From the NCBI GenBank assembly GCA_021298555.1, contig JAJTGE010000020.1, forward strand, positions 1-43,708: DNA of 43,708 bases. Direction: 5' to 3'. The notes under the pieces are model-generated. The model saw only the letters and a program-made list of their open reading frames with translations, made no database searches and was not told the DNA's origin. Shown in pieces: positions 1 to 43,708 of this stretch. Source of the stretch: Oxalobacteraceae bacterium (lineage in GTDB: Bacteria > Pseudomonadota > Gammaproteobacteria > Burkholderiales > Burkholderiaceae_D). The first letter of the stretch is position 1. The number at the start of each line of letters is the position of its first letter. The position numbers were made by a program, and so were the translations under genes.

Positions 1-1
1 G

Positions 2-1123
2 TTATCGAGTTCGAACTTGAACAATTTGACGACCGATCAGGTTCAGTTGTTGACCAGTACGCAGATACAGTCGCTGACATCGACTCAGTTGCGTGGATTA
101 ACGAGTACGAACTTCCAAGCGTTAGAGACAACTGATGTACAAGCGTTGACAACAACACAGGTAAAGAACCTATCAACATCAAATATTTCGGCTATTACAT
201 CTGATCAATTGCAGGCGCTAACCACCTCACAGCTAATTAACTTTACATCGACACAGCGTTCAGTTTTGACTACATCTCAGACGAGCGGTTTGACAACTTG
301 TCAGACAAACGCCTTGGCTGGAAGCGCAGTCGATCCGCTGGTTCTCGATTTAAATTCGGATGGAATCCATGCCACATTAGCGGCAGGCCAAGGAGCAGCA
401 TTTATTTTGGCTGGCTTGAATATGGCTACCGGTTGGGTTGGGCCTGGTGACGGTATGCTGGTTTCAAGTAAAGACTTTGGACCCAATACCCTCCAGCCGT
501 TTGAAGGATTATTGCCCAAAGGCGTTGCTGCAGTAAACGGGCCGACCGGACTAGTGGCTATGGATACCAATGGCGATGGTGTCATTGATGTGAAAGATCC
601 AGCATTCAAGTCGCTGGAGGTTTATACCTATAACGACGGCGTGGGCAAGTTACACAAACTCTCAGAGCTGGACATTAAGTCTGTCTCCGTGAATATGACG
701 CCGACGGATCAGGTGAACAACGGTAATCTGCTTGGTTTGATGGGATCATTCACCACAAGCGATGGCGTGACGCACTCAATGGCGGACTATATGTTCCAAA
801 TTGCCCCGATAGTCGACTTGCGGAAGTTGATACAAGACTCCAGTGCACTTGTCAATTCTGGACGCGTGGACTTGACCAAGGTCGATGCGATAAAAAATCT
901 GAGCGTTTCCCTGCAAGATGTGCTGAGTGTCGGTGAAACTCTGGCTGGCATAAATCAGTTAACGGTGGACGGAGACAACAGCGATACCTTGTATCTAGCA
1001 AGTTCAGGATCGGGTTGGCAGTCTGCGGGCACGGTGACCGACGGAGCAGACTCGTATCATGTCTACGTAAATGCCAATGCACAATTAATGGTAAACGACA
1101 AGATTCACATTGTCATAGGCTAA
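2..1123 (+). CDS. Secreted octapeptide-repeat protein, 3' part (type I secretion substrate)
   Basis: The reading frame is open to the left edge, so the 5' end is missing and no real start is visible (the first TTG at 17 is inside the repeats). From about 26 to 313 it encodes at least 12 tandem octads of the form L-T-S/T-x-Q-V-x-x (for example LTSTQIQS, LTTTQVKN), rich in Ser and Thr. A C-terminal region follows, starting with DPLVLDLNSDG, then GWVGPGDG and an EF-hand-like calcium loop DTNGDGVID. PLVLDLNGDG-type segments are typical of large type I secreted, RTX-like repeat proteins of Proteobacteria. The gene ends about 270 bases before a complete type I secretion operon on the same strand, which makes it the probable cargo. 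Adhesin or biofilm protein is an inference; the missing N-terminus could hold other domains. Confidence 0.75.
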   Translation, partial: LSSSNLNNLTTDQVQLLTSTQIQSLTSTQLRGLTSTNFQALETTDVQALTTTQVKNLSTSNISAITSDQLQALTTSQLINFTSTQRSVLTTSQTSGLTTCQTNALAGSAVDPLVLDLNSDGIHATLAAGQGAAFILAGLNMATGWVGPGDGMLVSSKDFGPNTLQPFEGLLPKGVAAVNGPTGLVAMDTNGDGVIDVKDPAFKSLEVYTYNDGVGKLHKLSELDIKSVSVNMTPTDQVNNGNLLGLMGSFTTSDGVTHSMADYMFQIAPIVDLRKLIQDSSALVNSGRVDLTKVDAIKNLSVSLQDVLSVGETLAGINQLTVDGDNSDTLYLASSGSGWQSAGTVTDGADSYHVYVNANAQLMVNDKIHIVIG

Positions 1124-1142
1124 AAAAGCAGAGGCAAGGTAT

Positions 1143-1189
1143 CTAGTTGTGGTCGGTGGCTGCCTAATGAGGCAACCACCGACAGCTAG
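1143..1189 (+). terminator. Strong stem-loop after the repeat-protein gene
   Basis: An inverted repeat at 1152-1183 has arms gtcggtggctgcc and ggcaaccaccgac (one mismatch) around the loop taatga. Flanking ctag bases can extend the stem to about 1143-1189. It starts about 20-30 bases after the stop codon. There is no good T tract behind it, so it may be a weak terminator or an mRNA 3'-end stabiliser that separates the substrate gene from the transporter operon. The rest of the gap to 1394 holds only another small hairpin (1264-1282, GCTCTG/CAGAGC) and no gene. Confidence 0.5.
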
Positions 1190-1394
1190 CCTTCTTCAAG
1201 ACTAAGTGGTAATTCAGGCGAGCTGCTTGGGCTAACTAAACGCTTGGCCTTGGTGGACTCCTAGCTCTGTTTCAGCCAGAGCAAAAAAGTTAGCGCGTGA
1301 TTTTATAGGAATTGCTCAAATGCCATCACATTTGCCGACGCACAACTGTTGTTCAGTGATATGATTCCATTGTTATCGTCTGAGGTGTTTGCAT

Positions 1395-3599
1395 ATGAAC
1401 CATCCTGGCGGCGCCCGGTTGGAGCCGAGCCCGGCAGAGACCGATAGACTGCTGCAGGCCCTGTTGTGGGTTTGTAATAGTCACGGCATTCAAAAGTCTC
1501 ATGCCTCATTTTTGGCCGGCCTTCCGGCGATGGGCAAATTGTCTGTCGAGCATGGCGTCCGTGCAATGCAAGCCAGCGGCTTTTCAGTCAAGCTCGCCAA
1601 GCGCGACCCCGCATCTCTACCCATAGAAATCTACCCGGTTGTCCTGCTTCTCAAGGATGGCGGTGCCCTCATACTATTAGATAGAACGACTTCAGTTCGT
1701 GGCCCGCGCTATGAGTTGCTTCAGGCTGGCTTAGACGAGCAGCGTTTTTTTCTTGAAGAATCCGAATTACGCTCATTGTATGGCGGCCACTGCCTGCTCA
1801 TGAAGCAGCTGCCCAAGCCCGGTGAAGCAGGAGGAGAAGAGGACGATGAGCCCTCCGGATCGCGTTGGTTATGGCAGACCGTCTGGCGCTACCGGCGCTA
1901 CTACTACGACAGTATTCTGGCCACCGTACTCATTAATGTTTTATCGACCTTTGCCGGGTTGTTTACTATTCATGTGTACGACAGGGTCATTCCCCTTAAA
2001 GCCTATGCAACCTTATGGGCATTGGTGGCCGGGGTCGTTATCGCCTTATTGTTTGAGGCCGCGGCACGTCAATTGCGTGATTACCTCATGGATCTTGCGG
2101 CACGCAAAAGTGATATCACATTATCGTCGGCTCTTTTTTCGCAAGCATTAGGATTACGTCTAGAACATACTCCGCCATCATCCGGCGCATTTGCACACCA
2201 AGTCAGGCAATTCGAAACAGTTCGTGATTTTGGTACGTCAGCAAGTCTAGCTATCGTGACTGATCTACCCTTCTCGTTACTGTTTATCTTTATGATTTTT
2301 ACAGTAGCCGGAAAAATGGCGATCGTGCCGCTCGTAGCGATCGTTATATCCATGTTGATCGCTTTATGGATACAGTTTCCGTTGCATACGTTGATGATGC
2401 AAACCTTCCGTGATCAATCAGCCATGATGGGCGTGCTAATTGAATCAATCGAGGGTATAGAAACTCTGCGCGTAACAGGTGCTAGCGGCATCATGTCCAA
2501 GCGCTATGAAGATCTGACAGCAGCAACCGCCTTCTCAGGAATGAAATATCGCATCCTGTCTAACATCGTAATGACTGTGTTTAACTTCATACAGCAAGGT
2601 CAAAACATAGTGATATTGGTATGGGGCGTGTATCTGATTCATGAAGGAGAACTTAGTGCAGGTGCTTTAGTGGGTTGCATGATGTTTGCTAACCGTGCGA
2701 TAGGTCCAGTAGGTCAGTTTGTAGGATTAGCGACGCGATTTCAAACCGCAAAAACAGCGCTAGGTGGGCTCAACAATCTTATGAGCTTGCCGGTAGAGCG
2801 CGATCCAACGCGTTCATATCTTCAAAAGCCCACTATCGATGGTTCTATAGAAATCAACAATTTGAGTTTTGCTTATCCAGCGACCAGTGGCCACAAACCA
2901 CCCATCGCATTAAATGAAGTCAGCCTCAAAATAGACAAAGGCGAACGCGTTGCGTTCGTAGGAAAAATTGGTAGTGGAAAATCTACGCTACTACGAATGA
3001 TTGCGGGCTTGTATCAACCGTTTGAAGGTCAGGTCAAAGTTGATGGTATTGATATACGCCAGATTGATCCTGTCGATTTCAGAAACAACATAGGCTACGT
3101 CACACAAGATCTACGACTATTTCGTGGAACGCTACGCGAGAATATTTTCTTAGGTCGCCCAGCAGCATCCATGGAAGCGTTCCATGAAGTGGTCGCACTG
3201 ACAGGCTTAGACAGAATTGCAGATGCGCACCCCATGGGTTATGACATGCCTATCGGAACCATGGGATTAGGATTGTCAGGTGGTCAGCGTCAGCTTGTGG
3301 CATTAGCACGTGCATTAATCACGCGGCCAAAAATATTATTGATGGACGAGCCTACGTCCGCGATGGATATGCAAACCGAGGCATTGTTTACCAAACGTTT
3401 GGAAGCCATAGTTCAAGGCAGAACCGTCATCATCGTTACCCACAGGCCTTCACTATTAAGTGTGGTTGATCGCGTCATCGTCATGGATCAACAACGCATG
3501 GTGGCCGATGGACCGAAAGATCGTATCCTCGCTATGCTCGCTGGCCAAGATTCCAATGCGGTGCGCAAAGAAGGATTCTTAGATGCGGGAGATCATTAA
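1395..3599 (+). CDS. Type I secretion ABC transporter, LapB-like (inner membrane ATPase)
   Basis: An inner-membrane ABC exporter that powers type I secretion. I chose ATG 1395 because GAGGTG lies seven bases upstream; a TTG at 1389 is in frame but lacks such a site. Residues 1-140 resemble the degenerate C39-peptidase-like domain of LapB/HlyB-type transporters, with no obvious catalytic cysteine. About 165-440 is the six-helix membrane domain. The ATPase follows with Walker A GKIGSGKST near residue 523, signature LSGGQRQ near 627, Walker B ILLMDEP and the switch histidine in VTHR. Length (734 aa) fits the family. The next gene overlaps its stop codon (TAATG), which suggests translational coupling. 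The neighbours give the adaptor and outer-membrane parts of the same machine. Confidence 0.93.
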   Translation: MNHPGGARLEPSPAETDRLLQALLWVCNSHGIQKSHASFLAGLPAMGKLSVEHGVRAMQASGFSVKLAKRDPASLPIEIYPVVLLLKDGGALILLDRTTSVRGPRYELLQAGLDEQRFFLEESELRSLYGGHCLLMKQLPKPGEAGGEEDDEPSGSRWLWQTVWRYRRYYYDSILATVLINVLSTFAGLFTIHVYDRVIPLKAYATLWALVAGVVIALLFEAAARQLRDYLMDLAARKSDITLSSALFSQALGLRLEHTPPSSGAFAHQVRQFETVRDFGTSASLAIVTDLPFSLLFIFMIFTVAGKMAIVPLVAIVISMLIALWIQFPLHTLMMQTFRDQSAMMGVLIESIEGIETLRVTGASGIMSKRYEDLTAATAFSGMKYRILSNIVMTVFNFIQQGQNIVILVWGVYLIHEGELSAGALVGCMMFANRAIGPVGQFVGLATRFQTAKTALGGLNNLMSLPVERDPTRSYLQKPTIDGSIEINNLSFAYPATSGHKPPIALNEVSLKIDKGERVAFVGKIGSGKSTLLRMIAGLYQPFEGQVKVDGIDIRQIDPVDFRNNIGYVTQDLRLFRGTLRENIFLGRPAASMEAFHEVVALTGLDRIADAHPMGYDMPIGTMGLGLSGGQRQLVALARALITRPKILLMDEPTSAMDMQTEALFTKRLEAIVQGRTVIIVTHRPSLLSVVDRVIVMDQQRMVADGPKDRILAMLAGQDSNAVRKEGFLDAGDH

Positions 3600-4879
3600 T
3601 GAAATCAAAACATGATCTCGACAAAATTCACCCCTTTAGTGTTGGCGTGGAATGGAAATTATTTAAACGCAAAGCAAAACTCAAAGGCGACGACTACGAG
3701 TACATGCGCAATGTGAGTGAAGCACTACTGGCTCAAGCAACGCCAGCTTCATCTGCTGTGTTGTACTTAATGATAGTTCTTACTGTGGTTGCCATCGTGT
3801 GGGCCAATATGTCCTTTGTGGACGAAGTCACGTTGGCTGAAGCGCGAGTAATACCGACGAGCCGCGAGCAAGTAATTTCTAGTTTAGAAGGTGGCGTACT
3901 AGCAGAATTACTAGTGCATGAAGGCGATACAGTAGAAAAAGGGCAACCTATCGTCAGACTAGAGCCCACGCGTTTTGAATCGCAATACAAAGAAGGCATA
4001 TCGCGACAGCTCTCATTAAAAGCTACACGCGCGCGTGCGCGCGCTGAAGCCTACAACTTGCCACTAGAATTTCCACCTGAGGTGCGTGGAAACGCACTGC
4101 TAGTCGCTAACGAAACGCGAGCCTATGAAGCACGTAAACGAACCTTGGAAGAATCTGTTGCATCGCTACGCAAAAGTTTGGAGCTGATTTCTAATGAAGT
4201 CGCGATTTCAGAAAAATTATCTAAGCAGGGCTTGTTTTCAGAAGTTGAACTCTCACGCTTGCAGCGTCAGCAAAACGATTTGAATCAACAAATCATTGAG
4301 CGAGTTAATCGCTTTCGTGCCGACGCCAATACCGAGCTAACCCGAACCGAATCCGATCTTGGTCAATTAGCCCCTAATTTAAATGCGCGGTTAGATACAC
4401 TGGAACGAACGACATTGCGCGCGCCTGTCAACGGCATCGTGAAAAATTTACGGTTTACGACAATTGGTGCGGCAGTATCACCAAGCGCGCCCATACTTGA
4501 TATCGTGCCTATGGACAGCACACTCATGTTTGAAGCGCGCTTAGATCCTAAAGACGTGTCACATGTATCCATTGGATTGCCGGTAGCGATTAAATTGTCT
4601 GCCTATGATTCGGCTATTTATGGCGAATTAAATGGCAAGGTTGAAATGATCAGCCCAGATACTTTTCGAGAAGATGCGCGGCCGGTGGAAGGGCAGCCAG
4701 CCAATTACTACCGTGTAATGATCTCCAGCACGATGGATCCTGAAAATCCCAAGCAGAAGACGATGCAGATTATTCCGGGCATGCAAGCACAAACGCAGAT
4801 CAAGACCGGACAAAAAACGGTCATGCAGTATCTACTCAAGCCCTTAACGAAAGCGAAGGAAGCTTTTCGTGAGCGCTAG
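3599..4879 (+). CDS. HlyD/LapC-family membrane fusion protein of type I secretion
   Basis: The periplasmic adaptor that links the ABC exporter to the outer-membrane channel. The 426-residue protein has a short cytoplasmic N-terminus, one transmembrane helix around residues 52-73, a first half lipoyl-like motif (ISSLEGGVLAELLVHEGD), and a long Arg/Glu/Gln-rich coiled-coil stretch around 130-260. It then returns to the second half-motif (LRAPVNGIVKNL) and a C-terminal beta-barrel region. This is the standard HlyD layout. It starts on the TAATG overlap with the transporter and its last 11 bases overlap the TolC-family gene, so the three genes form one transcription unit. Confidence 0.93.
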   Translation: MKSKHDLDKIHPFSVGVEWKLFKRKAKLKGDDYEYMRNVSEALLAQATPASSAVLYLMIVLTVVAIVWANMSFVDEVTLAEARVIPTSREQVISSLEGGVLAELLVHEGDTVEKGQPIVRLEPTRFESQYKEGISRQLSLKATRARARAEAYNLPLEFPPEVRGNALLVANETRAYEARKRTLEESVASLRKSLELISNEVAISEKLSKQGLFSEVELSRLQRQQNDLNQQIIERVNRFRADANTELTRTESDLGQLAPNLNARLDTLERTTLRAPVNGIVKNLRFTTIGAAVSPSAPILDIVPMDSTLMFEARLDPKDVSHVSIGLPVAIKLSAYDSAIYGELNGKVEMISPDTFREDARPVEGQPANYYRVMISSTMDPENPKQKTMQIIPGMQAQTQIKTGQKTVMQYLLKPLTKAKEAFRER

Positions 4880-6227
4880 GTTGAACCCGTTTGCACTTCA
4901 GTGGATTTTTGCGATAGGGCTAGTTTTTTTAGTCATGACGACTGCAGTGGCCACCGACAATGAAGCTTTGCCCGCAGATGAAATTCGTTTGCTACGTAGT
5001 TTGCAAAATTTGGGTAGCGATGAAAGTACAAGGCGAGCTGAATTGCAGCTAAGGCAGTTAGTTAAACGTGCCCTGGAATTTAGCCCCGCCATGCGTGAAG
5101 CGCGTTACACCACCGACGCAGCACGACAAGACATTAATGCAGCCAAAGGCGCACGCTCACCCCAAGTGAACCTAACCAGCGGTGCCACTACCTATACCGG
5201 TGAAATACCAAATACTAGCCGCCCAGACAGACCGTATTTTGGTGTGAACGCTACCGTGCCTGTGTATGATTTTGGCCGGATTGCCGCCTCAATCAAAGGT
5301 CGCGAAGCCGCGTATGACGCATCCAATGCGCGCTACGCGCTGCAAGCAAATCAAGTAGCGGTCGACGTAGTAACTACCTGCCTTGACTATACCAAGCAGC
5401 GTGCATTGGTTTTTGCAGCAGACGACTATCTGGAAGCCGTGCAAAAGCTTGCAGACATGCTGACCAAGGTAACCGACGCAGACCCCGGTCGGCGCGGCGA
5501 ATTGGTACAGGCACGTTCACGCTTACTACAAGCAACCCAGGCCCGCGAAAATGCGCGCAGCTTAGCGCGCGAGTTTCGTATACGCCTAGACCGCCTGCTG
5601 GGAGCAGATCAATCAGCACTCTGTGATGGTATTGGCGCGATTTTTTTACAAAAGCCAGATTTAGAAAGCGTACGCGCCAAGCTGGTGACAAACCCTCAAG
5701 TAATGGCATTTCAATTCGATTATGAAACAGCATTGCGGCAGTTAGATCAAATTAACGCATCGCGCAAACCACAAGTACAAGCCAGCGCAGTGCATGCACC
5801 GGTGGCGAATGGATTAAGTAATAATTATTATCAGAGTTTTACGATTAGCATGAGCGTGCCGCTGTATGACGGCAAAATTTTAGAATCTGGTGAACGCGCA
5901 GCGCTTGAGCGAGCCAGAGCAGCAGCAGAGCGTATAGATACAACCATTCAGCAACTCGATACCGAGTATCGTGCGCGCTATGAATTAGCAACTGCAGCAC
6001 TAAGGCGAACCAACGAGTACGTCAGCCTGTTAGAAATTAATGATCGTGTACGTAAAGATTTTTTTGTGCAGTGGTATGCATTAGGTCGCCGATCATTGTA
6101 TGAGTTACTCGCTGTAGAGCTTGAGCAGTACACACTACAGCAAGGATATTTTTCATCGTTATTTGATGCAATGAGTGGCGTGGGAAGAATCCTGGGCACG
6201 TCAGGGCAATTGGTGATCGCTGAATAG
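4869..6227 (+). CDS. TolC-family outer membrane channel of type I secretion
   Basis: The outer-membrane efflux component (OEP family, two repeated helical hairpins plus beta-barrel strands). It starts at GTG 4869, overlapping the adaptor gene by 11 bases. Residues 1-28 look like a signal peptide with a hydrophobic core (FAIGLVFLVMTTAVA). The first OEP repeat begins near FSPAMREARYTTDAARQDI and contains PQVNLTSGATTYTGE; the second includes KPQVQASAVHAP and FTISMSVPLYDGK, the typical strand-forming segments. The 452-residue length is normal. With the two upstream genes it completes a dedicated secretion machine, presumably for the repeat protein at 2-1123. Confidence 0.92.
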   Translation: MSARLNPFALQWIFAIGLVFLVMTTAVATDNEALPADEIRLLRSLQNLGSDESTRRAELQLRQLVKRALEFSPAMREARYTTDAARQDINAAKGARSPQVNLTSGATTYTGEIPNTSRPDRPYFGVNATVPVYDFGRIAASIKGREAAYDASNARYALQANQVAVDVVTTCLDYTKQRALVFAADDYLEAVQKLADMLTKVTDADPGRRGELVQARSRLLQATQARENARSLAREFRIRLDRLLGADQSALCDGIGAIFLQKPDLESVRAKLVTNPQVMAFQFDYETALRQLDQINASRKPQVQASAVHAPVANGLSNNYYQSFTISMSVPLYDGKILESGERAALERARAAAERIDTTIQQLDTEYRARYELATAALRRTNEYVSLLEINDRVRKDFFVQWYALGRRSLYELLAVELEQYTLQQGYFSSLFDAMSGVGRILGTSGQLVIAE

Positions 6228-6298
6228 ATAAAGACTAAAAACTAAAAACATACGATACACACTGCAAAATCAAACGGCTACGAACTAAGGCGATACAG

Positions 6299-8521
6299 GT
6301 GAAAAAAGCGAGTAATCCCCATCAAACAAAGCTGGTGCAGGCCGTTGATTTGCAAAACAAAGGCGATAATAAAAAAGCGACCGCCTTATTTTTGCAAGTA
6401 TTGAATTCGCATCCTGAAAATATTGTTGCGCTTTATTCGTTAGCCGCTATTGAATCAAATGTAGGTAACGCAACTGCTGCACTTAATTACGCTACGCGCG
6501 CCGTACGAGCAAGCCCTAGCTTTGCAGAGGCGCGTTTAGCGCGATCAGTTATCTTGTATAAATTGGGTCGATTTGATGAGGCATTAGTCGAAGCCGACAA
6601 GACACTGGAGCTGCAACCCAACATGGAGGCGGCACTAGCTCATAAAGTAGCCATTGCCACTGCCAAAACTAGCGGACTAACTGTTACCCCCGCTATCGCC
6701 GGGCAGAGTGCGGAATTAAATACCAAAGCACTGCAGTTGCAAGATCAGGGTAAGCTAAACGAAGCCGAGCGTCTGTTTATTAGCGTATTAGAAAAATATC
6801 CCGATGATTTTGTTGCGCTCTACTCCCTAGGCGTTATTGCTGGCCGTAGCGGTCGCAGTGACGAAGCCTTGCGTTGGCTAACGCTAGCAGCAGAGACCTC
6901 ACCAGATAACGCCATGGCTCACTATGCACTGGCAACGACCTTGCAAGGACTGGCACTATTTGAGCAAGCATTAGCTGCTTTTGATAGAGCACTCGAAATA
7001 AATCCGGAGTATATGGATGCCTACAACAATAAGGCGACGCTTTTACACAGCATGAACCGGCACCTCGAGGCGCTGCAAACGATGGAGCAGGCGCTGTCTA
7101 TCTCGCCGCAAGATCAAAAATCGCTGGGTAACAAAGGCTACATACTTACCGAATTCAAACAAAATGCATTAGCTGCAGATGTCTTCAAGCATCTGTTAAC
7201 CATCAATCCGGAGTATGAATACGCAGAAGGCTTGCACGCATTTGCACGCCTGCATAGCTGCGACTGGACAGATTTTGATGTCAACAAACAGCGCATCATT
7301 GAAGGCGTACGTGCGGGCAAAAAAGTCTGTAACCCATTTGCACTCATGGCCATTACTGATGATGCAAAAGACCACTTGAAATGTGCTGAAACATTTGGTG
7401 AGCAGCGATTTCCTGCGGCTAAAGAGCCGTTGTGGCGTGGTGAAGTTTATCGCCATCGTAAAAAGCGCGTTGCTTTTATCTCAGCAGATTTTCGTGAGCA
7501 TCCGGTTGGTTATTTACTGATTGGTTTGATAGAAAATTTCGATAAAACGCAATTTGAAACCTTTGGTATCTCGTTAGCGCTGCGTGATGGATCTGAGCTT
7601 TATAGTCGCTATCGCAATGGCTTCGATCATTATCTCGATTGTGCAGATAAGGCTTCGCATGAAGTTGCGCGACTTATCCGCGCCATGGAAATCGATATCA
7701 TGATTGACTTGTCTGGCTATACCTCAGGTTCGCGATTAGACATACTTGCGCATCGCCCCGCGCCAGTACAAGCAACCTACTTGGGATTTCCGGGCGGGCT
7801 TAACCTGCCTTATATCGACTACCTCATTGCAGACAAAGTGACGGTGCCAGAGGAACATCAGCCGCATTACCGAGAGAAATTACTCTACTTACCGCACTGC
7901 TACTTACCGCGGGACACAGGTGTAAAACTCGCACCCACTACACCGCCTCGATCAAAGTTTGGCTTGCCGAATGATGGCCTCGTATTGTGCAGTTTTAATC
8001 ATGACTACAAAATCAATCCTCCTATGTTTGAAGCATGGATGGATTTGTTACGTGAAAATCCCGGTAGCGTACTTTGGTTAATGAAATTAAATGACGATGC
8101 GCGACAGAATTTAGAAAAGACTACTAACCACTTTGGAATAGATCCTAAGCGACTAGTATTTGCTACCCGTGTACCGCGAGTTGAAGATCACTTGGCACGC
8201 TATCGTCATGCAGACGTCTTCCTAGACACCTTTCCCTACAATGGTCACACCACAGCCAGCGACGCACTCCTTGCGGGTGTGCCTGTCGTGACCTTGACGG
8301 GCAATGGATTTGCCAGCCGCGTTGCGACTAGCTTATTGCATGACATGGGCAAATCAAGCTGGTGTGTGAACAGCATCGATCAGTACAAACAAAAGGCTAA
8401 AGATCATTTGCAAGGCAAAGATCGCGATCTCGCCGGCAAAGAACAGCGCGAAAGTATGCCCTGGCCGATTACTGAAGAAACACAGGTCCAGGCGTTTTGT
8501 CACGCGCTGTCGCAAATTTAA
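6299..8521 (+). CDS. TPR repeat plus GT41 (O-GlcNAc transferase-like) glycosyltransferase
   Basis: A 740-residue protein with two parts. Residues 1-310 are tetratricopeptide repeats (for example FLQVLNSHPENIVALYSLAAIES, recurring at about 34-residue spacing). Residues 385-740 match the SPINDLY/OGT catalytic domain of family GT41: SADFREHPVG near 395 carries the His that corresponds to the conserved active-site His of OGT, HRPAPVQATYLGFPG follows, FNHDYKINP near 567 carries the UDP-contacting Lys, and DTFPYNGHTTASDALLAGVPVVT is the nucleotide-sugar site. Cytoplasmic. The family transfers GlcNAc or another sugar to Ser/Thr (or Asn in HMW1C relatives). The start is GTG with AAGG eight bases upstream. 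It lies 71 bases after the secretion operon, so modification of the Ser/Thr-rich cargo before export is an attractive inference; the real acceptor is unknown. Confidence 0.88.
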   Translation: MKKASNPHQTKLVQAVDLQNKGDNKKATALFLQVLNSHPENIVALYSLAAIESNVGNATAALNYATRAVRASPSFAEARLARSVILYKLGRFDEALVEADKTLELQPNMEAALAHKVAIATAKTSGLTVTPAIAGQSAELNTKALQLQDQGKLNEAERLFISVLEKYPDDFVALYSLGVIAGRSGRSDEALRWLTLAAETSPDNAMAHYALATTLQGLALFEQALAAFDRALEINPEYMDAYNNKATLLHSMNRHLEALQTMEQALSISPQDQKSLGNKGYILTEFKQNALAADVFKHLLTINPEYEYAEGLHAFARLHSCDWTDFDVNKQRIIEGVRAGKKVCNPFALMAITDDAKDHLKCAETFGEQRFPAAKEPLWRGEVYRHRKKRVAFISADFREHPVGYLLIGLIENFDKTQFETFGISLALRDGSELYSRYRNGFDHYLDCADKASHEVARLIRAMEIDIMIDLSGYTSGSRLDILAHRPAPVQATYLGFPGGLNLPYIDYLIADKVTVPEEHQPHYREKLLYLPHCYLPRDTGVKLAPTTPPRSKFGLPNDGLVLCSFNHDYKINPPMFEAWMDLLRENPGSVLWLMKLNDDARQNLEKTTNHFGIDPKRLVFATRVPRVEDHLARYRHADVFLDTFPYNGHTTASDALLAGVPVVTLTGNGFASRVATSLLHDMGKSSWCVNSIDQYKQKAKDHLQGKDRDLAGKEQRESMPWPITEETQVQAFCHALSQI

Positions 8522-9285
8522 TGCTGAACAAACAATCAACTATGCCAGCAACCTCAGTAGAAATTGGCATTCCTATTTATAAAGCAGACTTGAATGCAGA
8601 TGAACTTTTTTCAGTTGATCGCACATTTGAAGTATTGGCATCTTATCCACTAACCTTTTTTGCGCCAGCTGGATTGGATGTCAGCTTTTATGCTGAAAGA
8701 TACCCAAGCGCGAAATTCAAATTTTTTGAAAAAAAATATTTCGCATCAGTACAAGATTACTGTCGGCTTCTGTTACGAGAAGATTTTTATTCGGCTTTCG
8801 ACGATAAAGAGTTTTTACTGATAGTGCAGCCCGACGTCTATTTATTCAAAGACAATTTACCCGAATGGCTAAATGGTCCATTTGACTATGTTGCTGCTCC
8901 TTGGCCAAATGGATTGACCTTAAATATTCAGTTTGGAAAATTCTTAATCGATGGGGTTGGACGACCCTACACCGTCTATGTAGGTAATGGTGGATTTAGT
9001 TTAAGGCGCATAAGTAAATTTAAATCAATAATTGAAGAGCATAAAGACGTCGCAGACTGGTTCATCCAGTCAGGGTCGAGTGAAGATTTATTCTTTTCAT
9101 TTATGGGTGCGCTATCGATTGATTTTCATATACCAAATCAAATTCAAGCTTCATTATTTTCGATGGAAGTGGGGCCAGAATATTTTTATCATTTAAATGG
9201 TGGCAAGCTCCCTATGGGGGCGCATGCCTATACTTTGCACTCGCAGAGTTTTTGGCAGCAACATATTCTACAGCGACCAGCTTAG
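8521..9285 (+). CDS. DUF5672-like putative glycosyltransferase
   Basis: I place the start at ATG 8521, which overlaps the stop of the GT41 gene (TAATG); ATG 8542 is an alternative, while the longer frame from 8497 is probably not used. The 254-residue product has features I associate with DUF5672 proteins: an acidic cluster in LLIVQPDVYLF, then FDYVAAPWPN, YVGNGGFSLRR and the acidic SSEDLFFS. This set resembles sugar-nucleotide binding and metal sites of GT-A-fold enzymes. No signal peptide or membrane segment is seen, so it is probably cytoplasmic. The coupling to the GT41 gene suggests it extends or modifies the same glycan. The sugar and acceptor cannot be told. Confidence 0.7.
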   Translation: MLNKQSTMPATSVEIGIPIYKADLNADELFSVDRTFEVLASYPLTFFAPAGLDVSFYAERYPSAKFKFFEKKYFASVQDYCRLLLREDFYSAFDDKEFLLIVQPDVYLFKDNLPEWLNGPFDYVAAPWPNGLTLNIQFGKFLIDGVGRPYTVYVGNGGFSLRRISKFKSIIEEHKDVADWFIQSGSSEDLFFSFMGALSIDFHIPNQIQASLFSMEVGPEYFYHLNGGKLPMGAHAYTLHSQSFWQQHILQRPA

Positions 9286-9318
9286 TAACTGACCATACTG
9301 ACTCATAAAAAATTATTT

Positions 9319-10398
9319 ATGATTTCTCACTTTCAGCAGCTTGCAGCATCAAGCATACAGGTCAAAATGAATGACCTTGTGGAAACCATTGAAAGAGAAA
9401 ACTTATTTGCTCTTGCTTTTTATAAAGACCAAGAGCGGCTTAGAAAGCGAGAATATTTCTCCAAAAACGGTTTTGGTAAAACTATAGTTATTACCAATAC
9501 AAGTAACTATGGAAATGTTTCTTTGGAAATAAAAGGCGAAAAATTAGTAACAATGTCTGACAATGAGCTGTCAGTTCTATCAGATAACGCATTGGACTGT
9601 AGAAACAAACTTGAGGGTTCGGTCGTAATAATGACCAATAATAATGTAGCCAAAATCGAGCCTTTGAAAATGGCTGCATTAGTTGAGGCTACGCCCAATA
9701 CAGTTTTTGTGGTGCATGATTTCGATAATCATCACTGGCATGATCACAGTATTAAATGCGCGCTGCTGGCGGATATTTACGCGCCTGCACATTTGAGTGA
9801 TTTTGCGATCGTCAGTCGAATTAATCCAGTCATTGTCCCCGGGATACCGTGTGGAACAATTCAATGGACCAAACAATTTCTTGTAGAGCATCTTTCAGAA
9901 ATGCTAAGAGGCCACAGAAAGCATATGCCGCTTGGCATGCATTCGTATTATGGAAAATTCAAATTTCGGAACAGTGTTTTAGCTACAGTAAATAAGTGCT
10001 TTGACACCGTAGGTTTACTTAAGCAAGATTTTCATGGGCGGTCTCCTTTAGATCGTTGGTCAGAATGGATTAATTACCCGGTACATTGGATTGCGCCAGT
10101 GTTTAATGATTTACCACTTCGGTTTTTTGATAGCCTAATATCCGGTGGTATTCCATTGGTGCCAATTAGTCTTAAGCCGTATTTAAATATTCTGGGGATA
10201 CCAGAACAATTTTATATCTGCTACACGCCCTCTGATCTGCTTTCAGTGGATGAGTTTGTGAGATCTTCAATTCATACATTTGAAAGCTTGGGAGAAGAAG
10301 CTCGGCTTTACAGACATGCTTATGTCTTGCGGAATTTTCATGTAGATGAGCTGATTCACAAATTATTGTCTTGTGCGAAAACTGAATACTCCATCTGA
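9319..10398 (+). CDS. Unrecognised protein in the glycan cluster, possibly glycosyltransferase-like
   Basis: I do not recognise this 359-residue protein. Its first third is helical and Lys/Glu-rich. A central part reads like a Rossmann-type alternation (TVFVVHDFDNHHWHDHS, then YAPAHLSDFAIVSRINPVIVPGIPCG). The C-terminal third contains LRFFDSLISGGIPLVPISL followed by a helix that ends in RNFHVDELI, which resembles the nucleotide-sugar end of GT-B enzymes such as CgeB or exostosin-like proteins. It has no signal peptide or membrane helix. It sits 33 bases after the DUF5672-like gene and 37 bases before a methyltransferase gene, so it likely belongs to the same glycan pathway. The glycosyltransferase assignment is tentative. 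Confidence 0.6.
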   Translation: MISHFQQLAASSIQVKMNDLVETIERENLFALAFYKDQERLRKREYFSKNGFGKTIVITNTSNYGNVSLEIKGEKLVTMSDNELSVLSDNALDCRNKLEGSVVIMTNNNVAKIEPLKMAALVEATPNTVFVVHDFDNHHWHDHSIKCALLADIYAPAHLSDFAIVSRINPVIVPGIPCGTIQWTKQFLVEHLSEMLRGHRKHMPLGMHSYYGKFKFRNSVLATVNKCFDTVGLLKQDFHGRSPLDRWSEWINYPVHWIAPVFNDLPLRFFDSLISGGIPLVPISLKPYLNILGIPEQFYICYTPSDLLSVDEFVRSSIHTFESLGEEARLYRHAYVLRNFHVDELIHKLLSCAKTEYSI

Positions 10399-10435
10399 AT
10401 TTATTAACTGAATTTAAAAATATTACGCAAAAAAT

Positions 10436-11887
10436 ATGACTACGAAATCATTAGATCTTGGATGCGGCGCTGCGCCTAAAAATATATTTGGCGCAGATCA
10501 AGTATATGGTGTGGATGTCAGGACCGATCTTGAAAATAATGTTTACAAAGCGGACCTTGCAATAGAAGACCTACCATTTGCGGCAGACTTTTTCGATTTT
10601 GTTACAGCGCATGACTTCATAGAGCATATTCCAAGAGTGGTTTATGCGCCTAAACGACGTAATTCTTTTGTTGAGCTAATGAATGAAATCTGGCGAGTTC
10701 TTAAAATAGGAGGACGATTTTTGTCGGTTACCCCTGCATATCCTCAGCCAGCCGCATTTGTCGACCCTACACACGTAAACATCATTACAGAGCAGACATT
10801 TCCACTATATTTTGATGACCAAAATCGCTGGGCAAAAGGCTATGGTTTTGTGGGCGCATTCAAAATCGTGTCTCAAGAATGGAAAGGTGCTCATTTACTT
10901 ACAGTGCTTGAAAAGACATCGGTAAAAGATGCTCAACATAATAGTGATCACACTACTCAGGCATCTAACATTGTTGAAGTGAAAAAAGACCAGCCAGTAG
11001 AGGCGGGTAACAGTAGTGCAACAACTAATAAAGAGCATGATGGTAAATCCACCGATGATTTGCACGTAGCCCACTGGGAGCATTTCTTTTCTGATGAATT
11101 ACATGCCAAACTTTATCCAACGTGGTGGGATGCAACAACGGCAAATCATTGGCGGCATCGACGTTTTCTTGAGGGTGCAATAGACATTTTGGGCCCATCA
11201 AATGATTCTTGGCTCACAGTAGGTGATGGGTCGGGCCACGATACATGGATACTTAGAAATGAAGGATTTACCGATATTCTTACGACCGATATAGGCGATG
11301 GAACGCTGAAACAAAGTTACGAAGAAGGGCATATAACGAAGTATCAAAAGGCAAATGCAGAGTCACTGGAATTCCAAGACAATCAGTTTGATTTTGTGCT
11401 TTGTAAGGAAGCGCTTCACCACATGCGAAGACCGTACCAAGCTATTTACGAAATGATTCGGGTAGCAAAAAAAGCAGTTGTAATAATCGAACCGCAAGAC
11501 TTGTACATTGACACTCCAACAATGTCTGGTCCAGCACGCCATACCTGGGAGCGAGTTGGCAACTATGTTTTCGGATTTTCAAAACGCGAATTTCAAAAAA
11601 TTGCGTTGGGCTTAAATTTACCAGGGGTTGCCTTAAAAAATATATGCGATGCGTATATTCAAGGCTGTGAATTCCATCCTTCTGATGAGTCAGATCCAGT
11701 GTTCAGCGAAATGAAGCGCATGGTCGAGTCTGGAGAAGATCAGTGCCAAAAGGGTCAGGCTAAATGGAACTACATACTGACAATAATTATAAAATCTGAG
11801 GAATTAAGTAATAACGAGCAAATCCTTTCTAAAATTGCTAAGGCAGGATGGGATTTTGAGCGCACAGATTTAAATCCATACATCTAA
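10436..11887 (+). CDS. Double-domain SAM-dependent methyltransferase
   Basis: A 483-residue protein with two class I methyltransferase domains. Domain one (1-165) starts with the SAM-binding motif LDLGCGAAPKNIFGADQVYGVD, then FDFVTAHDFIEHI and a motif-III-like GGRFLSVTP. A polar linker of about 50 residues follows (Lys/Asp/Ser/Thr-rich). Domain two (215-483) has SWLTVGDGSGHDTWIL (a variant glycine motif), NQFDFVLCKEALHHMRRP and AVVIIEPQDLYID. Both halves look complete, so this may be a fusion of two enzymes that modify one glycan or lipid. The substrates are not visible. The gene lies in the AT-rich glycosylation block on the same strand as its neighbours. Confidence 0.8.
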   Translation: MTTKSLDLGCGAAPKNIFGADQVYGVDVRTDLENNVYKADLAIEDLPFAADFFDFVTAHDFIEHIPRVVYAPKRRNSFVELMNEIWRVLKIGGRFLSVTPAYPQPAAFVDPTHVNIITEQTFPLYFDDQNRWAKGYGFVGAFKIVSQEWKGAHLLTVLEKTSVKDAQHNSDHTTQASNIVEVKKDQPVEAGNSSATTNKEHDGKSTDDLHVAHWEHFFSDELHAKLYPTWWDATTANHWRHRRFLEGAIDILGPSNDSWLTVGDGSGHDTWILRNEGFTDILTTDIGDGTLKQSYEEGHITKYQKANAESLEFQDNQFDFVLCKEALHHMRRPYQAIYEMIRVAKKAVVIIEPQDLYIDTPTMSGPARHTWERVGNYVFGFSKREFQKIALGLNLPGVALKNICDAYIQGCEFHPSDESDPVFSEMKRMVESGEDQCQKGQAKWNYILTIIIKSEELSNNEQILSKIAKAGWDFERTDLNPYI

Positions 11888-12105
11888 ATTAATTTAGACC
11901 TCACTCTCCAATTTTGGATGAGCAATATCGGTTATTTGTATTGGGAACTATTAGTCATAATAAATTTTTGTAATATCTGTAACGATGCTGGAGGATATGA
12001 GCCCCTTGGCAACGGTTCTGTTGCTAAGGTTTGTTAAAACCGAAAATTCTACTTGACCTGCCTGTTTGATAGGCGATTGAGTATACGCAGTGAAGCGAGG
12101 AAAAT

Positions 12106-12741
12106 ATGAATGAATTATCTTACGACTTTACCAATACATGGTTTGAATCTGCCAAGCCTGTATGGGATTCCCTGATTCCACAAATAAACCCGACTCGGAT
12201 ATTAGAAATTGGCTCATATGAAGGCGCTAGTACTTGCTATCTCATTGAAAAACTCGGAATTAGCAAAAATATAGAGCTTCATTGTATTGATACTTGGGAG
12301 GGCGGTGTAGAGCATAAAATAGGCGGTAGTGCGCATACTGATATGTCTATTGTCGAAAAGAGATTCAATAACAATGCTAGTTTAGCAATAAGCAAAGTCA
12401 ATAACAATGTTCAGCTATTTATTCATAAGTCGTTTAGCGTTTTAGCACTGTCAAAATTAATTGCCGAAGGCAAAAAAGGATATTTTGACTTTATCTATGT
12501 GGATGGATCGCACCAAGCCCCAGATGTGTTGTGTGATGCACTACTTAGCTTTGAATTGTTAAAGAATAATGGAGTGATAGCATTTGATGATTATTTATGG
12601 CAAGAAGTGTTGCCCAATGGCACTGACCCAATAAGGTGTCCAAAGCCGGCAATCGATGCTTTTAGTAATATTTACTGCAGAAAAATTAAAATTATTAGCG
12701 CCCCACTTTACCAGTTATACGTTCAGAAAATCAGTGATTAA
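12106..12741 (+). CDS. Class I SAM-dependent methyltransferase (Methyltransf_24/CmcI-like)
   Basis: A 211-residue methyltransferase. ILEIGSYEGASTCYL is the glycine-rich SAM motif near residues 32-46. ELHCIDTWEGG supplies the acidic residue for the ribose, and FDFIYVDGSHQAPDVLCDALLSF then NNGVIAFDDYLW match the YVDGxH and FDDY motifs of Methyltransf_24-type enzymes that often act in glycan or antibiotic pathways. The start is ATG 12106 after GAGG. The 218-base gap before it shows no gene. The acceptor is unknown. Confidence 0.8.
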   Translation: MNELSYDFTNTWFESAKPVWDSLIPQINPTRILEIGSYEGASTCYLIEKLGISKNIELHCIDTWEGGVEHKIGGSAHTDMSIVEKRFNNNASLAISKVNNNVQLFIHKSFSVLALSKLIAEGKKGYFDFIYVDGSHQAPDVLCDALLSFELLKNNGVIAFDDYLWQEVLPNGTDPIRCPKPAIDAFSNIYCRKIKIISAPLYQLYVQKISD

Positions 12742-12814
12742 AGCGCTTTTTTCTCACGTTATCTAAATTAGCATATTCTAAAAAAATATCATAATCAACA
12801 AGAAAGGATTAGCA

Positions 12815-13729
12815 GTGGTTAGAATTGGCGTCGTTTCAATGGTCAAAAATGAGTCTGACATAATTGAACTTTTTTTGAAAATTAATCTGCGAAGCGCTGA
12901 CCGAATTTTTTTAATCGATCATTGTAGTCAAGATGGAACTTTAGAGATTGCAAAGGAAATGCAGAAGCTGTATCCGCAGATTGCAATTTTTTCATTTAAG
13001 GAAAGAGAGTTTCGTCAGTCAGATGTCGTCACTTCAATGGTGAGAGATATTTCTTCACAAAATATAGTTGATTATATTGCTTTGCTAGATGCTGATGAAT
13101 TCTTGTGTGGAAACACGAATGTGAATATTCGCGAAATTATTTCCAATAATATTGACAAGCATGAGTCAGGTTTCATTCCTTGGGAAACGTTTTGTCCTAT
13201 ATCTTTAGATTATTTTTCATCTGAGTCCCCTCTATTTAGTTGTTTTAAAAAAAGGTCTAAAGAGCCGCAACAGTTCTTTAAAGTGGTTTTGGGGAATGAA
13301 TTTGCTAAAGATTGTGTTGTTGCAGAAGGCAATCATTCTGCTTTTTCTGCAATGTTTTCTTTACCTAGAAAATTTCTAGATCTTAAAATACAACATGCGC
13401 CAGTTAGAAGTCCAGAGCAAATAGTTAGAAAAGCATTAATGGGTAGTTATTCTCTTACACTAAAATACGGTAGGCAGCGTCAAGAATCTCACTGGGATAT
13501 TATTTCTCAAGTGGTTAGAGCAAATAACTATGATGTAACGCTTGAGCAATTGTCCAATATTGCCCTTAACTATGCAGTCGAGGAAAATGGTAGCGCGGAG
13601 GTTGATTTCTTTTCTTGCGGAATTGGTTTGATAGAAGACAAAATAAATTTTAAAAATTTAGCGCGGCCTAATTTAATTAGAGATTTTGATTTATTGGCGA
13701 TCGATTTAATCGACAGTGTCGTAAAGTGA
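12815..13729 (+). CDS. Family 2 glycosyltransferase (Glyco_tranf_2_4-like)
   Basis: A 304-residue cytoplasmic enzyme that starts at GTG 12815 behind AGAAAGGA. The N-terminus VVSMVKNESDIIELFL and then ADRIFLIDHCSQDGTLEIAKEM are typical of GT2-type enzymes of the Glyco_tranf_2_4 group. IALLDADEFL carries the DxD-like metal site. Downstream parts such as IQHAPVRSPEQIVRKALMGSY also fit. The gene is clearly AT-rich compared with the cbb and bch genes, which suggests transfer. It is the last gene of the plus-strand glycan block and converges with the UDP-glucuronate decarboxylase gene. Confidence 0.8.
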   Translation: MVRIGVVSMVKNESDIIELFLKINLRSADRIFLIDHCSQDGTLEIAKEMQKLYPQIAIFSFKEREFRQSDVVTSMVRDISSQNIVDYIALLDADEFLCGNTNVNIREIISNNIDKHESGFIPWETFCPISLDYFSSESPLFSCFKKRSKEPQQFFKVVLGNEFAKDCVVAEGNHSAFSAMFSLPRKFLDLKIQHAPVRSPEQIVRKALMGSYSLTLKYGRQRQESHWDIISQVVRANNYDVTLEQLSNIALNYAVEENGSAEVDFFSCGIGLIEDKINFKNLARPNLIRDFDLLAIDLIDSVVK

Positions 13730-13759
13730 GCATGCTGCCTAAAATAAAACCATGATGTG

Positions 13760-13780
13760 AATTGAAGCGTTATTTCAATT
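13760..13780. terminator. Weak AT-rich hairpin between convergent genes
   Basis: Arms AATTGAA and TTCAATT flank a seven-base loop in the 148-base space between the convergent GT2 and uxs genes. The stem is perfect but short and AT-rich, with no clear T tract on either strand, so a terminator role is possible but weak. Confidence 0.25.
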
Positions 13781-13877
13781 GCATGTGTCGCCTAAGGTTT
13801 TTGTATTCAGCTCATACATAACCTTCTTATATAAACTGTGGTTCGCAGCTGATACCCACCTATAGCTGGAGATCCCA

Positions 13878-14843
13878 CTATTTGTAAGAATTGACTGATA
13901 ATAATTTTTCAAAATAACCAATTGTTTTAACTAATCCATCAGTTAGTACTATAGACGGCTCCCAGTTAAGCTTTTCTTTAGCAAGTGAAATGTCTGGTTG
14001 GCGCTGTTTAGGATCGTCTTGTGGCAATGGTAAATAGATGATTCGTGACTTGCTGTTAACTAAAGAAATCACTTTTTGAGCAAGCTCCGCTATGGTGAAC
14101 TCGGAAGGATTGCCTATGTTGACCGGTCCGGTAAGTCCAGGCCCTGTCTGCATCATTTTTATGATGCCTTTAATTAGGTCGTCTACATAACAAAAACTAC
14201 GCGTTTGAGATCCATCCCCGAAAATAGTGATGTCTTCTCCTTTCAAAGCTTGAACAATAAAGTTGCTTACAACGCGACCATCTTCTGGATGCATACGCGG
14301 ACCATAGGTATTAAAAATGCGCACAACTTTTATGTCAACATCATGCTGGCGGTGATAATCAAAGAAAAGTGTTTCTGCGCAACGCTTACCTTCGTCATAA
14401 CAGGACCTAATCCCGATGGGATTAACTCTGCCACAGTAGTCTTCGGTTTGTGGGTGAACTTCTGGGTCGCCATAAATTTCACTTGTCGACGCCTGCAGAA
14501 TTCTTGCTCGAACACGTTTTGCAAGACCTAGCATATTGATTGCTCCGTGTACACTAGTCTTGGTAGTTTGAACCGGATCAAACTGATAATGTACTGGGCT
14601 TGCTGGGCAAGCAAAGTTGTATATCTGATCAACCTCTACATACAGCGGAAAAGTTACATCATGCCTCATCAATTCAAATCTGGAATTAGATATAAGGTGT
14701 TTAATATTATCTTTACTGCCAGTAAAAAAATTATCTACGCAGAGAACATCATGACCTTCACTCAAAAGTGATTCGCAAAGATGGGAGCCTAAAAAACCAG
14801 CGCCTCCGGTTACTAGTATTTTTTTTCGAGATGAAGTACTCAC
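13878..14843 (-). CDS. uxs: UDP-glucuronate decarboxylase (UDP-xylose synthase)
   Basis: Converts UDP-glucuronate to UDP-xylose using bound NAD, giving xylose for surface polysaccharide or glycoprotein. An extended SDR enzyme of 321 residues: NAD-binding [14 protein letters not shown] at 9-22, [18 protein letters not shown], the substrate segment [14 protein letters not shown], the catalytic YDEGK, and [21 protein letters not shown]. These match UXS closely, including the YxxxK triad and the [17 protein letters not shown] segment. It lies on the strand opposite to the glycan block and stands alone, 150 bases upstream of the cbbR stop. Cytoplasmic. Confidence 0.93.
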
Positions 14844-14992
14844 GGGTCCCTTAGCATATCTTAAAAAGAGTTATTTTGAATAAAAATGAATTGGGGCAGG
14901 AAATTGCCTAGTACATCAAAATATAACAAAATTATATGATGAACTCAGAGTCTAAGATAAAGTTTATAAGTAAAAAAATTCACTGAGGAGAA

Positions 14993-15919
14993 CTAAATCT
15001 CACTCAACAACTCCGCCCCATGCTCCAACACAAAATACCTAAACGCCTCCGCCGCAGCAGAATGATTCCCTCGATTTAACGCCACCACATGCCATGCCCG
15101 CGAAATAGGTGTTTCATCAATATCTAACACCACTAATTTATTCGTTTGTACTTCAAGCCCTACGGTATGAAGCGACACGAATGAAATACCCAAGTCGGCC
15201 ATCACAGCTTGTTTAATACTTTCATTGGATGACATTTCCATAGTCACGCGCGGGGATAAGCCGCGGTCGTTTAAAAAGCGCTCCATGATGGCGCGCGTGC
15301 CAGAACCTTCTTCCCGGACTATCAGTTCTTCTTGATTTATTGCGATGGGGGATATTCCTTGGCGTTTGGCTAGCGGGTGATCAGGGCTGGCAATAAATGC
15401 GTGAGGGTGTTTGGCAAAGGCTTCGATGCGGGTATCTAAATCGGCGGGAGTGCGGCCCATAATCGCGATATCGATTTCACCATCGCGCAGCATTTCCACC
15501 ATTTGAATTCGATTACGTACTTCGAGTTTGATTTGTAAACCAAAATGCTCTTGTTTAAAACGGGATAGTAATTTGGGTACAAAATACTTCGCGGTGCTGA
15601 CCAAGCCTATTTTTAAACTGCCGCCCTGGGTACCTTTAAGTTTTGATAAGGTCACTTCCGCGTCGCGCAGCGTGGCGGCTATTTTTTTTACATCCACCAG
15701 AAAATATTCCCCCGCGGTGGTTAATTCCACCCGGCGACCGACGCGCGCAAACAACGTCATACCTAAATCACTTTCCAATTCTTTAATTTGCATGGAAATA
15801 GCGGGGGCAGTGAGATTTAATTCCGTTGCCGCTTTACTAAAACTTCCATGACGGGCAGCGCTTTGAAATACCCGTAGTTGGCGCATACTCAGATTTTTTA
15901 AGAGCCGAAGACTTTTCAT
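14993..15919 (-). CDS. cbbR: CbbR, LysR-family regulator of the Calvin-cycle operon
   Basis: A LysR-type activator divergent from cbbL, which is the standard place for cbbR. The frame can start at TTG 15955, but ATG 15919 gives the usual length (308 aa); ATG 15886, directly at MRQLRVFQSAARHGSF, is another option. Residues from MRQLRVF on form the winged helix-turn-helix (ATELNLTAPAISMQIKELE). The C-terminal periplasmic-binding-like domain contains LKIGLVSTAKYFVPKLLSRF and IMGRTPADLDTRIEAF, typical of CbbR/RbcR. CbbR proteins sense Calvin-cycle metabolites or redox state and bind the cbbR-cbbL intergenic region. Confidence 0.92.
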   Translation of the reverse strand: MKSLRLLKNLSMRQLRVFQSAARHGSFSKAATELNLTAPAISMQIKELESDLGMTLFARVGRRVELTTAGEYFLVDVKKIAATLRDAEVTLSKLKGTQGGSLKIGLVSTAKYFVPKLLSRFKQEHFGLQIKLEVRNRIQMVEMLRDGEIDIAIMGRTPADLDTRIEAFAKHPHAFIASPDHPLAKRQGISPIAINQEELIVREEGSGTRAIMERFLNDRGLSPRVTMEMSSNESIKQAVMADLGISFVSLHTVGLEVQTNKLVVLDIDETPISRAWHVVALNRGNHSAAAEAFRYFVLEHGAELLSEI

Positions 15920-15967
15920 AGTAATAATAGATAAGATAATCTGAACTAAAAACAAATCATTAGTGAA

Positions 15968-16020
15968 TATACCTTAACCTATAAAAACTATACATTGCAG
16001 TCACCACTTGGCCTCAAGTG
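15968..16020. promoter_or_regulatory. Candidate cbb operator and leader hairpin
   Basis: The cbbR-cbbL intergenic region holds an imperfect dyad TATAccTTAAccTATA (15968-15983) followed by another TATA at 15989-15992. Such T-N11-A type dyads are the usual LysR/CbbR target. Downstream, CACTTG-gcct-CAAGTG (16005-16020) is a perfect small hairpin in the likely cbbL leader. AGGAG lies just before the cbbL start at 16065. I cannot place -35 and -10 boxes with confidence. Confidence 0.35.
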
Positions 16021-16025
16021 TTTAA

Positions 16026-17546
<1,521 letters not shown>

Positions 17547-17601
17547 TTAGTGATGCTTGCAAATTACGCTAACACTGAACAAATAATTTAGGAGAAACAC
17601 C

Positions 17602-18024
17602 ATGCGCATTACTCAAGGTCAGTTTTCATTTTTGCCTGATTTAACCGATGACGAAATTCGCGCACAAGTCGATTACGCACTGGGCAGGGGCTGGGCACTG
17701 TCGGTGGAATGGACAGACGATCCGCATCCGCGTAACTGCTACTGGAACATGTGGGGTATCCCTATGTTTCAAATTAAGGATGGCGCAGCGATTTTGTTTG
17801 AAGTAAACGCGTGCCGTAAAGCTCATTCTGAGGTGTACATCAAGGTCAATGCATTTGATAACACCCGCGGTGTCGAATCCATGGTCATGAGCTTTTTAGT
17901 TCAGCGCCCAACAGTTGAACCAGGCTTTGGTTTGCAGCGTACCGAAGAACATGGCCGCACAATACGCTACACCACGTTTAGCTACGCATCACAAAAGCCA
18001 GCAGGTCAACGTTACGGCGGGTGA
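17602..18024 (+). CDS. cbbS: RuBisCO small subunit, red type
   Basis: The small subunit of the L8S8 enzyme. At 140 residues it has the long C-terminal beta-hairpin extension (about residues 108-140, PTVEPGFGLQRTEEHGRTIRY and after) that marks red-type small subunits, in place of the internal loop of green-type ones. The conserved core RITQGQFSFLPDLTDDEI, then GWALSVEWTDDPHPRNCYW and MWGIPMF is intact. AGGAG precedes ATG 17602. It is cotranscribed with cbbL and cbbX. Confidence 0.97.
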   Translation: MRITQGQFSFLPDLTDDEIRAQVDYALGRGWALSVEWTDDPHPRNCYWNMWGIPMFQIKDGAAILFEVNACRKAHSEVYIKVNAFDNTRGVESMVMSFLVQRPTVEPGFGLQRTEEHGRTIRYTTFSYASQKPAGQRYGG

Positions 18025-18031
18025 TTAAGTC

Positions 18032-18973
18032 ATGAACGCACCTGATACCTTGCCAGCATCGCCAGCCGCTGATCTTCCAACGGCTATCGATTTGCAACAA
18101 ATACTACGTGACGCAGAAGTACAGCCCGTTATCGATCAACTTGATGCTGAGTTGATCGGTTTGGCGCCTGTAAAAGCACGCATACGTGAGATCGCCGCTT
18201 TTTTGGTGGTCTCGCGTGCGCGTGCGGCGATGGGTCTGGAAGCCGCTACGCCTAGTTTGCACATGTGCTTTAGTGGTAATCCAGGTACTGGTAAAACCAC
18301 AGTAGCTATGCGCATGGCCGAGATACTGCATCGCTTAGGTTATGTACGCAAAGGGCATGTGATATCGGTGACTCGTGATGATTTAGTCGGGCAGTACATA
18401 GGCCACACTGCACCCAAGACCAAAGAAGTATTGAAAAAGGCCATGGGTGGGGTGTTGTTCATTGATGAGGCTTATTACTTGTATCGCCCAGAAAATGAAC
18501 GCGACTACGGACAAGAAGCGATAGAAATTTTATTGCAGGTTATGGAAAACCACCGCGATGATTTGGTGGTTATTCTTGCCGGTTACAAAGACAGAATGGA
18601 TACGTTCTTTCAGTCGAATCCGGGTATGTCGTCACGCATAGCGCATCACATCGATTTTCCGGATTACACCGAGCTAGAACTCACACAGATCGCTGGCAAG
18701 ATGGTGGGCGGTATGAACTACCACCTCGATGCAGAAGCAGAAAAAGCCATGCAGGAATACATACACCTGCGTCGCCAGCAACCGCATTTTGCCAATGCAC
18801 GTTCCATACGTAATGCTTTAGACCGTGCGCGGTTACGGCAAGCAAATCGTATCTTTCAACAAGCAATGAATGGCGATGCCACCGTTACGGCAGAACAGCT
18901 GTCAGTGATTTCTGCTGATGATTTACGTGCATCGCGTGTGTTTACAGGTGGTTTGGCAGCAGAAAAAAATTAA
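18032..18973 (+). CDS. cbbX: CbbX, AAA+ activase of red-type RuBisCO
   Basis: Removes inhibitory sugar phosphates from red-type RuBisCO by ATP-driven pulling on the large-subunit C-terminus. 313 residues: Walker [11 protein letters not shown] at 81-90, Walker [12 protein letters not shown] from 141, pore-loop region [14 protein letters not shown], and sensor/arginine-finger region around [18 protein letters not shown]. The gene starts seven bases after the cbbS stop, the common cbbLSX arrangement. Its presence supports the red-type call for cbbL/cbbS. Confidence 0.97.
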
Positions 18974-19051
18974 ACATTACGTCATGGGTAGTAGAGATGT
19001 AACTAGCAACGCAACATAGCAGCCACATAAAATAATTCTAATGGAGGCATC

Positions 19052-20119
19052 ATGCATCAGGGGCGCACCACTTTATCGAAATTCCTGATTCAGCAGCTCA
19101 AGGGATCATCTGAGCAAAGTGATCTGGCGGCGTTGTTAGTGGATATTGCAGCGGCGGTTAAAGCTATATCGGCCATGACAGCCAAAGGCGAGTTAGGCGG
19201 CGTATTGGGCAGCCTTGATAGCACCAATGTTCAAGGTGAAACGCAAAAAAAACTTGATGTTATGTCGGACACCGCTTTCATCAATACCTTTGCGATGGGT
19301 GGCTTGGTAGCAGGTTTAGCCTCTGAGGAAAACGATGACATCGTCGAGATTGATCCAGGCGAGGGTGCAGGTCGGTTCTTAGCGGTGTTTGATCCATTGG
19401 ATGGTTCATCAAATATTGATGTCAATGTGTCCGTAGGTTCGATTTTTTCTGTGTTGCGTGCGCCAGAAGGCCGCAAGCCGGAGGTGTCTGATTTTCTGGT
19501 GATAGGTCGACAGCAACTCGCAGCGGGTTATGCGATTTATGGCCCATCCACCATGTTTGTACTAACGGTAGGTAAAGGTACGCACGGTTTCACACTTGAT
19601 CGAGAAGTGGGAAATTTCATCCTCACGCATCCGCACATGCAAGTGCCAGCGGATACCAGTGAATTTGCTATTAACGCGAGTAACGAGCGCTTTTGGGAGC
19701 CGCCCGTGCAGCGTTATGTAGTCGAATGCAAAAACGGTAAAACCGATGTACGTGGGCGCGATTTCAATATGCGTTGGATAGCCAGCATGGTGGCGGATAT
19801 TCATCGCATTCTTATGCGCGGTGGGGTGTTTATGTACCCACGCGATACCAAAGATCCATCCAAAGCAGGCCGCTTACGTTTGATGTATGAAGCCAATCCC
19901 ATGAGCATGGTGATAGAGCAGGCCGGTGGTTTAGGTTCTACTGGCCGCGAACGTATCTTAGATATAGAGCCGGGCGATATACATCAACGTGTACCAGTAG
20001 TAATTGGTTCGCGCAATGAAGTAGAGCGCATAGAAAAATATCACCACGAGTATGACAGTGGCACAGATGAGAAATATACCTCGCCGCTGTTTCAAGAGCG
20101 CTCGCTGTATGCCAATTAA
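19052..20119 (+). CDS. cbbF: Class I fructose-1,6-bisphosphatase
   Basis: Hydrolyses fructose-1,6-bisphosphate (in many cbb operons also sedoheptulose-1,7-bisphosphate) in the regeneration phase. 355 residues. DPLDGSSNIDVNVSVG near residue 113 is the metal-binding core of class I FBPases; VGSIFSVLR, YAIYGPSTMFVLTVG and GGVFMYPRDTK follow in the usual order. GGAGG lies before ATG 19052. It sits 78 bases after cbbX and 48 before prk. The operon lacks an obvious second, class II copy. Confidence 0.96.
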   Translation: MHQGRTTLSKFLIQQLKGSSEQSDLAALLVDIAAAVKAISAMTAKGELGGVLGSLDSTNVQGETQKKLDVMSDTAFINTFAMGGLVAGLASEENDDIVEIDPGEGAGRFLAVFDPLDGSSNIDVNVSVGSIFSVLRAPEGRKPEVSDFLVIGRQQLAAGYAIYGPSTMFVLTVGKGTHGFTLDREVGNFILTHPHMQVPADTSEFAINASNERFWEPPVQRYVVECKNGKTDVRGRDFNMRWIASMVADIHRILMRGGVFMYPRDTKDPSKAGRLRLMYEANPMSMVIEQAGGLGSTGRERILDIEPGDIHQRVPVVIGSRNEVERIEKYHHEYDSGTDEKYTSPLFQERSLYAN

Positions 20120-20167
20120 AAGGCGAATTTTCTACACCACTACTTATTACAAAACTCGGAGATAACC

Positions 20168-21040
20168 GTGTCAGTTAAACATCCTATCGTTGCGATCACT
20201 GGCTCATCTGGTGCTGGTACTACGACGGTCATGAAAAGCTTTCAGCATATTTTTCGCCGTGAACAAATTCGCGCGCAGATACTCGAAGGCGATTCTATGC
20301 ACCGCTACAACCGCTTGGAGATGCGCGAAGCCTTAAAGCAGCAGCAAGCAGCGGGTAACGACTCATTTAGCCATTTCAGCCCTGATGCAAATATTTTGGG
20401 TGAGTTGGCAAACACCTTTAAGATCTTTGGTGAAACAGGCGCTGGTCGGGTACGTAAATACATACATGATGATGGTGAAGCCGCAGAATTTGGCCAAGAC
20501 CCAGGTACCTTCACCCCATGGAAAGATATGGATGCAGGTGCTGAACTTTTGTTTTATGAAGGCCTGCATGGTGGTTATGTAGGTGATGATGCGGATGTAG
20601 CGCGCCATGTCGATTTGCTGGTTGGTGTGGTGCCCATCATTAATCTTGAGTGGATACAAAAGCTACATCGCGATCAAAATATGCGCGGCTATTCGCAAGA
20701 TGCTGTGATGGATACGATATTGCGCCGTATGCCGGACTACACGCGGCATATCTGCCCACAGTTTTCACGAACGCACGTAAATTTCCAGCGCGTGCCAACG
20801 GTTGATACGTCGAATCCTTTCATTGCTAAAGATATTCCTAGTGCCGATGAAAGTATGGTGGTGATTCGCTTTGCAAATCCCAAGGGCATTGATTTTCCGT
20901 ATCTGCTGTCCATGATAGAAAACTCGTGGATGACACGTCCTAATACGTTTGTTATACCCGGCGGAAAAATGGGATTGGCTATGCAGTTAATTTTTACACC
21001 GATGATTTTGCGTTTAATGGACAGAAAGAAGCGCGCATGA
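20168..21040 (+). CDS. cbbP: Phosphoribulokinase
   Basis: Phosphorylates ribulose-5-phosphate to ribulose-1,5-bisphosphate, the step that feeds RuBisCO. 290 residues, the short bacterial octameric type. Walker A-like [12 protein letters not shown] is at residues 10-21. [25 protein letters not shown] and [21 protein letters not shown] carry the catalytic and substrate residues. The start is GTG 20168 after CGGAG. The stop overlaps the transketolase start (ATGA), so the two are translationally coupled. Confidence 0.97.
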
Positions 21041-23031
21041 AAAACGCACAATCAAGTACACGTGAGTTAGCTAATGCGATTCGTTTTCTCGCCATTGATG
21101 CAGTCAATAAAGCAAAGTCAGGCCACCCAGGCGCGCCCATGGGCATGGCTGATATTGCTGAGGTGTTATGGCGCCATCATTTAAAACATAATCCGGGTAA
21201 TCCGCATTGGACAGATCGTGATCGTTTTGTATTATCGAATGGTCATGGCTCTATGCTGCTGTATGCATTACTGCATTTGTCGGGCTACGATTTGTCTATT
21301 GACGATATTAAAGAGTTTCGCCAGTTGCACAGTAAAACACCGGGCCATCCTGAAGTGGATATCACACCCGGAGTAGAAACCACCACCGGTCCGCTGGGCC
21401 AGGGTTTAGCAAACGGTGTGGGTATGGCACTCGCAGAAAAAATTCTTGCTCGTCGTTTTAATCGTGATGGTCACACTATTATTGATCACCGTACCTGGGT
21501 GTTTTTAGGTGATGGGTGTTTGATGGAAGGCGTAAGTCACGAAGTGTGTTCGTTAGCGGGTGTGTGGGGCTTAGACAAACTCACCTGCTTTTATGACGAC
21601 AATGGCATCTCTATTGATGGCCATGTTGAAGGTTGGTTTAAAGACGACACTGCGGCACGTTTCCGTGCGTATGGCTGGCATGTGATTGGCCCGATAGATG
21701 GCCATGATGCAGCAGCGATTAATGGCGCTATCGAAGAAGCCAAACACACCACGGGTAAACCCAGCATGATTATCTGCCGCACGCAGATAGGTTGGGGCTC
21801 GCCGAATATGGTGGGCACGCATGATGTGCACGGCGCACCGTTGGGTGACAAAGAAACCGAGGCTACACGTGCAGCACTCAATTGGCCGCACGCGCCGTTT
21901 GTAATTCCCGAATCGATTCAATCTGCATGGAATGCTAACGCCAGCGGTATAGCTCACGAAGCAAAATGGCAGCACGCGTTTACGTCGTATGCCAAGGCGC
22001 ATCCAGAGTTGGCTGCTGAATTTACCCGCGTAAGCCACCGTGAATTACCGGTGGATTGGTCTGACGTTAAAGCATCACTCTTCAGTTTAGCCCAGGGTAT
22101 TACAGCAGCCACAGCAACACGTAAATCGAGTCAGCAAATGCTGGATTTGTTGGTTGCTGGTGTGCCTGAATTATTAGGCGGCTCGGCTGACTTAACAGGA
22201 TCGAATCTCACCGCAGGTAAGACTAGTCGTGCATGGCATAGCAACAAAGATAGTGATGCCAATTACATCTCGTATGGCGTGCGTGAATTTGGTATGACCG
22301 CCATTATGAACGGCGCTGTGCTGCATGGTGGTTTGATTCCGTATGGCGGCACGTTTGCGGTGTTCTCAGATTATTCTCGCAATGGCATACGCATGAGCTC
22401 GCTTATGAAGCAGCGCGTGGTGCATGTGCTGACGCATGATTCCATAGGTTTGGGTGAAGATGGCCCTACGCATCAACCGATAGAACATGCAGCGAGTTTG
22501 CGCTTAATACCCGGTTTGGATGTATGGCGTCCGTGCGATGGCATGGAAACTGCGGTTGCCTGGGCATGCTCACTTGAACGTCACGATGGTCCATCGGCTT
22601 TACTACTCTCGCGTCAGAATTTGCCGCAACTATCCAATGCGATATCTGCAGAGTCGATAGCTAAAGGTGGTTATGTGTTGTCGGATAGTGAGCAAGCACC
22701 CGAAGCCGTACTCATTGCTACCGGCTCAGAAGTAATGATCGCTATCGAAGCTCAAAAAACGTTACGTGAACACGGTCGTCATGTGCGTGTGGTGTCTATG
22801 CCGTGTACTGCCCGCTTTGATGCGCAGCCTTTGGTATGGCAACAGCAAGTTTTACCTGAAGGCGTAAAACGTATTGCGATAGAAGCAGGGCATCCTGATT
22901 TTTGGCGTAAATACGTAGGTTTGGCGGGTCATGTGATTGGCGTCGCGCGCTTTGGCGAATCCGCACCCGCGCCGCAGGTGTATGACGCGTTTGGTATCAC
23001 AGCAGGACAATTAATCGCAGCGGTCGGATAA
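21037..23031 (+). CDS. cbbT: Transketolase
   Basis: Thiamine-diphosphate enzyme that moves two-carbon units in the regeneration phase. 664 residues, full length. [19 protein letters not shown] near the N-terminus, [14 protein letters not shown], the TPP/Mg site [13 protein letters not shown], the aminopyrimidine region with [15 protein letters not shown], and the pyrimidine domain with [14 protein letters not shown] are all intact. It overlaps prk by four bases and is followed after ten bases by cbbZ. Confidence 0.97.
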
Positions 23032-23041
23032 GGGAGTAACC

Positions 23042-23794
23042 ATGGCTTTAGTAATGTATGACTTAGATGGCACGCTGTTAGATACGGCCGACGAAATTGC
23101 CGAGGCAGTCAATCTCACGTTAAAAGAATTTGGTCTGGAAAGCGTATCGGTAGATCAGGTACGTAATTGGATAGGCCATGGCACAGGTTGGTTAATGAAA
23201 CGTGCTTGGGAAGAGCAGCAGGGTCCTGCGGATGCCAACTGGGATAAGGTGATGCAGCGCTTTATACATCATTATGAAGCCACTGCAGGCACCACTAGCA
23301 CACCGTTTCCCCATGTATTAGAGACACTGCGCAAAGCGCGTGACTATGGTGTGAAGCAAGCCGTTGTTACTAATAAAGAGCGACGCTTTGCTGATCGTAT
23401 TTTGCAAAAGCACGGCTTGATGGATCAGTTTGATTTAATCGTTTGCGGTGATTCACTCAGCGTTAAAAAACCCAACCCCGGCATGATTAATCATTGCCTA
23501 GATACCTTGGGTGTGACGAATGGAGAATCACTGTTCATAGGCGACTCAGAAATCGATGTGTCTACTGCCAAAGCTGCAGGTGTGCTGTGTTGGGCTGTGC
23601 CGTATGGCTATAACTTGGGCCGTCCAATTGCGGATGCGCCGGCGCGCGTAAATACGCGGGCGAAGCTTTTTTACGCAAACTCGTTGAAGCGGCTATTGAG
23701 CAGTACCCTGATATTCCAGTTTGTATGCATCAAGACCATGGCGCATCTCCTGCGGTATGTCAGGGTTCGATACGCAGTGGATTTTCTAGTGTGA
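23042..23794 (+). pseudogene. cbbZ: Phosphoglycolate phosphatase, C-terminus lost by fusion to cbbA
   Basis: HAD-family enzyme that removes the phosphoglycolate made by RuBisCO oxygenation. The first 199 or so residues are normal: nucleophile motif YDLDGTLLDTADEI (Asp7, Asp9), VVTNK for motif II, and SLSVKKPNPGMI and FIGDSEIDVSTAKAAGV for motifs III and IV. After about PIADA (near 23636) the reading frame runs into the aldolase gene in the wrong frame and adds about 50 unrelated residues up to 23794. The catalytic motifs are all before the break, so a partly active product is possible, but the normal last 20-25 residues are missing. ATG 23042 follows GGGAG. Confidence 0.85.
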
Positions 23795-24552
23795 TGATGG
23801 ATGGTTCGCTCAAAGAAGATGCCAAGACACCAGCTAGCTATGAGTACAACGTTGAGGTTACGCGTCGCGTAGTTGAAATGGCGCATGCAGTCGGCGTGTC
23901 AGTAGAAGGCGAGTTGGGATGTTTGGGTTCGCTGGAAACCGGCCAGGCAGGTGAAGAAGATGGCGTGGGTGCTGAAGGCACGTTGGATCATTCACAATTA
24001 CTGACCGACCCAGACGAAGCCGCACAATTTGTCGCCGCGACTGATGTGGATGCCTTGGCAATTGCCATTGGTACCAGTCACGGTGCGTATAAATTTAGCC
24101 GCCCACCTACCGGCGATATTTTAGCGATTGATCGTATTAAAGCTATACACAAGCGCATACCGAACACACACTTGGTGATGCATGGTTCGTCGTCAGTGCC
24201 GCAAGAATATCTGGAGATGATCCGTCAGTACGGCGGCGACATTAAAGAAACCTATGGCGTACCTGTGCAAGAGATTGTTGAAGGTATTAAGCATGGCGTT
24301 CGCAAAATTAATATAGATACCGACATACGTTTAGCGATGACTGCCGCTATGCGCAAAGCGATGGCGGATAAGCCCGATGAATTTGATCCACGCGCGTTTT
24401 TGAAAGCCGCTACTGCCGCTGCTAAAAAAGTGGTGAAGGATAGATTTGAATCATTTGGTTGCGCAGGTCAGGCGTCCAAGATGAAAGCCATGCATTTGGA
24501 TCATATGGCGGGTCTGTATCAAAAGGGTACTTTGCGAGCCAAGGTTCACTAA
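23641..24552 (+). pseudogene. cbbA: Class II fructose-bisphosphate aldolase, N-terminus missing
   Basis: Joins dihydroxyacetone phosphate to glyceraldehyde-3-phosphate (or erythrose-4-phosphate) in the Calvin cycle. From 23641 the frame reads [20 protein letters not shown], then [13 protein letters not shown] (zinc-binding/catalytic HxDH), [32 protein letters not shown] and [10 protein letters not shown], all typical of CbbA-type aldolases. The first ~51 residues of the family (the MALISLRQLLDHAAE...QASA part) are absent because the sequence is joined to cbbZ. The frame has no start before ATG 23725, which has no ribosome binding site and would remove still more of the barrel. I expect no functional aldolase from this copy unless the junction is a sequencing or assembly error. 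Confidence 0.85.
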
Positions 24553-24603
24553 GAACCTTTCTTGTCTAGCCGCTTGCGGTGTTTTTTACGTATAGATAAT
24601 CAC

Positions 24604-25287
24604 ATGATCATTCCGGGCCAACACCGTTGCGTACTGTTTGATGTCGATGGCACGATAGCCGAAACAGAAGGACAGGCTCATCTTCCAGCGTTTAATCGTG
24701 CGTTGGAAGAAGCGGGCTTGCCCTGGCGCTGGACGCATGCAGATTACAAGCGCCTGCTTAAAACGGCGGGTGGTTTCGAGCGACTATTGCGCTATGCCGA
24801 AGAAACCGGTAACGATACTGGCGCATTACGTCATCTGTTAGCTAGTGTTCATAAAAACAAAAACAAACACTTTGCTGAAATCCTCGCCTCGGGAGCGGTT
24901 GCACCTCGTGCAGGTTTTGCGGAACTGATTCATAGCCTCACTCGCAGCAACATACGCTGGGCAGTAGTGACCACCACTAGCCGATCCAACTGGGATGCAC
25001 TGTGGAATTTTTCACTTTCACCTTTAGAGCTGCCAGTGCCTGAGGTAATCGTTGTCGGTGATGATGTGCAAGTAAAAAAACCAGATCCTGAAGCATACCT
25101 TTTAGCGTTACAGCGGCTTGGGTTAGCTGCCCATGATTGTTGCGCGATTGAAGATTCTCGTAATGGCTTATTGGCTGCCGGTGGCGCGGGCTTGGCTGTG
25201 GCTATCGTACGCAGCGAGTTTTTTGCAGATGAATCGTTTGATGGCGCGGCGGTGGTGGTGAATGAGCTGACCGAGTTGGTGGTTTAA
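24604..25287 (+). CDS. cbbY: CbbY, HAD-family sugar-phosphate phosphatase
   Basis: In the family, CbbY-type enzymes remove misfire products of red-type RuBisCO such as xylulose-1,5-bisphosphate. From ATG 24604 the product has 227 residues: nucleophile motif VLFDVDGTIAETEGQAH (Asp13, Asp15), motif II VVTTTSRSNWDAL, motif III GDDVQVKKPDPEAYL and motif IV CCAIEDSRNGLLAA. The helical cap with WRWTHADYKRLLKTAGGFERL is CbbY-like. A TTG at 24562 is in frame, but it adds residues not expected for the family. It lies 51 bases after the damaged cbbA and ends the cbb operon. Confidence 0.9.
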   Translation: MIIPGQHRCVLFDVDGTIAETEGQAHLPAFNRALEEAGLPWRWTHADYKRLLKTAGGFERLLRYAEETGNDTGALRHLLASVHKNKNKHFAEILASGAVAPRAGFAELIHSLTRSNIRWAVVTTTSRSNWDALWNFSLSPLELPVPEVIVVGDDVQVKKPDPEAYLLALQRLGLAAHDCCAIEDSRNGLLAAGGAGLAVAIVRSEFFADESFDGAAVVVNELTELVV

Positions 25288-25417
25288 TTACTTTCGCGAT
25301 CTATACCTCAAGGCTTCATCAGCCTTCAACTTTTCCTCCTGCCGCAATATGCCGGCAAAATCGTATGCCTATTCTGTCATTGGTAAATACTGCGCCAGAC
25401 CGTAAACTATTCATGTG

Positions 25418-25438
25418 AAAGGCATATTGGCCTTTTTT
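25418..25438 (+). terminator. Small intrinsic-terminator-like hairpin after cbbY
   Basis: AAAGGC-atattg-GCCTTT followed by TTT (25418-25438) can end transcription of the cbb operon about 130 bases after the cbbY stop. The stem is only six base pairs, so the call is modest. The remaining 25288-25481 stretch shows no gene. Confidence 0.4.
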
Positions 25439-25481
25439 ACATCAACGACACCTTATCCATTGAACTGCTTGTGACGCGGCC

Positions 25482-25835
25482 ATGACGCCCGAGATCATTG
25501 CAAAATTAGACCCTGCAACGGCGGACGCGATGCGTACGTTTGAAGATAAGGTTTCTGTGCGCAGTGATTTTGCGGGTCTGATTCTATTTGGCAGTCGAGC
25601 TAGAAATACCCATCGTGCAGATAGCGACGCAGATGTTGTTGTGCTATTGCGCGGATCACCCGGAAAGTTTATTGCTACTAAATTTGCGATGGATGATTTG
25701 GCATATGACGTGCTGTTGGATACAGGCATTCGTATACAGCCGTTACCCGTATGGGAGTCTGAATGGAATCAGCCGGAAACTTACTCTAATCCTTGGCTTT
25801 TAAAAAACATTGCGAACGAAGGAATTCGTCTGTGA
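25482..25835 (+). CDS. MNT-family nucleotidyltransferase (minimal nucleotidyltransferase of an HEPN-MNT type pair)
   Basis: A 117-residue minimal nucleotidyltransferase. FGSRARNTHRADSDADVVVLL holds Gly37-Ser38 and the metal-binding Asp49/Asp51 of the GSx10DxD signature. MNT proteins are usually the antitoxin of HEPN-MNT systems, adding nucleotides to the HEPN ribonuclease. The next reading frame starts at GTG 25832, overlapping the MNT stop (GTGA), as expected for such a pair, but it stops after 15 codons. The gene therefore looks like an orphan or relic. No clear ribosome binding site precedes ATG 25482. Confidence 0.75.
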   Translation: MTPEIIAKLDPATADAMRTFEDKVSVRSDFAGLILFGSRARNTHRADSDADVVVLLRGSPGKFIATKFAMDDLAYDVLLDTGIRIQPLPVWESEWNQPETYSNPWLLKNIANEGIRL

Positions 25836-25879
25836 CAGCGGATGGGTTACTCAATAGACTCATCGATAAATGTCACTAA
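25832..25879 (+). pseudogene. 15-codon stub where the HEPN partner gene should be
   Basis: GTG 25832 overlaps the MNT stop by four bases and reads MTADGLLNRLIDKCH before TAA at 25877-25879. A coupled HEPN gene often follows an MNT gene in just this position. The 15 residues are too few to prove HEPN homology. The rest of the gap up to 26056 does not continue a partner gene in any frame I can follow. Confidence 0.35.
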
Positions 25880-25990
25880 GTGTCACCTACCGGTGAGTGC
25901 GAAGTTTTTGGAAGTTTGGGGACGTACCAACCATTTGGCAAGACAGGTTTTGAGGTTGGGACGAGAGACTGATGGGCTTCTGAGTTAATT

Positions 25991-26047
25991 GTAACACTAA
26001 AAATACACGATAACAAAATTATAGTTAAGGTGCATTTTTAGTGTTAC
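25991..26047. promoter_or_regulatory. Long inverted-repeat operator of the AbiE-like pair
   Basis: Arms gtaacactaaaaatacac (25991-26008) and gtgcatttttagtgttac (26030-26047) are inverted copies with one mismatch in 18. The 21-base spacer contains an AT-rich stretch with TATAGT at 26020-26025, a possible -10 box. The repeat ends ten bases before the start of the AbiEi-like gene. AbiEi antitoxins are known to repress their own promoter through inverted repeats, which fits this layout. Confidence 0.7.
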
Positions 26048-26056
26048 CATTGGCGA

Positions 26057-27034
26057 ATGGATGCCCAACTTCAAACCTATCTGCGCGACGTTCTTGGCAA
26101 AGCTATTGCTGATGTTAAGCCCTGTGTTGAAGCAGACCGACTGCCCTATTTTCTGCAAGACGAATTCAATTTTCTGTCTGCGCGCATTGCAGGTACTGGG
26201 GTTGTGCTGGCAATCCCCAAGCCTCAGGCAAATCCCTCACTCAAAACTATTCGAGCTCAATTAGCGCGCGCTGAAGCTGAGCTCGGACACCCTGTGGCCT
26301 ACTGCCCACCAGCGCTCGCATCATATGAACGACGAAATCTTATAGAGCAAAAGCAGGCATTTATTGTGGCGGGCAATCAGATGTATTTGCCCGATATGGG
26401 CATTGATCTTCGCGAGTACTTTAGTAAAGCAAGAACAAAAAATGTCGACGTATTTAGTCCTTCAACACAAGCAATTCTTATTTGGTTATTGCTAAATCAC
26501 CCAGTTCAGCAGCAATGGTTTGCAAGCGATGTCGGAACGCCTTTGGGATATTCGCTAATGACGGCTAACAGAGCCATACGCGAATTAGAAAGCGCTGAGC
26601 TAGTTGAGAGCGAGATGAATGGGCGTGTTCGAGTTGTAAAATTTTTACGTACCAATGAACAAATTTGGCAAATGGCGCAGCCCTATTTGAAAACACCGGT
26701 TAAACGCAGTGCATGGATAAAGCCGCCGAAAAAAAGTAGTACGTATCGTCTTGCAGGATTGTCTGCACTTGCGCAAAAAAGTAATCTGGCTTCACCTAGT
26801 GAAACTTGCTATGCAATGAGCGGCATAGCGTGGACTAAGCTGCAAAATAAAATAGATCATCTGCCTCAAGCTGTGCCGGGATTGAGTGAGCTGCAATTGT
26901 GGTCGTATCAGCCAGATATGGTTGGCAAATCTAATGCGGTTGATCCGTTATCACTCTGGATTAGCTTGAAAGAAGATGACGATCCCAGAATTAAAATGGC
27001 GCTTGACGAAATGATGAGGGAGATCGTTTGGTAA
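26057..27034 (+). CDS. AbiEi-like antitoxin/autorepressor (winged helix)
   Basis: A 325-residue protein upstream of, and overlapping, an AbiEii-like nucleotidyltransferase. A helix-turn-helix of winged type lies around residues 150-200 (SLMTANRAIRELESAELVESEMNGRVRVVKF), with a longer C-terminal domain (YRLAGLSALAQKSNLASPSETCYAM) that resembles the antitoxin domain of AbiEi proteins. The N-terminal part is less familiar. In AbiE systems this protein represses the promoter and counteracts the toxin. The inverted repeat just upstream is its likely binding site. The family call rests mainly on the pair and the C-terminal pattern. Confidence 0.7.
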   Translation: MDAQLQTYLRDVLGKAIADVKPCVEADRLPYFLQDEFNFLSARIAGTGVVLAIPKPQANPSLKTIRAQLARAEAELGHPVAYCPPALASYERRNLIEQKQAFIVAGNQMYLPDMGIDLREYFSKARTKNVDVFSPSTQAILIWLLLNHPVQQQWFASDVGTPLGYSLMTANRAIRELESAELVESEMNGRVRVVKFLRTNEQIWQMAQPYLKTPVKRSAWIKPPKKSSTYRLAGLSALAQKSNLASPSETCYAMSGIAWTKLQNKIDHLPQAVPGLSELQLWSYQPDMVGKSNAVDPLSLWISLKEDDDPRIKMALDEMMREIVW

Positions 27035-27771
27035 GAGGTTTGCAAATATTTAGCGCTTGGTTTGAAAAATTTACAGATCAATATGTTTTGATAGGCGGTA
27101 CGGCAGCAAGTCTTGTAATGAATACGGCCGGAGTTGAATTTCGACAGACAAAAGACTTCGACATTGTTATTCATATCGAAGTGCTGAAAAGTGAATTCAT
27201 TGCAACATTTTGGGAGTTCATTAAGGCTGGGCGGTATGAAATCAAACTGTCAGGGGTACATGGAAAGCCTTGTTTGTATCGGTTTCAGAAACCCGCGGAT
27301 AACGAATTTCCATACATGATCGAATTATTTGCAAGAGCACCTATCAATTTAGAAATGGCATTTGGTCAAAAGTTAACTCCATTGCGTGCAGAGGACTTGG
27401 CATCAAGTCTTTCTGCAATATTGTTAGATGATGATTACTATAAATTCATTCTAGAAAATAGACGAATTACAGATGGAATTCCTATTATCGCTGAGGTTGG
27501 GTTGATTCCACTCAAGGCGCTGGCTTGGTTGAATCTGAAAGAATCCAAGGAAGCCGGAGAGCAGATCGACTCAAGAGACATTAAAAAACATCTTAATGAT
27601 ATAGAAAATATTTCAGGGTTATTAGCACCGAGTTTCACTGTTGATATTTCTGAAAAAATCGTTAGTGATTTAAGTAGATTTACCAAAGAGCTTAAAAAAC
27701 TGGAAGATTCGAAAAAAAATTATTCGATCTTAACCAATAGGCTAAAGATAACTTATGGACTGCTAAACTAA
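27028..27771 (+). CDS. AbiEii-like nucleotidyltransferase toxin
   Basis: A 247-residue DNA polymerase beta-fold nucleotidyltransferase. VLIGGTAASLVMNTAGVEFRQ followed by TKDFDIVIHI gives a G-G motif at 23-24 and metal-binding Asp43/Asp45, as in AbiEii/COG toxins. LKALAWLNLKESKE and SRDIKKHLNDI in the C-terminal part also fit. It starts at TTG 27028, overlapping the AbiEi-like stop by seven bases, with GAGGGAGA just upstream. No other start is near. AbiEii toxins use GTP and stop growth on phage infection; here the role is inferred from the family. Confidence 0.75.
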   Translation: MVRGLQIFSAWFEKFTDQYVLIGGTAASLVMNTAGVEFRQTKDFDIVIHIEVLKSEFIATFWEFIKAGRYEIKLSGVHGKPCLYRFQKPADNEFPYMIELFARAPINLEMAFGQKLTPLRAEDLASSLSAILLDDDYYKFILENRRITDGIPIIAEVGLIPLKALAWLNLKESKEAGEQIDSRDIKKHLNDIENISGLLAPSFTVDISEKIVSDLSRFTKELKKLEDSKKNYSILTNRLKITYGLLN

Positions 27772-27802
27772 TTTAGTGAACACTGTAAACGACAAAAAAC
27801 AA

Positions 27803-27916
27803 ATGTCCAAAGCGTTCTGGAATGATTTAGATGTCATTCCTGAATTGGATGATGAGTTCTTTGAGCGCGCTGATGAATATCGGGGTGAGAGGCTGATCGA
27901 GCACCCAGTGGACTAG
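27803..27916 (+). pseudogene. BrnA-like antitoxin remnant
   Basis: A 37-codon frame (MSKAFWNDLDVIPELDDE..., then FFERADEYRGERLIEHPVD) starts 31 bases after the AbiEii-like stop. The pattern P-E-L-x-D-E-F-F-x-R-A, then G-x-x-L-I, matches the start of BrnA antitoxins, which then normally continue with a ribbon-helix-helix domain. Here a stop comes directly after, and no BrnT gene precedes it. The gap from 27917 to 28109 shows no gene. It is most likely a relic; expression is doubtful because no ribosome binding site is visible. Confidence 0.45.
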
Positions 27917-28109
27917 CGTACCGTTTTTTAATCTTACTTCTTCTTCAGTAGCTTTTTAATCGTCGCATGGGTCAATTACACGGCCAGTTATTGCTGCCGT
28001 ACCTGCACGGCCTCAAAACTAGCAGGGCCTATTACATCAAATATTCTTAAATCAGGTACCCGCTCAGCATCAAGCGAGTTAAGGTTTTGAAATAACAGGG
28101 TGCTCTTGC

Positions 28110-29403
28110 TTATGCCACAAAGCCTTCTGATTGCTGTTCCCACAAACGCGCATAGTAACCATCAAGAGCTAGTAATTCTTGGTGTGAGCCTTGCTCGAGT
28201 ATGCGTCCATTTTCCATATACACGATGCGATCCATAGCTGTTAGGGTAGACAAGCGATGCGCGATAGCGATCACAGTACGGCCACGTATAACTTCGGCGA
28301 TCGCTTCGGTGATTTGATGCTCGGTGTGCGAATCCAGTGATGATGTCGCCTCATCCATTAACAATATGGGCGCGTCTTTTAACAATGCACGCGCAATGGC
28401 TATGCGTTGCCGCTCACCACCCGACAAATGAGTACCGCGCTCACCGACGATGGCCTCTAAGCCTTGCTCGCGATCGCGTATGAATTCATCGCACTTAGCT
28501 TGTTTAAGTATTTGGTGCAGGCGTTCATCGCTGACATCGCTCGACGCATAGGAGATGTTCTCTCGCAGCGAGCGATGAAACATGGTGGATTCTTGCGGAA
28601 TTTCTGCTACCGATAAATTCAAGCTCGCCAACGAAACGGTTGAAATATCTTGCCCGTCAATGAGTATGCGGCCAGCTTTAAGATTGTATTGGCGTGTGAG
28701 CAGTTTTAAGAGAGTGCTCTTGCCTGAGCCCGATGGCCCGACTAAGCCGATTTTTTCACCGGCGCGTATATGAAAATTAAGATTGCTGAGTACGGGTCGC
28801 GCATCATGATAACTAAACTGCACGCTATCGAATTCAATCATCCCTGAGTGCGCGAGTAAATTGTTAGCTACAGCAGGCTCTTTGATTTCATGCGGGCTTA
28901 ATATGGTGTCGAGCGAGTTAGTTAAGCTGCCGATTTGTTCGAAAAAATTCAATAGCTGCCCGCATAAACCATTCACATTCGCAGCTAATATCGCAGCTAA
29001 CGAAATCATTAAACTGACATCGCCTAGGGTTAATTGATCGAGTGAGTACAGATGGATAGCGTAGGCGATAAAACCTATTTGAAACAGCAACACACCACCA
29101 AACCAAACCTATCCATCCAAATAATTTGAGTGCATTTTTTTGAAGATCGGGCGTTAGGCTGCTGCCACCCTGCAAAAGATCAAAAAGCTGCTTAAGCAGC
29201 AGTGGCTCAAAACCCATCAGTGAAATACCACCTGCCGCAGTTAACACTAGCAGGATGGAACGCAGCGGTCGCTGGCGACACACCAGTTCAAGGTACATGC
29301 GCAGCGGTGAGCGAAGTTCTGAAGTAGGTACAGAGCGGAGCAAACCCTCGCTGGCGGGTAGGCGGGGCGGGGGCGCAAGGGTTGCCGTGGTGGGCTTGGT
29401 CAT
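28110..29403 (-). pseudogene. ABC exporter half-transporter with internal deletion and frameshift
   Basis: The N-terminal part (from 29403) codes for a cytoplasmic tail and the first membrane segment (SILLVLTAAGGISLMGFEPLLLKQLFDLL), then LKLFGWIGLVWW. At about 29093-29100 the true frame changes to one that starts GGVLLFQIGFIAYAIHLYSLD, a late membrane segment. The ATPase follows intact: Walker A GPSGSGKST, signature LSGGERQR, Walker B ILLMDEATSSLD, and IAHRLST. The two parts add up to about 430 residues instead of roughly 580-600, so about 150 residues covering the middle membrane helices are lost together with the frame. Originally probably a lipid or peptide exporter of the MsbA/type I-like group. 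It is unlikely to work now. Confidence 0.8.
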
Positions 29404-29604
29404 TGCGGAATGGTCAGACGATTAGTTTCCAGAGCGAACTTATTATCTCAGGAATTGCCATTCGGAGAATGGTATGGGTAAGTTGGTTGATCGTCTTTAC
29501 ATCTGCGCTATGGATGTTCCAAGTCTAGAGGAGGCGTCAGGGGAAACCCGAGCCATATACGAGGTTTCGTGGTTTCACGAACGCAGCGTGACGCCGGTTA
29601 ACGA

Positions 29605-30009
29605 TTACCAAATCTCTAGACTCACGTAGTCGGGGGGTATTTTAGAAAAAGCTTTGTCACGGCTGACTAGCGTTGATTTAACTGATGCTGCATGGGCAGC
29701 AATCATCATGTCGAAATCACTCAAATTGATGCCTTGGGACTCTAAGTTATTGCACAGTTCACCATAGCGAATGGCGGCTTCTTCATCCCAAGATAAAACA
29801 TCGATTCGCAATAGTACTTGGGTCAGCGCATTTCTCAGGCGAGTGGGTTGGCCTCTGCGGTGTAATCCGTATTCCAGTTCGGCCAAGGTTATGCTGGACA
29901 TTGAAGCCTGACCAACTGCCACCTGTGTTAACCGATTCAGTAAATCATTATCGCGGCCCTGCATGATGTGACTGATGATATTGGTGTCGAGCAGGTAGTG
30001 CATGCTCAT
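29605..30009 (-). CDS. vapC: VapC-family PIN-domain toxin
   Basis: A 134-residue PIN ribonuclease. The four acidic positions are present: Asp8 in YLLDTNI, Glu44 in TLAELEYG, Asp98/Asp100 in LSDFDMMIAAHA and Asp118 in VSRDKAF. PIN toxins cut tRNA or rRNA. The start ATG (30007-30009) overlaps the stop of the antitoxin by four bases (ATGA), so the pair is coupled. It appears intact, with the expected length. Confidence 0.9.
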   Translation of the reverse strand: MSMHYLLDTNIISHIMQGRDNDLLNRLTQVAVGQASMSSITLAELEYGLHRRGQPTRLRNALTQVLLRIDVLSWDEEAAIRYGELCNNLESQGINLSDFDMMIAAHAASVKSTLVSRDKAFSKIPPDYVSLEIW

Positions 30010-30257
30010 TTTTGGTCGGTCTCAAAGGGGTCGCGACGTGTGTTGGTTTGGCGGCGTTCAATTAGCAAATCATCCTCGGCGTTTAGTTTTACAACGTCGA
30101 TTAAACCCTGCCAATCGGTTGGCTTCCGGGATAGCACAACATCGCCTGTGACAGGGTCATGGCGAATATAGACTTCCGTAACATCAAATCGGAACTCCAG
30201 CGGCAGACGTACCGCTTGGCTGCGACCAGTGGTAAAAATTTTGGCAGTTTGATACAT
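30006..30257 (-). CDS. vapB: VapB-family antitoxin with AbrB-type domain
   Basis: The 83-residue product from ATG 30257 starts MYQTAKIFTTGRSQAVRLPLEFRF, the SpoVT-AbrB/MazE swapped-hairpin DNA-binding motif of VapB antitoxins. The C-terminal part, Asp/Glu/Arg-rich, should wrap the toxin. GGAGG is four bases before the start, which decides it over a longer frame from 30302. It probably represses its own promoter through the inverted repeat just upstream. Confidence 0.88.
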   Translation of the reverse strand: MYQTAKIFTTGRSQAVRLPLEFRFDVTEVYIRHDPVTGDVVLSRKPTDWQGLIDVVKLNAEDDLLIERRQTNTRRDPFETDQK

Positions 30258-30275
30258 TTTTCCTCCACACGACAA

Positions 30276-30311
30276 ATGATATGTCTCATGGTATATATCC
30301 ATTCATATCAT
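30276..30311. promoter_or_regulatory. Inverted-repeat operator of vapBC
   Basis: ATGATATG (30276-30283) and CATATCAT (30304-30311) are perfect eight-base inverted arms with a 20-base spacer containing the nearly palindromic ATGGtatataTCCAT. It lies 20 bases upstream of vapB, on the promoter, as expected for VapBC autoregulation. Downstream to 30478 I see no gene. Confidence 0.6.
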
Positions 30312-30478
30312 GTCAACGGGGACTTTATGGTTTATGTCGAGGTCGTCAGTCGTGGGGGCAGCGTAAAAAATACGTGAAAAAAGATTGCAGTTGGCACCAC
30401 AAAGAAACCTGTGAAGTTATGCAGATTGAATTTGAAATGGAACGGCAGCGACTGAGTTTAAATTTAACGATCAGTAAT

Positions 30479-30964
30479 TCAAAACGGCCCATTCAATTTC
30501 ACGATAGTCAGATTCAACCATGCCGCAACACTCACCCATACTAGATGCGGCAGCATCAGCCAGGTAGATATGCGCGAGTAGGCCCACGGCAGCGCTGTGA
30601 GTAGCACAACAGACAACCACAACGCACCCACTTCCATTAATGCCAAATCGGGTCTATGCAATTTAAAAAACAGCACACTCCATAGAATATTCAGCACGCA
30701 GTTCATCAATACGGCAGCTAGAAAATACGTTTTCTCTTGCGGATCTGCGCTGCGCCAAGCGCGAAGGCCGGCCATGCTGGTGGTGATGTAAATCAGTGTC
30801 CACACAGGGCCAAAGGCCCAATCGGGTGGCTGCCAAGAGGGTTTAGCGAGTTGCAAATACCAAGGCCCGATTTCAGTAGCTGCACCGCCGATGCCGCCAA
30901 CAGCGAGCACCAGCAGGATAGTGATCAGGAGCGGTTTTTTGCTGGCAGGGGCCAGTTGAATCAC
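30479..30964 (-). CDS. tspO: TspO/MBR-family tryptophan-rich sensory membrane protein
   Basis: A 161-residue protein with five transmembrane helices. KPSWQPPDWAFGPVWTLIYITTS is the signature W-x-P-P-W/D-x-F-x-P-V-W segment; MNCVLNILWSVLFF and HRPDLALMEVGALW follow. TspO binds porphyrins and, in Rhodobacter, lowers photosynthesis gene expression in response to oxygen. The start is GTG 30964, seven bases after the bchP stop, so it is the last gene of the bchG-pucC-bchP unit. It acts in the outer or inner membrane depending on species. Confidence 0.93.
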   Translation of the reverse strand: MIQLAPASKKPLLITILLVLAVGGIGGAATEIGPWYLQLAKPSWQPPDWAFGPVWTLIYITTSMAGLRAWRSADPQEKTYFLAAVLMNCVLNILWSVLFFKLHRPDLALMEVGALWLSVVLLTALPWAYSRISTWLMLPHLVWVSVAAWLNLTIVKLNGPF

Positions 30965-30971
30965 AGTAGGT

Positions 30972-32162
30972 TCACACTTTCACGAGGCCGAGTAAATGGG
31001 CCATGTCTTTAAAAAATATTTTCACATGCGCCATGGGTTTCGCACGAACGAGTTCTTTGTTCATGTACGCATCGAAGGTTAATTTCTGCACATCTTTGTC
31101 TTTGCACATATCGACAAAACGCTCGCGTCGTTTGTCGCTTGAATACCAAAAGTACTGCATGATACCCAAGACCCAGAACACCTTGCGGTGATCTTTCATA
31201 AAGCGTTTACGCGCTTTTGCCAGGCTACGAACATTGCCAGTTGCAAGTAATTCTTCAACTGCATCACCAGCCAAACGACCGCCCAGCATGGCGTAATAAA
31301 TACCTTCACCAGATGCGGGTGCAACTACACCTGCAGCATCACCGGCAAGTACGACATCACGGCCGTTATCCCAGCAGCGCAAAGGTTTCATGGGAAGTGG
31401 CGCACCTTCGCGGCGTATTGTGATCGCATCACGTAAGCCTACAGCTTCACGTAATGAGGTGGTGGCATTACGTAATGAAAATCCTTTGTCTGCACTGCCA
31501 GTACCTATGGATAGCGTGTCGCCATGTGGGAATACCCAGCCATAAAAATCAGGCGATAAATGGCCTTGATAAAACACATCACAACGTGTGGCATCGTAAT
31601 CAGCGGGTTTAATTTCTGGTGCTTTAACTATTTCGTGATACGCAAAAACATATTTGGTTTTTTCTGCATCAGGAATGGTTTGCTGTGCTACTGCTGATCG
31701 TGCACCGTCAGCGCCGATGATGCTACGTGCACGTACAGTTTGTCGTTCACCACTATCACCATTGACATAACTGACAGTGCTTACGCCATCAATATCTTTA
31801 CCTACACGTTCAAATTTTCCATTGCGTCGTATAGCGCCATGTGAGGCAGCGCGCTCACGCAGCCATTCATCAAATTGTTCGCGATCGACCATGCCAACGA
31901 ATCCGCCTTCAATCGGGATATCCACTTTGGTATCGGATGGCGCAATCATGCGCGCTGAACGTGCTTTGGCGACTAAGAGCTCATCGGGAATTTCAAAATC
32001 TTTAATGGCGCGCGGTGGTATAGCACCACCGCAGGGTTTGATGCGACCAGCGCGATCAAGAAGTAGCACACGGCGACCGCGTCGCGCTAGGTCATCGGCA
32101 GCTGTTGCACCTGCTGGTCCGCCACCCACAATGACTACGTCAAATTGTTCTTGTGTGCTCAT
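30972..32162 (-). CDS. bchP: Geranylgeranyl diphosphate/bacteriochlorophyll reductase
   Basis: Reduces three double bonds of the geranylgeranyl tail to give phytyl in bacteriochlorophyll a. 396 residues, flavoprotein: FAD-binding VVIVGGGPAGATAADDLA, then GRIKPCGGAIPPRAIKDF, SIIGADGARSAVAQ and VVLAGDAAGVVAPASGEGIYYA with the second GD motif. These are the CHL-P/BchP marks. GAGGAGA precedes ATG 32162. The upstream gene is the PucC-like transporter (86-base gap), the downstream one tspO. Confidence 0.96.
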   Translation of the reverse strand: MSTQEQFDVVIVGGGPAGATAADDLARRGRRVLLLDRAGRIKPCGGAIPPRAIKDFEIPDELLVAKARSARMIAPSDTKVDIPIEGGFVGMVDREQFDEWLRERAASHGAIRRNGKFERVGKDIDGVSTVSYVNGDSGERQTVRARSIIGADGARSAVAQQTIPDAEKTKYVFAYHEIVKAPEIKPADYDATRCDVFYQGHLSPDFYGWVFPHGDTLSIGTGSADKGFSLRNATTSLREAVGLRDAITIRREGAPLPMKPLRCWDNGRDVVLAGDAAGVVAPASGEGIYYAMLGGRLAGDAVEELLATGNVRSLAKARKRFMKDHRKVFWVLGIMQYFWYSSDKRRERFVDMCKDKDVQKLTFDAYMNKELVRAKPMAHVKIFFKDMAHLLGLVKV

Positions 32163-32248
32163 GATGTCTCCTCATCGCGTGCTTCTGTTGTACGTTAATT
32201 TTTTTATTGCGATTGCTGGTAGTGGTACTAAATTTTTTTCAACCCTGT

Positions 32249-33583
32249 TTATGAATACGACGGCTGGCCGATGCCTTCTTCTGTGTCTTCTTGCGCTGGC
32301 TCTATCATCGTAATGCGCAGCGCCAGTAATGCAGAGGCGATAAACAATACTGCTTCAGCAGCAAACACGCTGCCATACGCTATGCCAGTTGATGGAATTA
32401 ACCAGTGCGTAAGATCGCTTGCAGCTGTTCCCAACAATCCACCAAAACCAAATGCGATTGCTTGTGCGGCACCCCATAGACCCATGCGCACACCTTCGCG
32501 TGAAGCACGACCTTCGGTTGCTAGTCGCATCATCTGACCAATAGCGGCAATAGAAAATGCGCCATTCGCGGCACCCATTAAAAATACATTGGCTTTGAGT
32601 GGCCATGGCTCACCGACAAAGCCAGCAATGGCCAGACCTGTTAGCGTGATAGCGGAAGCGATACAGCCGCCTACACACCACAGTTTGAGTGAGCCAGCGC
32701 GACCCTTTGTAAATTTGCTGCCAACAAAAGCGACGATCAACATACCGATCAACACACCAGTGTGTTGTACACCGGAGAGTGAGGTAGATTCACCCGGGGT
32801 GTATCCAAATACGGTGCCGGCAAATGGCTCAAGAATTAAATCTTGCGCGCTGTAAGCCAGCATGGAGATAAAAATAAAAATCGTAAATTGACGCGCGGCG
32901 TCTTCTTTCCAAACATCAGCGAGTGCCGTACGAAACGGTACTGCGTCCGATGCTGCAACGGGTTCAGGAATAATGTCGCCCGGATCATTTTCCAGTCTAA
33001 ACAGCGCAATTAATGTGACGGCGAGGGCGGTTGCGCACACAGTGAGCGTGACGGCGAGTAATCGTGTTGGTGAATACGGATCAAGTAGTTTGCCAGCAGC
33101 GCCAGCAGTCACAGCAAATCCAACTATCATCATTACCCAAACAGCGGTGGCAGCAGCTGCACGTTTTTGTCCATCCACACGCATGGCGAGCAGCACTAGC
33201 AAGGAGGTGCCCGCAGCACCGACTCCCAAACCGATCATGATAAAACCGGCAGTGGCAACAATGATTCCCAGAGTGGGTGAGTTGGCTATCAAGGTGGTGG
33301 AAAAGCTGGCCGCCAGTGCGCCCGCTGCGAGTATCACCATGCCACCCATAATCCACGGTGTGCGTCGTGAACCGAGATCGGATCCATGCCCCATGCGTGG
33401 CCGCGATACCTGCACTAAATAATGCAAGGCCACCAAAGCGCCAGGTAATAAGGCCGGTAAAGTCAGCTCAACCACCATGATGCGATTGAGTGTAGACGTC
33501 ATCAAAACAACGATAGCGCCCAAGGAAGCTTGTACTAATCCCAAGCGAATAATTTCAGTCCAGCCAAATGCTTTTTCATTCAT
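32249..33583 (-). CDS. PucC-family (BCD, major facilitator) light-harvesting assembly/transport protein
   Basis: A 444-residue, 12-helix membrane protein of the PucC/LhaA/Bch2 group. The N-terminus has IIRLGLVQASLGAIVVLMTSTLNRIMVVEL, a PucC-family hallmark, and then the short RPRMGHGSDLGSRRTPWI loop. Its place between bchG and bchP is where the family member called bch2/orf428 is found in other purple bacteria. It probably handles bacteriochlorophyll for light-harvesting complex assembly. It starts five bases after the bchG stop. Confidence 0.9.
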   Translation of the reverse strand: MNEKAFGWTEIIRLGLVQASLGAIVVLMTSTLNRIMVVELTLPALLPGALVALHYLVQVSRPRMGHGSDLGSRRTPWIMGGMVILAAGALAASFSTTLIANSPTLGIIVATAGFIMIGLGVGAAGTSLLVLLAMRVDGQKRAAAATAVWVMMIVGFAVTAGAAGKLLDPYSPTRLLAVTLTVCATALAVTLIALFRLENDPGDIIPEPVAASDAVPFRTALADVWKEDAARQFTIFIFISMLAYSAQDLILEPFAGTVFGYTPGESTSLSGVQHTGVLIGMLIVAFVGSKFTKGRAGSLKLWCVGGCIASAITLTGLAIAGFVGEPWPLKANVFLMGAANGAFSIAAIGQMMRLATEGRASREGVRMGLWGAAQAIAFGFGGLLGTAASDLTHWLIPSTGIAYGSVFAAEAVLFIASALLALRITMIEPAQEDTEEGIGQPSYS

Positions 33584-33587
33584 TGTG

Positions 33588-34466
33588 TTATTCCATCAGT
33601 CCACGCAGCGCAAAGGCTGAGACCATCATTCCCGTTACAAGTAAAGGCACACCAAAGGCTGACAGTTTTAATGCCCGCTCTGTAGGCGAGGCCACGAAAC
33701 GCTGCATCATCTGCAGTTGCCCTAGCACCAGCACAATAACTACCAGAGCTTGTGCAATGTTGTTCCAACTAAACAGCAGCAAAATGACTGCTAATTGCGG
33801 CACGATCATTACGCGGCAGGCGGTATGTGCAGCGCTGTTCACACCCAGCATCACAGGTAACGACCGCACGCCCATTTGCCTATCGCCTTCAACCGCTTTG
33901 AAATCATTTAAGGTCATGATTCCATGTGCCGCAATGCTGTACAGCAATGCTAGCAGTAAAGAACGTGAATCAGGCATTGCGCCGCCCGCCATCACGGCCG
34001 CGCCAGTCACCCAGGCCAGTCCTTCATATGACAGTCCGCACGCGGCATTGCCCAACCAACCGTTTTCTTTTAGCCGTATCGGCGGGGCGCTATAAGCCCA
34101 AGCCAACACCAGCCCCAATACCGCCGCCCGAAATCCCCATTCGCCCAGCAGCGTGGCAACTAACAGAGACAAGCCGGTCCAAATTAGCGCGATATACAAA
34201 CCCCAATAACCCGGCATACGGCCTGAAGGTATGGGTCGCTGAGGTTCGTTAATTGCATCGACATGTCTGTCAAACCAGTCATTTACTGCTTGGCTGCTAG
34301 CGCACACCATAGGCCCGGCCAAGACTATGCCCGTCACAATGATCGGCCACTTACCTTCCGGCGATACCCCAGAGGAAATCGCGCCACAGGCAAACGCCCA
34401 CATGGGTGGAAACCAGGTGATAGGTTTTAGTAATTCGGCAACAGTAGATAAGGACGGGCTAGCCAT
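33588..34466 (-). CDS. bchG: Bacteriochlorophyll synthase
   Basis: Attaches the geranylgeranyl (or phytyl) tail to bacteriochlorophyllide; UbiA-type membrane prenyltransferase. I choose ATG 34466, giving 292 residues starting MASPSLSTVAELLKPITWFPPMWAF; an in-frame TTG at 34502 would overlap the operator. The catalytic Asp-rich motif NDWFDRHVDAINEPQRPIPSG and the second motif DFKAVEGDRQMGVRSLPV are intact. First gene of the minus-strand pigment unit with the PucC-like gene, bchP and tspO. Confidence 0.95.
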   Translation of the reverse strand: MASPSLSTVAELLKPITWFPPMWAFACGAISSGVSPEGKWPIIVTGIVLAGPMVCASSQAVNDWFDRHVDAINEPQRPIPSGRMPGYWGLYIALIWTGLSLLVATLLGEWGFRAAVLGLVLAWAYSAPPIRLKENGWLGNAACGLSYEGLAWVTGAAVMAGGAMPDSRSLLLALLYSIAAHGIMTLNDFKAVEGDRQMGVRSLPVMLGVNSAAHTACRVMIVPQLAVILLLFSWNNIAQALVVIVLVLGQLQMMQRFVASPTERALKLSAFGVPLLVTGMMVSAFALRGLME

Positions 34467-34496
34467 GCAAGCGATTGTGCCCGTGACAGTTTTTAG

Positions 34497-34514
34497 CGTC
34501 AATTAAAATTGACA
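34497..34514. promoter_or_regulatory. PpsR-like palindrome at the bchG promoter
   Basis: The sequence cgtcaattaaaattgaca is a 16-base perfect palindrome plus one base on each side. Read on the minus strand it is TGT-N12-ACG, one base from the PpsR/CrtJ consensus TGT-N12-ACA. A possible -35 TTGACG sits inside it, with CACAAT 17 bases downstream as -10. It lies just before bchG. The ppsR gene is in the same cluster, so binding is plausible, though not proven. Confidence 0.5.
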
Positions 34515-34588
34515 CTTGACTAGGCAGTGTTCGATTCGAATTAGGGCATGCCTGACAAGAGGATTATCTTGGCTCAACAGAAGTTGGA

Positions 34589-34618
34589 TTGACAAAAGTA
34601 GTTCATTGAACTACTTTT
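34589..34618 (+). promoter_or_regulatory. Promoter embedded in a perfect palindrome upstream of brnT
   Basis: TTGACA (34589-34594) and TACTTT (34612-34617) are 17 bases apart. The palindrome AAAAGTAGTTCA-t-TGAACTACTTTT (34594-34618) covers the spacer and the -10 box. Transcription would start at about 34624, i.e. at the brnT start codon (34623), so the brnT mRNA may be leaderless; no ribosome binding site is seen. The palindrome is a likely operator for the Xre partner. Confidence 0.65.
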
Positions 34619-34622
34619 ATGC

Positions 34623-34904
34623 ATGGAGTTCGAATGGGATGAAGCCAAAAGCGAAAGCTGCTTTATGCAGCGAGGTTTTGATTTCCCGTACGCTCTTAGG
34701 GCATTCCTAGATCCCCATCGGATGATAAATCAGGATAGGCGCTGGGATTACGGTGAAGATCGATATCAGTTGCTAGGGGTAGTGGAAGGATGTGTCTTTT
34801 TTGTGGCGTATACAGTGAGAAAAAATAGTATTCGAATCATATCGGCAAGAAAAGCGAATAGAAGAGAGACAAGAGACTATGAAAACAATACGAGTGAAAA
34901 TTGA
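34623..34904 (+). CDS. brnT: BrnT-family ribonuclease toxin
   Basis: A 93-residue protein with the BrnT pattern: MEFEWDEAKSESCFMQRGF, then ALRAFLDPHRMINQDRRWDYGEDRYQLLGVVEGCVFFVAYT and IRIISARKANRRETRDYE. BrnT has a RelE-like fold and cuts RNA. Here the partner is not BrnA but an Xre-type helix-turn-helix protein, whose gene overlaps by 26 bases. The gene stands inside the photosynthesis cluster, between bchG and the gmd-fcl genes. Confidence 0.88.
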   Translation: MEFEWDEAKSESCFMQRGFDFPYALRAFLDPHRMINQDRRWDYGEDRYQLLGVVEGCVFFVAYTVRKNSIRIISARKANRRETRDYENNTSEN

Positions 34905-35214
34905 CCCTAACAATCCAGCATCGCTGCCAGAGGGTCAAGTTGATCGCCAAATTTTGGATAGTACGACGGAGTCACAACTATCAGCACAACAAAAAATCGA
35001 TGATGCCGAAGCAATGAAGGACTCTGCAAAGTTCGCGCGCCGCGTTCGTAAACGTCTAGGACTCACACAGGAGGAATTTTCTCTTCGCATAGAGGTGCCT
35101 TTGAATACCATACGCAATTGGGAGCAAGGCAAACGCTGCCCGACAGGTGCCGCGAAGGCTTTATTAAGGGTGCTGGATAAATCACCAGAATCTGCGTTAT
35201 TGGCACTGAGATAG
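34879..35214 (+). CDS. Xre-family helix-turn-helix antitoxin paired with BrnT
   Basis: A 111-residue protein. Residues about 53-98 form a Cro/Xre helix-turn-helix (FARRVRKRLGLTQEEFSLRI then NTIRNWEQGKRCPTGAAKALLRVL). The N-terminal 50 residues are polar and likely the toxin-binding part. It overlaps brnT by 26 bases, so the two are coupled. It probably represses the shared promoter by binding the palindrome at 34594-34618. Confidence 0.85.
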   Translation: MKTIRVKIDPNNPASLPEGQVDRQILDSTTESQLSAQQKIDDAEAMKDSAKFARRVRKRLGLTQEEFSLRIEVPLNTIRNWEQGKRCPTGAAKALLRVLDKSPESALLALR

Positions 35215-35254
35215 AAGGCTATCAGCGACCAGGTAGAGATGTGTGCGATCCAAA

Positions 35255-36187
35255 CTAGTTTGGATAGCGCGCCAGAAAATCTTTATAGCTTTTAGCGATA
35301 CCGTCTTTTAGTAAGGTTCGCGCTTTCCAGCCCAGCGCATGTAATGCAAAGACATCAAGCAGCTTGCGTGGTGTGCCATCGGGCTTGCTGCTGTCGAATT
35401 CTAATTGCCCTTGAAAACCCACGACATCAAGTACGGTTTCAGCCAGCTCCCGTATGGTCTGATCAACACCAGTGCCAATGTTGAGTAATGAACCGGTGTA
35501 ATCGCTTTCCATCAAAAATGTGCATGCGTCAGCTAGGTCATCGGCGTATAAAAATTCGCGCATGGGTGTACCCGTGCCCCAGACTTCAAACGATTTATCT
35601 CCAGCGAGTTTTGCTTTGTGCGCTTTGTGTATGAGTGCGGGTAGCACATGGGAATTATTAAGATCGTAGTTGTCGTTCAAGCCGTAGAGGTTAGTAGGCA
35701 TGACACTGACATACTGACGACCGTACTGTTGATTGTAAGCGTCACATAATTTGATGCCTGCGATTTTTGCGATGGCATACATTTCGTTAGTGGGCTCTAG
35801 CGGACCAGTCAGCAAATACGATTCATTCATGGGCTGTGGGCAGTCGCGTGGATAGATACAACTACTACCTAAAAACATTAATTTTTGTATTTCAGCCAGA
35901 TGTGCACCATGAATTAAGTTGGCTTCAATACTGAGATTTTGAAAAATAAAATCTGCACGATACGTATTGTTGGCATGTATGCCACCCACTTTGGCGGCAG
36001 CGATAAAAATATACTCAGGTCGCTGATTTTCCAAAAATGCATAAACAGCTTTTTGATCCAGCAAATCAAGTTGATCGCGAGAGGCCGTAATAATATTGAT
36101 ATAGCCTTTGGATTGCAGCGACCGCACCAAAGCGCTACCCACCATTCCACGATGACCAGCTACAAAAATTTTTGCAGATTTATTCAT
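35255..36187 (-). CDS. fcl: GDP-L-fucose synthase
   Basis: Epimerises and reduces GDP-4-keto-6-deoxymannose to GDP-L-fucose with NADPH. 310 residues, short-chain dehydrogenase fold: FVAGHRGMVGSALVRSL at the N-terminus, FLGSSCIYPRDCPQPMNE, catalytic YAIAK, and ALIHKAHKAKLAGDKSFEVW. These match WcaG/Fcl. It begins 12 bases after the gmd stop; the two make the complete GDP-mannose to GDP-fucose route for a surface glycan. Confidence 0.95.
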   Translation of the reverse strand: MNKSAKIFVAGHRGMVGSALVRSLQSKGYINIITASRDQLDLLDQKAVYAFLENQRPEYIFIAAAKVGGIHANNTYRADFIFQNLSIEANLIHGAHLAEIQKLMFLGSSCIYPRDCPQPMNESYLLTGPLEPTNEMYAIAKIAGIKLCDAYNQQYGRQYVSVMPTNLYGLNDNYDLNNSHVLPALIHKAHKAKLAGDKSFEVWGTGTPMREFLYADDLADACTFLMESDYTGSLLNIGTGVDQTIRELAETVLDVVGFQGQLEFDSSKPDGTPRKLLDVFALHALGWKARTLLKDGIAKSYKDFLARYPN

Positions 36188-36199
36188 GCAGGCTATAAA

Positions 36200-37324
36200 T
36201 CATTCGTGATGATCAAAGGCCTGGAAGCCATGCTGCTTAACCAAGCTGTCACGTTTGGCGGAGGTGAAATCACTCTGCGCCATTTCGCTTACTAATTGTT
36301 GTAACGTCGTCACCGGTGACCAGCCCAGTTTTTGTTTTGCTTTACTTGGATCACCTAACAAAGTCTCTACTTCGGTAGGGCGGAAATAACGCGGATCGAC
36401 ACGCACGACGGTATCGCCGATTTTGCATTTGGCATCGACGTTATTAACGGCAGTAATACGTGCGATTTCGCTTTCACCTTCGCCTTCAAAGACCAGTGTT
36501 ACACCTAGCTCTTTGGCCGCAAAATCCACAAACTCTCGCACACTATATTGCACGCCGGTGGCAATAACGAAATCTTCAGCGACGTCTTGTTGCAGCATTA
36601 GCCATTGCATTTCTACGTAATCTTTGGCGTGTCCCCAATCGCGGAGTGCGGATAAATTTCCAAGGTACAGACAATCTTGTAGGCCCAGCACTATGCGTGC
36701 GAGTGCGCGAGTGATTTTGCGCGTAACAAAGGTCTCACCGCGTATCGGACTTTCGTGATTAAACAATATGCCATTGCACGCGTAGATGCCATAGGCTTCA
36801 CGATAATTAACGGTGATCCAGTAAGCATAGAGTTTGGCAACAGCATAAGGGCTGCGAGGATAGAAAGGCGTGGTTTCTTTTTGCGGAGTCTCTTGAACTA
36901 AGCCATACAGTTCACTAGTCGACGCCTGGTAAAAGCGGGTGGTTTTTTCTAAGCCACAAATACGTATGGCTTCCAGTAATCGCAGCGCACCTATGCCATC
37001 GGCATTAGCTGTGTATTCAGGTTCTTCAAAACTTACGGCTACATGGCTTTGGGCTGCCAGATTATAAATTTCATCAGGTTTAACGCTCTGCACGATGCGA
37101 ATCAAGTTGGTGCTGTCGGTCAGGTCACCGTAATGCAGTATGAATTTTCTGCCATCGACATGCGGATCTTTATAGAGGTGATCAATGCGGTCGGTGTTAA
37201 ACAGCGAACTACGTCGCTTGATACCATGGACGACATAGCCTTTTTTTAATAAAAATTCGGCGAGATATGCACCGTCCTGCCCAGTGATGCCGGTAATGAG
37301 TGCAACTTTGGGTGTTTGGGCCAT
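36200..37324 (-). CDS. gmd: GDP-mannose 4,6-dehydratase
   Basis: Converts GDP-mannose to GDP-4-keto-6-deoxymannose. ATG 37324 gives 374 residues starting [26 protein letters not shown], the NADP-binding motif; the longer frame from 37360 adds 12 residues not expected. [27 protein letters not shown] and [23 protein letters not shown] are diagnostic. The operon gmd-fcl sits between bchG and ppsR, which is unusual for a photosynthesis cluster. Confidence 0.96.
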
Positions 37325-37475
37325 GAGATAGTTAAAGTGAGATGGTGGGCGCAGTGACAATGAAATTCTAGCAAAGCTACAGCGAACTCAAAACGCGATT
37401 ATCCCAGATAAGCTGAGCGTACGACCAGCATTGAGTAGTTATCTTCGTGAATTGCTAAGTAGCCTAGGCGTGGTG

Positions 37476-38909
37476 TTACTTGTCGCCACCCAGATTACCA
37501 ATTTTGTATTGGCGCAGTTTCACATACAGGCTTTGGCGCGAGAGCCCAAGAATTTCAGCGGCGGTAGCGCGATTATCTTGAGTCAGTTGCAAGGCGGCTT
37601 CGATGCAGAGTTTTTCTATCAGTTCGGTGGTTTCTCCGACGATTTCACGCATCGGTACACGACCCACCAGTTCGCTGAGTTGTTCTACTGAGCGTGGAAT
37701 TTCATGCTGCGATTCACTACCCAGTCGACGACCGATATCGCGTATGGTAAAGCCCAATCCGCTGAGCTCGCCATGCGGCACGGATACCGCAGAAATTTCT
37801 ACCTGAATCGACGCGCCGTTTTCATTACGCAGATTGGTAGCAAACAGTTTGACGGAGCCGCGCTGTCGCAGGTTGGCCAGTAAGACATTCAAATCAACAC
37901 CCGCACGACCTAGCCAACGATCCAGTGATTGGCCCACGACTTGATCAGATCGGCTCAGCTGTACAAGTTCAGTAAAGGCGCGGTTGGCAGCCAGAATTTC
38001 GCCATCGTTATCGGTCACAACAAATGCATCGGGCGTTTGTTCCAGCACGCGCAATACCATCTCGCTTTGCGCGGCGCTGCTTCCTATGGGAGGACTGGCC
38101 TGGCTTTGATTCACCACGCGTACCAACAGTAATTCACCGCTTTCTTCCTGGATGACGGAGACGCCTAGTGTCAACTGACCCGTAGGGATAGCAACGGATA
38201 ACTGATCCGCTTTGCCACTGGCGCGAACAATATCCAGCAGCTTGGCCAAGGCCGTGCCGGCTTTGGCATCAAAACAATCCAGGATATTGCGCCCCACTAA
38301 GCGACGCACACTTTCTGCGAGTACGGCCGCAGCGGCGGGATTGGCTTCGACTATCTTCAGAGTTTTACCCTCAACCACCATGACGCCCTCGGAGGTGAGA
38401 TCAAACAGAATTCGGTAGCGTGATTCCAGATGACGCAACCGGAGGTAATCGCGCTCCATAGCTTGCTGCGCATCGACTAATTGCTGCTGCAGTATGGATT
38501 GCGCGCGTAAATCACGACCCAGCGCAATCATGCGGCCGTTGGGCCCAACACGTATGGCGCAAAAGGAGAGAGGAACATCGGGGCCTGAGTTGGCCTTGAC
38601 ATTGACTTGCCGCCAAACGGTTCGGCCGTCGGAGTCGGCATCTTTTAATAGCTTGGCTATTTTTGGGCGCGTCTCTATGGTGACGATGTCTTGCCAAGAT
38701 TTGCCTATCCAGTTGCGCTGACCACCTTCTACCGGCAGGGCGCCAGCACTGCTGGACACATCCTGCACCACCCCTTCAGCGTCAACTACCAAGACCACAT
38801 CCGCAGCGGCGGAAAGCAAGGCAGCATTTGCCGCCGCACTCAAGCCTGAGAGCGATTGATTGGGAGTTTCGAATTGGGTCACGTAGTGGGAACCGATAGT
38901 AGGCCGCAT
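37476..38909 (-). CDS. ppsR: PpsR/CrtJ photosynthesis gene repressor
   Basis: Transcription regulator that represses bch, crt and light-harvesting genes under oxygen. 477 residues: N-terminal PAS-like domain (about 30-135), the Q-rich linker ILQQQLVDAQQAMERDYLRLRHLE (about 139-162), PAS1 (165-265), PAS2 (285-395), and a Fis-type helix-turn-helix at 446-472 (TAAEILGLSRQSLYVKLRQYKI). Cysteines at 117, 212 and 435 are present; Cys435 lies just before the HTH, the region where redox-active cysteines occur in Rhodobacter PpsR/CrtJ. The gene follows aerR on the minus strand (114-base gap), the standard pair. Confidence 0.95.
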   Translation of the reverse strand: MRPTIGSHYVTQFETPNQSLSGLSAAANAALLSAAADVVLVVDAEGVVQDVSSSAGALPVEGGQRNWIGKSWQDIVTIETRPKIAKLLKDADSDGRTVWRQVNVKANSGPDVPLSFCAIRVGPNGRMIALGRDLRAQSILQQQLVDAQQAMERDYLRLRHLESRYRILFDLTSEGVMVVEGKTLKIVEANPAAAAVLAESVRRLVGRNILDCFDAKAGTALAKLLDIVRASGKADQLSVAIPTGQLTLGVSVIQEESGELLLVRVVNQSQASPPIGSSAAQSEMVLRVLEQTPDAFVVTDNDGEILAANRAFTELVQLSRSDQVVGQSLDRWLGRAGVDLNVLLANLRQRGSVKLFATNLRNENGASIQVEISAVSVPHGELSGLGFTIRDIGRRLGSESQHEIPRSVEQLSELVGRVPMREIVGETTELIEKLCIEAALQLTQDNRATAAEILGLSRQSLYVKLRQYKIGNLGGDK

Positions 38910-39023
38910 AAATGTTGCAGGACGATCAACTTAAAAAACGACCGTACAGTATTTAAATATACCAGCGGATAGATTGTGACCGCAATTATAAGGATATTCA
39001 AGCTAAATTGTCAGTTGCTAGCG

Positions 39024-39746
39024 TCAGTTTAATCTGACTTCTTTTTGATGTTGGACAAGTTTAGCTGCGAGAGTGAGTGCCGTAAGGGCATCTTCAGCGA
39101 CGCCGTCGGCGCCTACGCTGCGGACCAGTTCGGGATGGCGCAGGAAAAGAGCGCCGCCGACCATGACGGCCAGGCGCGGGTTGCGGGAGGTTTTGCGGGC
39201 TGCGGTGATGACTTTTGTGAGGTCATCGATTTCTCGGTCGGTACTGGCCGAAAGTGCGACCACATCAAACCAATCCAAAGAAAGCGAATCCTGAATTTCT
39301 CTGGGTTGTGGCGAAGGGATAGTTAGAGTGACCCAGCCATCTCGCCTAAAAAACTCTGACAGCATAGAAACACCCAGGGTGTGCTGATAGCCGGGAAGGT
39401 TCGCAATCAATATGCGGCGTTCAGCCTGGGTAGAGGAGCGCAGGGTAGATTCACACTGAAATGCGGGGCTCACGTCATACAACATGGTTTGTATGCGCCA
39501 AAGGCAAAGGGTCACTTCGGAAAAATTACATATGTCGGCTTCCCATAACTCACCCAAGTAACGAGCTGAGGGGGTGAGCAAATCCAGATAAATCGCCTGC
39601 ATGGGAGCGCCGCGCTGGCAAATGTCGCCAATGATGGCGTTGGCCAATGAAATGTTTTGCTTGAGCAGAGCCTCGGTAAACGCCACGACTTCTTCACGAG
39701 GGACGGCAGGAGCTTGCTGCACATGCTGATCGCGATGGGCCAGCAT
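39024..39746 (-). CDS. aerR: AerR/PpaA, cobalamin-binding antirepressor
   Basis: Binds B12 in response to light and changes PpsR/CrtJ activity. 240 residues. The N-terminal half-helical part is followed by a Rossmann-like B12 domain: LIANLPGYQHTLGVSMLSEFFRR, where GYQHTLG carries the His that replaces the lower axial cobalt ligand (variant of DxHxxG), then WFDVVALSAST and MVGGALFLRHPEL. It lies upstream of ppsR and divergent from bchF, the usual place. ATG 39746 has no strong ribosome binding site. Confidence 0.92.
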   Translation of the reverse strand: MLAHRDQHVQQAPAVPREEVVAFTEALLKQNISLANAIIGDICQRGAPMQAIYLDLLTPSARYLGELWEADICNFSEVTLCLWRIQTMLYDVSPAFQCESTLRSSTQAERRILIANLPGYQHTLGVSMLSEFFRRDGWVTLTIPSPQPREIQDSLSLDWFDVVALSASTDREIDDLTKVITAARKTSRNPRLAVMVGGALFLRHPELVRSVGADGVAEDALTALTLAAKLVQHQKEVRLN

Positions 39747-40075
39747 TAGGCGGGGAATGATTTCAGCTTCAACTAATCCACCCTGGGTTTACCGGTCTGG
39801 CAAGTAGCCAAATAGTTAACCATGGGTGCTGCGATTGCGACGTTTGTTGCGGCCCTCAGCAGCAACACCTTCTTTTTACGCTCTGACGAGTATTGTGTCA
39901 AAGAAATATCAGATCAATAAGTTTTATATGCCAGCCAACCTGGCGGCTATAGCTTGTACCAGTCTTGTTAGACCCTACAAGCCTGTCAATAATACCTTAC
40001 GTAATCTTTAGTTGACATACTCATCAGTCACTCCTACAGTCCAGCAATCAGTCCATTCAGGACGGAGCGCATTCC
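39747..40075. promoter_or_regulatory. aerR-bchF divergent control region (329 bases, no gene)
   Basis: No gene is seen here. For aerR (minus strand): TTGACA at 39896-39901, 17-base spacer, TAAAAA at 39873-39878. For bchF: TTGACA at 40012-40017, 17-base spacer, TACAGT at 40035-40040, then GGAG at 40064-40067 before ATG 40076. A TGTCAA at 39984-39989 forms an inverted pair with the bchF -35 and starts a TGT-N12-ACG match, as in the bchG box. CTTGT-N8-ACAAG lies near 39964-39981. PpsR control of both directions is likely from the setting. Confidence 0.55.
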
Positions 40076-43538
<3,463 letters not shown>

Positions 43539-43596
43539 CACGAAAGGTGTGTTCGCGTTTGTAGTAATCCTTGCAGAGTACGAACTATGTAAAGAA

Positions 43597-43611
43597 CTGT
43601 CCTACCGACAG
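43597..43611. promoter_or_regulatory. Small hairpin in the bchB-bchL spacer
   Basis: CTGTC-ctacc-GACAG lies 27 bases before the bchL start in the 99-base spacer, upstream of GAAGGAG. It could be a leader stem or a protein site. No remnant of another gene is visible in the spacer. Confidence 0.3.
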
Positions 43612-43637
43612 GAAAGCATTACCGAAGGAGTTAAACA

Positions 43638-43708
43638 ATGAACATAGCGACCGTACCAGTAAGTGAAATCAAGCGTGACCGTCGCGGTGATGGCGAAGGC
43701 AGTGTGCA
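43638..43708 (+). CDS. bchL: BchL, iron protein of dark protochlorophyllide reductase (5' part)
   Basis: Only the first 23 codons are inside the window, cut at the right edge. The start ATG 43638 follows AAGGAG. The peptide MNIATVPVSEIKRDRRGDGE then GSV matches the DGEGSVQVHLD segment that precedes the nucleotide-binding part of BchL proteins. BchL is the ATP-dependent electron donor to BchN-BchB. In most purple bacteria bchH precedes it; here bchB does. Confidence 0.75.
   Translation, partial: MNIATVPVSEIKRDRRGDGEGSV

Follow-up and report, generated by a model that had tools for sequence, protein, structure and literature searches.

The junction at 23637..23640, where a shortened cbbZ runs out of frame into a headless cbbA, is probably a local assembly error, judging from sequence comparison with related genomes. 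An assembler or gap-closing step would have joined two true flanks and omitted ~253 bp (the end of cbbZ, the spacer and the start of cbbA) that would still be present in the living cell; we infer both the retention of these bases and the step at which they would have been dropped. This reading is favoured because clean gaps of the same kind recur across the draft and hit unrelated genes. The window, meaning the whole stretch of 43,708 nucleotides that was analysed, is the complete contig C108 of source draft G000, which comprises 2.45 Mb in 113 contigs and is 81.6% complete with 2.7% contamination; given this completeness, the number of contigs and the fact that its named relatives are mostly metagenome-assembled genomes (MAGs), the draft is probably metagenome-assembled as well. 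The best match among the genomes searched is G003, with cbbA DNA 87% identical; its cbb operon lies on record JAIPCX010000009, from a MAG labelled Polynucleobacter sp. Tobar2m-G34.

The cbbZ-cbbA junction

Upstream of cbbZ the window carries cbbL, cbbS, cbbX, cbbF, cbbP and cbbT (16065..23031, + strand), all full-length or nearly so by comparison with G003; the window also has a LysR-type regulator, which we take to be cbbR, on the - strand, and a HAD-family phosphatase with an open frame (24610..25287, + strand), presumably cbbY, lies downstream of cbbA. The G003 operon has an identical gene order and 79-98% protein identity to the window; it differs in that its cbbZ and cbbA are whole, with a spacer of 42 nt between them. 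Further along the window, a bacteriochlorophyll cluster of bchP, bchG, ppsR, bchF, bchN and bchB (30972-43538, named by NCBIfam) adjoins the Calvin operon. Small toxin-antitoxin-like genes are found at 25482-27771, 29605-30302 and 34623-35214, and include a nucleotidyltransferase, a PIN-domain protein and a BrnT toxin with a helix-turn-helix partner; the toxin-antitoxin-like gene pair at 26057-27771 has no Pfam match.

Profiles and the alignment of relatives indicate that cbbZ (23042..23638, + strand) lacks its last ~19 codons and stop. The best phosphoglycolate phosphatase profiles align to CbbZ as far as residue 199-203; TIGR01449 aligns to residue 203 and scores 174.5 bits, below its curated cut-off of 180. 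The class II fructose-bisphosphate aldolase gene cbbA (23641..24552, + strand) lacks its first 50-51 codons; its product covers positions 50-347 of the 347 in TIGR01521, with the start of the domain absent, and scores 532.7 bits, over the cut-off of 496.35 despite the domain not being full-length. Relatives reach the stretch encoded from 23641 at residue 51-52 of CbbA, in agreement with the earlier note, which had placed GARKYAG near residue 52. The two genes are in different frames that overlap by ~180 bases; the cbbZ frame continues to a stop at 23794, and the open frame made by the join (23042..23794, + strand) consists of CbbZ residues 1-199 followed by 51 out-of-frame residues, while the earliest ATG, GTG or TTG start in the cbbA frame is the ATG at 23725. 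Alignment of the window to G003 gives one clean loss of 253 bp with zero bases inserted, which removes ~19 codons from the end of cbbZ together with its stop, the spacer and ~50 codons from the start of cbbA; the missing segment has a GC content of 0.43 in G003. Of the earlier reading, the out-of-frame join of cbbZ to a headless cbbA is borne out by the profiles, the frames and the G003 alignment, and the 230-250 bases estimated for the two gene ends compare with the 253 bp measured; the larger loss, the microhomology in the GC-rich tract and the decaying carbon fixation that it also put forward find no support, and an assembly collapse is the alternative that it had itself raised. Production of a new functional CbbZ-CbbA protein from the join by frameshifting would make use of the frame overlap; it is next to inconceivable, however, as the aldolase would be 50 residues short at its N-terminus, the earliest start codon in its frame is at 23725, and other genus genomes have no match across the join.

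The tract gccggcgcgcg, in which microhomology had been suspected, is made of cbbA's own codons for AGAR and is not common to both sides of the join. At the position of the window's CCG, cbbZ has a Met codon (ATG) in all eight genus relatives and a Glu codon in G071. Breakpoint ties counted against G003 number four at cbbZ-cbbA, where they are non-contiguous; each of the eight remaining gaps, described below, has 0-3. The reference is ~80% identical, and these counts are rough for that reason.

Clean gaps elsewhere in the draft

The comparison of the two genomes covered 648 kb of G000 and, from the roughly 3.0 Mb of G003, 1.24 Mb; 175.7 kb aligned at 78.6% identity. A gap was counted where two adjacent blastn matches, each 150 bp or longer, were separated by no more than 12 bases in one genome and by a distance greater by 60 bases or more in the other; this rule selected 13 of the 46 junctions (10 with sequence lacking in G000 and three with sequence lacking in G003) and left 33 uncounted. 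The tenth G000 gap (1390 bp, C22) falls largely outside matched genes and was set aside, leaving nine clean gene-hitting gaps of 78-545 bp on five contigs within the 175.7 kb. Besides the 253 bp at cbbZ/cbbA, the window holds a 545 bp gap near 29098-29109 in an ABC exporter gene (28110..29403, - strand) that is a single 625-aa frame in G003. The others affect an acyl-CoA dehydrogenase (103 bp), RimO (126 bp), a histidine kinase (99 bp), an S49 peptidase (150 bp by blastn but 113 bp when one global alignment is used), an S13 peptidase and an EamA gene at the ends where they face each other (156 bp), HipA (78 bp) and NuoL, where ~235 bp of the core are missing out of frame near 9653 of G000:C61:8663-10416 (L200, L201); no other gene of G000 exceeds the family cut-off for nuoL, which is itself split in two. 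Four of the seven gene-internal gaps are in frame (one third expected, P = 0.17), and some of these may be natural; three of the four remove segments that look like hallmarks, namely SHDLRTP in the kinase, FIAGFPGE in RimO and MNSPGG in the peptidase, which we assume to be hallmark motifs of these families.

In the reverse direction, none of the three segments lacking in G003 lies inside a gene's interior. One, with 1.36 kb more in G000, holds an extra gene with its own 415-aa frame; the other two, of 267 and 146 bp in G000 (L194 and L195, G000:C6 near 35304-35570 and 44903-45048), reach no further into a G003 frame than its final 16-23 bases, begin alike and look like small insertion elements. 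As a sign of local assembly error, chosen within this analysis, the same type of defect recurs across the assembly and not in the relative. A control pair, G006-G003, has no gaps in 76.2 kb and none in its 73 genes, though it is smaller and more diverged (73.1% identity versus 78.6%). Genes with an internal gap or split number 7 of 161 in G000 and 0 of 73 in the control, and the contrast by genes is weak on these counts (Fisher P = 0.10), with P = 0.02 when length is used instead.

Nine such gaps on five contigs, with flanking pieces that mostly seem as constrained as other genes, could also arise from a burst of 80-550 bp deletions throughout the lineage, through recent erosion or a repair defect, of which the cbbZ-cbbA join would be one. 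Natural erosion should produce small frameshifts and stops as well. When 161 G003 genes were sought in G000, however, a test that does not reach the outer 15% of each gene flagged none as broken by a small frameshift, and the only stops fell within residues 1-48 of predicted frames. It is also improbable that a free-living phototroph would lose rimO and its sole nuoL, and a burst of this kind is considered very unlikely. The reverse look-up of 165 draft genes returned two short C8 frames (173 and 164 aa) with internal stops in G003, which may be spurious. Among the flanking pieces, the N-terminal part of the ABC exporter has a pN/pS of 0.296, over the 95% value of 0.251 for the other genes, but its alignment runs past the break. 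Small-gap statistics taken from blastn proved too noisy for use.

The joins themselves were also compared. Some gap closers join ends through overlaps of at least 10 shared bases, and no such overlap was seen at the nine junctions, where blastn overlap gives up to 6 bases common to the two sides. With so few shared bases no simple overlap-join is evident, which counts against a local assembly error. Inverted joins occur in amplification chimeras; among eleven contig pairs there is one short opposite-strand match only.

The operon in related genomes and the state of carbon fixation

cbbZ and cbbA are adjacent in each of the eight genus members where a single stretch covers the pair, either complete or truncated at the end of a contig; G014, whose cbbA is cut by a contig end, is counted among them. 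Aligned together with G071, which belongs to a different genus in the order, these make nine relatives with spacers of 19-129 nt. G019 carries cbbZ and cbbA on separate contigs. The idea that gap, pgk or pyk commonly lies between cbbZ and cbbA applies to the outgroup locus L083, which has pgk (8657-9841) in that place, but not within the genus, and the adjacency of the two genes argues against a larger loss that includes such genes. A match crossing the join occurs, among 21 genus genomes, in G000 itself and in 0 of the 20 others, seven of which have no match of cbbZ length and are hence uninformative.

Among the loci read from the genus, G001, G002, G008, G013 and G020 have no cbbT between cbbP and cbbZ; cbbA is absent beside cbbZ in G001, G008 and G020 and is down to 44 residues in G002. 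The missing cbbA and cbbT in the operon of several species of the genus probably form a real pattern, though it too is drawn from drafts; the absences are more likely to be real since they are seen in separate drafts. These sister operons resemble the window in that cbbA is affected in four of the five; they differ in that their genes are absent or mostly gone, whereas the window has an undecayed cbbA cut at one end. Loci L044, L048, L049, L050 and L051 belong to sisters without cbbT and/or cbbA, and both of these steps have housekeeping copies in draft G000. The housekeeping transketolase is itself divided between G000:C75:3-1883 and G000:C94:27767-27958, both at contig ends, and the draft seems to break inside it. 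Other disruptions are a cut in cbbT (G018), a disturbed cbbX (L075, L088) and a split cbbF (L082); these may be errors of a like kind or real.

The remainder of cbbA (23641..24552) contains no stops or frameshifts, and differs from G003 by 7 non-synonymous and 114 synonymous changes. Its pN/pS is 0.018, compared with a median of 0.106 and a 5% value of 0.036 for 155 other compared genes, some of them gap-hit themselves. An old pseudogene was considered and rejected, there being no extra stops, frameshifts or relaxed constraint. Further fba, gap and pgk genes, which the earlier note had suggested seeking in the rest of the genome, are present: a second class II aldolase gene, fba, is intact on C22 beside a pyruvate kinase gene, one pgk is also on C22, and two gap-type genes are on C94 and C106. 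Two more CbbZ-like phosphatases are encoded on C59 and C61, at 36% and 30% identity. With the second fba, pgk and two gap-type genes present, a break in cbbA need not stop the cycle; the rest of the operon is open, and decaying carbon fixation finds no support in this gene set.

The same spare genes would allow for a real and very recent deletion in the strain that joined cbbZ to cbbA and was tolerated through the second aldolase (beside pyk) and the other phosphatases; the CbbZ core would be kept and its tail may be changed. The operon cbbA, being absent or reduced to its last 44 residues in the four sisters named above, does look dispensable in the genus. Such a deletion would, however, need an origin separate from that of the remaining eight like gaps, one of them in single-copy nuoL; the remaining cbbA is undecayed, and the join has no counterpart in the other genus genomes that are informative for it. 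A recent deletion is on balance unlikely. The broader picture of a freshwater phototroph losing many genes at once through blunt deletions of 80-550 bp, with its Calvin-cycle aldolase caught mid-loss and its sisters already finished, is held to be improbable.

Comparison with known assembly errors

A local assembly error at cbbZ-cbbA would have consequences for how the draft is used: a reader who took the junction for a biological feature would be led to decaying carbon fixation, and calls of broken genes from G000 are unsafe, with 7 of the 161 compared G003 genes showing an internal gap or split. Local assembly errors that yield wrong protein-coding genes have been described for MAGs, where reads that do not support the sequence perfectly are the sign of such an error and IDBA-UD assemblies are suspected above others (Chen et al. 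2020, Genome Res., PMC7111523). The junction in the window, judged here from assembled sequences, would resemble those errors in that a short stretch is wrongly joined and incorrect genes result (PMC7111523).
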